Positions 1-64,000 of a stretch of 64,000 nt of DNA are shown here, in pieces. Position numbers and translations under genes: made by a program. The notes under the pieces are model-generated. The model saw only the letters and a list, made by a program, of their open reading frames with translations, did not search any database and was not told the origin of the DNA. The first letter of the stretch is position 1; the number at the start of each line of letters is the position of its first letter. The DNA is from Sphaerolaimus hirsutus (taxonomy: Eukaryota > Nematoda > Chromadorea > Monhysterida > Sphaerolaimidae). The DNA lies in assembly GCA_964036195.1 (NCBI GenBank), contig OZ038450.1, positions 24,519,208 through 24,583,207 on the forward strand. The letters run 5' to 3'.

Positions 1-863
1 ACATCATGACTATTTTGACGTCTTTCCGCCAACTCTCGGTGATGTTGTAATTCTCTAGTGAGTTCACTGATTGTGTTACCTTGCTCGTCAGCAAGCGCTT
101 GTAAATGATCGCATTCCATCTATAAAATTGTACAGTTAAGATTTCAATTTCAAATGGATCACACATTATCGAACTTTATAGCCCACAATAGTGTGGTGGC
201 GTTCATCTGCCGTCGCTGTCATCTCATCTAAACTTTTTTGAACGGCTTGGAATTTTGAACCAAAAGTTGACATATTTGCACTCATCCGAGTGTATACTGT
301 TTTAGCGTTCAAATAAGCTGTTGCAAAATCCCCCACGCGCGCTGCCGCTGACGCTGCCAAGGCTGCTGTCTCAGCTGTCGTATTTACTGCCATAGAAGTG
401 CTTGGGAAATCTTGTGCGGCATGCTCGGCGGTGGCGGGTGGAACGTTGTCATCTTCTAGCGGCACATCTCCGACGCCGTCCTCATTGTAGTCGAGTGTCT
501 CTTTGTCTTGTACCTGTTGTAAATGGTAATGAAAACAGGTGTTAGAAAGTCGAAGTTGATAGGATAAGTTTAATTAATCAAAAATTGTCTGGTCAGTTAA
601 ATTTGATTAAAATTGATTCAATTAGTTGAATTTAATTACCCAAAATGAACTTGGCAACACTTCTGAAGTTGGGAAATGTAGTTTCAAACTAGTAAAATGT
701 GATTCTTGCACACATAGAAATACACATAACCTGTGCATGCGTGTGTTCATCTGGTTCAGGGGTAGGGTCTCGAGACACAGGTTGGATAGCGGGATCAGTT
801 GTCGAAGAATGTCCGGATCCACACCTTGCTGGGCGACGCGGATTACCGGATTTTCTGCCAGCT
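1..863 (-). CDS. Putative spliced gene, 3' part off window (hypothetical protein, basic/Pro-rich then coiled coil)
   Basis: I do not recognise this gene. Three minus-strand exons can be read: 863-731, 513-187 and 119 to beyond base 1. They are joined by GT-AG introns (donor GTTATG and acceptor ACAACAG; donor GTGGGC and acceptor TTTATAG), all phase 0. The first exon is basic and Pro/Ser-rich (it contains GRKSGNPRRPAR, loosely AT-hook-like). The second is acidic then Ala-rich, with a helical stretch ending in SKFQAVQKSLDEM. The third is strongly heptad-like (ISELTRELQHHRELAERR). This suggests a nuclear or scaffolding protein, but that is inference. The first exon also has a second open frame, so its reading frame is the weakest part. 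The gene lies just downstream of the gypsy pol and may be host or transposon-derived. Confidence 0.4.
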
Positions 864-1032
864 CTGACTATGACAACACACATCAGCAAACACATAAACT
901 TTTTGCAAAACATGGCTATAGCACCATTTAACAAGTGAATTAGCCAATTTTTGGCCCATTGTTTCATTGAAAGTTACTATTTATAGAGATTTATAGGGAA
1001 ACTAGTAGCTGGTAAGTGAGTGTAACAAAAAC

Positions 1033-4000
1033 TCAGGCGGAAAATGTGTTGATCCGCCAACAGTATCGGTGTGGGACTTTTCGAACATTGTCCCCAAATT
1101 GTAAATATATACTTGGACCTTCCACTGTGATTACTGTGTGAGGCCCAGAGAATTTAGGTGTCATGGGATTTTGGTCTGCAATTTTTACCATTACCTTGTC
1201 TCCTGAATTTATATCTACCAGATGTTTTGAAGCAAAATATCTTTGATACACAGCTCGATTGCGATCACTGTGTGTTTTGGCGGAATATCTCGCTTCATGC
1301 AAATTCAAATTTTTTGTAGCTGTGTAAAATAAATTCCAGTGGGGTAAATGTCCATAAATCAAATAAAATGGGCAGCATTGTACATTCTTATTAAATGCCA
1401 TATTGTGTTTTAGAGTTATTAGAGGTAATAAATCACGCCAGTTTACATTCTTCATTTCAACTCGAGTCATAGCAAAGAGTTCTCTCAAGCGGCCATTTAC
1501 AGCTTCAACCATCCCATTAGCGGATGGATTATGTGATAGCGTTGGGAAATGACTCATGCCAAACTGTTCGCACAATGCACGGAACTCTGAGTTCAAGTAT
1601 TCAGTTCCTTGATCAGAGACAATGATTCTAGGAGCTCCATATACTAGGAAAATATTACGTAAGACTCCCTTTGCTACCGCGGGACCCTTTAGGCTTGACA
1701 CCGGGAATGTAATTGTGTACCTGGTTAAAGAATCCACAGCTACAATCACTTTTGATTTGGGATCAGAATCAACTAGTTGTAATGTATCAATGTGTAAAGT
1801 GTCAAATGGTTGTGAAGGCGTCTCCACTCCACCAGGTTGACCAGGGTGTAGAACATGTCTTTTAAATTGCATGCAACTTGTGCAAGCTGAACAAAAACTT
1901 GTAACGTCATCGCGCAGTGTCGGCCAAGAGAAATATTGACAGAGTAAATTAATGGTGCGAGTCTGGCTCCCATGACTAGCATATATACCCATGTGTGCCT
2001 GGTGTAGGCAGGCTTGCTGCCAAGATTTTGGTGGCCAAATAGCGTAACTGTTATCACACGTGAAAGTTTTGTAATATAATATTCCGTTGATAAGTTGAGA
2101 TCCCGGAATGCTGTCTGGTTGAATTTCTAATTGTGAAATGTGTGCTGATAATTCAGGGTCATTCCATTGAATTTTATGCCAGTCAACTTCCGGTGTTATC
2201 GATACTACCTGTTTCAAACGTGATTCCAAAATTTTTTGAGGTATACCTGTGTGCATCATCTGCGCACTCAGACCCAAAACTAAATCAGTTGGTTCAATTA
2301 ATTCATCATCGTCAAAATTAGGGTCGTCGACAGGATTCCTAGAAAGTGCATCTGCCACCTGGTTGTAGCAACCAGCACGGTGTCTAAACTCAGTTACCTT
2401 CTGATTTATCCACATTGCCCAACATTCTAGCTTTGAATGATGATGTGAGCGTAACACCGGGGCAATTCCACTGTTGTCTGTGATCACTACCAATTTTTGA
2501 CCTTCAACAAAGTCGGCCAAACGCCGGATTGCCCACGCGATGCATAGGCTCTCAAGCTCAGCGGCGGAAAATGTTTTATGTGGGTGTGGTAACCTTTTAG
2601 AAATAAACGAAATTGGGTGCATTTTACCATCTTCAGCTTGTTGAGATAACACCGCGCCTAAACCCTGTGCGCTGGCATCTGTCTCCAAGTAAAATGGTTG
2701 TCCATCACGGATTGGGTGTATCAATACAGGGGGTGAAGCTAAACAATATTTCAACGTGGACCACGCATCTAGCATTGGTTCTGTCCATTCAAATGGTGTT
2801 TCTCCAAATTTTGGTGTTTTACCTTTCAATACATCATATAATGGGGTGGCAATTCTACTGTAATTAGGAATAAAATGCGAATAATATACACATTTGCCTA
2901 AAAATTTACGTAGAGCTTGTTTAGTGTTAACTTTTGGAAGTTCCAACATGGCTGTCACGCGTGAAGGTGTTGCGGATATGCCCTCGGCTGAAATTTCATG
3001 ACCCAAATATTTCAATCCGGTAGTGAAAATGTTACACTTTTTAGGTTGCATTTTCAGGTTGGCCCAACGTAATCTTAAAAATAACCGACGCAAATGTGTT
3101 AAATGTTCTTCTACAGTGTCGCTACAGCAAAGAATATCGTCTATGTAGGTGCGCACCCAGGCTCTACCCAAATCTTCATTTAAATCCATGAGCATTATGT
3201 TCATGAGACGCTGGAAAGACGCTCCACTGTTGCATGAACCAAATGGCATTCTTGTGTATCGAAATTGTCCCAAACTGCACACAAAAGAAGTTTTTTCACA
3301 TGAATCTTCATCTGCAAGCGGTATGTTATAGTACCCATGTCTTATGTCAATTGCTGTGAAGATTTTCCGGCCAGCAAACTCAGCTAAAATCTCCCCTATT
3401 CTCGGAAGAGGATAACTATCAATTTTAGTGATTTAATTAATCATTTTAAAGTCCACACAAAATCTGTAGTCATTGGTCCCCTTAGGTGCGATAGTGATGG
3501 GGGATGCCCATGGCCCATCTGAATGTTCTATTATGCCTTCTTGTAACATTGATTTGATTGTCTTGTGGATAAAATTACGTTTACATGGTGGCTCATATCT
3601 TGGGGCCTGTTTGATAGGTGGATGATTTGGGTCTGTGATAATGGCGTGTTTTATTAATGATGTGCAGCCCACATCATAATCATGACATGAGAAAATGTCA
3701 TGAAACTCATTTAGTAGTTCGTTAAATTCTTTTGTTTGATGAGGTGAAAGTGCAAGTCTGTTTTTAGAAGGCAAATTGTCTAGTATGAATTTTACTCTGT
3801 CTTCTTTAGTCATCACAATTTTTTGAGTATGATCTTTATCGAATTCACTTTTTGGAGGTGTAGCCACAGTCACTGCATTCGCACACATGGATTTTTTGTT
3901 GGAATGATCATTAACAAAAAATTTAGAGAAAGAACTACCTGGTTGAAATAATGCAGTTGCGGGTACTACAGTACAATCACTAATGTGTTCGCCAGGTGGT

Positions 4001-4722
4001 ACAGTTATTGGTGTATCAGTTGGATTGAACATAGTTAACGCGAATTTACGCTGTTCGATTCTAGGCACTCTTGTGTTATACATTTCCAAACTGTTGTCGA
4101 TTGTATCGTTTGAGTAAATAGCTGAAGCATTTTGCCAAATCAAATCAGAAACGTCATTTGTTTTTTTTGGGAAATGTTGAGTCACTGTTGCACTGCCGTG
4201 CGCTGGAATAAATAATGGTTTTGCCAAAATTACTTTTTCAGACAATAATTCAGCAAATTGAGTTTCTAGATGTGTGAATTGTTTTTCAGCATTGTCGTCA
4301 GTTGTAGGTTGTTTTTCAGATAATTGGTCGAGAGCTAGTGGAATGAGCCAAGCTAGCTTTAATAAAGACATGATGTCAGTTCCCACTAGAATTTCATTCA
4401 TGGCCAGTTTTTCCATGTTCACTAAACACACTACCAATACTTTTCTTAAAACTCGGTCAACTGGTGAAGTGTGATCAAAATATAGTGGAATTTCTTTCAT
4501 CATGCCAGGTTGTGTTTTCCCTGACAACATATAAACTTATGTAGCTGAAGGTCGCATGAATTTGTCTAAATCTAATCCTGTTTGATTGGCTATTTTTTCC
4601 AGCAAGGTTATATGGATAATAGTGCGAGTGCATCCGGAATCAAGGACTACCTGGCAAGGTACCCCTTCTATCATGACTGAGGCAAATAATTGTGGGCCAA
4701 TTTGTTTTAATAATAATAATTT
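1033..4722 (-). pseudogene. pol: Ty3/gypsy pol (protease, RT, RNase H, integrase) with two in-frame stops
   Basis: One frame runs from the gag overlap to 1033, broken only by TAA at 4537-4539 (end of protease) and TAA at 3433-3435 (inside the RT fingers). Protease has the active-site motif VLDSGCTRTII near 4650. RT has YRFCVDFK, then LGQFRYTRMPFG near 3260 and the catalytic YIDD at 3136-3147. RNase H has FYLETDASAQGLGAVLSQ near 2690 and the AAELESLCIAW helix. Integrase has an H-H-C-C finger ending CSACTSC near 1890, then the three acidic positions in HIDTLQL, SDQGTEYLNSEF and NPSANGMVEAVNGR. All catalytic residues I can identify are retained, so this copy was probably inactivated recently by point nonsense changes. 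Confidence 0.9.
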
Positions 4723-7118
4723 GTTTTTTTGATGCGGATACTTAGGCGTTGTTTTTCTCCCACCGACGTGAATGCTTTTGTTTGTGTGTCACCACTAATC
4801 ACCCCGTAATCATCAACAGAGTGTTGTTTTTTATTAGACATGTTTTCAACTAGTAAAATATCATTTGTCAAAGTGTCACTTGTCTCAAAATCGTTAATTT
4901 CAGAAATTTCCTTGTAAGTCAGCGCCGTGCTCCGGGAAGAGGTCTGTGAAGAAGTGCAGGACACCCGATTCGGCGGCATCTGTGTAGGAGGGAAAATGTC
5001 GTGAATTGAGGTCCAAAATTTTCTGTCCCAATTACTGAAATGACCTGGGTCTGTCTCTGCAAGTGGCTCCAATCGATGTTTAAACTCATTGCAATAAATT
5101 GCCCACTTATCATCTGGGTTAGCACTTTCAGATTGCGGTTGCTCAGATGTAGTTTCGGTGTCACTGTCACACATGTCATTTTGTTCATCTAAAGTCATGC
5201 CGGCTTTGGCCATGACCATGGGCCGTGGCGGTGCTGCATTGCTGGTGTGTGGCGGCCCGTAACGTTTTACCTGTCCGTAGCCATCTGATTTTGGCGACGG
5301 TTGTCTGGTAAATTGTTGTGCAGGTTTTGTCGCATTGTTTTCCTTTTCGCGTTGTGTGATGCGACATTCGCTGACTCTGTGCCCGGCATGATTTAGGCGC
5401 GGGCACCACGGGTCGGTCATAGATTCTGTTAGAAAATTTTTCATTGTAAATTTATTCGTCTGATTCGGTCGCACGCGGTTTTTTTGGCTCGAGTCGCCTG
5501 GCGGTAGTTTTACGTCTCTGTAGTATTCTTCGACGAGTTGTACCGCCTGTATGAGTTTCAAATTCTTTGAATGTGCTATATTTTTAAAATTCACAACCAC
5601 AAATCGGTCATAGCGTGTGTCGTCGAATTTTGCCCAGAGTTTCGCTGCCACTAATTTGTCAATTAGCGTAGTGTCGTAATTCACCGATTCGCGGATTTCT
5701 CGTGGCAATTTCGATACCAGCCTCAGATAAAATTGCAGTAGGGACTCATTGCGTGACATAGCCGCCCCTTCCCACTCAGAATAAGTGTAGACTTTCTTTG
5801 GTTCCCTGAAAATGCTTTCCAATTCGCTTAAAACGTTTTTGTAGTCAGTCAAATCTTCTGGTTTGAACAGCGTGGTCAATATTTTTGCCGCCTCGCCTGC
5901 TAATTTTGTGGTGAATACCTCGATCCAAAATTGCGGGAGTAATTCAGGTGCCAAAATAGACAATGATGCAATCTGAACCGAGCGGCGCCATTCTGCGAAA
6001 TTCAGCCCTTCAGTGTTAGATTTGAATAGCGGTATTTTGTCTAAAATGTGATGTTTCGCCAGCAACCAATAATTCAGGAGTTCGATTTTTGAGTTTTGAG
6101 CCATTGCGCCGGGTAACTTTGAGAAATCTTTCAAATGCCAGGGATCGTGATTTTCCCCAGGAACAAATGAAGCTGGGTCGAATTTAGGCTTTTCGTGGTG
6201 GGAACTCTGCACAGGAATTTTTGCCGTATTTTCTGGTAGGTCGTTAGACAACAGCACCTGTTCAGTAGGTGAGAAATGGGTGGAGGATTGCATGACTGGT
6301 GGTTTTTTTACCTTCAGGCGGTTGAAACGGTCAAGCAACTCTTGAAACGCATTTTCGAAGGACATTTCGTCATTGTTTGAGGTGATTATCAGTTCCGGCT
6401 CTCGCGCCGTGTCAGCTCGCATGGTCGGGCTAATTGCAAACTTTGCATTGTGCCGCTGAATGGCAGCACTTGCACCTGGTTCAGTCAGGGCGCGATTTAC
6501 TAGCATTAGCTGCTCGGCCGCTAACAGCGCTTTTTGCCTGGCCAAAGTGGCCTGTTTGTCCGCCGACTGCCTGCGAACGTACTCATCAAATGCTTCGAAA
6601 CCTACGTGAATCTGTCCGGTCAATTTGTCTGTATATGGGACAACCTCTTTTGGTGACGCTTGCACAAAACTCACCGTGTCAACAAAATGTGCCATTTTCG
6701 GTACCGGTTCACTTACCTGTACGCGCTGCACCAAATTTCACGGTGCCGGTGCTCTCTGTTTGACAAAATTTAGCAATGTGTGCAGCGGGAACTGTTGGAA
6801 AACAGTCTGCGTAGGCGTCGAATGGAAGGACCGCCTCACAGGTGCACTAGCTGGGTATGACAGCCGATAATTAGATGAATGATTCATGCGGGCGCGCATC
6901 GGCGTCATAGTAGATTCCGGTAGCAATGAATACTGAACCATTGGTAGCTGCGGGCGTACGGGTTGCTGGGCGCGGTACAAGCGCACATCCTGAAAGTGCC
7001 TAGCTTCCTCGGCATGTATGCCTGAGGGCGGCAATTCATTTACAGGGTGCGAGCGTGTGTGGCGCCTCGGCGAAACAGCCGTGTTAGCAAAACTACAGAT
7101 AGACATGTTGGTAGACAT
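4707..7118 (-). pseudogene. gag: Ty3/gypsy gag with one in-frame TGA
   Basis: The frame begins at an ATG at 7118 and runs to TAA at 4707-4709, about 800 codons. One in-frame TGA at 6738-6740 splits it into a 126-codon Arg/Pro-rich N-terminal piece and the capsid-bearing remainder. The central region (plus coordinates roughly 6150-5500) has the helical retrotransposon gag pattern, with AEWRRSVQIASL, FWIEVFTTKL and ESLLQFYLRLVSKLPREI. A zinc knuckle near 5390 reads CPRLNHAGHRVSEC. This has the spacing of CX2CX4HX4C, but the second Cys is Leu, so the knuckle is degenerate. The C-terminus is acidic and Ser/Thr-rich. Gag would form the virus-like particle that packages element RNA. Confidence 0.8.
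4723..4730 (-). promoter_or_regulatory. Candidate -1 ribosomal frameshift slippery site (A7C)
   Basis: On the minus strand seven A residues are followed by C, 14 bases before the gag stop at 4707-4709. Gag reads AAA AAA ACA here and the pol frame reads AAA AAC, so a one-base backward slip on the A run joins gag to pol. The pol frame is open from this point to the protease motif. A -1 shift at the gag-pol junction is standard for many gypsy elements. I did not see an obvious strong hairpin just downstream. Confidence 0.6.
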
Positions 7119-7884
7119 TGAAATGTGTCAAAATCGGGTTTAGGTAATAATCATTCATAGACCTCCAAAAATGCTGCACGGGAATAGCTGCCATGAGTAG
7201 TTAGCACACAGCATGTCCACCATTAATGGATAGCAGTGACGGGAGGATTTGATGAAGAAGTTTATTACAACCGATCGACCACTAACACGTGCTATCGAAG
7301 CATCTAAATAACATCACAATCGGAATCACAATCAAAGTGTGAATCCGAGAAATCCATAAATCATCGAATCCCGCAAAACTGTAAAAATAAGTGAGGTTTT
7401 TTCACACACTCTGATGATGGGAGTGCTTCAAAATATTTTTATGTTTACGTTTTTTTACGTTTACCCGGGTACTTTCAAAGTATTTTATGCTTTTAGTATC
7501 AATACTTAAAATTGAGAAAAGGTATTTATGTTTACGTTTACGTTTTCCAAAAAATACCGGTATTTGTACAACTCTGGTGTAATGATACAAAATGTTTCAT
7601 GCGCTTGCATGTTTCATTGGATCCCCCCCCCCCCAGTCCAACATATGCTGTTCATGCTCAGAATGTTCCTTGCTGTGCACACAGCACATCAGCACTGGTG
7701 GACATCCACCATATTGAAAATCTTGTTCAAAAATGAACCTAGGTATTGGATACACACTATAAAATAAGAGATTGGGCAGCTACTACCCAAAACAAGAAAA
7801 GTCTCTACTATTCTGAAACACAAAGATACTGAATGAATATGTTACTTCACTAAGAATTTAAGCATATACATTAAGTCAAGAGCA
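7119..7884. other. Gypsy 5' flank and AT-rich intergenic sequence
   Basis: I see no gene. 7119-7400 is the gypsy leader or flank. 7430-7560 has a run of TTTACGTTT-type repeats. A ten-base C tract is at about 7624. Confidence 0.5.
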
Positions 7885-8228
7885 CAGGGAAAAGCACCTT
7901 GCTGACAACTCGCTGCCAGCTCGCTTGCCAAGCAGCAAAAATTAGGCCTAGCTCGCTGACAACTTTTTTGCACCTCGCTGCCAGCTCATTGACATGTTTC
8001 TAAAATGCTGTGCTGTGTTTATCAAATATGTGCTTTCAGCGAGCTGACAGCTCGCTGCCAACCACACTGCAGCCTTTTACAGCTAGCTGCCAGCTCGCTG
8101 CCTCATGCTGACAACTCGCTGCCAGCTCGCTGCCGCACGCTGACAACTCGCTGCCAAGTGTAAACAACTGCATGTCAGCTTGTTGTCTCCTAGCTGGCAG
8201 CGAGTTGTCAGTAAGGTACTATTCCCTG
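7885..8228. mobile_element. TIR-bounded MITE filled with CTCGCTGCCAGC repeats
   Basis: The ends are inverted copies beginning CAGGGAA(A/T)AG and continuing into CTGACAACTCGCTGCCAGC, about 36 bp with a few mismatches. The interior is a degenerate tandem of CTCGCTGCCAGCTCGCTGACA units in both orientations. The CAGGG start fits the hAT terminal consensus, but I could not find an 8-bp target duplication, so the superfamily is uncertain. Confidence 0.6.
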
Positions 8229-9241
8229 TGGAGGCGGTCATCCTGGGCACATGTAGCCAACCCCCATGGTACCCACCAATGGTATCCAAATGTTGTGCAC
8301 AAACAACATTTTGAAATTTTGGCAATGTTAGTCACGCAGCAAAAAAAGTCTCAACTATTCTGCATGGTAGTGTATAAGTATTTACATATGTACATTAAGA
8401 TATGGAAAATTCGGCAGACATTACAGAAGTCAATGGTCTGAGTGACTTTCGTACGAGTGTCCCGTATGTCATACATCCGAACTTGGCATACGTCCAAGTT
8501 ATCGTTCTTTTTATACGAACAGAGTGAACGACGCATAATTTCTGTCTGCGTCATCGATACCTAATGGCAGCGCAATGCAATTGAGCGACCGCAGATTGTC
8601 GCTAATGGCGGCCCACATTCCAGTTGACACATGTGTTGCTTTAATTGCATTGCATGGCCATTATTGGTAACGCGAACGGAAATCCTGCGTCTTTTATTCT
8701 AGTTCATATAAAATGCAATTGTAACTTGGACGTCTGATAACGTGTATACGTACTCTTTTAGAGGAATTTTTCGAGGCTGCGACAATAAAATCCGCTGGCA
8801 AAATAATCAACCCCCATGGGTGTATTTCGAGGTAATACGGTATTTCAGGAAATTAAAGGGTGCACACAAAATGCCAAACAATTAACAAGTGTAGTGTGAT
8901 TTGAAATATTTTTTGTTTGAATGATTTTTGTGTTAGCTACTTTTGTTCCATTTTGCAGTTGGGCAACACAGTAAATAATAACAATAAATTTTTTGAATAA
9001 ATCTGAAAATGTTGAGTGTAATTTTCTGCAACAGTAAATCCATTAAAAACTATTAACATCACATAGGTCGATAAAATAAAAATGCAGAATTACCATTGAA
9101 AAAGTTGCACTCCATTGTTGCACAGTCCATTAGATCGGGTGCCTCTGGGTCGCAATCTATTTCTGTGTCCAGCACTATCTCACTGCAGATCAAGTGAAAG
9201 CATATTTAGATATCCCAGTCTTTGATTGAACTTTGTGAATA
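8229..9241. other. Intergenic, with a solo MITE end
   Basis: No gene is supported. 8809-8841 carries an isolated right end of the CCGTATTACCTCGAAATA MITE family (…TTTCGAGGTAATACGG). The rest is AT-rich unique sequence. Confidence 0.4.
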
Positions 9242-9641
9242 CCGTATTACCTCGAAATACCCCCATGGGGGTTTATTATTTCGCCAGCAAAATGGGGGGG
9301 GGTTAATTCGAGGGGGGGGGGTTTCATTATTTCGTCAGAAATTTTCGTAAGGATCGTAGTAAAGACTAGGCATTTGCATACCCAAAACAGGTAATAAATG
9401 CGTCCAAACAGCGTATATTTGGACATTAAAATGTAGATACATACATATTATCTACACAAACTAGTAATATGTGTTGTAGCTGCGATGCATATAAGCAGTA
9501 ATAATAACATGTACATTGCATGAATGATGTACATCATTCCGGAGGGGGGGGGGGTTATTATTTCCCCAGCCCATTTTGAGAGGGGGGGGGTTAATTCGAG
9601 GTGGGGTTAATCCAAGGGGGGATTAATTCGAGGTAATACGG
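9242..9641. mobile_element. TA-flanked MITE, CCGTATTACCTCGAAATA family
   Basis: A 400-bp element starts CCGTATTACCTCGAAATACC, ends with the inverse, and is flanked by TA on both sides. The inside is G-rich on the plus strand (runs of 8-9 G) with the repeated phrase TTATTATTTCG. It has no coding capacity. The same family recurs at 42831-43268, with close relatives at 40665-40924 and 42375-42795. Confidence 0.75.
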
Positions 9642-9950
9642 TAATTTTCAAATGTTTGCATTATTTCAGACTGGTGCACAATGTTTTTCTTAGCATCATC
9701 CTACTACTAAATATTGACATCCCCGTATGTTGCACCATTACTTCTTCAAATAGAAGTGCGGGTCTCCAACAGAAGGGAATCGCAAATATTTAGAATGTGC
9801 CCATTTTGACTTTTTCGGGCAATGAAATAAATTGGAGGGTGTTATCCGACAGAAGGTGCATAAACTGATGGCATTGTGCCAAATGCATAAAAAAATGTCA
9901 GCGGACACTGTTATTAGGCGGTTTTGGTCTCCGAACACGATCTCCCACAC

Positions 9951-11436
9951 AGCCAATTTCGGTCGCGCAGTTTGCACAACTAAAAGTTTGTCCTGATGAT
10001 TTTTTTTGGTTTTATTTCAATTTAGTGTTGGAATGGCGCCAATGTCTGGCATCAAATGGAACTTTAGTTGTGCAGTTTCAAAAATATGTCCGGCACAACC
10101 AATTTTAGATGTTTTTTGTGTTTTAGTGCAATCTAATTGTGAAAATGCACCAATGGCAACGATGGAAAAAACACAGAATTTGAGCACAGAAACTCATTGA
10201 GTTTCCATGTTCTTGTTTTACACATAAACACGAAAACTCACAACTTTTGAAAAACTAAAAACTAAAATGAGTTTTTTTTTGGAGAACACAGAAACACAGA
10301 AAATACAGAAAAGTTTTTAGAGTTTTTCATCAAACTGACTGAACATTGAAGGCACATGATTTCAGATGGACTAAACAACATAAGTTATACATACATAAGT
10401 ATAGTAAGTGCATACATAAGGTATGCATGTATGTAAAGTATGTAAATGTGTACATAAGGTATCCTAATTTTATGATGGAATAAGTTTCCAAACATAAAAT
10501 AAATGATGGCATCACATCTGCTGGTGATTTCGACAATGATAGGGACTGTGATGGATCTGTTGAGGAGGGTCATGACATTTGGCACTTGACTTAGCGTCCC
10601 AGCATAAAGTGGCGGCGTGAAGGCTGCTTAAAGGCAGTGCCCAGTGACATTGGGCACTTAGCATTTCCGTATGAACCCATTGTCCCTTGAGAGCGATTTT
10701 TTGTTCAAATTAAATTAATTTGAGGTCTTTTGGGACAGGTAAGTAGTTCACATATTGTGGAGGCTTCAATCAATATAAATACATGTTCAAGTATAGTTTC
10801 AGTTTAAATCAATTCCATAGTCTCCCATACAGGGCACATCCATTGAAGAATATTGGAGCACTGCATAAATTGTCATTTGTTGAACGTTGCTGCTGATGTT
10901 GTGGTGTAGATGTGCTCATTGTGGACATTTTTGTGGACTTTTTGAGACTTGAATCAATATGCAGACATCATGTGGTGTCAAAACATGCGCAAAACCAATA
11001 TTTAATAAGAAAACCACCATTTTCACATTTCAATGCTGTAAAATGAAACTTTTTGAAGAAAAAACTTGACTTTTTACAAAAAAAAAACACAGAAATAACA
11101 GGAGAGTTACTCAAGTCTTTTTAGTGGAAAAAACTCTAAACACGGGTATTCATTTTTGAAAAACTCAAAACACAAAAAGTATTTTTTCAAGAGAACTTAA
11201 CCATCATTGGTCAAGGCATGATTAGATTGCACTAAAACACAAAAAAACATAACAACTAAAATTGTTTGTGAAGAACATATTTTTGAAACTGCACAATTGA
11301 AGTTCCATTTGACGCCAGCGCCATGGCGCCATTCCAACACTAAATTGAAATAAAACCAAAAAAAGCATCAGGAAAACTATAGTTGTGCAAAACCTACGTA
11401 TTTATAAAACTGCGCAACAAAAATTGGTTGTGCGGC
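9951..11436. repeat. Foldback element with arms of about 250 bp
   Basis: The left arm, about 9951-10200, is repeated as reverse complement in the right arm, about 11200-11436. The block TTTATTTCAATTTAGTGTTG followed by GAATGGCGCC is conserved in both. The centre is AT-rich and rich in A-tract words such as AAAACACAG. No transposase is present. The exact ends and a target duplication could not be fixed by eye. Confidence 0.6.
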
Positions 11437-11796
11437 AGAAATTGTTGTGAGCCGCGGGTTTGGTTCATTGATTTGTTGCCATTTTTTAAATCAAATGTGG
11501 AATTAATTGCATGATTCGTTGTTTGTATTGACACTCGTATAAACCTGTGAAGTAACAGTTTCTAAAACTTTGGCAGAACTCGAAAAAATCGGCTGAAAAT
11601 TGATGAAAAAAAATAGGGCGCGAAATTCATATTTTCTCATTTTTTGCAGCGGGCATTCGTATATAGGTATGATTCGTAAACTAACTCAAATAGGTATATG
11701 TAGTTTGACTCATTTCCCCAAGCTTCCATCAGCAGTGAGCTAGAGCCCAGCGCGTCTCCCACACTGCCAACCTGCGTGAAATTGCTGCAAAATATA

Positions 11797-12134
11797 CCGT
11801 ATTTACTCGAAATACCCCCAGATAGGGTGTCAACAAAATTTTTTACGGGAAAACGGAAACGGAAACGGAAAAGTTTTTGCACTTGCCGGAAAATGGAAGG
11901 GAACAAATTTGCCTCCGGAAAGCGGAAACGGAAAACGGAAAACGGAAATTTGACACCCTACCCCCAGGTACGAGCGAGCTGGGGAAAAAATAAACCCAAT
12001 GATGTACATCACTCCAGGCGGGGGTATTTCGAGGACGGGGGGTTTATTTTTGTCCTTAACTCGAAAAATCCTGAGGGTTTTTCGAGGGGGGCGGGGTTAA
12101 TTCAAGGGGGGGTAATTATTTCGAGGAAATACGG
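11797..12134. mobile_element. TA-flanked CCGTATTTACTCGAAATA MITE carrying a nested hAT MITE
   Basis: The element starts CCGTATTTACTCGAAATACC at 11797 and ends GAGGAAATACGG at 12134, with TA on both sides. Its C-tract at 11815-11822 received the small hAT MITE described next, so the outer element is older. Confidence 0.7.
11823..11960. mobile_element. 138-bp hAT-type MITE, (CGGAAA)n interior
   Basis: The ends are TAGGGTGTCAA and its inverse TTGACACCCTA. The flanking 8-mers are CCCCCAGA and CCCCCAGG, a 7/8 target duplication. TAGGG fits the hAT end consensus YARNG. The interior is almost only CGGAAA units. It is a short relative of the element at 35895-37989. Confidence 0.75.
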
Positions 12135-12604
12135 TAGATCTATGAAATTGTTGGGGTATGTAACGCACTATACACCTGCAAAGCAGGGCTCCAGTGACTC
12201 ACTACGGTGTGTGTCGCTGAACACACAACTTTTGTTGGTGCGTTTTTTGCTGTCCACCACAAGTTCAGCACAAAAATGGAACCCACACTGCGGATGACAT
12301 AACTTCTGCTGTGGGGTGCGCAGAAAGCTCAAATTTTGGGGATGTGTAGCCAACATCCTCCCCTACTATACAACATCAGGTGGGCAGCAGCCATACTCTT
12401 GATGGGGACAAATGCAATGATGTCGTAATCACAACGTCATTGGTACAAAAATACACCAAATTTTACACTCTTGCATTTACCCCCATCAAATTTTTTTTGT
12501 GGGCATTATCGAGGGAATGTATTTCAGACACTTTTAAAGCTTTAATTCTACCTGAAATTCCCAACCCTAGCTGAGGCCCCCAAAAATAATGGATGGAGAT
12601 TGAC
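12135..12604. other. Intergenic
   Basis: I see no supportable gene or repeat boundary here. Confidence 0.3.
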
Positions 12605-12950
12605 CCACAGTGTTACCTCAACAGTACTGTGAACCTGCCAGTAATATGATTCTAAGTAATCATTTCTGTTGTAACAATTTATGCCCCAACAAAGTGAGCT
12701 TAATGATTCTGTTATTTTTGAGAGTGAGTGATGGCTGCACGTGTTGGGGCTTATCATCATGCCATGGCTGCCATTCTGCAGTTGAGCAAACAACTTTGTC
12801 TAAGTTGCTCTGGTATGGTGCCTTGCAGTGCACCCAGTCACACACTTTCAAGAGAAAACTGGAATCAAGTGCATACAGATATCTGGCAGCCGTTTTGGCC
12901 AAGAAAAAGGCAGCTATCTGTTCTATTCAGTTCAACCTGAATCGAATACC
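12605..12950. repeat. Dispersed repeat, uninterrupted copy
   Basis: This segment matches the reverse complement of about 38038-38780. In this copy the sequence AATCATTAAGCTCAC (read on the minus strand) is continuous, whereas the 38-kb copy is interrupted there by a MITE. It is therefore an empty site. The nature of the repeat itself is unknown to me. Confidence 0.7.
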
Positions 12951-13944
12951 GACACATTTTTTGTAACAAAAACCTGATAACAGCACCCGACTCTACTATC
13001 CAAACCCAAACACAACACCCGACTCAATACCTTAACCCACACTCAATACCTGAAAATAACCACAAAAATTTCCCACAGTGAAATCTTTCAAGCAGTTTGG
13101 TGCCGTTGTAGTTTAGACACTTTCCTCTAATTGATTACTTTAATTAGTTCAGATCTGATTTTATTATGTAAAGCATATTTCATTCTCATTTGAAAAAAAG
13201 ACATTTGGCTTGCTGCAAATTAGCATAAGGCGGCATTTACACGGATTTCATGGCTACGACAAATCTTTTTTTAAAAGTTCCATAACTCTGGAATAAAGTT
13301 CCATATTCTTGAGTAAAAATGGTTGAGTATATATCATACTTAGGTGTATATGTGTGTGTAATTTCAGTCCAATTAACTTAGTCAATTAATAGTTATGGAC
13401 TGTAGATTTTTTTTTATTCCGCCAGGCCTTCCGACAGCTTTCCGACAAATCTGAAAAAACTCAATTTTCACGCTGCGACAGTGTGACGATCACAGATTGT
13501 CGTCACACGCAGAATCTGACAGGACAACAAAGTGGTTGAAATTTGTCAAAAGCTGTGAACGTGTTTTTTTTGTGACGACAAGATCTTGTTGTGTCTTCAA
13601 TCTAAAACGGACACAGCACTCAACTATAATTATAAATAGCTGAAAAAATTTAGGTTGGGGAGGGGGGGGGGTTGGGGGAGGGTTTCATGGGGCTTCAATA
13701 TAGGTATTTTCGAAGTGTAGAAGGACAAAAAGAAAGAAAAATCTAAAAAGCAGGCAGGGGCGTATTTAGGATTTTTGAGCCGGGGGGTGGGGGGGTTTGC
13801 TTGTTTACAGGCTCAGCCCCCCCACCCCTAAAATTTCACCCCTGTGGCTAAGGAACGGCGCCAGCGCCATTCTTAGGCGCCAGGCCATGGCGCCATTGGC
13901 GTTGGCACTGGCGTCAGGAACCGCTGTTTATGTATGTAAATATA
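12951..13944. other. Intergenic, low-complexity and repeat fragments
   Basis: No gene is supported. 12965-13060 is strongly C/A-biased (CCCGACTC, CCCAAACACAAC). 13225-13620 shares words with 35.5-38.03 kb (TTTACACGGATTTCATG, AAGCTGTGAACGTGTTTTTTT, GTCGTCAC), so both belong to one old dispersed family. 13750-13850 has G- and C-homopolymer tracts facing each other. Confidence 0.4.
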
Positions 13945-14841
13945 CATGGGCGGGCTGAAAAGTCCCAGGACAGTGCTCGCCATTTCCGCTAGGGGTAAGC
14001 TACGGTCACAAAATTTAAACACGTTAATATATCAGGTGTTTTAAGTTTTCACCCAAAATTTCACTCCTCTAGCTCCACCTACTGCGGAACTGTGGGGGTT
14101 ACAATTTCGGTCATTTTGTACTACTGTACAAATGGTGCTCTAGCTCAACGCTGGTTTAAGTTGTGATCACGAAACTTTGGCTAGTGTAAGCCACCAGTGT
14201 TGGCAATGTGCTGATAGTATTCAACACTTTCATCAACATCATTGCTATTAAGGTAAAATTAATATGCAGATCAGGGTAATGTGCAAAAAACGTGGGAACT
14301 GTGATGAATGTTTTTGGTGATCATCTGAGATCATGTTGTATTGCAGTGATTTTAATGTTGTTTTGAAATGTGCAGTAAATGATCATGTCAATTAAATTTC
14401 ATTTGTGTTTCGTGACTAATTTGTACAACAGCAGTGTGCATGCAAAATGCATCCTGTATAAACCTGTATTGACCAACCGTCGAGGCAGAATGATGAATTT
14501 GGTAGTGGGAGTAGTGACAGTAATGGCAACATGGACTAGGCTTATGCTATCATAGCTAATGTTGTTTAGTGCTGGCACATTGCCAACACTGGTGGCTTAC
14601 ACTAGCCAAAGTTTCACGATCACAACTTAAAGCAGCGTTGAGCTAGAGCACCATGTGTACATCAGTACAAAATGACTGAACTTGTAACCCCAACAGTTCC
14701 GTAGTGGGTTAAGCTAGAGGGGTAAAATTTTGGGTGAAAACTCAAAACGCCTGATATATTAACGTGTTTAAATTTTATGATCGTAGCTTACCCATAGCGC
14801 GAATGGTGAGCACTGTCCAGGGACTTTTCAGCCCGACCATG
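13945..14841. mobile_element. Mariner-like foldback MITE, arms of about 260 bp
   Basis: The left arm begins CATGGGCGGGCTGAAAAGTC and the right arm ends with its near-inverse, GACTTTTCAGCCCGACCATG. Both are bordered by TA. The arms match over about 260 bp (13945-14210 and 14575-14841) with scattered differences. The central part is AT-rich and non-coding. The phrase GGCTGAAAAGTCCC resembles mariner termini, and the TA borders agree with that. Confidence 0.65.
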
Positions 14842-15088
14842 TACATATGTACATTTTACAGCCACATGCGCACGTCCGAGCACTTTTACAGGGATTTAAA
14901 TATGTCTACAGGGACAAATCTGCTGATAATTTGAAGGGCATGTAGGGAATTGCGCGCCCAAATATATAACAAATCGCCCCCCCCCAAAAAAAAAAATTTC
15001 CCAGCTATATATCTATCTCGGAGGCCACTCAGCTATCTTCTAAATACCTAACTGTCCCAGCGGAATTTTTTTTTGCCTAATATCCATA

Positions 15089-15180
15089 GGCCCCACGCAC
15101 ACTAGTTTACTGGCGTTTTCAGTTTACTGGCGGTAAACTCCATTTTTTAGTTTACCGGCTAAATTCACGCATAGTAAAAG
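15089..15180. repeat. Left terminal region of the Harbinger-like element
   Basis: The terminal GGCCCCACGCACACTAGTTT is followed by four further AGTTTAC or GTAAACT words within 90 bp. Such subterminal repeats are typical transposase-binding sites. Confidence 0.5.
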
Positions 15181-15944
15181 TGGGCGGAGTTTAGGCCGCC
15201 ATCTTTATTTTTTTCAAGTTTGCCTGTGATGTGAATTTACGCTGTAAACATTTATTTCTAATTTCTTTAATTGTGGAAGAACGGAGCATTGTTTATGCAA
15301 TTTTTTTGCGTCATCGTGTACAGTACGTTGTGTAGATGTTGTCAAAATTTTTAAAATATTTTTAAGTGCAACATTGGATTTTTTATTGAATTTATCATTT
15401 TTTTGTGGAAATAAATTTTTATAAAATCACCTGTTACGTTTTTTCGTTTATTGAAACGTTCTAAATTATCAGTTTTCTTTGCGCTATCGATTGGTGTACA
15501 CAGCGGACATGAAATATAAACTTTCGATTTTTTATGATTTTATTTCAATTAAACGCAAATAAATCACTAGCACGTGAACGGAAAGCCCGAATCCGGAAAA
15601 AAAAATCACACATGAAAGAGGAACATTAGCTGCACACATCACACAATTTTTTGCGGCGTGAAACGAAAGACTTTGCGAATTATGATTTAATCACAATTAA
15701 AAAAGAAAAAATCAGCCAAAAATCGAATAGTGAATGAAAATTGTCCATTCAACGACAGTGTACTACATAACAACCATTATAACCGGTTGCAATCGAAAAA
15801 TGAAGTGTAGCTGTAGCAGATAGCATGAAAATGAATTTTTTGTATTTGTTACATCAGTTTACCATTCCAGTGCCACTTTAATGCTAACTGCCACTGCAAC
15901 GGAAATATTTCAGTTTGATTTTTATATTCAACGTAGTTGCAAAT

Positions 15945-18429
15945 TCAGCAGTCAGCGGGATTCACCCACGGAACACGACCGGCGTCCGTCATCATCCACT
16001 CCTTGATTGCATCCCTGATGGGGCGCGCATCTCTTTCGTCAACGTCCCTTCGGATTGGCACGTTATCGATCGTATCCATGTTGTCGTACACTGGTCGCCA
16101 CTGCAGCTGTGTATGGGAATGAATTTATGTGATGTTGAATTGTAACAGTGAATATGCAAGGTAAACTTACATTTCGCTCAACAGTGTCGTTCGGGTCATC
16201 TTGTGGTTTTTCATCGCCATTTTCATCAAATTGGTTGGCAGCACTTTCCCCGCGGATATCACGCAGCCAATTGTGCAGGTGGCAACAGGCCATAACCAGT
16301 CTTTGTACGCGTGGCGGTTCCATCGCGATACAGGTCATCAGTATGCGCCATCTGCCAGCCAAAATACCAAAGACGCATTCGACAGTGCGCCTAGCTCGGG
16401 ATAAGCTGCAGTAGTTGCAGTCAAATTTAGATTTCAGTTTTACCAAACAACGCTTCTTTCACAATATTCAAACACACCGATAGTTGAAGTGTCGCTGGCT
16501 GTCATCTGCATGCAGCGCATATGGCACCATACACCACTTGCGCAACGCGAACGCTTGATCACCCACAAAATAACTCGGAATGGTATTTGCAGGTTCGTTG
16601 GCATCTGCACCGGGCAGCAAGCACGGTGGCGCCATAAGCATTCTGCCATGTCTGTGTAAATGTATCACTTTTATCATGTGTAAATGTATAGCACCTCATT
16701 GGAACATGTCAAAAAGGATGTAAACTCACATCAAATCCTGCCCGAAATCAGACGTGATCAGCACAGCACCATCTGCTTGTGACCCCGGCATACCGATGTC
16801 CACGTACTGAATTTTCAAATCTGCGCTGGCGCTGATGAACAGTATAATCGACGAGAAGCCCTTGTAGCACCAGTATCTTGTTCCACCCTCTGCAAGGCGT
16901 TTTTCATTTACTTTTGTAACTGTAAACATTTCCACCTCACTGCACAGTTTCCCATCACTGTGAATTTAGTCATTTTTCTACAGTCGCCAGACCGTCGCCA
17001 GACCGTCGCCATTTCGTCGCGCAATTTGGCCCTTTTTTAAAAAAAATCATAACTTTTTTTTGGATCACTTTTATGAGAAGCCAGGTACGTCAGAAGAAGC
17101 GCAATTTTTTTCTCTACAAGTACATCCAAAAATCATTTGCACAACATTCCCATGACCCAAATGAAGTTACTTTCAAATCGGTGGGGGTTGCGGTTAAACT
17201 CAAGCAAAAGCGACGATTTTGCGACGTTTGCGACGCAAAATGCGACGAAAAGCGACGTTTTCACAAAATAATTTGCAACCTTGGTAAACTGGCGACTATT
17301 TATGATTGAAGGCGACGCACGCGTCGCAAGCGTCGCAAGCGTCGCAAATGCGACGCTTAGTTTACCGTGACGTTGCATACGACTCACCATGTTTATGTTT
17401 ACTGGAAACAACACACATGAGGGCAAAAGTAGAATGCGTAAAATGATATGTACTTACCAGCGGGTTTGCGAATACGGATGTGTTTGCCATCCAGACTCCC
17501 CACACAGTTTGGCATCTGCCACAGTTTCCAGTATTGCTGCGCGAAATCTTTCATTTGCCCTAAATCACTCCCCATAGGTTTCAAGTGGTCCTTCAAAACT
17601 TTCACTATTCCGGTGGACACTTCGTCAATAATCGTTCTAATCGTAGCGCCGGAAATCTGTAAATGTTTTTCCAAAATACAATGAACTATAAAGCAATCTA
17701 AAAGCTTGAAAAATGGTATCACCTGTGACTGGCCGGCACAATCTTCAACTTCCCGGCCATTTGCGCATGTATACAGAAAGTAAAACAGTCGCATTTCTGT
17801 TGTCACTACAGCAATGTGTCTTCTTTCATCTCGTGTTCTCAGGTACTGTTCACCAGTTTCAGGGTCGACAGCTGTAAGCATCGCGTGCAGCTGTTCGAAT
17901 TCAGTTGGCCACAGCTGTAATTAATTTGTAATCATTGTGAACGTTATCGGTAAACTGAGTTCATTCATACATATCAGTTTACTGTTCGATTGCGTTGTAA
18001 ACAATAACATGAAAATGTCACAACACAGTAAGTGATGTTATATACGTCTGTATATTTTACGTAAATAACAGAAATTGTGAAACAACGAACCCTGCACAGT
18101 TTGTAAAACCATGCTGGATCGGTGTTTTTGCAGGCAATAACAGCTCGCCAGTAATTGCCCCTGGAGCGCGCCCTTTCTAGTAAATACGGTGTCATGTACT
18201 TTTTCCTGCCCTGATCACCCTGTTCTTGCGCGGCATTCTGCTGTTCCTGCTCTTGTTCTTCGTCGTCGTTGTCCACATCATACGAAAACAACGTGTTCCC
18301 GACTGCCAAAAAAGCGGCTAAAATTTGTCTCTTCTGATTGTGCGTTAGTGGCGCAGTTCCATCCAAATTCCGCTCTAGCGCTTCGTTCATTCTTTGCATT
18401 TGTCCCAAAACGGATTCATCGTGCGCCAT
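15945..18429 (-). CDS. PIF/Harbinger DDE transposase, seven exons, 486 aa
   Basis: Exons (minus strand): 18429-18091, 17914-17723, 17656-17458, 16889-16730, 16651-16478, 16405-16171 and 16106-15945. All have GT-AG introns and keep frame (1461 nt including the stop). The product is a HARBI1/DDE_Tnp_4 family transposase, a nuclear cut-and-paste enzyme. The N-terminal about 110 residues are acidic and helical and end NTDPAWFYKL. Catalytic blocks are PNCVGSLDGKH (Asp about 233), QYVDIGMPGSQADG (second Asp, about 274 or shortly after), the conserved SYFVGDQAFALRKW block, and RARRTVECVFGILAGRW (Glu about 364). The family tail RDAIKEWM is present before the stop. About 490 aa is slightly longer than the usual 350-450 because of the acidic N-terminus. 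No stop or frameshift is seen, so it may be functional or recently so. Confidence 0.9.
16976..17372. repeat. CGTCGC/GCGACG-rich cluster in transposase intron 3
   Basis: The intron between transposase exons 3 and 4 contains three CCAGACCGTCGC-like units at its acceptor-proximal side. A dense run of GCGACG and CGTCGCAAG words follows, ending CGACGCTTAGTTTACCGTGA. The same two motifs occur together near the element's right end (32.1-32.4 kb). This may be a regulatory or transposase-binding array, or an internal copy of terminal sequence. Confidence 0.5.
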
Positions 18430-18681
18430 TTTGAAACGTTTTTTTGGGGACAGTTTTTGTAAATCGATATTTCAGATTTCTGGCGATATGCCAGACATTT
18501 CTGGCATGTAGCCAGAAATGAAACATGTCATTAAAAAAAGTAACCATGAATAACATAAAATTGTATCACGACGTGTCACTTTTTTTTGTCACAAATCCAT
18601 ATCTTTCACAGATAAGAAATAAAAAGCGAAAATTTTGTGGAAAAGTGAAAAATAGACCGTTTGATTGATTTCGCGTCGAAA
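18430..18681. promoter_or_regulatory. Divergent promoter region with nested palindromes
   Basis: Only 252 bp separate the start codons of the transposase (minus) and the large gene (plus), so both promoters must lie here. At 18476-18519 the half-site TTTCTGGC appears repeatedly in both orientations (ATTTCTGGCGATATGCCAG, then ATTTCTGGCATGTAGCCAGA), forming two overlapping palindromes. This looks like a dimeric protein-binding site that could control both genes. No clear TATA box was assigned. Confidence 0.5.
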
Positions 18682-19954
18682 ATGGTCCGAACTTTGAGCG
18701 GTATGGCGCGCGGCCGATCGCAAAACGTTTCCGCGACCGCGGAAACGACTTCGGATGGCGGCAAAGGCAAAAATGGAAACAAACGTGGATGGCCGCCAAA
18801 GCAGAAAACTGAGAGCCAGCCCCCAGAACAGGTTACTCATCCGATTTCTTTGGTTATCTTACCATTTCTTTTCATGCATTTTCTAGTTATCATTTTTGTT
18901 TGAGTACAAGTGTGTTTTGGACATCTGCCAATTTATCTACAATTTGCGAATGTTTACAAGCCAACGCGATATTTACAATCCAAGATAAGCCAACCAATGT
19001 TTACAAATCGTTTGCCCCACTTCAGACCGTTCCGACTGGACCGCCCGTGCGCGGCCGAGGCACAAACATGCGCACCAGAGGGCAGGCCGCGCAGAGTTCT
19101 CAGCGCGACATTTCCGAGCCTCAGCGCGTGCTTGTCCCCGACGATCACCTCGCACATTCGTTTGGCAGGGTTTTGTCGCAGGTTTGCTACTTATATTTGT
19201 ACGGGTTTCTGAACTTTTTCTACACACACAGTTTATTCTTTATTTGAAATTTGTCTAAATTCAGCTCTAATTTAGCAAACTTCTGTGCTTTTTTGTAAAC
19301 TCACATTTCATTTGTTTCAACTATGCGGAATTCTCTTTCCACCGTGTCAAAAGTGTACACAATGTTCCTTTTCAGGATTTGTTTGCGAGTCAGGACTCTC
19401 TGGCTGAGCCGGAAGTCCCGGCTGACGGTGACCGTTTGGAGGAGCAGGAAAAAGCGCGCGAGGAGGAAAGAGCGCGCCAGCAGAAATTGTCGATGGAGGA
19501 GCAAAGAAGGCTGAGAAAGTTGGAAAATGACAGAATCGGGGCGAAGCGGCGCAGAGACAAGAAGAGGCTGCAATTGAAAGAGAAAAAAATGGTTTGTCAT
19601 TTTTTCTTTATTTGAATACGTTCTCTTTCAGGCATTACCTCACTGTACACTTTCATGAAAGTTTGCGCAACGTGAACTACTGTTGCTGTTTTCACCACTT
19701 ATGTAAAAAGTAGATGTAAACTGATGTTGCCATGACAGTGTAACTTTGCACACTGTGACAGACATACTGTAGCACCTTTTACCCATTATGTAACATGTAG
19801 ATGTAAACTGATAGTTTGATCACACACACACTGTCACTTTGCAGCAGGAGCTGCAACGGCAGGCACGTGAGGCAGCCACGAACGTGTACGGTGGTCCCCT
19901 TGTGCCGTCCGCAGTGGTTGCACCCGCTGCAAGCACTACGGCTTCCGTGTCCAT

Positions 19955-20001
<47 letters not shown>

Positions 20002-23000
20002 TCGTACCGCCCGCCAAGGAATTGCCCGTGAAAACTGTCGTTGTTGGGGGTTCGCGGTCCCCGACGCCGACAGTTTGCCAAGACACTGCCACAGCCGAGA
20101 AGGCCAAGCCTTCGACACCGACAGTTGGCCAAGACGCTGCCGCAGCCGAGAAGCCAAAGCGAAAGTGGGCGCTCTTCGTTTGTGACAAGCCGCGGTGTCA
20201 CGGTATTTATGTTAGTTTACTTTCAGTAAGAATTCTTTCAGTGTTCTTGAGACATGTTTTAGACGTTTCTGAATGTGTTGCAGGATGAGGAAGAGCGCGC
20301 GGCGATGGAGGCCGGCCTACCAATTCCGCCGGAAAGCCCCGGGAAGATTGCGGAAAAGAAGCGCTTGAGGGAGGAGCACAACAGGACGTGCGAGTACAGA
20401 ACTGCCCCTGTGAATGAAGTAAGTTTACTTCCTTACTTTCATCCTTATTGCACTTTGTTTTCGTTAAATGTAAATTTTAAGTATGCGGAAGTTTCAATAT
20501 AAGAATGTTCAGTTTGGTAAATTCTTCAATAGATGTACTCTTACGTATTTCAGTATGGCGATCCGATCGTGCCAGATAAGCGCACTGACCGGCAACCGAA
20601 AAGCAGTGGCGTGCAGAAGGTGAAGGGCACAATCACCGCCGAAGTTAGTTCAGTACGATTGTTTTTTGGTGAAATATGGAGACGTATACTAATCAAAAAA
20701 GTAGGGAAATGGGCTCATATTTATATTTTTGTTATACCAAAAATCGGTCATGTAAAATGACTTTTTCCCATAATTCCGTTTCTAAGTTTTGGCAAACTCT
20801 GCGTATATGTATGAAATCAAAAAGTGTCTGACAGGGTTCCATATATAGTTTTGTTCAACCAAAATGTTTCATGTGAGATCCATTTTTCACATGTTTCTCT
20901 TTTGAAAATTTTTCACCTTCTGCATATTCCGTTGGAATCGAAAGTGTCTAAGTGGCTTCCATATTTATATTTGTGTATAACCAAAATCTTTCATGTGAAA
21001 TAAAATTTCACCATGTTTCTGTTTTGAAAATTTTGCACATTCTGCAGGTATGTTTGGAATCAAAAAATGTCTAAGTGGGTTCCATATTTAAATTTTTGTT
21101 ATACCAAAATCCTTCTGTAAAATCACTTTTTCCCATACTTCTCTTTTTAAAATTGTTCACCTCATGCATCAGAAGTTGGAATCAAAAATGTCTCAGTGTG
21201 TGCCATATATATATTTTTCAGCCATCAAAATTCTCACTGTTTCACTGGCTCACAATTTTAATTGGTTCTTAGAAAGGTGTAGATTGATGGAATCGAAAAT
21301 GTCTCTGTCTGTTCCATATATATATTTTTCAGCCATCAAATTTCTCACTGTTTCACTGGCTGACAATTTTAATTGGTTCTTAGAAAGGTGTATATTCTTG
21401 GAATCAAAAATGTCTCAGTGTGTGCCATATATATATTTTTCAGCGATCAAAATGCCCACTTTTTCACTGTCTTAAAATTTTAATTGTTTCTTACAAAGTG
21501 AGAATTACATTGGCTGAATCGAAACTGGCTTCAACTGCTCTGATTTTATAATTTTGTATTTACAAAATTATACATGGCTAATTTCCTTTTGCAAAACATA
21601 TTCTCAAAATGTTTCTCCTATTTCGCAGACCCTGCAAGAAATCCGGAACGAGTTGGCCATGCCAACGTGCACTACCCCGTTGCCGGCCATGTACAAAGAC
21701 GGTACTCTTTTCTAACTGTCAGTTTAACATGGAAACGAAACATTCATTGTAACGTGCTCTTTGTGCAGATGTTTTGGACGAGGGCCAGGGCTGGGTTCAC
21801 TCGGGTCCCGGTGACGACGGTTGGATTCGGCACACGACGAGGACACCGGGCCCGTTTTGCCCCGTTCCAATTTACCACCGCACAGATTCGCTTCCGCGTC
21901 GCCTGATGGATATCGTTAGCCCGACACTGTTTACCATTTTACTGTTAACTTTTTTCGAATAACTTTCTGAATGGCAGGTAGGCCGTTCGACAGTGTAAGT
22001 TTAACTGTAAGTGGCACTTACCATTTAAAGTTTTTTGTAGCTTCTAGAACTATTAACTGTGCACTTTCCCGGTGTTGGTGAAAGGAAGGTGGATTCTGAT
22101 TTCAACTAATTATTAAGCATGTACATCGCTTAAGTACATGCACCATCTATACCTTTTTTCCCTCATTTTCGGTGTCATTCTTTGGTGTTAGTTAGCTTCC
22201 CTGTAATCCAGCTTCTGTTGTACTAATGGTCATGCACACACTACTTTACCGCAACATTTTTGTAAACTGATACCTCAACTTATAACGCATTTGCGTTTCA
22301 TACAGTGATGTCTCTGGCAACTGCAGTCAATGAATAAACCATTTCAGTGAACTGAAATGCGTTCAAAGCTGCTTTATCAGTTTACCTACATGTGGCAGTA
22401 AACTAGCGTGTGCATGCGCTACTGCCTACTTTACAGCTTTTTCTAATGCAAAATTCTTTCAACATTTCTCATTTTTTCAGGGTGCAAACGAGCGTGTTCC
22501 GTGGTGGGCGGATAAGCAGAACCCACCCGAGAATGCCGAGCCCGACATGCCCGCCGAGCCCGCCAAGCCCGCCGAGCCTGTCCGGACCGCACCGCCGGGC
22601 AAACCCGCTGACACAGCCACGCCCACAGCGTCCGACGTGAAGCGAAATTTGAATTTTGACAATAGTAAAGTGAGTTTGCAGTTCTGTTGCGCTTTCCGAG
22701 ACATTTATTACAAGAACGGTTCACTTTTAAGCAGTACTTTCTGAACATCACAGTTCTCTGTATAAAAGGGGGGAATCAGTTGGTTCAGTGTTTCACATGT
22801 AGCGATTGACAGGATGGGTACGCTGCAGGTCACGCGGAACGAGCTCTGTCACCATGCGCTCATAAGCCTTCTCTTTCTTTTCGAGCAACTTAGTGTGTTC
22901 CAACAGAAACTCCGTAGCTTTACTGGCCATATGCATCTTGCCCGTAAACTGGTTCACTGTGTTCACCAGTTTCTGCACTTGCGTGTTCACGTGTACGATG

Positions 23001-26000
23001 TTGTTCTCGGTGGTTTTCGTGAAGTTGATGAGCTCATCCATCTGCATTTTGAAAGAAATGGGAAAAAACCGTATTTCTTGAAGAATAACACGTGATCAAC
23101 TTTGACAAATTTTTGTCAACATGGTCAGTTTTTACTGCACTGTAAACTAACAGCTTGAAATGGTGTCATTCTGGGGCCTGCATCCTCCTCACTCCTGTCA
23201 ATACTCATGCCTTCCGCTGTGGACACTGAAGTTCCGCTTTGCACTTGTGTTGTTTGATTGGGTGTAGACGCACCGGGTACCGGAAAACGAAAACTGTGCT
23301 TGTGTACACACTGTTACATTTTCTCATACACAAACCTTATCACATAAGAACTGTTTGCTGCACCTGCAATCACAAAAAGCATTTAGCAGTGTGAAAAGTG
23401 AAACCCGCTAATGTCATGTTTCAGGGAAAATGATCAAGGCATGCATTTTTAGTGTTTGGTGGCAGTCTCAAGCAGAATGTTGTTGCATAAATCCTTGTCC
23501 AAAACGATCATACGTCACTATTTGGAGCACATTCTTTATTAGAATGTGCTGTTTAAATTTTAATTGGTTCTTGATAGGCAGGTAGCTTTAGAGAAACGAT
23601 ACTGAAATGTGTACACAAGCACCTGTTTGGGGGCGGTGGTGGAAAGGGGTAGGCTGAGGTGTTCGTTGTGGCGGGAAACTGGAACATGCCATGTGAGAAA
23701 GTGCGACTGAAATCGGACTGCGACTGTTGCGCAGCGTAAGGCCCGCTGGATTGCTGCCCTTGCTGCGACATGACGCTCTTGTTCCCAACTGCCAGTGAAT
23801 TAAGTTGTTCAGTTAGGCTAGGCATACTGCTTTTATTCTGTTGTATGACACGTTAGACGTGTGCGCACTTCCGACTTAAATTTTTTTCAGACTGCCCGCC
23901 CGCCATCGGAGTATGATCTGACGCTGACTGAGAAGGTGACGTTTGACTTTTGGACATTTAAATTTTGGACATTTACATTTTGGACATTTTTTGCTTGAAC
24001 CCACATCATTCATGTTTCAAGCACGCACTGTACACATGAATGTCATGCTAAAAATACCTGTGTGCAGTTGACAGGGTTGTGTTACCTTCATTATTTGAAA
24101 CACGCGGTTTTTAACAACCGTGTGTCATTCTCACGTTTAAATGTTTCGGACATATTTTGCTTGAACCCAAATCTTTCATGTTTCAAGCACACACTGTAGA
24201 AACCTTGCACGATTTCTTCCATACAGCAAAACACTATAAATCTGGAAATATTCGTGTATTTACATGAAAATATTACAGCGAAAATTTATTTGAAACGCAC
24301 TGTAGTTAAACAGTGTGTCATTGTCAGTAGGATTCAAAGGGGATTGAGTTTTCGGGATCGGGATCGGGATTGGGATCGGGATGGGCATGGGAATCGGCAT
24401 ACGGATGGGGATTGGGATCGGGATCGGGATGGGGATTGGGATCGGGATGGGGATCGGGATGGGGATTGGGATAGGGACTTGAACCCAAATCTTTCATGTT
24501 TCAAGCACACACTGTAGACACCTTGCACGATTTCTTCCATACAGCAAAACAAATTGTGCAAATATTTGTGTATTTACATGAAAATATTACAGCGAAAATT
24601 TATTTGAAACGCACTGTACTTAAACAGTGTGTCATTGTCAGTAGAATTCAAGGGGGATTGAGTTTTCGGGATCGGGATCGGGATTGGGATCGGGATGGGC
24701 ATGGGAATCGGGATGGGAATCACGTTCCTCACAGTAAACGTGATTTGCTTGAACCCGCTTCTTTCATGTTTCAAGCACACATTATAGACACACATTCCAC
24801 TATTTCGACAATACAAATGGAGATTCAAGCGATTCGTGTGTAGGCCCACACTGCAAGCTTGCCGTTATTTGGAACACACTGTGTTAAAAACAGTGTGTTA
24901 TTTTCAAAACGGTTCAAAGGGAATTTACTTATCGTGATGGGGATCGGGATGGGGATCGGGATCGGCATACGAATGGGGATCGGGATAGGGACTTGAACCC
25001 ACATCTATCATGTTTCAAGCAGTAACTATATACACACGTTGCACTATTTCTATATTCAAAACTCTCTAGCGAACCAAGCGTTGCTATGGGTTGCCAGAAC
25101 ATAAATGCATCCTCTATTTGGAACACACTGTGTTTAAAAACAGTGTGTTATTTTCAGTACGGTTAAAACGGAATTTACTTAGAAGGGATCGGGATGGGGA
25201 TGGGGATCGGGAATGCCAAACCCCAGACTTTCACGGGATATGGGTTCTCACAGTAAACATGATTTGCTTGAACCCACACATTTCATCTTTCAAGCAGTAA
25301 CTATATAGACACATTCCACGATTTGTACCGTTCTAAAATCCACCAGCGAGTCTTGCTGTATACATGAATTTGAAACACACTGTGTTTTAAAACACTGTGT
25401 AATTGTCACTGCAAAACACTACTTTGAAATATCTCTCAGGCAAAGCTCGAGTACGAGCGACACGTGGCGCTGAAGAGCAAGGCGTCCAAAAGCAAAAGGA
25501 GCCTGCACGAAGAACGCGTGAAAAAAGAAAATGGGCGCGCCAAGGTGAAGTGGGACGACTGGGAGGTTAATTTAACTTGGGTACACACGCTGAACTGCAA
25601 ACTGTGTGCTGGAAACGTCATAAATCAGCTTTGAATGCATGTCAGTTCACCAAAATAATGTATATGTCAAACGCAATTACTGGGGCATAACTCATTCAAG
25701 TAAACTGCAATCCGTTCCAAACACATTTATGAATGCCTACAAGCACAAAGTTTGCAGTTTACCATGTGCATGCGCAGATGTAGTAAACTTCTTTTTAAGT
25801 TCTCTTTACATGAAACAGTAAACTTAGCGTTGTAAACTGCAGGACGATGATGACGACTTCATCACGCCGCGGTACAGTCAGACCGCCAAGTCGCCACCGA
25901 GCGCAGTGGACGTGGAAATGGAAAGGCGGAGGAAGGAAAATGCCAAGAGACTGGAGGAGCAAACGAGGGCGCTGGCTGCACAGGTCGCTAAAGTGGTACG

Positions 26001-29000
26001 TTTAAATGACCGTTTTTGACATTTTCAAAAGAAGAGTTTGCATTTACAGTAGCACTTTCTTGTATACAGCAAGTGCCAGTCATCGGCCGCAACAACAGCA
26101 GCGTGCGCCGCTCTCGCGTGAATGCCACAAAGCAACTGAAACAGCTTCAGGATGGCCAAGTGGACGAGGACGATCCACAGAAGGACAAGGACTGGGTGGA
26201 GGACTTCACCCAGCAGGATGATGACCAAGAGGTAGCTTACGATTCGGACCCCTTCGGTTTGGATAGTTCCGGATCGTGCATAATTGTGACTTTCCCATAC
26301 ATTTTCAGTTACGTGACAATCTCACATACCTCCCGTAACTCAGGAAATGAATCCGTTGGGGCCGCGCGGCCGCGGGCCCAACGACGGGTCGCAAACGCCA
26401 TCCGATGACGATGAGCGGTTGCTGGCGGTGGCCCAGTCAAAGACTGAAAAGCGCCCGAGCAAGCTGAAAGTGGCCGGGAAAAAACCGAAAAAACCGGTGA
26501 CAGTCACACACCGTCTGCAAGTAAATGTAAACTGTTGCTTGCCTTGCAATTCGTACAATATCATGATAAAACGGTTAGCCGGAAGGCTACCTGTATTTAA
26601 CAGGATATTTACAAACGTGCATGGCTGGAAACAGTATACTGGACAGTTAAGACGGTGTGTGAGTGACCTCAGATTACCGGCGATGTGAGCCGCGTCGGCG
26701 TCGGAGGCCGGCCGAGCGTGCTGATTCCGGCCGAGAAATCGGAAGAATTCTGGGAGAAGTTCCACGAGCTGTTCCAGAAATACCCGCTGTTTGTTTCTGT
26801 TTGTATTTTTTTATCACACAAGTAAATGGACGTTGTGAACACGTACATTACTCACAGGTGCTGGAGCATGAAGGAGTGCACCAAGTACGACCTGCATCAC
26901 CCGGAAAGGCAAACGAACGTTAGTTGCAGTTTACCGCTTACTTTCATTTGAGAGTTAAAGATTCCTTTCTGTAACCACTCTTTCATTTCTTTTTTCAGCG
27001 GTCCGATCACCCGGCGGTGAACAGGTCGTGGAACAACTTCACGAGGGAGAGCTACTTCGAGCCCCCGTACGACAACTACCCCGACAACAAGATGTGGTTG
27101 ACCCGCGAGGTGGCGAACGAGTCCGCCAAAACAAACCAGAACGCTCTGGTGGCCCGCCGCGGCATGTTGCAGTCGATGTGGGACACGAAAAAGCGGCAGT
27201 TCAAGGTTAACCATGTTTTAGACTTCTCAGTTTACAGTTGACGAGTACTGCTGTGTCAAATTTCTGTATGCCGTTTTACGGCAAGTGCGGGAAATGTATC
27301 TGTTTCCCTTTTTCTGGCAAGTGCAAAACATTTCGCAGTATTTGTTTTTGTGCAAGTGCAAACAGCTTTCAGTTTCCGTTTTACAGCAAGTGAAAACAAT
27401 CTTTTACTTTCAGTTTCAAGTAAGCAACTTTGTTTTACACCGTACACGTAACACTGTTTCACTGTCCTTTCAGAGAGCGTTGACCCAAGCGCGCATACTT
27501 TACGGCGGCCGTCTGAGCGGCGTGTCAAACGAGGACCTCGGGGCGCACTACTACAAGAGGATCATGGAGCTCAATTTCACGACTCTGAAGCACATGGACT
27601 ACTATGCAGACGAGTCCGGTGAGTTTACCCTTTCCGGGCCATGTAGATGTAAACTTCGCATTTGCATTACGCAAAAATGGTACAACTACTCAGTGTTTCC
27701 CAACATCGTGGAACGCATGCGCAGTCAGGGCCGCACCGCTGAACAAAAAGCCGCCATTCCGAAAGTGGCGCCAGGAGAACTGCCCCAGGTTGATTCAGAT
27801 AAGCCTTGCGTCAGTGAATTATCACAGTTTGGGGAACAGTACTAACCTTTTCAACACGTTTATTCAGATCAGCCGGCGCGAGCTGGGGCACTACGCGTGG
27901 AAAATCGAGTTGGACAAGGTGCGAACCGACTTGAAGGCGGACATCGTGTTTACCCTGGTGCACCAAATGCGGCAATCGGAGGCCCAGGCTATGCAACTGG
28001 CGGAAGAAATGATCCAGTTCTCCACCATGCCCATGATTGTGTTCAAAGACGGAAAGGCCAGTAGATGTTGGTTTACTGAAATGTATCATTTAATGTTGTT
28101 TTTATGTTTGTACGTTTGTAGCAGTGGTTGTGCACTTTACAGCGACCGATTGGCGCCGGGCAATGCAAGTTTACTGGCACAACGTGTGCCAGGGAAACTT
28201 CTACATCATGCTGGGCAAATTGGTAAAAACCACGTTCACGCCGGAGAAAATTGAGCCGCAAAGTATGGCGGTGCAACTCGTGGATTACCGAGTGAAACAG
28301 GCTGCGAGTGCCGTTCCCCCCGCGCCAGGGACGGTGCAAACGGTCGATAGCCCACCGCCGGAGGACTTTCACGAGGCGCCCGACATGGCGCAGGACAACG
28401 CGCCCATCATGGCGCAGGACAACGCGCCCATCATGGCGCAGGACAACAACCAGGTGCGAGTTGCATGAATGTAACAGGAAAATTGTAAGGAGTGAATAAA
28501 AATGTACTTTGTGTTAACGTTAAAGTGTAATAGTAAATTGTTTTTGTTAACTGTTACGTTTTGACCATTATAGTTTTATTTCCCGTTTTTAATATACACT
28601 TTTTTAAATTGCCGTAACCACCGCCAGACATGCCGCGAGCACGAGCCGTTGAGGAACCCCCAGTTTCACAGCGTGCTGAAACAGTTCGCGCCCATTATCG
28701 ACAAGATGGACGTTGCAGCGATCCGTGCAATGCGCCAAAATATGGAAAGGATGCTGTCGCAGTGCACCCAATCGGTAAACTATTCTTTATTGTCATGTAT
28801 TCAGTCAATTCTACCATATCTTTCAAATGTGCTAATTTGCAGAGCACAAGCGTGAATGCGGACAGCGTGAAGCGCAGCAAACTGCCCTGCATTTGCTCCT
28901 TCATCAAGAACATACGGTTCATCGGCGTGGTGCAGCAGGAAATCAGCGTGATCAACACGCTGCTGAAGGCCGATATGAACAAGTTCTGTGACATGATCGA

Positions 29001-31025
29001 GGACTTCATCATGAACCAGGTTATTTGATTGATAAACATTTTGAGAATGGAGTGTGTGTGTTTTCGGGACTGTTGCCTTGAACGTATCTCAACGTCACCA
29101 CTTAAAAGTAGGAAAAAGTAATTTACTTGAAACATTTCGTAAATGATGTTAACTTTTCGTAGGAATCCGCCAATACTGGAACGACCAGTTTGCCGATCGT
29201 TGCGGCTCCGCCTGCCAATCCGTCTGGCAGTGCGCTGCTCGAACGCTGCCGCCGCAGGACCAGCGGGCTCGTTGTGTCGCCCCTCGCCGCGCCGCAAAAG
29301 AACGCGGAAATGGACTACAACGTCACGCCGGTGCAGGTGAGTATAACGGTGGTGTTTCATGATGTACGTAAACAGCATGTAACTAACAACCCTGTACTAA
29401 CTACTAATGTTACTTACATCAGAAAACAAAGCCGGGCAACTTTGCGTTTCCGCAGCAGGAGGCGAAAGTTGCCGAACCGGACCAAGATGACAGTCTGGTA
29501 CAATACCTGGCTGAAATTGTGAGGATTGCACTGTTTCTTTTGTGTCAACAAACTACTTAAGATGCATCTTTTGGTAAATTGAAAATGTGTAATTTAAAAG
29601 ATTTACTTCTTGTTACTTTTGATGAAATCCAATTTACACATTCTTATACATATTTCGGTAAATCAGTGTGCACAGTGGTACTTATTTGTAGTACTGCATT
29701 TCTTTATGATTATGATAAAGTGACATATCGTACTTACAGCCGACGCAACAACTGGACCAACTTGCCGGGTCTATGAAAAAAGCCAAGAAATCCGTGCCGA
29801 CGGAAAAGGGCAAATTGCCCACCGTGCAGAAATTGCCGACTCCGCAACAGAACGTGCAAGCACCGAGTTTGCCGTACACGTCACCGGTGAATGTGAACAC
29901 AGCGACGACCATCACCGCACACTTGATGCAAAGGCAGGCTTCCGAGGTTGCCCTGGCTGCCAAGCTTCAGGCGACCCGCTTTGAAGTGCAGCACTTGCAG
30001 CAAGCCCTGCAAAACGTTAACGTTAGTAAGACATTTCATTACTTCTTCATGTGCAATACCATATGCAAATTGAAATTTCTCATGTATATTCGCAGTCGTG
30101 CCACCAGGTCAATGACACTGAAGACGGCATCACGTACTCGTTTGTGGCATCGCAGGCGCCGCAGCGGCAGCATCAACAGCTGCAGTATGCCGAGGTGACT
30201 GACAGTTTCTGTTTTTTTTTCCTACTTATAATTCAGTGTTAAGAAGCAAGTAAATTCTATCCGCTTTTTTACAGCCCGCTGAAATGGACTGCGAGAACGA
30301 CGATGGCGTCGTGCTGTTGCAAAGTGCCCAGAAACGCACTGGCCAGCCTGTACCGGACACAGAATGTGCTGCGAAGCGGTACCGCCTGACAGTAAGTTTC
30401 TGTCTGCAGTGCTTCTGTTGTACAACTTTGTTGCCATTATAAAATGATAATATAAACTCAGAATCAGACTGCTGCCAGTTCCCCGGCCAGCGCGCGCAAA
30501 AGTGCAAAGAAGAGCGAGCAAGCTGCTGCCGGGACCAAAACGGTTAGGAAAGAAAATTGCTTCGATATTTTGCTTCGTACTGTAATCTATGTTTACAGTA
30601 TGAAAATGTGCAGACAAGCGAACCGCCGCCGACCAGTGAACAGCGCCGTACCGTGCCACAGCCGATCCGCCAATCGCGCGCCGGTACGACGCCGCGCAAT
30701 TGCCCTTTGGATGAGGAGGGCTACGCAAAACGACTGGCGGTACGTCTTGGGTTCAATTGTGGTTTTCGGTGTTGTACATGTTTCTATGTGCAGTGTCTAC
30801 TAGACTTTAGTATTTCTACAGTAATTGATATGTACAGTCCCCAGTGTGCATATATATATATCTGGGCAACAGTTGGAAACTTTTCTATAAGTTTACCATT
30901 ACAGATGTTCATAGATGTAAACTGTTTACTTCTTTTTAACAAATAGAACGGTATACTGAAATTGCACACATTCTCAGGCGATCAATGAAGACTACTATGA
31001 GGAACTGGAGGATTTTGATGATTGA
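18682..31025 (+). CDS. 31-exon gene for a 1552-aa protein of unknown function
   Basis: I do not recognise this protein. My exon chain: 18682-18831, 19026-19181, 19376-19591, 19845-20177, 20284-20418, 20554-20643, 21629-21701, 21769-21914, 22481-22669, 23891-23935, 25440-25565, 25843-25995, 26070-26231, 26344-26520, 26673-26788, 26858-26918, 26999-27205, 27474-27618, 27694-27788, 27868-28060, 28125-28453, 28628-28774, 28843-29019, 29163-29336, 29423-29518, 29740-30021, 30096-30194, 30275-30391, 30462-30542, 30599-30739, 30978-31025. It totals 4659 nt in one frame, with 26 of 30 introns phase 0. The N-terminus is basic (GNKRGWPPKQK). Exon 3 is a charged helix, exon 4 holds a Pro-Ala repeat, and exon 12 begins DDDDD. 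The most globular part is exons 15-21, with WEKFHELFQKYPL, a Cys/His segment CWSMKECTKYDLHH, and TDWRRAMQVYWHNVCQGNFY. The end is acidic (EDYYEELEDFDD). It could be two genes: an AATAAA occurs in the intron after exon 21. Confidence 0.7.
19953..20001 (+). repeat. Hexanucleotide (CCCGCG)n repeat coding Pro-Ala
   Basis: About eight CCCGCG units in exon 4 of the large gene encode alternating Pro-Ala. This would form a stiff extended linker and is likely length-variable. Confidence 0.8.
20685..21500 (+). repeat. Intronic tandem array, about seven units of 110-122 bp
   Basis: Units start near 20690, 20812, 20934, 21054, 21176, 21289 and 21399. Each has the skeleton GGAATCAAAAATGTCT, then TTCCATATATATATTTT, then a CAAAAT/TTTCA segment. 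The last three are near-identical and the first ones diverged. The array fills the intron between exons 6 and 7 of the large gene and has no credible coding content. Confidence 0.8.
22398..22418. repeat. Internal copy of the right-end TIR core
   Basis: GTAAACTAGCGTGT here is identical to 32371-32384 at the candidate right terminus. It lies in the intron between exons 8 and 9 of the large gene. It may be an internal binding site or the relic of an older element end. Confidence 0.5.
22793..23825 (-). CDS. Nested antisense gene, 197-aa coiled-coil protein
   Basis: Three minus-strand exons, 23825-23623, 23293-23152 and 23041-22793, join in frame (594 nt with stop, introns phase 2 then 0, GT-AG). 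The gene lies wholly within the intron between exons 9 and 10 of the large plus-strand gene. The N-terminus is Gln/Ser/Pro-rich with a PPPPP run, the middle is polar (IDRSEEDAGP), and the last 83 residues form a long amphipathic helix (QVQKLVNTVNQFTGKM, then EHTKLLEKKEKAYERMVTEL). A coiled coil points to dimerisation or to binding another protein, perhaps the transposase or the large protein. No known family is recognised. Confidence 0.6.
23990..25435 (+). repeat. Intronic tandem repeats of 170-320 bp containing (GGGATC)n blocks
   Basis: The phrase CTTGAACCCACATCTTTCAT, with variants, recurs near 23993, 24161, 24479, 24749, 24992 and 25268, each time followed by TGTTTCAAGCA and an inverted pair AACACACTGT/ACAGTGTGT. 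Between copies lie blocks of GGGATC/GGGATT repeats (24344-24476, 24666-24720, 24938-24985, 25188-25212). The array occupies most of the intron between exons 10 and 11 of the large gene. The GGGATC word is shared with the hAT MITE at 33567-34176. Confidence 0.75.
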
Positions 31026-31172
31026 AATGTGTTTTTTTTGGTAATGTGAAAGGGGCGTGTGCCTCTGTGCATGTTTACCCCATGTGCATGTCAGCGGTAT
31101 TCTACATGTTGACTTTCCACGACGCTCCAGGGGATTCGGTAGACTCCTCTGGAGCAATTGATAGTTCTTACA

Positions 31173-31178
31173 AATAAA
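31173..31178 (+). terminator. AATAAA polyadenylation signal for the large gene
   Basis: AATAAA lies about 150 bp after the TGA at 31023-31025 and is the first clear signal downstream. A 45-bp stretch at 31110-31155 (CGACGCTCCAGGGGATTCGG, later mirrored by TCTGGAGC) forms a weak hairpin just before it. Confidence 0.5.
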
Positions 31179-32100
31179 ACACATGGACTAGTCGTTTCAA
31201 AGGTGAAAATATATAAAAAGTTATGGAAATTGTCGAATTTGAGTTAAAATTATGGTCCACATGCACACTGGGTTTACATGCACAGAAGGCTTCAGTCATG
31301 TGAAAGTGCTGAAAGTAGTGAATACGTTTTAATGCAGTTTCTTATCATTTTACGTTTTCATACAGTTCCTTTTTTGTAACATTTCCATCATTCGCAAATT
31401 ATCACATTTCAAAGTGAAAACGTTATGTACTTTTTAAGTTTCTTCCGTATACAATTGTCAAATTTCGCATTGTGAGATAGGTAAACAAGTTTTAAATTTT
31501 GCTCAAAAGTGTAACTCTTGTCAACAGCAATATAGTCTTGTTTTTGTTTTTTCTTAGTTTTTGTTACAGCGAGAAGGAGAATGATTTCTTTTTACAGTTT
31601 TAGATTTAAATTGAAAATTGGCGAGTACAAAGTTTGGATTTTTTTTTGTCGCACTTCCTTTCTTTTTGTCGAAGCAAGAAGGAGAATGATTTCTTTTTTT
31701 ACAGTTTTAGATATACATTGAAAATTCGCGAGTACAAAGTTTGGATTTTATTTTGTCGCACTTGCATTTCTTTTTGTCGAACTTACATACAAATCACGTG
31801 TCCATGTAATTTTTAATTTTTCTATCCGTAACAACATGATGAAATCACGCAATAAATCTGTTAGGTAGATTTCAATTTGTAAATTGAAGTAAAAAGTAAC
31901 AAAAACGAATTATTAACAGTCACGATAAAAAACGAAATATCAACAGTCACGATAAAGAACAAATGTTAGCAGACACACACAAACGTAATTGTCACGTCTA
32001 AATTGTCTACGTTTCGCAACAAAGATACGTTAGGGAATTTGAAAAGTGAAAAAATTAGTTTACTGCTCACCTGATAAGTCTCGGGGAATAAATCCTTCCT
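31179..32100. other. AT-rich 3' part of the Harbinger-like element, with a two-copy tandem repeat
   Basis: No gene. A unit of about 105 bp (GAAGGAGAATGATTTCTTTT, then GAGTACAAAGTTTGGATTTT, then TTTTGTCGCACTT) is present twice at about 31571-31785. Confidence 0.5.
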
Positions 32101-32392
32101 TATTTTTGGCTGTACGACGCGTCGCGAGTCGCATACGACGCGTCGCGCGACGAATGCGACGCGTCGCATAATCGTCACTTCCAGTTTACCCAGCTGTGTC
32201 ACATTTGTGTGTAATTGTGCGACGCGTCGCACTTTTGTGACTTGCTGAAACCACTAACCCCAGAAAGTGAAACACCAACGTAAACTAAAGTACACACGTC
32301 GATCAAAAATGTAAACCGACGCGCGACGCGTCGCGTTTCAGTTTACATTTTTGATCGACGTGCCGTGTTGGTAAACTAGCGTGTACAGCCAC
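32100..32392. repeat. Right subterminal region: GACGCGTCGC repeats, a hairpin and the TIR
   Basis: GACGCGTCGC or a variant occurs at least five times in 32115-32335. A perfect 22-bp inverted repeat (32295-32316 and 32341-32362, arm CACGTCGATCAAAAATGTAA plus AC) encloses a 24-nt CG-rich loop. Nine bases on, GTAAACTAGCGTGTACAGCC begins the terminal inverted repeat that ends at 32392. Confidence 0.6.
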
Positions 32393-32763
32393 ATAGTTGT
32401 AAAAACGTATTTATATTTACTCGAAAAATATGTACTGTATATCCTCAAATAAGTACCCCTTTTGTGAGTGAGGAAAAAATGGCCCCCTCGAATAATTCCC
32501 CCACTTTGATGTTTCGGAAACATTTCACAACATTTCACATTTACAAAGAATGTGGAGTTCACTAGCCTTGATTTCTCTGGTTGATTTGTAAAAATTGGAA
32601 TTTTTGTAAAATTTTAGTAAAATTGTATAAAAAATCGAATTTTTGTAAAATTGTACAAAAATTCATATTTTTTGGTAAAATTTTCATTGTGTTGTTTGAG
32701 TTTCTACTTGTCTGTTTTAGGAACTGGGGGCTGTACCAAGCCCTGTGAAGTGTTAAACGTCAT

Positions 32764-33113
32764 GTAAAATGTCATGCAAAGTGTCAATTGTCATGACCAA
32801 TGTAAAGTAAAGTGTGAATTGTCATGACAAATATAAGTTAAAGTAAGTTGCACATTGTATCCTAATTTTATGTTTTGTATCCAAATCTTGTTTTTGTATC
32901 CAAATCTTATGTCAACATCAGATAATGATACAAAATGATTTGGATACAAAAACATAAAATTTTGATACAAAAAGATTTGATGATTTGAATGAACAATTTT
33001 CACTTGCATGACATTTGTAATGACAATTGACACTTTGCTTGACATTTGACATGACATTTGACAGTTTACTTTACATTTGTCATGACAATTGACACTTTGC
33101 ATGACATTTTACA
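32764..33113. repeat. Foldback repeat built on TGTCAATTGTCATGAC words
   Basis: The left arm TGTAAAATGTCATGCAAAGT... is the reverse complement of the right arm ending at 33113. Each arm contains internal repeats of ACTTTGCATGACA and AATTGTCATGACA. Related fragments lie at 59500-59590 and 61602-61718. No coding content. Confidence 0.6.
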
Positions 33114-33566
33114 CCCTGCACACTTACACCAAAATGCAAACCATTGTTATCAATAATTGTAACCTTACACTTTTAACTAGCTAACAATACCTACTGCATG
33201 CAACCTTTTGCAAAGTAATGAAAAAATTTAACTTGAAAATGATGATAACATGATATAATGATAACATTTTGCTGGCCTTGCATGCAAGATTCAATTTTTT
33301 GTAAAATTTTTGTAAAATTGTTCATTTTATTATTTTATTGACATTTTGGAATAAAATAAAATAAAATAAAATAAAATGAAACAAGAATAAAATAAAATAA
33401 AATGAAACAAGCATAAAATAAAAATAACATACATTTTTATACAATTTTTGTACAATTTGTACACAAATGATTTTTATAAAACCAACCCTGCTCCTTATAG
33501 CATAAAGGGGAAAAACGGAAGAACAGGCTAAAAGTAGTGAAAAATAGTGAAAATTTGATATATAAG
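33114..33566. other. AT-rich intergenic
   Basis: Only low-complexity sequence is seen, including (ATAAA)n at 33350-33420. Confidence 0.4.
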
Positions 33567-34176
33567 TAGGGTTCAAACGGGATTGACTTTTCGGGATCGG
33601 GATCGGGATTCACTTTTTGAGATTTCGGGATCGGGATCGGGATTAGGGTTTCGGGATCGGGATCGGGATTAGGGTTTCGGGATCAGGATCGGGATTGGTA
33701 TTTTGAGATTTCGGGATCGGGATCGGGATCGGCATTGGCCGGGATTGGGGTCACGGGATCGGGATTGGCATTGGCATTTTTTCGGGATCGGGATTGGGGT
33801 CTAGGGATAGCGATTTTCGTCACTGTTCTGGCATTCACAGTTGTTCATAAAGGTCTCAAAACACTGTTGCATGCCAGAAAAGTGACATAAAATGGACGCT
33901 GGGGGTTTGCGTTCACATTTTTGCACGCAAAAATGTCGTTTTTTCACTTTTTAAAATTTCCACTATTTTTTCCGGGATCGGGATCCCGGACTTGGGAGAT
34001 TCTCGGGATCGGGATCAGGATTTGAAAGTTTTCGGGATCGGGATCGGGATTGGTATTTTTGGATTTCAGGATCGGGATCATGATCGGGATTGGGGTTTCG
34101 GGATCGGGATCGGGACTGCTAAATCCCGGAATTTCACGGGATCCGGGATCGGGATCGGGATCCCGTTTGAACCCTA
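33567..34176. mobile_element. 610-bp hAT-type MITE with (GGGATC)n interior
   Basis: The ends are TAGGGTTCAAACGGGAT and its inverse ATCCCGTTTGAACCCTA. The flanking 8-mers are TATATAAG on both sides, a perfect 8-bp target duplication as made by hAT transposases. TAGGG fits the hAT terminus consensus. Most of the interior is GGGATCGGGATC-type repeats separated by short unique patches; 33790-33960 is the largest unique part. Non-autonomous. Confidence 0.85.
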
Positions 34177-35886
34177 TATATAAGCACATACATACAGTCA
34201 AGTATAGCTGAAAATTGGCAAAAATCTGATGAACCAGTGAATTTGAAGGTGAATATAGGCAAAAAGCAATGAAAATGTGTGTGTCTTTGAGTCAAAATTA
34301 GACCAAATTTCTTTAAAATACTCACTTTTATGTTTTCAGGTAAACACAAGTATTTTACTCATGCAGGGCCTCTGCAAATTTTTTACATTTCAGGTGAAAT
34401 TTCAACAATTTTTTTTCATTTCTTGCAAAATTGCTGCAATTTTTTTCCATTCCTGGCAATTTTTTTTTTGCAATTTTCTCGGTTTCCATGCAAATTATGA
34501 TTGGTTTGCATTTTCGGTTTGCATTTGATTGGTATGCAAAAAACAACATCGAGTTGAAAAAAAACACGTTTTTTCTAACCCTAATCCGAACAGAGCCTAT
34601 CCTTTTTTCCCCACTAAGTAGTTACACCTTTTAGACATACTAAGCACCACTCTTTATGACCAGAGTTTTTAAAACTGCTGAACTTTTATATATATATATA
34701 AAAATACTTCTACTCGGAGTGCAGGAAATGGTAAATATGCTACTTTTTGCATATATTTGCAAACATCACACTTAGTATGGAAACCTACAATAGCCCATCT
34801 GAATAATAAACAGGGGTTTAGTAGGGGGGTATCCCGGAGGCCCGCTCAGCTATCTATCTATCCCGGAGGCAAAATTTTGGGCTACTATCCCCAACCCCCC
34901 CTCCCAAATCGGCCAGCTATCTACCTATCTGGAGCAATTTTTGAGAATCTGTACCCCAATTTTCGCTCAAAATCACAATTTTTCATACCTTTATATAGAT
35001 TTTATCCTCCAAAATCAATAGTTCAATGTGTCTTACTGCCTATACCACTTTTTTTGTCAAATACCGCTAGCGCTTTTTTCACCGTTTGGCGCTTTTTTCA
35101 CGCTTTTTTTAAGTGGTAGCCCCAAGCACCAAAAGCGCTATGGCGCTTTGAGCAATAGCGGCGCCAAGCACCATGGCTCTTTTTGCTTAGGTGCTAGCAC
35201 CATTATGCTTTTCCATCACTACTCATAACCAGCTTTAAGAAGACATGGTTGTCAAAAATAATGTCTTTATGCATTCCCTCAAGCATTGTTTCAAGCACTC
35301 CTTGCCCCCCCCCCCAGTTCAAGTTTTTCAGATGGCAAAATGACACTTTTGAGTGGCACCATTTTTGCCACGTTTCCATTGATAGGTATCACTAATCTGA
35401 ACATAAAAATGGTATCCTTACATTTGCCTGATAAATTTAAGTGCTGAATGTTCAAAATCCGATGAAAAATGACATCAAAACAGCACATCAAAATTTGTTT
35501 GTCGGAGGCCTCGCTAGCGAGGCGTTCCGACAAAAAGTTTGACAAATCACAATTCTGCAAACATGTGCATGGTGACATTGTCATCACAAGCTGTGAACGT
35601 GTTTTTTTGTGACAACAAAGCACCCCAGTTATTTCAAAGAAGCCCTCAAAAATGCCAAACAATGTGTGGCACATGAAGCAAAAAATCGGTGCCAACAATA
35701 TCATATGATTATAAAATTAAAAATCTTTTTTTTGGGTGCAAAATGCAATAGGTTAAATATGCAAATTTTTCTCTGTCGGAGGTATTGAGGCTGATTTTTG
35801 TCGCAGTTATCAAGGCCGATTTGTCGTCACACACGCAAAATTTGCCATTTTCATCGAAAAAATGTCCGTGACGACACAAATTTTTT
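34177..35886. other. Intergenic, repeat fragments only
   Basis: No gene is supported. 34800-34940 contains CTATCTATCCCGGAGGC-type fragments, also seen at 15000-15060. 35480-35880 belongs to the old dispersed family shared with 13.2-13.6 kb. Confidence 0.35.
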
Positions 35887-36199
35887 GTCGTCACTAGGGT
35901 GTCAAATTTCCGTTTCCGTTTTCCGTTTCCGCCTTTCCGCAGGAAAATTTTTTACCTTTCCGTTTTCCGTTTTCCGGCAGCCGAAAATTTTTTACCTTTC
36001 CGTTTTCCGTTTTCCGGCAGCCGAAAAATTTTTACCTTTCCGTTTTCCGTTTTCCGGCAGCTGAAAATTTTTTACCTTTCCGTTTCCGTTTTTCCGGCCC
36101 ATTTTGCCGTTTTCCGGCTGAAAAATTTTTACCTTTCCGTTTCCGTTTTACCAGGCCATTTTTCCATTTTCTGGCTCAATTTTCAGTTTTCTGGCATTT

Positions 36200-37690
36200 T
36201 TCCATTGTTTTTCCAATCTGTATTTATCTTCAATTGGCTCATCCCATTCTGTTGTTTTTGTCTATTGGAGCAGCATTGACAACTGGGATTTCAGGGTCAG
36301 TGAAACAGGTGCTGTGAACCCAATTGGGTCATATGCTGATGCCAAAAATTTATTCAAGTTTCGTCTGGTTGGTGTTGTGATGCTGTCAATTTGCAATTTT
36401 GGTGTTGATATTGCCAGCATGTCCATTCGGTGATTTTATTTCATGCCCATTACTGCGACAATTTTATTCACCTTTGGACCCCTGTCGTTTTCTGCTATTT
36501 CATTCACGACTGATCTGGAGTTCATTTCAGCCATTCCCTCATGCTCATAGAACATTGGTTAAATAAAGCTTTGACTTTGTAATATAGTTCTAAAGCTTCA
36601 ACTTCATTTGTGACACTCATGATGAAGTTATCGACGTACATGTTGTTTATTCCAACTGGTTTCATTCCCCTTCATTTTCTTCATATTTATTCATGTTGTT
36701 TATTGTCACATTTAAATGGTATTTTATGACTGCTTCCAAAATTGCTGGGCTGCAGACAAGTCCAAACAGTACGCGTTTAAAACAAAGTACTATTAAGTTA
36801 TTTTCAGTTGCTGGTTTTGAGGCATCTTTCAGCCAGAAAAATCATGTGTAGTCTCTAGCTTGGTCATGCAATCCTATTTGCAAAAATGCCTTTTCAATAT
36901 CGGCAATTAATGCTAGATTGCCTGCCCTGAACCTCAGGAGTAGGCCCAGTGCTAATGGTGTTGTAATTGGTCCTCTAAAAAGGCACTCGTTGAAACTGGG
37001 CTTACCTACCAACCCATCGTACACAGTGGCGTAGCCAGGGGGGGGCGGGGGGGGGGGCCGCCCCCCCCTTCCGGGGTGAGACATAAAAATGTACGGAAAT
37101 GTGTTCTCGTGCAACGATTTTGGGGTCAATTTTCAAAAATTTTGTGCGCAAGCGCGCATTTGTGCATCACATTACAGGCATTTTTATATCACAGGTCGCG
37201 ATCGGCTCAAGCTGGGTGAAAATGCACTCAATTCTGTCCATGTCGCTGTTACGTATGTGTAAAATACATACATTTACAGCGGTCTGTGGCGCCAATGGCG
37301 CCATGGCGCGGCGCCTACGAATGGCGCCAACACCATGGCGTGGCGCTTACGAATGGCGCCAGCGCCATGGCGCAAGTTCCCTACTACAGGGGTCAAATTT
37401 TAGGGGGGGGGCGCCGCCCCCCCCCCGTTCGCCGGGCTCCGTAAACAATCCGCCCCCCCCCCCCCGCTCAAAAATCCTGGCTACGCCACTGATCGTACAT
37501 GATTCTGCATGATGTCAATTTGCCTGGCGTGATTACTGTCGTAGTGTTTCCTTTTCTATGGCCACTATGGCTACTTTTTGATGATTTTTTGTTGGTTCAG
37601 TTAAGCTTGAACTACAAGTGAAGTTACAGGCATGATCCAAAGTTGCAGAATGTACAGCTACCACAATCAAAGCCAAACAGGCAAACCTGC
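36200..37690 (-). pseudogene. BEL/Pao pol fragment (RT and following region), degenerate
   Basis: Minus-strand translation gives GKPSFNECLFRGP and LALIADIEKAFLQIGLHDQARDYT-type RT sequence near 36840-37020. Farther downstream, near 36300, it gives a SAYDPIGF-APVSL block, as in BEL/Pao elements just after RT. Frameshifts and stops are frequent. It is split by the hAT MITE at 37024-37491. It differs clearly from the BEL copy at 46-58 kb and represents another, older lineage. Confidence 0.7.
37024..37491. mobile_element. 468-bp hAT MITE with CAGTGGCGTAGCCAGG ends
   Basis: Terminal inverted repeats are CAGTGGCGTAGCCAGG / CCTGGCTACGCCACTG, with a perfect 8-bp target duplication ATCGTACA at 37016-37023 and 37492-37499. 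Long G and C homopolymer runs flank the termini. GGCGCCATGGCGC-type words fill 37280-37370. It is inserted in the BEL RT fragment. Confidence 0.9.
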
Positions 37691-38037
37691 ATGCAGGTTT
37701 TCCTTCTGCAAATTTGTCTATTACGGTGCTAATTTCACTTTATTTTTTTCCGTTTCCGTGAAAATTTTGCTTTCTGTTTTCCGGCATTTCATTTTTCCGT
37801 TTTCCGTTTTCCGGCCGACAATTTTTTTTTACCTTTCCGTTTTCCGTTTTCCGCTGAGTGAAATTTTTTTACCTTTCCGTTTTCCGTTTTCCGGCAGAAA
37901 TTTTTTTTTACCTTTCCGTTTTCCGTAAAGTGAAAAAAATTTACCTTTCCGTTTTCCGTTTTCCGTAAAAAAATTTTTTTGACACCCTAGTCGTCACATG
38001 AAATCCGTGTAAACACGGCCTAAAGATGCTCAATATT

Positions 38038-38780
38038 GATTTGATCCAATTGAACAGAAAAAAACATATAGCTGCCATAAGATACAGATTTTTGCACTTG
38101 ATTCCAGTTTTCTCCTGAAAGTGTGTGACTGGGTGCACTGCAAGGCACCATACCAGAGCAACTTAGACAAAGTTGTTTGCTCAACTGCAGAATGGCAGCC
38201 ATGGCATGATGATAAGCCCCAACAGGTGCAGCCATCACTCACTCTCAAAAATATCAGAATCATTACCGTATTTCTCCGTGTAAACCGCCCGGGCGTTATA
38301 CGAAACCGATGCACTTTTCAGCAACCTTTTTTCTAAACTTGTATAACGCCCGGGCGTTAATTCATCCTGAAGGGGGAGGTATGCACGGAGAATTTTCCTT
38401 TAAATATTTACATATTTTGCATTGTCTTCCAGTGTGCAGCGAATTCAATGGAAAAAACGTGCATACAACGGAATAAGAATGCCTGCGCAAGGCACAACAT
38501 TCAAATAGTTCAAAACAAGTAGACATTACCTTACTGTTCAGCTTGATTTGTCATGTGAAGATTTAAAATTGGCTAGCGTTTTTGAAACCATGCATAACGC
38601 CCCGGGGGCGCTATAAAGCAGTATAACGCCCCGGGCGTTGTGCACGGAGGGGCGGTTTACATGGAGAAATACGGTAAGCTCACTCTGTTGGGGCATAAAT
38701 TGTTACAACAGAAATGATTACTTAGAATCATTGAAACATATTACTGGCAGGTTCACAGTACTGTTGAGGTAACACTGTGG
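38038..38780. repeat. Dispersed repeat, copy interrupted by a MITE
   Basis: Reverse-complement match to 12605-12950, split at 38266-38674 by the CCGTATTTCTCC element. Away from the insertion the two copies align well, so this is the filled site of a filled/empty pair. Confidence 0.75.
38266..38674. mobile_element. 409-bp TA-flanked MITE, CCGTATTTCTCCGTGTAAAC family
   Basis: The inverted ends (CCGTATTTCTCCGTGTAAAC and the inverse of CCGTATTTCTCCATGTAAAC) match over about 25 bp with one difference, with TA on both sides. Comparison with the 12.6-kb copy shows the target AATCATTAAGCTC with only TA duplicated. This fixes both boundaries exactly. The interior contains inverted CGCCCGGGCGTT motifs. 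Confidence 0.9.
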
Positions 38781-38789
38781 GCCAATATG

Positions 38790-39128
38790 AATCCAATATT
38801 TTTAGCCATTATTCATGTGCCAAAGTTTGAATTAATGAAAAGGTACGTGTGAGACCAGCAGTGCATTAGGTAACATGCCTAATAGATTTTACATTATAAT
38901 TTTATGCCAGCTGAAGAAAAATCAATTCTACACTATGTGATTGCATGCAATGACTTGGCGTAGAATTGATTTTGCTTAAGCTGGATTAAAATTATAACAT
39001 AAATAAATCGAAATAAATCGAGACCTGTATCATCATCCACTTTCATGTAATCAATTTTGCAACATTATGTTATGCTCAAATCTTACGTCCAGCTGTAATC
39101 ACACCTTTACATAGAATTGCAGACTCAC
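38790..39128. other. Intergenic
   Basis: One hairpin-like pair (TTAATTTTATGCCAGCTGAAG-type words near 38890-39000, ATAATTTTAATCCAGCTTAAG in inverse) is visible. Nothing else is supportable. Confidence 0.3.
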
Positions 39129-42100
39129 CCAGAGTTCCAATTGTTTGTTTGGAAGGTTCACTTCCTTTGGATCCCAAGACAGGGTTGCATGCAGCTTGTT
39201 CATACCTGGGATATTTTTACATTTACAAGTTCTTTTCTTCTACTCAGTATTATTCATATCATTAGGGTTCAGAAAAGAGTGTTCAATTGATGCTCAACAA
39301 TTGCTGATTTCTATCTCTAACTTCGTTTTCTGCCATTCCATTGGAGGCTGCCATCCTATTTTTTCACATTTTTCACACATTTTTCATTTGAACATAGTTT
39401 TCGCTCCTAATAAAACTTGAGCAACATTTTAATATCGGAGCATCAATTCAAACAGAAAATACATAATATGAAAACAAATAGTGCTTCTTAATAATCGTTT
39501 TGGACACATTCAACGTTCTCGTCATCCATTTTCGTGATATTTTTGTGTTTTGGCAGTCTTCCAATGTAATTTATGTTAGTTATACTATTGGAAACTTATG
39601 TTCTATTGAAGACTGCCAACTTTTTTCCGTGAGTCTAAAGAAGTGTTAAAACCTGCCATTCTATTGGAGATATGCGATTCTATTAGAAGAAATACGGTAT
39701 TTTCTGAATGTGAATGCATACAAACCTCTCTTTCCAATCTTGCCAGAGTTATCCCAAACTGCACACACTCTCTCACCGATTTTTTGGAATGACTGAAAAT
39801 GATCTATGCATACACGTTTTTCACCAACATTTTCAGAGGCCATCGGCGCTGAAACGATCTCACACGAGGAATGTGAGAGGATGTCAAGCAGCGCAGCTTG
39901 CTCCTGACAACATAAAAAACATATTGAATGGAGAAAACATAAATGTTTGTAGTTACTCGCGGACATTCCCAGCACAAAATGGGTCAGTGGATGCCAAGTG
40001 AAGAGTGAATTGTCATGAAGTGTCTTCACACCAACACTTTCTGACGTTTCATAAGCATGCTAGTGCTTCTACCCATATGCATAATAAAAATTTGTGTGTT
40101 AACACTTGAGTTTTTTTAATATGGCACTGGAAAACAGATGAGAGTCCATTCCAAAAGTCCTAATTTTGTAAATTTCATGTTAATCCTGGAAATGTCATCT
40201 GTGGTTGCTCCAGCCAATTTGTCATTTTTTCAATAATTTTTTTTGACCTGACATGCATACCGTATTTGCTTGAATAGTTCCCCCTTGAATAATTCCCCCC
40301 CTCGAATAATCCCCCCCCCCTGTAAGATGAGTGTGGAAAAAATAATTCCCCCCCTCGAATAATCCCCCCCTCAAGGCATACAATCGATTTTTTATTTCTA
40401 TTTTGGCCAAGAATGGCATGTTATTGTGTAAATAAAGCATGTTTTGTCGAATGACTTGATGGAAAATTGCTTGAGAATTCTGACGAAATAATAATCCCTC
40501 CCCTTGAATAATTCCCCCCTTGAAAAATCCCCCCTCAAAAAAGTCTGACGAAATAATAATCCCCCAGGGGGATTATTCAAGCAAATACGGTAGTTGTTAA
40601 AACGTATTTACGTTTACTCAAAAAGTACGTATACTCGAGTACTGAGTAAACACGTTTATGTATACCGTATTTCCTCGAAATACCCCCCCCCCCTCGAAAT
40701 ACCCCCCTCAAAATGGGCACTATGAATTTGTGGTCCGGGAAATGCATAACAGACGTTCAAAACACTTACTGTCTTACGTTAGAACATCGTTTATACCATC
40801 TACATCCTTATATAAGGCTGTAGAAACTTATAAATGGTGGTTATTGTTGCATTTTTCACGTATTTCTCTCAAAATTTCCACTCTGAAAAAATAAACCCCC
40901 TGGGGGTATTTCGAGGAAATACGGTACATTGAAAACAGTACCTGTACTCACTTTTACATTTTACATGTGAAAGCGATTTTTAGACTGGACAACATAACAG
41001 ATGTCGTTTTTTAATATAATTAATTAGTATTTATTTAGGAAAATTCTAGATTTCTTAATTTTTTCTTGATTGTATCAACAAAAAATTGCAATTTAAATTA
41101 TCTGAAATACATTTTCTGTACATGTGTACATTTCAAATGTACACGTACAGTGAGTACTAACGATGGCAAAAAAAGATTCGAAAATTCGAAAATATTTTTC
41201 GAATTTTTGAATTTTTTCGGAATTTTCGAATTTTTATTCCACCACTGGAAAAAAACACTTAAAAATCGATTTTTTTTTTTTAATTCGAAAATTCGAAAAT
41301 TCAAAAATTCGAAAATAGTTTTCGAATTTTTCAGGGAAATCAAGGACATAAAACACATTATTCGGTTCTATGTGCTAAATCGATCGATAATTGATACGCG
41401 GTGCATCTGAAAAAGTCTATCGAAACGAAAAAAAACGTCAATGAACATTGAAATGACATCTGTGGCAGACCCAAAGCTGGAATCGGGGAAGGCATTTTAG
41501 GGGGTGGGTGCACCACACTTTGTGTCACCCCATTCTGTTGCATGTCAACCAAATTGTTTTGCTTCCTTGAATCGTCCCCCAATCCCAAGAAGGGGGGTCG
41601 ATAAAAAGGTGTTGACTTTACATTACCGATCTGGCTAGTTGACATTAGTTTAATAACTCGGCCATTTCTTGGCCGATTTGGACTGTTAAATACTTAAAAT
41701 GATCTGCACAACCTGTAGATTCCATTTTTGATGCTGGATTAGTGATGTATAAATTCATTATGCCAAGTTGACGCAGTATTTCAATGTTTAAAATAAATTT
41801 TTCTGGGGGGGGGGTATTTTTTGTCAGTGATTTTTTAGGGGACTTATTCGAGGGGGATTTATTCAACAATTAATGGTAAATATATAGATGAAAATCACAT
41901 AAATACAGGGTCAAATTGCATAAAATTTTTGCAATTACATAATCAGCAAATGTACAACAGAATGGAATGACACAAAAGTCTGGTGGACCCCCTCCCCCAT
42001 AACAGCCACCCACAATTCCGGCTATCGGCAGACCCGGTCACATTGAAGAATGAACAGGAATGCACCGAGCAGCCATAAATATTTCAACATAACTACTTAA

Positions 42101-43677
42101 CAGCTTAAAAAAGCTCTTAAGACAATATTTTTCTAAAAAATTTGAAAAGTATGTAAAAAAATTCGAAAATTACCCAAAAAAATTTGAAAAGTGCCCAAAA
42201 AGATTTGAAAATTCGAAAATTCGAAAATTAAATTCGAAATACAAAAAATTAATTTGAGGAAAAATTCGAAAATTCGAAAATTCATTTTGGAAAAAACACT
42301 TAAAAATTTAAATACTTTTTTTCGGAGGGTTTGCCATCGTTAGTGAGTACAGGTACTTTTGAAAAAGTCTATGTACCATATTTCCTCGAAATACCCCCAG
42401 GGATGATTGTTTCAGACTGAGAATTTTGAGGCGGGTTAAACGAGGGGGGGGGGGGGTATTTTGAGGGGGGGGCTTATTATTTCACCAGAAATTTTTTGAA
42501 CTCCCAGTACTAATTTGTTGCTTGCAATGCAATGTACGCAGACGTATAAAAATGCAACAATAAGCACCATGTAAAAGAGTCTATAGACTTATTAAGGTGT
42601 GTAGATGTTCTAACGTAACACGGTTATTGTTTTTAACATATACTTTGCGTTGCCCCGATCACAAACCGATATACTTTAGTCATGTATGTTCCCTTTACAT
42701 ACAATTAGGGGGGAGGTATTTCGAGGGGGTGGGTAATTATTTCATAGTGGCCATTTTGGGGGGTATTTCAAGGTGGGTACTTCGAGGAAATACGGTAAAT
42801 GTATTTATTTACACGGTAAATACTCGAGTACCGTATTACCTCGAAATACCCCCATGGGGGTTTATTATTTCGCCAGCAAAATTTGAGGGGGGGTTAATTC
42901 GAGGGGGGGGGGTTTATTCGAGGGGGGGTCTTATTATTTCGTCAGAAATTTTCGTAAGGATCGTAGTAAATAGCAGGCATTTGCATGCCCAAAACAGGTA
43001 ATAAATGTGTCCAAACAAGATATATTTGGACATAAAAACGTAGATTAGCTACACAAACATGTCCATGTGTAGCTGCAATACAAATAAACAGTAAATTACA
43101 TCATGTACATTGCATACATGACGTATTTATTATGTACATGACCTACATCATTCCGAAGGGGGGGGGGTATTTCGAGGGGGGGGTTTATTATTTCCCCAGC
43201 CGATTTTGAGGGGGGGTTAATTCGAGGGGGGGTTAATTCAAGGGGGGGGATAATTCGAGGTAATACGGTAAATGTATTTTTAGAGTAAATGCAAATACAT
43301 TTGAGCAACTGTGATACCATTTCACTTCTCACTTTAAATTGACTTCTCTTGTTTTATAACTCTTAACTTCTCTTAGTTATTTTACTATATATTTCTCCAT
43401 TTGCGGAATCTGCTGCAAAACTTACATTTTTGTCATCCGCATCAGCGCAGACCATAACTGATGCTGTTTGGTAGTAGGGATCGATGTCATATTGGAACTG
43501 GATGTCACTGGTTGTCAGTGTGCTGCTCAACGTTTTGTATGTTGAAATGATGAACATTGGACACATTAGCGTAACCAAAATGATGCACATTGCGATGGAG
43601 AAGTATGTGTCAACTTTTGTCATACTTTCAGTCTCAGTATTTGCATCGATAGAATCACCTTGTTGTCCATTGGATGC
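39129..43677 (-). CDS. Putative exons of an unknown minus-strand gene (one with a membrane span)
   Basis: I do not recognise the product. Three minus-strand exon candidates: 43677-43426 (acceptor TTATTACAG, donor GTAAGT), 39903-39726 (acceptor GTTGTCAG, donor GTTTGT) and 39205-39129 (acceptor CCCAG, donor GTGAGT). The first encodes an acidic Ser/Thr segment, then a transmembrane helix (FSIAMCIILVTLMCPMFIIS), then an ectodomain-like stretch. The second encodes GEKRVCIDHFQSFQKIG and GERVCAVWDNSGKIGK. The third encodes HATLSWDPKEVNLPNKQ. Exons two and three join in matching phase (1 into 2). Whether the membrane exon belongs to the same gene is inference; about 3.5 kb of MITEs lie between. The gene probably continues off these exons in both directions. 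Confidence 0.4.
39904..40260. other. AT-rich, no feature seen
   Basis: Probably intron of the gene with exons at 39726-39903. Nothing distinctive was found. Confidence 0.3.
40261..40590. mobile_element. TA-flanked MITE, CCGTATTTGCTTGAATA family
   Basis: The 330-bp element begins CCGTATTTGCTTGAATAGTT and ends ATTCAAGCAAATACGG, with TA borders. Inside are repeated CCCCTTGAATAATTCCCCCC phrases. Confidence 0.75.
40665..40924. mobile_element. TA-flanked MITE, CCGTATTTCCTCGAAATA family
   Basis: The 260-bp element begins CCGTATTTCCTCGAAATACC and ends GGTATTTCGAGGAAATACGG, with TA on both sides. Confidence 0.75.
41158..42342. mobile_element. 1185-bp hAT-type MITE with (TTCGAAAA)n interior
   Basis: The ends are TAACGATGGCAAA and TTTGCCATCGTTA. 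The target duplication GTGAGTAC is perfect on both sides (41150-41157 and 42343-42350). TAACG fits the hAT YARNG consensus. Arms of AAAATTCGAAAATTCG repeats lie at 41175-41340 and 42130-42300. The middle (41370-42110) is unique sequence with no recognised coding region. Confidence 0.85.
42375..42795. mobile_element. TA-flanked MITE, CCATATTTCCTCGAAATA variant
   Basis: The left end has a one-base variant (CCATATTT), the right end is GAGGAAATACGG, and TA flanks both. The interior is G-rich at both ends. Confidence 0.65.
42831..43268. mobile_element. TA-flanked MITE, second copy of the 9242-9641 family
   Basis: It shares long stretches with 9242-9641 (CCGTATTACCTCGAAATACC, GTCAGAAATTTTCGTAAGGA, CAAAACAGGTAATAAATG). 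It is 438 bp with TA borders. Confidence 0.8.
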
Positions 43678-43840
43678 CTGTAATAATTATGATAAAACCA
43701 TATTTACTGGAATGATTCCCCTTGGGAACGTAGGGAGACTTTTTGTGGTAGAAGAATAGTAAAAATTGTCAATTTTATGACCGCGCCCTTTAAAATTTAT
43801 TGAAGCATGTCATGATGTCATAAACGTAAATACCCAAATA

Positions 43841-45029
43841 CCGTAAATTCTCTAATAATACGACAGTCGCATTATTATTTGCAGCACATTTTTAGTTGTC
43901 GTACTATTGGAGATGTCGCATTAATAGTAGGGTTCAAACGATATATCGTATCGAATATCGAATATCGGATATCGACCATTTTTTAATATCGAATATCGAA
44001 TATCGATATCGAAAATTTTGAAAAAATATCGAATATCGATATCGAATATCGACCATTTTTTCGATATATCGAACCTATATTGTGTCCCAAAAAAAGTTAT
44101 CATTTTCATTTTGAGATATTTATGATTGATCTGATGTGCTTGATCTGATCTGAGAATTGTATTAGATGAGTAAAAGTACAGTACTTATAATGTCATTTTT
44201 GTTGGAGTGCTAAATTTGAAGCCAGAAAATGTTGATATGCTATTTTTTGCAACATGCCCTTAGCAATCAGGTTATCAGTATAAACTGTAATATCTACCAA
44301 TTGTTATTTGTCTGATACACATTGATTCATCATGTTTTTTTTCCTACATGTTCTACTTTTGATTGATGTAAACCTTGATAAAATCACTTGTACTATTCAC
44401 ATTTAACTAAAGAGATGATTAACCATGCGTGCAACCACATTAAAATACAATATGTCACTTGAAATATGCCTTGCTATACCAAAAGCAAATTGCAATATCG
44501 AATATCGAAAATATCGAAATATCGAATATCGAATATCGACCATTTTTTAATATCGAATATCGAATATCGATATCGAGGTTCCATATCGTATCGATATCGA
44601 ATATCGAGTTTCAGAAAAAAATATCGAATATCGAATATCGATATCGAAAAGTCATATCGTTTGAACCCTAATTAATAGAGTGTCGTATTTTATTTTTTCA
44701 TCAAATCGACAACGTCACTGTGCACATAACTCAAACGTGAGCATGACATAGTATAGCAATGCACATGGTAAATAGAGGCGGTTGTGAGGTGGCTGGCGCC
44801 CTTGCGAACTGCCCAGCGACTCTGGTGAACCCACAGCCACCGCCTTGTCCAAAAGCGCCGAATCCGGCGCTTCGGCAGATTGCCACATCGTGACGTTGTT
44901 TTTCATTTTTTCTCAGGTGTCGCACTATTGGAGAGTGTCATGTTATTCACACACAACGTGCCCAAGCCTGTCACACTATTGGGGATGTCGTATTATTGGA
45001 ACACTGTCGCCGAATTCGAAAATTTACGG
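43841..45029. mobile_element. TA-flanked CCGTAAATT MITE carrying a nested hAT MITE
   Basis: The element starts CCGTAAATTCTC and ends GAAAATTTACGG, with TA borders. The inside repeats GTCGTATTATTGG / GTCGCACTATTGGAGA phrases. The hAT element at 43928-44670 is inserted near its left end. Confidence 0.65.
43928..44670. mobile_element. 743-bp hAT-type MITE with (ATCGAAT)n interior
   Basis: The ends are TAGGGTTCAAACGATAT and ATATCGTTTGAACCCTA, with a perfect 8-bp duplication ATTAATAG. The outer 13 bases are identical to those of the element at 33567-34176, but the interior is ATCGAATATCG repeats instead of GGGATC. The central 44090-44480 is AT-rich unique sequence. Confidence 0.85.
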
Positions 45030-45190
45030 TACATGTGGTTCTATTCTCTCAGAGTCGACAGCATGTGACAGCAACCAGCAACATGGTCACGCTCATGGTA
45101 ACTTACAAATTATGAAATAATGCATTTGTGGTTTCTTATTGCACTGATTTCAAATATGCATTCCATTTTGACACGTTATTACCATTAAAG

Positions 45191-45714
45191 CCGGAATTAG
45201 AGCTCAGCGTCGATTCGACGTGAAATGATGACGTGAAATTAATTAAAATACACGAGTGTGGATCATGCTACGGGTCTACAATTTTCTAAGGATAATATAT
45301 GAATCAATACCTTAATCGTGTCCAATACTGGGTGTTATCAGCCACAACTAGAGCGAATTGAAAAATTCAATTTTTATCATTTCACGTCATCATCATTTCA
45401 CGTCACAGTGTCAGGGAACAACTTGACATTTCACGTCAGACTATTGCAAGCAGCAGTCTGACCTGAAATGTCAAGTTGTTCCCTGACACTGTGACGTGAA
45501 ATGATGATGACAAGAAATGATAAAAATTGAATTTTTCAATTGCTCTAGTTGTGGCTGATAACACCCAGTATTGGACACGATTAAGGTATTGATTCATATA
45601 TTATCCTTAGAAAATTGTAGACCCGTAGCATGATCCACACTCGTGTAATTAATTTCACGACGTCATTTCACGTCATCATTTCACCTCGAATCGACGCTGA
45701 GCTCTAATTCCCGC
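45191..45714. repeat. Near-perfect 524-bp palindrome (foldback MITE)
   Basis: The whole segment is one inverted repeat with arms of about 255 bp and a centre near 45448-45456 (TATTGCAAG). It starts GCCGGAATTAGAGCTCAGCG and ends with the inverse, CGCTGAGCTCTAATTCCCGC. Arm differences are few. A possible TA-rich target lies at both ends (TTAAA left, TTATA right). ATTTCACGTCATCAT words recur within each arm. Confidence 0.85.
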
Positions 45715-46038
45715 TTATAAGTTACCACATTATAGGTGAACCCCAGGGACCAGATTTAATTCTCCCTACGATTTGTAGGGTAGGGCGTACGCCCAATAGA
45801 TTTTTTAAAGATCAGCCGCATCAACGCACATGCCACCAGAGAGCAAGGCGGTTTGTCAAATATATGAAACCATCCCTTAATGTCGCCGATATTGCAATAT
45901 GACGTATATCACTTCGATTTCGGCACGGAATCATGATTTCGTCATTTCTTGGCCGTCGGTCAATTCGTTTTTTATTTTATTTTGTCGGCGGGTTACTCGC
46001 ATAAGTCGCGCTTTTGTGTAGTCAGGTGGTCACTTTTT
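45715..46038. other. Unique sequence before the assembly gap
   Basis: No gene seen. It shares nothing with the BEL LTR and is therefore the flank of that element or sequence near it. Confidence 0.3.
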
Positions 46039-46238
46039 NNNNNNNNNNNNNNNNNNNNNNNNNNNNNNNNNNNNNNNNNNNNNNNNNNNNNNNNNNNNNN
46101 NNNNNNNNNNNNNNNNNNNNNNNNNNNNNNNNNNNNNNNNNNNNNNNNNNNNNNNNNNNNNNNNNNNNNNNNNNNNNNNNNNNNNNNNNNNNNNNNNNNN
46201 NNNNNNNNNNNNNNNNNNNNNNNNNNNNNNNNNNNNNN
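46039..46238. other. Assembly gap (200 N)
   Basis: The gap cuts the left LTR of the BEL/Pao element. The LTR part missing, judged from the right LTR, is about 770 bp, so the gap is drawn too short. Confidence 0.95.
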
Positions 46239-46782
46239 ATATTTGATATAACTTGAGCAGGGTATTTACTATGAATGTCAAAGTAATATAAATATAAAGC
46301 ATTGAGAAGCTAATATAATTATGCCTATGCGAAGGGCTTGGTGATTACGTACCGTAAATGCTAGTCACTCACAGGGCACCATTTCGCTATTGGGACGCTG
46401 GCCTAAGTAAATATGTAGAACGTAAATAATTACAAGATTTGAGTTTCCCAAATTGCAAGCAAACCATGTAAATGTATATATAATAATAATCAGAAAATTA
46501 TGGCGAGTTGAATGAGCCTAATTTCATATCCATAAACCTAATAATAACTTATTTGACCTTTTAACCTAAATATTCTACATAAATCTGTAAATGACTTATA
46601 AAACACTTTCTTAATTGAATATTCTCCATGGATAAATAATATAGTGCAGGAAATAGATTTGCGTGGTAAATTAATATAGTGTGTGAAACATAAAATAGTG
46701 CAAATAGATAAATGGGCAAATATGAACCTTATTATCAAATCTCTGTATTTCTTTATCCATCCATTTTGCCACGGTCGACACA
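46239..46782 (-). repeat. BEL 3' LTR, partial (cut by gap)
   Basis: It aligns without gaps to 57300-57843. The inner end on the minus strand is TGTGTCGACC, preceded by the weakly purine-rich GCCCGGAG. Confidence 0.85.
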
Positions 46783-47030
46783 CTCCGGGCAGAAGAGTTG
46801 CTGCACCCTGTTGTTGCAGCAACGTCACGTGCTGGTGGTGGTAGGTGCCAACGTGATGAGTGGTGTCTCCATAGTCGCCTCGGTGGTGAACGTAGTTGTA
46901 CTTGAATTGGTGGGCGTGCGTGAAGTTGCAGGCCCTGTTGCCGGTGATGCCAACACCGACCTAGCCTGATGATGAAGTAGGTAGTTGCCCGTGTCGCTTC
47001 CTGCGCGTTCGCGTGTGTGATTTGCAGATA
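46783..47030. other. BEL 3' untranslated segment
   Basis: It lies between the last env-like stop and the 3' LTR. It is rich in CACCACC/GTGGTGG words and no coding frame is supported. Confidence 0.5.
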
Positions 47031-49410
47031 TCAGGCAAATTTGCAGATATCAGGCATGTGAACACTGTCTCTGTTCCTGGTTCTGACTTGTCCCTCATCA
47101 GCTGAACTTTCATCTGGCTGAATGTACGCTGATAATGACTTTGCCATTCTGTCCTCTGTTTCTGCACTCCTGGCAAATCTGACAGACTGTGATGAGTTGG
47201 ATCTGGCTCTCCTTTTGATTGCTGGTCTCAACTCTGTCTTGCACACTTTTCTCTGTGGATAATTGGTCTCTTTCTGGGTTGATTTCTTGGCAGTGTATTT
47301 GATGGCTCTAAAACACAGCCATATGCACTTGAATGGACACACTATGCATTTCCATATGCATGTGTATACACATGGTGGAATCACTGACTTTCCTGTGGCA
47401 ATTCTCCAGTTGTACCACAGGTATCCTGCAGCTACGATTCCAGCTACCAGGATTGTGATCCCCAGCAGCATTGCGATTGTGTTGATGATCACTTGAAAAG
47501 GTCCTTTCAGCATACCTCCCATAAAGTTGGTGTACCCTTTTGACACTCCAGATATGTAGTGACCATATGCCTTGCCAATTCCTGCTGCTGTCTGTCCAAT
47601 TCCAGCTCCAATGCCTTCTATTAAATTTCTGATCACTCTGGGATCCAATGACATGTCTGCTGTGTAATCGATTAACTGGCTCTGCACATGCTCTAGATTC
47701 TGTAGTCACTGAATCTGGCCTCTGACATCCATGAAATTGGTTGCTCTGTTGACAATGTTGGTGAACAAGTGAGGTGCATCAAACGTGAAGGCCTGCCACT
47801 GTCCTTTCCATGTCATTTCAATTGGCGTCTCTGTGACGTGCACCATTCCATGTGCAGACTTCCATTGTCCCTGTTCATCTCTGTACAGGTGCGGTGTGGT
47901 GTGGCTGCAGTCCTCTTCTGGTGATTTCTTCACCAAGTCTCTGCTGCCTGGGCTCTTGAACCACAAGGGCCCGTCTTTGTCCAGTCTTATTAGTGTGTAT
48001 TTGTAACACGTCTCTCCCACTTTTCCTGTCTGATAAATTATGTATGGCTGCACTTCCTTGCATTCCCAAAACATAATTGTTTCTCCAGTTCATTCTGCAT
48101 GAACATCCTGTCTTCCCAACATGGCTCAAATCCCCAATGTTGGATCGATGCGGAAAAGCTGAGTCAACATGTCCAGCTGGTTCTTGCGAAGTTGACATAA
48201 CTAATGCCATACAATCGCAAATTGTGCTTGAGTCATCTCCCTGACCACATGTTGCAGGAACTGAAACTTGGAGTTTCTGTCGTCCAATCTGGCATACAAT
48301 GTTCACTGATTGTCGACTCTTTTGCCTCCACTATTTTTCCTGGCATTGCCCATTCCACAGGCACATCTTCTCTCCTGTCAAACTGGATGAATACACCTCC
48401 TTGATCGGTGTAATAATTGTCTCTCGGAACACATTCTGAGCCCACTGGCCTCTTTGTCTTGTTACTGTGAGAGTAAGCTGCTTGCAACTTTGACACAATA
48501 ACTGTCTGGCCAGATATCTCTGATTTAAATCTGCCAATTCTCTCATATGCACATTGATGCTTGAAATTCTCCGTATCCCACACTGTAATTCCATAATTGT
48601 GGTCTCTGCAATGTCCCATCATGGCTCTGCACTGGCTGAAATCTTGCAAGTCGCTGATTACAGTATTTCCATCAAGTGAAGCCACGGTTCCTTCTTCCAT
48701 GTAGAAATTGCTGACGACATTTTCTTTGTCATGACAACACCATGAATATTCCACATTCAAGGTTTGATTAGTTGTCCACACTCTGGGCTCCATTTCCACC
48801 AATGGTGTTCCTCTGAACATTTTGTGGATTCTTGCATAGTTGCAGGCTGCCATGCCAACTTGCTGGTATTTCTCAAAATTGCCTGTAATCCCTTTCGCTC
48901 CCCAGAAACTGGTGTGCATGATTATTTCCTTGATTCTGATGTAGCATCTGTATGCTTTCTTTTTCTGTGGAATCTGTCTCTGTGCATAGAGCGTAACTTT
49001 CATTGCCTTGACAAAATTCCTTGGTGGGATATGGCACTGCACTTCTTCAGGAACTGTAAGCGCATGTACATGCCTACCACTGGTACAAATCTGATACTTC
49101 TGGCTTTGTGAGCTGATCACCTGATCCACAGGATGATCCTTGATTGCATCCTTGAATCTCTCATAAGTTTGCATTTCTCTGACAGATTTTGGTGGCCATT
49201 CTGAAGGCAAAGGCGGCAATCCATGATGTGCTGCCAATGATGGTGGCCTTACTGTTGAGGTTTCCAGAACGTATGTTCTGGAAAATACTTCGCTGTAAGC
49301 CTTGCCGGCTTCCCTCAGCATTGCTGACTCTGACACACCTGTCAGTATCAACATCATGCACAGCATTCCAATCAACAGACTGCTGGTGGTTGCTGTGGCT
49401 TTCCCTGTTG
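47031..49410 (-). pseudogene. env: Envelope-like region of the BEL/Pao element, broken
   Basis: The reading frame of the integrase continues without a stop into a hydrophobic leader (about 49390-49330) followed by a Cys-containing ectodomain. The frame ends at TGA 48233-48235. The homologous sequence continues in a second frame to about 48.09 kb and then a third, with another in-frame TGA at 47706-47708. The last piece (47687-47031) has a Gly/Ala-rich helix, one clear transmembrane segment at about 47510-47420, a Cys-rich membrane-proximal stretch and a basic/acidic tail. This layout (signal, ectodomain, single anchor, tail) is that of an envelope glycoprotein. I cannot assign it to a known viral glycoprotein class from sequence alone. 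It is non-functional as it stands. Confidence 0.6.
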
Positions 49411-52400
49411 TACTCCTCAGGACTCTCTCTGATGCTGAGTTCCTCTGATCAGGGTCTGGTACAGAGTCTCTATTTGAGTTCTGGTTTCTGACATATTTCT
49501 GGACAATTGCTGGGTCCATTAAATTCACTTTGACTGTTACTGCTGTCTCTGGGATATCCATTGTCTTTGAATTGATTTCCAGCGGATACAATTGATTGAG
49601 TGGTCTGCTGACCACATTTCTGTTGGCAGTTCTGACTTTTGTCGAGCGAATCTGTCCATCTTTGCTGGGCTCTAACTGCTCAATGTGACCCATTTTCCAT
49701 GCACCTCTGGGCATGTTCTCTTTGTAAATCAGCACAACTTCATTCACTTTGGGTTCTTGAGTCACTGTCAATCTGCCATGTTTGTGCATCACCTGAGTCC
49801 TTTCCCTCAAGCTCGGTATGTACTCTTGATGCCACAAGTCCAAGAAATTATCCAAAGTTTGCTGGGTTGTCTCCCAATATTTCTGTAGTTTCGCTGCATT
49901 ATCCACTCTTGGCACAAATTCTCCATCTTTGTCTGTATCAAACTGTGGTGCTCCAATCTGACCTTCCCCTGTCAGGAAGTCCTTTGGTGTCAGCACTCTG
50001 AGACTCTTCACATCACCATAGATGTAAGAGATTGGTCTGGTGTTGACCACTGCCTTGACTTCTGGCAGAAGCGTCAACAATTCTTGCAGGGTTAACATTC
50101 TGTGCCCCACAGCTGCCTTGAAGTGTTTCTTGGTGATGCCCACCATTCTCTCATAGACTCCTCCTTGCCATGGTGCCATAGGAGTCGTCATGTTCCACTG
50201 GATCTGTTGCTGTGAGCAATATGTCTGCACTGCTCCACTTTTGACCATTTCTGACCATTCTTTCCCAGTATTAATGGCTTTGTCAGTGCTTTCGCTGAGA
50301 ACTCTCTTTGTCAACTTGAATTGCATTGCATTGTTCGAAATCACTGCCTCAGGCTTTCCACGCCTGGCAATGAATCTCCTGACTGCGTTCAGGAATTCCT
50401 GTGCTGTCATGTCCAGCACACTTTCTAGGTGAACTGCACGTGTCACCATACATGTGAACAAACAGATCCACATCTTCCTGTGATCTTTGTCCACTTTGTA
50501 CCGAACTGGTCCCAGATAATCCAAACCTGTGTACTGGAACAGTCTGGCTCTCTGAACTCTGGTCTCTGGTAAATCTGGCATTGGTGGAAGCTGGTATGGC
50601 TTCGCTCCCAATTTCTGACAGGTTGGGCAGGTCCTCGTCACATTATAGATCACCTGTCTGCCCTGTGTAATCCAGTACTTTTGTCTGATTGCTGCCAACG
50701 TGTGTTGCACTCCTGCGTGCATCAACTTCTCATGCTGGTCTCTGACGATCAGCTGAGTCACTGTAGATGTTGCTGGCAACAGTATGAGTGGCACTGTGAC
50801 CTCCCGTGGGTCTGTATGCTCCATTCTGCCGTGGCATTTCAGGATTCCATCTTGATGCATTTGCACATTGAGCCATTTGATCAACTGCTGGTCTGCAGCT
50901 GCTTTCTTGCCATTTTGGCTGCCTTTGCTATGGCCTGTTGCCTAATCTTTGCCACTCCTTTGTAATGATTCTGTTGTGTCACTTTGATCCAATATTTTAA
51001 CGCAATCTCTCTCTCTTCAATACTGATGATTCCCTGTGGTTTCATTGTACCACAGATACTTTCCATGATTTCTGACAGCTCACTCTGACTGTCATTCTCG
51101 CTGCGTTTTGTGTGCATCTGCCGCATAAATCTCATCACATATACTGTTGCATCCAGTAATTTTGTCAGTGATGAGAATCTCTGAATCTAAATTCCCAACA
51201 CATTGCTTTGCTTGCTTTCATCAGCTTGCATATTGCTGGCATCTGGGTCACTGATCACTTGTTGCGTGGCACCCAGGAAAATTGGACTGGCTTTTGGGAA
51301 CTTAAGCTCTTCTTTCTTGATTTCTGCCATCACTTCTGGCGTGACTGGCCCCACTTTTGGCTCTGGCCACTCTCCAGTCATTAGCCACTCTGGCCCCTTC
51401 CACCACAGGTTACTGCCTTCCAACTCTGACATGCTCATGCTTCTTGTGGCCACGTCAGCTGGATTCTCCAGTCCTGCAATGTGTCTGATATGCATGTTCT
51501 CTGTCTCACTCTGAATTTTCTTGATCTCATCCAATCTGTTCTTGACAAAACATGCCAGTGGCTTTGCAGTTGTCAGTCACTTCAGACAACAGGTTGAATC
51601 TGACCATACGACTGTTTGACTGAATTTGACATCCTTGAGCTCTTTGTGAATGAATTTTGACATTCTGCTGCCGATCAGCATTGCCAACAATTCCAGCTGT
51701 GGAATTGTTACCTCTGGTTTCTTTGGAGCAAGTCTCAATCTGGAGTACAGCAGGCTTGATGTGCCGCTGTCATTATCTGTTTTCTGGCATAGGTATGCTG
51801 CTGTGCTGTATGCCATTGCTGAGACATCAACAAAAATGTGCAGTTGTGCATCTGCACCACTCTGATAATTCAAATTTCTGTTGAACTTGATCTGTCCAAT
51901 TTTGAGCAATTCTGTCTCTAATTGCTGCCAAATTGCTGTCTGTTCCTCAGACAGAGGAGTGTCCCATTCTTTGGCACTTGGTCCTGAATGCCATAACATC
52001 TGCAAAAATCTCTTTGCTGGCAGTAGGACAGGACCAACGAGTCCCATTGGATCAAAACATCCCACAGTCACCTTTGCAACTGTCCTTTTTGTGGGAAGTT
52101 GGATTTTCTGGTCAGTTTCTAACAATTGTGATTGCTGAATTGTTTTTGGTGTTTTCAGCCACATCTGGTCGCTCTCTGTGTCCCATTTCATTCCTAGGAC
52201 TGTTGTGACAATTTCCTTAGCTACATCTGATTCTGCCAATTGCCAAGTAAAATTATTGTTGTTGCTGTTCCACTCTCTCAGATTCATCTGTGCTTCTGTG
52301 AACAGCACTTTGGATTCCTGTTACAATTCGATTGCTTTCTGCTCTGTATCCACACTGAGGATCAAATTATCCACATACAGATTTTCATCGATCAACTTTG

Positions 52401-54366
52401 CATTCTCTGTGCCAGCTTGATTCAGATGGTATCTGACGGTCAGCACCAGCAGCGCTGGGCTGCAGATTATGCCAAATGGCACTCTGGCAAATCTGTATAT
52501 CTGAATATTGTCCTCCATAGATGGTTTCGTGGGATCCTTGTACCACAGAAATCTTGTCACATCTCTGTCATTGTCCTGCAGACTGATCTGCAGAAATGCT
52601 TTCTCTATGTCTGCGACCAGTGCAATTCCATGCAATCGGAATCGCATCAGCATCCCTACCAGCTGTGTTAGTATCACTGGGCCGCAGTACATGCACTCAT
52701 TCAAGCTTGGCATGCCTGGCAGTTTTGCTGAGGCATCATATACCTCTCTGACCTTTGTGGTAGTTTTCTCTGGCGTTATCACTGGTTGATGAGGCAGAAT
52801 ATGGAACTTTCTACCATCCATAATATCCTCTTGAACTTTCTCAATCACTCCTTGCTCCTCTTGTGCTTTCATGATTGCCTGAATTTTCTCCAGTAATTCT
52901 GGGTCTCTCTTGAGCCTGTTAGTGAGGTACCTGAACCTCTTGAACGCCATTGCTTTGTTGTCTGGAAGTTCATGCAAATTCGGCTTGTACATGAACTTTA
53001 CAGAGTACCGACCATCTGGGTTTCTCTGTACACTTTCATTGAATTGCTTGATAGCCTCATCATCCTCGACGAGGTCTGGCTGATCCATTATGCCAATGGT
53101 ATCCAGTCTGTCCATGTCTTTGACATTTGGTACAGGAGCAATTGACAATGGTGCTTCCTCATACCACTTTTCTCTCTGAAATTGATGCACCACCATTTGA
53201 TGAGTATTGACCACCACCGGATATGCGCCATCCGTGGTCCATTGATTCCTGTTGCTTGTCAGCTGTCCACCGCCCATCAGTAATCCCAATTCCGATGGAA
53301 TTACATACAATCCTGACGGAAGTCTGGTGGTGCTGGTGTATCTGGACATCAAGTCCCAGAAATAATTCAAGCCCACAATAATATTTGGCTTGAATGTGCA
53401 CTCTGTCCCTTTCTCCTTGGGAATTCTGTTTGCAAAATAACTCTCATCCGGGAAGTACTTCTGCAGGTACTTTTCATCCTGTTCTGACACAGGCACTTTG
53501 ACTTGTTCTGTGGTCAACGTCGGGACCACATCAGCCACCATATCAATTTTCTGGCCATTTCTGAGCCGCATTCTGAATTCCACTTGCTGTACTACTTTAT
53601 AGTGCGGCTTTTCATTTCCGAATGTGTACACCTGGATGTGGTGTTCACCTGTACTCTTCAAATTGAGTTTCTTGGCCACTTTCTCTAACATGTACGTTCC
53701 CTGGGACCCTGTGTCCAGGAATGCTTGAATCTGTAGCGGCGGCTGTTCAGGCTCCATCTCTGTATCCATTTCTGAAGCCTCAATCACTGTTCTAGCTGTC
53801 ATCAACATTGACATATTCCTGTTTACTGACAGGTTTACTGACGTATTCTGTTGCTTTGCATTTGGTTCTGTAACCACTGTGCTGGATATGGTTTCTGTTT
53901 CTACCATTTCTGGTCCAGCTTCTTCCACATTGACACAATTCACTGTGGCTTTTCTCTGCTGGCTCTGTGCTGGTTGACCAACTGTCGGCACAGACTTTCT
54001 GCCATTGTTTGCTGATTGCTGGCCATTCTGTTGACCATTTGCTCTGAATGCTGGAACTTGCCGTCCAGAATTTCCATATCCATTGTCTCCAAACTTCTCT
54101 GGGCACACTGCACTGTGGTGCCTATTGGATTTGCAATAGAAACAATTTCTCGTAAATTGACACTGAGCCATGTAATGCCCTTTCTGCAGGCATCTCATGC
54201 ATCGCTCTGCCTTTGACAAAATCATTCTCCTTTCTCTGGCAGTTTTGAACTTTGGACACTTATCATTGAAGTGTAATTGCTGTGTGTCATTACAGAACAC
54301 ACACGGCCTCCCAGGATTCATGAATCCAGCCTGCAGTGCACTCTGACCATTCTGGATCACAGACAT
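49411..54366 (-). pseudogene. pol: BEL/Pao pol (zinc knuckles, protease, RT, RNase H, integrase), broken
   Basis: Starting from the ATG at 54366, two knuckles CMRCLQKGHYMAQC and CFYCKSNRHHSAVC near 54150 are followed by protease (FLDTGSQGTYM, near 53715). RT follows (YDASAKLPGMPSLNECMYCGP-type start, then LVADIEKAFLQI near 52610, with catalytic box YVDN at 52366-52377). The frame then has TAA at 52321-52323, TGA at 51577-51579 and TAG at 51187-51189, all in frame. The stretch between these stops carries the YDPxG-like CFDPMGLVGPVLLPAKRF motif, then the RNase H region with TAAYLCQK, and HIAGLENPADVATRS. A one-base shift near 50.9 kb leads into integrase: finger with HAGVQH and CPTC, first Asp in TGLDYLGP, second Asp position changed (ISNNAMQF), Glu in WQGGVYERM. 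Confidence 0.85.
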
Positions 54367-54368
54367 GC

Positions 54369-55391
54369 TCAGGACCAGCAGGCTGTGCTGGTCCTAGGAT
54401 TCTCTGGCCCTCTGAATCGATTCCCATTGCCCTGGAACCGATTATTGAATTGCTGTGCGCGTGGATTATTCCCGAATCCCTGGCATGATTGCTGAACTGG
54501 TGCATCAGTGTGCTGTGCGTGCTGTACAGCCTCACTGAGCGCTAGCTGTTTGCCAAACAGCTTTCTGAACTTCTCCACTGTCAAGGCTTCCTCAGTTCCC
54601 TGTTCCTTCTGGATTTCCCTGAGAACCTCTGGTGGAACCTTCTGTTGCGCCTTCTTGAGCATTGCGATTGTGGGTGCATAATTTTCTGCAGTCACACTCA
54701 ATCCACTGATCATACCGAATGCTGAGCCCTTCAGCAAGCTCCTCAAATATGAGAACTTGGAAATGTCCTCCAAATCTGTTCTGTTATGTATATGAGATTC
54801 GAACATTTGCCACCATGATCGAAATTTGACAATTTCCCAAGAAAACTGTTCCACTTCCAGTTTCTGTAATTTGATGCTCTTTGCAGTAGTTGCATTGGTT
54901 GAACTGGCTCCTGAAGCAGCTCCCTGAGCTGTTAGAGCCATCTGAGAAGCCATCTGTTGTATGAATGCTGTATTAACTTCATACATGGTACTTCCGCTCA
55001 ATTGCTGGATCATATCTTGCAACTCTTCGATGTACACATTCATGGCTGCAATTCTCTGTGTCACCAAGTCTGACATATTTGCTTATTCATCATATGAATC
55101 TTGGTACATCTTTTGTTCTTGTTCCAATTGATCGGGATCGTCAATGTCCTTGACGATATCTCTCCATGCGTCAAATTGAGTTCTCACTGTATTCATTGCA
55201 CCCTCCAATTTTGCACCTTCCTGTTTGATAGATGCAATCACTCTTCTCATTTCTGTTCTCTTCTCATCCTTTGACGCCTCCGCATATACTTCTGGATCAT
55301 ATTTTGCAAATTCTCTTTGCAATCTGCTGTCCACCCTGTGCTTTGCTGGATCCAGGGTCTTCCTGATATGACCCATTGGTGAAACCACCAT
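54369..55391 (-). pseudogene. gag: BEL/Pao gag with one in-frame TAA
   Basis: ATG at 55391, stop TGA at 54369-54371, and one in-frame TAA at 55083-55085 dividing a charged N-terminal helix from the main part. The segment KLEVEQFSWEIVKFRSWWQM followed by DISKFSYLRSLLKG matches the DUF1759 capsid pattern of BEL/Pao gag proteins. The end is Asn/Gly/Phe-rich (QQFNNRFQGNGNRFRGP). The pol frame is -1 relative to gag, and its ATG at 54366 follows the gag stop within two bases (TGAGCATG). Pol could therefore be made by reinitiation, or a frameshift mutation may have separated a single ancestral frame. Confidence 0.8.
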
Positions 55392-56513
55392 TTTTGCTGA
55401 TGAAAATTTCTTTCACTGTTTCTTTTTATAGTGCGTCACCTGTGACGCTTGCGACGCTTCCCTGCGCCTTCTGGTGCACTTCTCTGTGCACCACAGATTT
55501 GTTGTGCCATGCACAATACCAATGCAGTCCTACAGGCCCCTGACGTGTCCTCACGCGTTGACCTTTACTGCATTGGCACCAGGTGTGTTCCTAAAGCCCC
55601 TGACGTGATTGTTTACACACGTTGACTTCAACACACTGGTCAAATCCCCCTGGACAATTCTCTGCCCAGCAGTGTGCGCCCAAAGAGGGCTTTCTGAGCA
55701 GCTCCTGTGCCGCTGTGCGCAGTGCGCTGTGCTTACTGTGTCACCTGTGACACGTTTCTGTGCACTCTGGTGCACTTTCTGATTCTGGGCAATGTTTCTG
55801 CACACTGCTCTGCAATTGCGCCTGTGCAATGCAGAATTCTGGCACTTTTGTGCTGTCTGATCTGACGGTACCGAGCAGGCACAGCGTGTATATTTGATGG
55901 GAGCTCCGCAAAGCCCCTACACGCTACCAAGTATCCTAATACTTGGTTTTCAAATCCACTCTCTGTCAGCTACAGCCCTCTGTCAGCTACAGCCCTTTAT
56001 ACACTGATACCCCTACTTTTGCACTTCTGAGGTATGAGTCCACCCTAACCCAGTGGAGCGAGGGACCTCCGCAAATGCCCAAAAAACAGCCCTTTGACTA
56101 GCGTGGCTCTGTGGCGATCCTGTCTCCGTCAGGTCACCGTCCCTTGGCATAGGAAGGACGTGCGAGCGGTCACTGGTGTCGGGATGTCCAGGAGCGTCCA
56201 GCGAAAGTTTGACCACCGTCCGACAATGACACCTTGTCAAATGCCGGTGCCGCCCAGTCTCTAGCACCTTGCTAGAACACTGGTGAAAGCTGCCTGAAAT
56301 CCTGACAGGCTTGTCAGAACTCCAGTGTCCTCCGCGCGTGAGCGTAGAACCGCTCCCAGGATGTAGACAGGAGTGCCGTGACTTTGGCACAATGCTGTCT
56401 GCAAATCAACAGCCAATGCTCAGCCAAGGCCAGTTGATGTTCAGCAGGACTTTTGAAGTTCTGCCAACTGCCGCACAATGATAGCTTGGTGATAGCACAA
56501 TGTCATGCAATCA
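55392..56513 (-). other. BEL leader (5' UTR) region
   Basis: A 1.1-kb untranslated leader between primer site and gag. It holds two diverged copies of a phrase CC(A/T)..CCCCTGACGTG (55535-55605) and two of CACCTGTGACGC/CACCTGTGACAC (55438 and 55742). Packaging signals would lie here. No open frame is supported. Confidence 0.5.
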
Positions 56514-56530
56514 CCCTGCTCGCTGCGCCA
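56514..56530 (-). other. Candidate primer-binding site
   Basis: On the minus strand TGGCGCAGCGAGCAGGG follows directly after LTR end ...TTCATCACA. TGG right after a CA-ending LTR is the standard start of a tRNA primer site. The tRNA was not identified. Confidence 0.5.
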
Positions 56531-57843
56531 TGTGATGAAGCCACTGAAGTCAGCGTCTTCTACCACTGATGTCGGCAACTCCAAGACCGTAGTGAGAAAC
56601 GGCCTTTAGAGTGGTTTTATTTCCTGTTGTAGCCAAACGTCCACTTGTCAACAGCCAAGTTGAGTTTATTTTGTGGTTGTGTGTTGAAAAGGGTTTCAAG
56701 ATTGTTTCAGGTACTTTATTTGATCAGATGCAGCTAAATACAAAAGCGCAAAGCCTAGCAAGCTTCCTAGTCGAAGTTTCTATCGCTAGCTTATTTTCGT
56801 TCACAAGCTTGGGGACAGAAGACTGAAGTAAAAACTTCCAAAGTAGCCGAGACACGGAAATTGTGTATAAAAACATGGCCACAATAATTCTCTAAATACA
56901 AATGCACAAATAAGACATAAATGCAACAATAAGACACATCTAGCCAAAACAGTTGGCTTATTTTACGTGTGCACACATTAAAAAAAATTATGGTAAAGAA
57001 ATACCAGGTACAAATTGGGCTAATAGAAAAACTATTAATCTTGTGAGGCGCGAAGTTGGCAAACTTGGCCGTTTACTAATCTGTTTCAATTTGTCAGAAA
57101 ACATTGACACACTTTGGAAACTAATATAATAGGGTTTGGAAATTGGAAAAAGCAATGTAAATGTTCCTAATGACATAAGTAGAGCAGGGTATGTTTAACA
57201 TAAATAATAATCACTTCCTGAAAACGTATATATCATAATTGACAAATTGGGACTTATTTGAGGTAAATGGGTATATTAATTAAGCAGGGTTAATAACATA
57301 TATTTGATATAACTTGAGCAGGGTATTTACTATGAATGTCAAAATAGTATAAATATAAAGCATTGAGAAGCTAATATAATTATGCCTATGCGAAGGGCTT
57401 GGTGATTACATACTGTAAATGCTAGTCACTCACAGGGCACCATTTCTCTATTGGGACACTGGCCTAAGTAAATACGTAGAACGTAAATAATTACAAGATT
57501 TGAGTTTCCCAAATTGCAAGCAAACCATGTAAATGTATATATAATAATAATCAGAAAATTATGGCGAGTTGAATGAGCCTAATTTCATATCCATAAACCT
57601 AATAATAACTTATTTGACCTTTTAACCTAAATATTCTACATAAATCTGTAAATGACTTATAAAACACTTTCTTAATTGAATATTCTCCATGGATAAATAA
57701 TATAGTGCAGGAAATAGATTTACATGGTAAATTAATATAGTGTGTGAAACATAAAATAGTGCAAATAGATAAATGGGCAAATATGAACCTAATTATCAAA
57801 TCTCTGTATTTCTTTATCCATCCATTTTGCCACGGTTGACACA
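56531..57843 (-). repeat. BEL 5' LTR, 1313 bp
   Basis: In element orientation it runs TGTGTCAACC ... CTTCATCACA (TG...CA, 4-bp terminal inversion TGTG/CACA). The outer boundary at 57843 is exact, since the two LTR copies diverge there. The inner boundary is inferred from the primer site. AATAAA on the minus strand near 56627 fits an R-region polyadenylation signal. Confidence 0.75.
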
Positions 57844-58936
57844 GTAACCGTGAGATGTCAGTCCTGCCCATGGAATTGGGTGATTGAACCTTATCCCAGA
57901 ACTGCTTTTAGAGTCCATTCATCTCTTCTGCAGTTTCAGCAGTTTTCCCTGTTTCAGTATGCAGAGCTGGGTACTCAACTGCTGGAGATCTGAACCTTTA
58001 GGCTAAACTGTACAAATCTGTTTTCACATTATTTGTACTAAGTTCAGATGTCAGCCTCCAAGAATTTTCCACTGCCTGGGTGGCAATCTCAGTAGTTTGA
58101 ATTTCTATTTTTCAATCCATCCACCATGCACTTATAGTCTTCATAGCCTATTTGAGTCTTCATAACCTGCCTATCATAGCCAGGTTTTTTGAATGTTGGC
58201 TTTTTGTTTACAAACTTTTTTTACAAAAGGTGTCAACTCGAGCTTTTGGCTGCTTCTTAGAAGAATTATATTTAGCAATCATTTAAAGACATTGTAGCAC
58301 ATTCTCATATGAGCAGTTAGACTGTGGCACTGATGTCAGCACTGCTTCACAATGATCACTGAATTGTGCTACTTTGTCTTCACCCCTGACACACCACACA
58401 AGTGTTTCAACATTTTTGTGCAGCACACGGGTGTTTGCCTGTAGTATCATGTTCACATTTATCTTAAGTGCTGAATGATCAGACAGAATTGATTTGGGAC
58501 TATTTCAATGTGTTTAAAGTGCAGCCAATGAAATAGTATACACTTGTAGAGAGTGATGTCCAGGAAAGTGGATGCATGCCATGAAAAATATGTCTGCAAC
58601 TGACCCCTTTCCAGTATTGCAATACTGAGTTCACTGGTTTCCAGCATTGCCAATACCAAGAGCCTGTTGTAGTTCCTATCTGGGCTGTTGGATTCCAGTC
58701 CTGGGTAAGTCTTACCTATGTGCCCACTAAAATCACTTAATAGGACATAGGGAGTACTGTTCCCATCATACTTAGCACATTGTTTACCCAAATCGGAGAC
58801 AATCCATGTGTTTTATATTTTAAAACAATACTCTCTTTGTGTCTTCCCCTGGTCATGTAAATATGCTATACCCACATGGCATTCAGAGTCATCCCACATA
58901 CACCTAACCCACATTACATTAGAAGATGGTTCCCAG
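57844..58936 (-). pseudogene. LINE endonuclease fragment (C-terminal part), degenerate
   Basis: Minus-strand translation gives TPYVLLSDFSGHIGKTYPGL, then NSPDRNYNRLLVLAMLE near 58720, and in another frame SILSDHSALKINVN near 58470. These are the GDFNxRIG-like and SDH motifs of the APE-type endonuclease of non-LTR retrotransposons. The catalytic Asn is Ser (SDFS), and stops and frameshifts occur. Downstream linker sequence reaches 57844, where the BEL element begins. No RT is seen in the window. Confidence 0.65.
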
Positions 58937-59692
58937 CAGGCTGTCCATTGGTGAAACGCGCTAAGAGTGAAACACGTAACTGCGCTCTTAGCGTGGTTCA
59001 CAAATTGGTCAACCGCGTACCCCATGCCTGGGAACGCGGTTCAACTTTCTTGAACCGCGCAGCTAATCACGCTGCGCGGTTCACATGTTATTTCAACTGC
59101 GCATGCACATTTCATGTGCGTTTATCGATCTTATTTGAAACGCGCTGCTATTGAACAGCGCGTTTCATTTATAACATGAACCGCATGATATTTATAACTT
59201 AAACCGCGTGTGAACCACGCTGTGTAATTCGTAAATAAATAGGTGCAAAATAAAATGTTGAAATGTAACACAGCGGGAATTTCAAAGTAAAATGTCAGAA
59301 ATGTCAGAACATTGGTAATAAATATGGTAACAATCTTTTGGGACATTTTGGCGCTAGTAAAATTGAACCAAAGGGCACACCGCAAAAAAATTCAATAGCT
59401 GTTTGAGCAAAAAATAAGAAAATCAGCAGTGAAAATTAGGTAGTGATTAGCGGTGAAAAAATCGGTGCATGGGAAATACAAATAGAAAGCTCCAAAAAAA
59501 TGACTTTTGACACTTTGTATTGCATTTAACATTTTACAGGGCATTTATCATGACTTTTGACACTTTGTACTGACTTTTGACACTTTGTAACTCGAATATG
59601 TCTCTGAGCTGATCTGTGAGTTTTCGAAATTTTGTGTGAAAACCAGGCATATTCATCAACTGTTGGTGCTCTGCTGTAATTCTGATTTATTA

Positions 59693-60716
59693 CAGGGTGA
59701 CTTAACATAATTTAACTATTGGAGTCGTTCTATTTTTTCACCAAGACAAAAATACTTTTTGTGAGCCCTAAAATAGATTTATCATTATTTTTCATGGATA
59801 ATTCTAATATGCTCGAATGAAATTTTTTTCTGTACATGCAATTTCGCACCAACATTGTGCCACCATGTAAAATTGACTCTCATGGGTTTTACTTTTAGGC
59901 AAACTTTAATTTCACTTCTCACTTCCCATTTCACTTCTCACGTCTCCACTTGCGGAACCGGTACCGATATGTTTAGGGAAAATTGCAGTGTGAAATAACG
60001 CAGCGAGACTACCCGTGCCTGCGCGGAGCAACTGGGCGCAGGCAGTGCTGCTGAAATATTATTCATAATGTGTATTTGATCACTTTATATTTACGTATTT
60101 AAACATTACAAAAAATTTTTAAAATAATTTTATTCTTTATTTAATTACTAATTAATAAATTACAATTTCATTAAATGCCCTCATTAAATGCCCTTATTAA
60201 ATGTTCTCATTTTATCAAATTGATCAATCAAAATTCTTGTACAAATTTCACACAACTTTTTTAGCCCACGGTCCATTGATTTGTGTGTGGATTGCCTAAA
60301 AATCAATAAACAGAGAAAGCCCAGTGCCACTTGGGTTTTTTGTGTACAGTGTGGCCAATAAATGTATTTTAAAAAATTGTTTACACTTGTTGCTTTCTTC
60401 ATCAAGCATGATCATCAATCAGCATTTATACTCTTTAAATATCCAAAAATAGTGAAAAAAACTTATATTTATTTATTTGTTTTTCTACAGAGATTTAATT
60501 TTATTTTCTCTACATTTTTCAGAAAGATTTACTTTATTTTTTGGGAGTTTCTGAGATTATTTTTCATAAAATTTCCTCAAAGTCACCCATTTTTTATGTT
60601 TTCCCAATCATTGTTTTCAGATAAATATCCACTAAATATTCAAATGCAAGTAAGAATGTACACTTTCAGGAATAATTAAAAATCGCGCTAATTCATACCA
60701 TTGTTGGGCCACCCTG
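59693..60716. mobile_element. Mariner-like element, 1024 bp, nested
   Basis: The termini are CAGGGTGACTTAACATAATT and the inverse of CAGGGTGGCCCAACAATGGT, bordered by TA on both sides. About 13 of the first 20 bases match. AT-rich interior. A 73-codon minus-strand frame at 60405-60184 shows no recognisable transposase motif. Confidence 0.45.
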
Positions 60717-61393
60717 TATACTAGAATGGCGTGAAAATTCACTTTCATTATACTTGGTGGACAACAAAGTATCTGCAGAATCCTACCAGAATTTAATGAA
60801 TAAAATCTTGTGATAAATTTCATAGGAACATTATAAAAACAAAATATTATGATAGGTTGTCAAAAAGTATTTCAATGTAAGTTCTTCAATGCAAGTAAGT
60901 GTAATGTCTTCCCACATGTATCAAGTGCATACAGTGTGAACAAAGTGAACGCGATTGCGTACTTGTCAAGTAGGTTGAATACTACCGTATTTCTTCTGAT
61001 AGAACGACATACCCTGCAATAGAATGGAGGTTTCATTACTTCTTTCTTTGTCTTATTAATATTTCATTTTTACTATGGAATAATTAATTTACAAAATTAT
61101 CACAGGTTTGTATTCATTGAATTATGATACGATTGTGTGCATACTTTGCAGTCCACTAGTTGACGATCAAATGTTCAATGTTCATACAAAAGTTTTGAAC
61201 TTATTTGAGTTTACTAAAATGACTGAATTTTGATTGTCATCAGCAGTAGTTAATGTGCTCCTCATCGTGGTAAACTCAAATGTGTACAAACTGGATGTAT
61301 GAGTTTCCCAAATTCCGGTGGTGGTATAAATACGACAGTGCTATTGCATTTCAAATTTTTTGTTTGCAGTCTTGTCGCGCTGTATCCACAGAT

Positions 61394-61500
61394 ACCGTAT
61401 TTCCTCGAATTATTCCGGGGGAGTTTATTTTTTCGGGGTGGAAATTTTGAGGGTTAAACGAGGGGGAGGGGGTTATTATTTCGCCAGAAATTTTTCGAAA
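61394..61500. repeat. Solo left end of the CCGTATTTCCTCGAA MITE family
   Basis: It begins ACCGTATTTCCTCGAATTAT and contains GGTTATTATTTCGCCAGAAA as in the complete copies. The right end is missing. Confidence 0.55.
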
Positions 61501-61717
61501 TCCCAGTACTAAATTGTTGTTTGTCACGTAAATACACAGACGTCGAAAAATGCAAAAACCGCCATTTATAACACTATAGACTTAAATAAATATGTATGTA
61601 GACCCTGTAAAGTGTAATGTCAAGCAATAAATGTCATGCAAAGTGACAATTGTCATCACAAATTTTTCGTTTTGATTGACGTTTTACATGACATTTGACC
61701 CTTTATTTCACACTCTA

Positions 61718-61808
61718 CAAACACAAAGGTGCCGCTGAGTTGCCGCGCAGCTCTGTGAACATGCCGACGAACATGCTGCGCGGAAACTCAGCAGCACCTT
61801 TGTGTTTG
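61718..61808. repeat. Hairpin with arms of about 34 bp
   Basis: The left arm from 61718 (CAAACACAAAGGTGCCGCTG...) pairs with the right arm ending at 61808 (...CAGCACCTTTGTGTTTG). Two or three mismatches. The loop is about 23 nt. Confidence 0.6.
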
Positions 61809-62514
61809 CCGCTGGTATGTCCCATTGGCGAAGTGGCATGAAGCCGCGCGGCTGTCAAACACGTCAATTGACAATGCGGCAATACGAATCGAGAAGCGCA
61901 ACAATGGAACTGTTGAAAAATGTATTGGAAGAGTTAAGCTCAGCTATGGCAAGCGCTTTTTGAGAAGTTTTAGCAAAATTTTCACCCAATTTTCATACCA
62001 TTATTAGTTTTTCACCTAAAAAATACAAACTTATGTTGCTTATTGCTTATTTTCAGCTAATATTTGGTACTTTATGTACTTATATACCAAATATAGCTTT
62101 TTCACCTACTTTCAGTGATTTCACTACCTTTTCTTCATTCTACACCTTGAATAAGCCCACCTATATATTGAAGTCCTGCAACCACCCACCCCCATAAATT
62201 TTTAGACATTTGTACAGTTTGAAACAACGCGGTTCAAAGTAACTTGAACCGCGTTATAATAACTGCAAACGTGTTGCACACAATTCTGAAACGCGCTGAT
62301 GCATGTGCAGCGCGGTTCAGAATTTTCTGAAACTGCGCGCCACATGCATCAGCGCGTTTCACAATCGGGCATGAAACGCGCAAGCGCTCGCTAGCGCGGT
62401 TCACGATGCATGTGAACCGCGCTGGGTTCAAGACAGCGCGTTTCACATTTTCATGTGAAACGCATAGAATGAAACGCGCTGGAACCACAACGCGTTTCAC
62501 CAATGGACAGCCTG

Positions 62515-62740
62515 GTTCCCAGCTATCCCCTCCTGCCATTGTCACAGTTAATGTGTTTGCAGTGTATATGGCCAAACCTCCCAAACTGTTTTCTGGTTTT
62601 GGGATCATGTTCAGCCTATACCCTATGAGATCAGGGAGGTCTAACATAATGGTCACACCTGTGCACACAGTGCAATCACATGGTACTTTGTTTGTCCCAG
62701 TTGGGTTAGCTGCCCAAGTTTTCTCTTAGCAGAATTCACA
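62515..62740 (-). pseudogene. LINE endonuclease fragment (N-terminal part)
   Basis: Minus-strand translation gives GYRLNMIPKPENSLGGLAIY next to the hAT right end. This is an endonuclease segment of the GGxAIY type and runs in frame up to the insertion point, then resumes at 58930 on the other side. It is the missing 5' portion of the fragment at 57844-58936. Confidence 0.55.
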
Positions 62741-63304
62741 TTCTGGAAAAATGATTTAAGTGATTCTGCACTGTGCCCATTAGCGTTTAATGGATCAAAT
62801 CAAATCAAATAGGTTTACTTGTCTCAGACCTCGAAAGCCAAATGCAAGTAAATATCAATACCATATTGAACACCCATCGACTACCCCTAATTGCAGTCTA
62901 AACAGGTGAGTTTTTCGTAGTGCTGTGAAGATTGTTGTTGAGGGGAGTATAGAGAAAAACACCTAAACAACCTAAAAACATAGTTGCAAGATATGCGGCA
63001 GACAACATTGCCAGGTACACCGAGAAAAAAAAAAACTCTAGCACCCCACGACCCGGGTTTGACTGCTCCAAGAAAAGCGTTGAGCAAACGTAAGCGAAAA
63101 ATAAAAGTAAATGTAAGTGAAAAGTAAGATTTCCAGGGATTATCACTACAGTACAAAAAATCCATTTGTTGGTGTTAGATCATTCCAATAGTCTTCACAT
63201 TTTTGAAGACAGCATTTGAAAGTGTGTGATTCCCAGTTTCCAATTTGGATATTGCTACAGTTTTGTACAGTTTTGATATTTACAGTTTCCTGGTTTTCCA
63301 TCAA
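62741..63304. other. Intergenic
   Basis: (AAATC)n near 62797 and unremarkable AT-rich DNA. No gene is supported. Confidence 0.3.
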
Positions 63305-64000
63305 TCAGCGTGCTGGCCGACCGGGTCTCCCGCTTGTGAACGATAAACCGTCGCTGCGCTCCACCCAATCTGCCAGCAATCTGGTCAATTTGTCCAGGTG
63401 TTGCGACACATCAATACACATTTTATGGCACACTGCGGCATCAAAAACTGTGCTTGGAATCTGTCTCTCAATGTTATGGGTTGTTTGTTGTGGTATTAAT
63501 GCTGCCGTCGCCTCTGGTGTGGTAAACGTTTTCCCACACCGTCGACTACAGCAGTCTTCACTAATCCACTTTGCCCATGATTCGCGCCAGATCCAGATTT
63601 GCACCGTTGGATGTTGACACTCTCCCAGGTAATGGGACAATGTCATCCAAAATGACCACCCCAGTGTCTCACATAGCGGACAGTTATTCCATTGTCTCGT
63701 TTGATTGTGCCTGAAGTGCATTTGTTGTGTTTTTGGTAGCCAGCCATGTCTCCCAGCAAACCACCCATGTTCAGTCACCTGTAGCGTTTCAGGCAACAGT
63801 GGTGTGATTTCCTGTACTACTTGATTTTCATGTTGTATACTCCTAGTTGTTTTTGTTTGTGGTTTCAGTCCTTCCTCCCACCTGTAAAGTTTGCATGCGT
63901 TTAGAATCTCGTGTTTCCCTAATGTTTCTGTATTCTCCATATTTACCTCTCTTTTTGCTGTGGTTGCTCTTCCCTCAGGTGAATTTTTCTGTGTTGTCCC
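63305..64000 (-). CDS. Open frame running off the window, possible LINE-associated protein with Cys/His motif
   Basis: The minus-strand frame is open from the window edge (64000) to a stop at 63305. An ATG lies at 63940, but the frame is already open upstream (SPEGRATTAKREVN), so it may be the C-terminal part of a longer protein. The middle has WNNCPLCETLGWSFWMTLSH followed by YLGEC, a C-X2-C...H-X4-C arrangement like the zinc motif found after the RT of many non-LTR elements (zf-RVT). The remainder is not recognised. With a LINE endonuclease relic just downstream on the same strand, it is plausibly the tail of another LINE or a LINE ORF1. This is inference. Confidence 0.45.
   Translation of the reverse strand, partial: GTTQKNSPEGRATTAKREVNMENTETLGKHEILNACKLYRWEEGLKPQTKTTRSIQHENQVVQEITPLLPETLQVTEHGWFAGRHGWLPKTQQMHFRHNQTRQWNNCPLCETLGWSFWMTLSHYLGECQHPTVQIWIWRESWAKWISEDCCSRRCGKTFTTPEATAALIPQQTTHNIERQIPSTVFDAAVCHKMCIDVSQHLDKLTRLLADWVERSDGLSFTSGRPGRPAR

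Follow-up and report, generated by a model that had tools for sequence, protein, structure and literature searches.

The window, a 64,000-nucleotide stretch of the Sphaerolaimus hirsutus genome, contains a transposase gene and a large 31-exon gene that diverge from a short intergenic region and lie, together with a probable small antisense gene, between terminal inverted repeats (Table 1). Judged from its sequence, this is a recently active DNA transposon, 17.3 kb long, which belongs to the Harbinger superfamily (PHIS). The heptamer AGTTTAC forms the core of both terminal repeats, equidistant from the two ends, and recurs throughout the interior.

Table 1. Features of the element, in window positions
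Feature	Position	Strand	Remarks
Mobile element, full-length copy	15089-32392		17.3 kb, Harbinger superfamily (PHIS)
Left target-site duplication	15086..15088		ATA
Left terminal inverted repeat GGCCCCACGCACACTAGTTTAC	15089..15110	+	14/22 matches to right end; same end in other copies
DDE_Tnp_4 transposase gene	15945..18429	-	7 exons, 486 aa
Transposase exons	18429-18091, 17914-17723, 17656-17458, 16889-16730, 16651-16478, 16405-16171, 16106-15945	-	fourth exon placed by hand
Divergent intergenic region	18430..18681		252 bp; presumed shared promoter
Large orphan gene	18682..31025	+	31 exons, 1565 aa in model
Putative third gene	22793..23825	-	4 exons, 178 aa; antisense, within large-gene intron
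Palindrome	32295..32362		34-bp arms (91%); just inside right end; recurs in other scored right ends
Right terminal inverted repeat, read inward GTGGCTGTACACGCTAGTTTAC	32371..32392	-	
Right target-site duplication	32393..32395		ATA
AGTTTAC/GTAAACT sites	15104..32377 (starts 15104 to 32371)	both	40 sites, 38 noncoding

Ends, copies and target sites

The interval 15089-32392 is one mobile unit, present in many genomic copies. When the genome was probed with the left end (15080-15480), the best 40 of 281 candidates were scored and all were 99-100% identical; 26 of the 39 other loci start at query 7 or 10, which corresponds to the 3-bp flank or to 15089 itself, and the remaining ones start at query 1-6, which reflects chance similarity in the flank. 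With the right end (32000-32400, best 40 of 268 candidates scored), 35 of the 39 other loci stop at query 393-395, corresponding to 32392 plus chance flank, and four stop at 398-400. Copies with the same ends, as the original prediction implied, are thus found among the best 40 scored on either side. The transposase is paired with 33 of the 40 scored right ends at a spacing of 16.8-18.3 kb, and eight of ten fetched loci are colinear with the window copy over the whole length. These results refute the reading of the locus as an assembly artefact or as a host gene that lies by chance next to two unrelated repeats, leaving it practically no probability, and the pairing also shows that the two ends belong to one element and not to different repeats. 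Identity is 98-99% for the eight other full copies, and deletion derivatives are present in the genome as well. Rfam and tRNA scans gave no match.

The terminal repeats match only partly and are flanked by ATA on both sides, as originally described. Over their 22 bp, 14 positions match, with 12 of 13 matching at positions 10-22; of 200,000 randomly drawn pairs of positions, 14/22 was reached by 74 and 12/13 by none. When the two end regions (700 bp each) were compared by plain local alignment, the score of 26 did not exceed that of shuffled sequences (95% point 27), so it is the copies, and not the repeats alone, that make the ends recognisable.

Intact target-site duplications with differing flanks were found in 26 of 36 copies (15 ATT, 9 AAT, 1 TAT and 1 ATA), while matching duplications are absent in the other ten. 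Twenty-four of the 26 read AWT, the exceptions being the ATA of the window copy and the single TAT. The canonical PIF/Harbinger target TWA, as TTA or TAA, occurs in 0 of the 26, whereas the ANT target of Pangu/Harbinger2 is fitted by 24. Because the duplicated target is AWT and not TWA, the group is Pangu/Harbinger2-like; by target site, the element is closest to this group. The left terminal repeat begins with GG and the right one with GT; Pangu/Harbinger2 elements have terminal repeats of 11-40 bp, mostly starting with AG or GG. Both hallmarks of the Harbinger superfamily, a DDE_Tnp_4-type transposase with D, D and E and short terminal inverted repeats, are present.

Selection on the encoded genes

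The transposase is complete, in agreement with the original prediction, and its 486-aa protein matches PF13359 with an E value of 4e-26. Pfam searches of unspliced frames (three plus, one minus, with stops as X) returned no match even for the transposase, and spliced models were therefore used. In an alignment with seven relatives from the database, some of which bear the names HARBI1 or ALP1-like, the motifs DGKH, GxxGxxxD and RRxxExxFG are invariant. The frame is open in all nine full copies, with no frame-breaking indel or stop in the eight others, and dN/dS against an older, 93.5%-identical copy is 0.38 (CI 0.22-0.64). The start codons of the transposase (18429, minus) and the large gene (18682, plus) are 252 bp apart, a spacing from which a common promoter is plausible.

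For the large gene, the splice script gave 34 segments, of which three were dropped (two empty, one with 6 nt), and one acceptor was moved by hand. The edited model has 31 exons and 1565 aa, close to the 31 exons and 1552 aa originally claimed, which were known before the editing. GT/GC..AG borders are retained in 30 of 30 introns in the 93.5% copy and in 14 of the 18 introns tested in an 86% fragment. No homologue of the protein was found in searches with pieces of it. A search of the protein database with residues 680-1250 gave no match among the 7998 best candidates scored, and one with a 338-aa piece gave none among 1197 candidates with E up to 1; pieces of the protein yielded only sub-threshold matches in Pfam, with no recognisable DNA-binding domain, and a single chance match in the PDB. 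All these searches used a 1560-aa hand-edited version of the script model. A Myb/SANT domain was not matched in either the large or the small protein, where a very divergent one could escape detection. One stretch of the large protein had a bZIP-like look, for which the Pfam search returned no bZIP match.

A gene with such an orphan product could be passive cargo, captured from the host and decaying while the element carries it. Consistent with this, dN/dS among the young copies is not below 1 (0.83, CI 0.61-1.14), three of the eight other full copies carry frame-breaking indels in the gene, no Pfam domain or homologue was found, and deletion derivatives of the element exist. Against the two older copies, however, dN/dS is 0.56 both at 6.5% divergence (93.5% copy, CI 0.45-0.69) and at 14% divergence (86% fragment, CI 0.46-0.69), with confidence intervals below 0.7, and the complete set of intron borders in the 93.5% copy also argues against decay. 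The gene travels with the transposase: at 80 of the 91 loci listed for one large-gene exon, a listed transposase lies in divergent orientation no more than 40 kb away (9-13 kb in 68 cases), which bears out the expectation of several paralogous copies of the gene pair. None of the matches listed was shown to be a host gene; of the 11 loci for which no transposase is listed, one was read. Nor is this a single-copy host gene, since a 586-bp piece of it has 105 genome candidates, the best 40 of which, when scored, were all 99-100% identical. We therefore consider passive cargo very improbable. By these substitution patterns, the large gene is under purifying selection jointly with the transposase, and an element with a co-selected large gene is very likely the correct description. 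Of the original proposal of a Harbinger-like element with a cargo gene, the superfamily stands and the AWT target narrows the group to Pangu/Harbinger2-like, whereas cargo is too weak a word for a gene kept under selection with the transposase.

The small antisense gene is probable, with a dN/dS below 1 against the 93.5% copy (0.27, CI 0.11-0.71) and one stop, in one of the eight other full copies. Its putative protein has a coiled-coil look by eye and only sub-threshold matches in Pfam.

A dispersed and constrained motif

AGTTTAC tops the enrichment among 6114 heptamers, with 40 sites inside the element and 5 in the 46.7 kb of the window outside it. The noncoding location of 38 of the 40 sites is itself significant (P 1e-6), and where 38 are observed, Markov models of order 1-3 give on average 2.4, 3.2 and 6.0 (maximum 14). 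Each of the eight other full copies holds exactly 40 sites. Across the nine full copies, none of the 38 noncoding sites is variable vs 25.9% of 748 sites of the same composition (P 1e-5), a control that included the 38 motif sites and rises to about 27% without them; the motif was left out of the control sets in the comparisons with older and decayed copies. Against the 93.5% copy, 7 of 38 sites are variable vs 41.8% of controls (P 0.002). With decayed copies included, in the largest comparison (20 rows representing 19 distinct copies, L006 and copy C15 being one locus), the figures are 6 of 38 vs 45% (P 1.5e-4). The older copy C6div, with 1 of 16 sites variable vs 23% of controls (P 0.09), is only suggestive, and the 86% fragment shows no better retention of the motif than of controls (6 of 10 sites variable vs 68%, P 0.4). 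In the 31.7 kb of flanks fetched with the copies there are 12 sites, five of them within one 2.1-kb flank of copy C13, at a density similar to that of the element interior. What is new here is a dispersed, constrained AGTTTAC tag common to the interior of the element and the cores of its terminal repeats.

The tag might instead bind a transcription factor of the host or act as a signal in RNA splicing, given that GTAAAC within it resembles forkhead sites and some splice donors and that it is present in 13 of 30 introns of the large gene and 4 of 6 of the transposase gene. We regard this as improbable, because AGTTTAC also occurs in the terminal repeats and outside genes, its sites extend over 17 kb and do not cluster at the promoter, and its orientation shows no clear bias (in introns, 12 sites in sense and 16 in antisense to transcription; 18 and 22 by strand overall), which speaks for recognition as DNA. 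Recognition by the element of its own DNA through AGTTTAC, as a candidate site of an element protein, is the probable alternative.

Proposed mechanism and comparison with known systems

Taken as a whole, the best explanation is a Harbinger transposon with co-mobilised genes and putative self-recognition through AGTTTAC, and we hold it with reasonable confidence. The DDE transposase would excise the element at the terminal repeats and insert it at AWT, and an element-encoded DNA-binding protein would recognise AGTTTAC and coat the noncoding parts of the element. This binder would most likely be the large protein, acting by itself or jointly with the transposase or the small protein, although its role as the putative AGTTTAC binder is tentative and somewhat short of an even chance. 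The transposase itself might bind the motif, with the internal copies serving as extra or decoy sites that assemble, titrate or limit transposition and the large protein otherwise occupied. The motif forms both terminal-repeat cores at equal distance from the ends, where a Harbinger-type transposase or its partner would be expected, and internal sequences influence mPing transposition according to PMC9921582; this alternative leaves the selected 1565-aa partner unexplained, and we consider it rather unlikely. For coating by an element protein, two functions can be envisaged. It could shield the element from host silencing, the role of VANC in VANDAL21, or it could help to join ends 17 kb apart, as proposed for TnpA of En/Spm. 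The most specific version, in which the large orphan protein binds the roughly 40 dispersed tags and so marks element DNA against host silencing, is decidedly doubtful. If true, sequence-specific self-recognition in this DNA transposon would be an independent counterpart of the plant VANC proteins, and marking against silencing would explain both the large size of the element and its constrained noncoding motif. To our knowledge, own-end recognition and silencing evasion by cut-and-paste elements have so far been worked out mainly in plants, and a terminal-repeat core that is dispersed and invariant in full young copies offers a handle on both long-distance end recognition and silencing evasion.

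En/Spm (Suppressor-mutator) with TnpA belongs to another superfamily, and its TnpA sites are subterminal, whereas AGTTTAC sites span the whole element here. Compared with canonical PIF/Harbinger elements, the transposase superfamily, short imperfect terminal repeats and 3-bp duplication are alike, but the target is AWT instead of TWA and no Myb/SANT partner was found. The mean length of Harbinger-type elements is near 4 kb, and their DNA-binding partner is small; canonical PIF/Harbinger elements average about 4.1 kb, roughly a quarter of the length here (PMC4482050). A recently active 17-kb element with a 31-exon selected orphan gene breaks this rule. Pangu/Harbinger2 (Repbase), also within PHIS, shares the DDE transposase, the 3-bp ANT target, a second gene without a known motif and, at the left end though not at the right, a terminal repeat starting with GG (PMC4482050). 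Its autonomous candidates average about 3.5 kb, whereas the present element has 17.3 kb, a 1565-aa partner in 31 exons, a probable third gene and a dispersed terminal-repeat-core motif. A literature search limited to open-licence papers found no giant Harbinger or Pangu elements, and the word Harbinger is absent from the main text of a giant-transposon review (PMC6431247).

According to PMC12730594, fungal PHISTA, other TET/JBP-bearing transposons and oomycete HarbingerS (with a SET domain) likewise combine a Harbinger-type element with a further gene, which acts there on DNA methylation or chromatin; those genes encode enzymes of known family, in contrast to the orphan protein here. VANDAL21 of Arabidopsis, with VANC21, resembles the present system in its short motif, YAGTATTAY, enriched mainly in its own noncoding DNA (PMC5735166); for AGTTTAC the comparison covers the 46.7 kb of the window outside the element and the 31.7 kb of flanks. 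The VANDAL21 motifs form same-orientation, often tandem arrays, whereas AGTTTAC is dispersed in both orientations and also lies within the terminal repeat. VANC21 has been demonstrated to bind its motif and to counter silencing, in an element and a host that both differ from ours, whereas binding of AGTTTAC by an element protein and an anti-silencing effect are putative.

Copies, ends and target site

The assembly (348 Mb, 762 contigs) contained at least 163 matches to the transposase family (150 of 306 candidates scored; candidate numbers throughout are first-look counts, not confirmed copies). Among the 150 listed, 131 are long, and most of these score nearly the same; the other 19 are partial or from another family. 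A second transposase group (G000 C1:28878154 and others) accounted for 13 of the matches listed, at about 33 bits, and a 1.7-kb stretch at one of its loci showed no DNA match to the element. The left-end probe gave 281 candidates (40 scored, all 99–100% identical), the right-end probe 268 (40 scored, 98–100%) and a 586-bp stretch from the large gene 105 (40 scored, 99–100%; 15, including the window, at the full 1058 bits). A correctly oriented transposase from the long matches lay within 40 kb of 37 of the 40 scored right ends, and in 33 of the 40 the pairing spanned 16.8–18.3 kb, which bears out the original prediction that both ends belong to a single element. Other copies with the same ends, proposed as a check on that prediction, are present: eight of ten fetched loci were colinear along the entire element, with 98.5–99.4% identity to the window outside indels; the other two were a 3.8-kb derivative with an internal deletion and a rearranged locus whose right end lay outside the stretch fetched. 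Loci L007 and C42 carry both ends a short distance apart and, in addition to the C15 copy, probably represent derivatives shortened by internal deletion.

Target sites were compared in 36 copies: the window, nine fetched loci, and 27 copies read by their ends minus one whose left terminus was not found. The 3-bp flanks were identical in 26 (15 ATT, 9 AAT, 1 TAT and a sole ATA, that of the window) and mismatched in 10. The duplicated target is AWT, of the ANT class, in contrast to the TWA of canonical Harbinger. The left and right terminal repeats are identical at 14 of their 22 positions; because local alignment of the end regions scored within the shuffled range, they would not stand out without the copies.

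Features of the element and its surroundings (window positions)
Feature	Position	Strand	Description
Element	15089-32392		17.3 kb
Terminal inverted repeats	15089-15110, 32371-32392
Transposase	15945-18429	-	DDE_Tnp_4
Large gene	18682-31025	+
Small gene	22793-23825	-	probable gene, 178 aa, antisense within large-gene intron; low dN/dS vs older copy
CGACGCG/GCGTCGC-type word clusters	17208-17358, 32113-32340		right cluster adjoins terminal palindrome; CGACGCG 15 inside element, 1 outside in window
Inverted-repeat, MITE-like stretches	22231-22416, ~25584-25800		in introns; ends like terminal repeat (by eye)
GGGATC-type hexamer repeats	24350-25220, 33580-34180		within and outside element
BEL/Pao-type pol-like and LTR-type gag-like pieces	49613-54033, 5133-6734	-	by eye

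Genes of the element and selection on them

Gene models were built with a splice script (codon use and splice signals) and then tidied by hand. The predicted transposase and divergent 31-exon gene were both recovered as models, with 252 bp between their start codons: a transposase of 486 aa in 7 exons (the fourth placed manually) and a large gene of 1565 aa in 31 exons (three spurious segments removed, one acceptor shifted). The transposase matches PF13359 (4e-26) and has 91 database relatives at E ≤ 0.001 among 6319 candidates, with 28–43% identity over the aligned part; those named are mostly HARBI1- or ALP1-like, from insects and other animals, and the host's own proteins are absent among the 91. 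Protein searches with parts of the large protein gave no database match; at E ≤ 0.5 the whole protein hit no Pfam family, and its pieces gave sub-threshold matches only.

The large gene belongs to the element. Searching translated DNA with 338 aa of its protein gave at least 307 exon hits, from 119 scored of 450 candidates, and 80 of the 91 listed loci of one exon had a divergent listed transposase within 40 kb, 9–13 kb away in 68. The gene is therefore not a single-copy host gene, the alternative raised with the original prediction, and the pair has the paralogous copies sought there. The remaining 11 loci had no listed transposase; the one read, C6:7462937, is a deletion derivative bearing the element's left end.

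Against C3, an older full copy (93.5% identical), dN/dS was 0.38 (0.22–0.64) for the transposase, 0.56 (0.45–0.69) for the large gene and 0.27 (0.11–0.71) for the small gene, which is a probable third element gene. Against C2, an older fragment (86%), the large gene gave 0.56 (0.46–0.69). These are taken as upper estimates, because the stops and frame-breaking indels of C3 (one stop in the transposase; one stop and several indels in the large gene) and C2 (two stops, several indels) make part of the divergence neutral. Large-gene intron ends were kept in 30 of 30 introns of C3 (GT/GC..AG) and 14 of 18 of C2. Among the nine young copies, dN/dS was 0.26 (0.12–0.56) for the transposase, 0.46 (0.12–1.71) for the small gene and 0.83 (0.61–1.14) for the large gene, in which 2 stop changes were observed versus about 7.7 expected under neutrality. 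The frame was kept in 8/8, 7/8 and 5/8 of the other full copies, respectively. In these young copies, large-gene exons and neighbouring introns differed, outside CpG, at 4.6% versus 2.5% of sites in the N-terminal part, 0.5% versus 1.5% in the middle and 2.6% versus 1.6% in the C-terminal part; diversifying selection, gene conversion or constrained introns are candidate causes.

The AGTTTAC motif

AGTTTAC was the most enriched of 6114 heptamers in the element relative to the rest of the window (40 inside, 5 outside). It lies in both terminal repeats at equal distance from the ends. The 40 sites show no clear strand preference (18 and 22), and 38 of them are noncoding (P 1e-6), against means of 2.4–6.0 and a maximum of 14 under Markov models (order 1–3) of noncoding DNA. 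All eight other full copies carry exactly 40 sites. In the 31.7 kb flanking these copies and the deletion derivative there are 12, 5 of which fall in the 2.1-kb flank of C13 (L021/L022), as dense as inside; that flank perhaps contains an element fragment or relative.

Variation was compared with same-composition, CpG-free control heptamers, excluding two repeat-rich intron stretches; sites are not fully independent, the copies being related. Among nine full copies, none of the 38 noncoding sites varied, versus 25.9% of 748 control sites (P 1e-5; about 27% once the motif itself is removed from the controls). Fewer sites than controls also varied across eight short loci (3/16 versus 54%, P 0.004), 19 distinct copies including decayed ones (6/38 versus 45%, P 1.5e-4) and C3 (7/38 versus 41.8%, P 0.002), which keeps 32 of the window's 40 sites; for the older copy C6div the difference was only suggestive (1/16 versus 23%, P 0.09). 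Against C2 there was no excess conservation (6/10 versus 68%, P 0.4).

Proposed mechanism and known systems

The ends, duplications, copies, selection and motif are established for the element. As expected for this superfamily, the DDE enzyme would cut at the terminal repeats and insert at AWT, and the motif suggests recognition of AGTTTAC by a protein of the element throughout its noncoding DNA. For such recognition by the large gene's product or another element protein, the closest precedent is VANC21, which is described as removing DNA methylation from VANDAL21 (PMC5735166; PMC10398659) and whose motif YAGTATTAY is enriched in VANDAL21 noncoding DNA (PMC5735166). A role in pairing the ends, like that suggested for TnpA (PMC9921582), would also suit, because the AGTTTAC sites are part of the terminal repeat and do not form same-orientation arrays; the transposase itself may also be the binder. 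Sequence alone gives no choice between the anti-silencing, end-pairing and transposase-binding readings.

The element falls in a known superfamily. Its size, its selected 31-exon orphan partner and its terminal-repeat core scattered along the DNA had no counterpart in the literature searched. The element shares its target class with Pangu, which is defined by ANT (Han et al. 2015, PMC4482050), and differs from VANDAL21, where the VANC21 motif occurs in same-orientation arrays, in that its own motif belongs to the terminal repeat.
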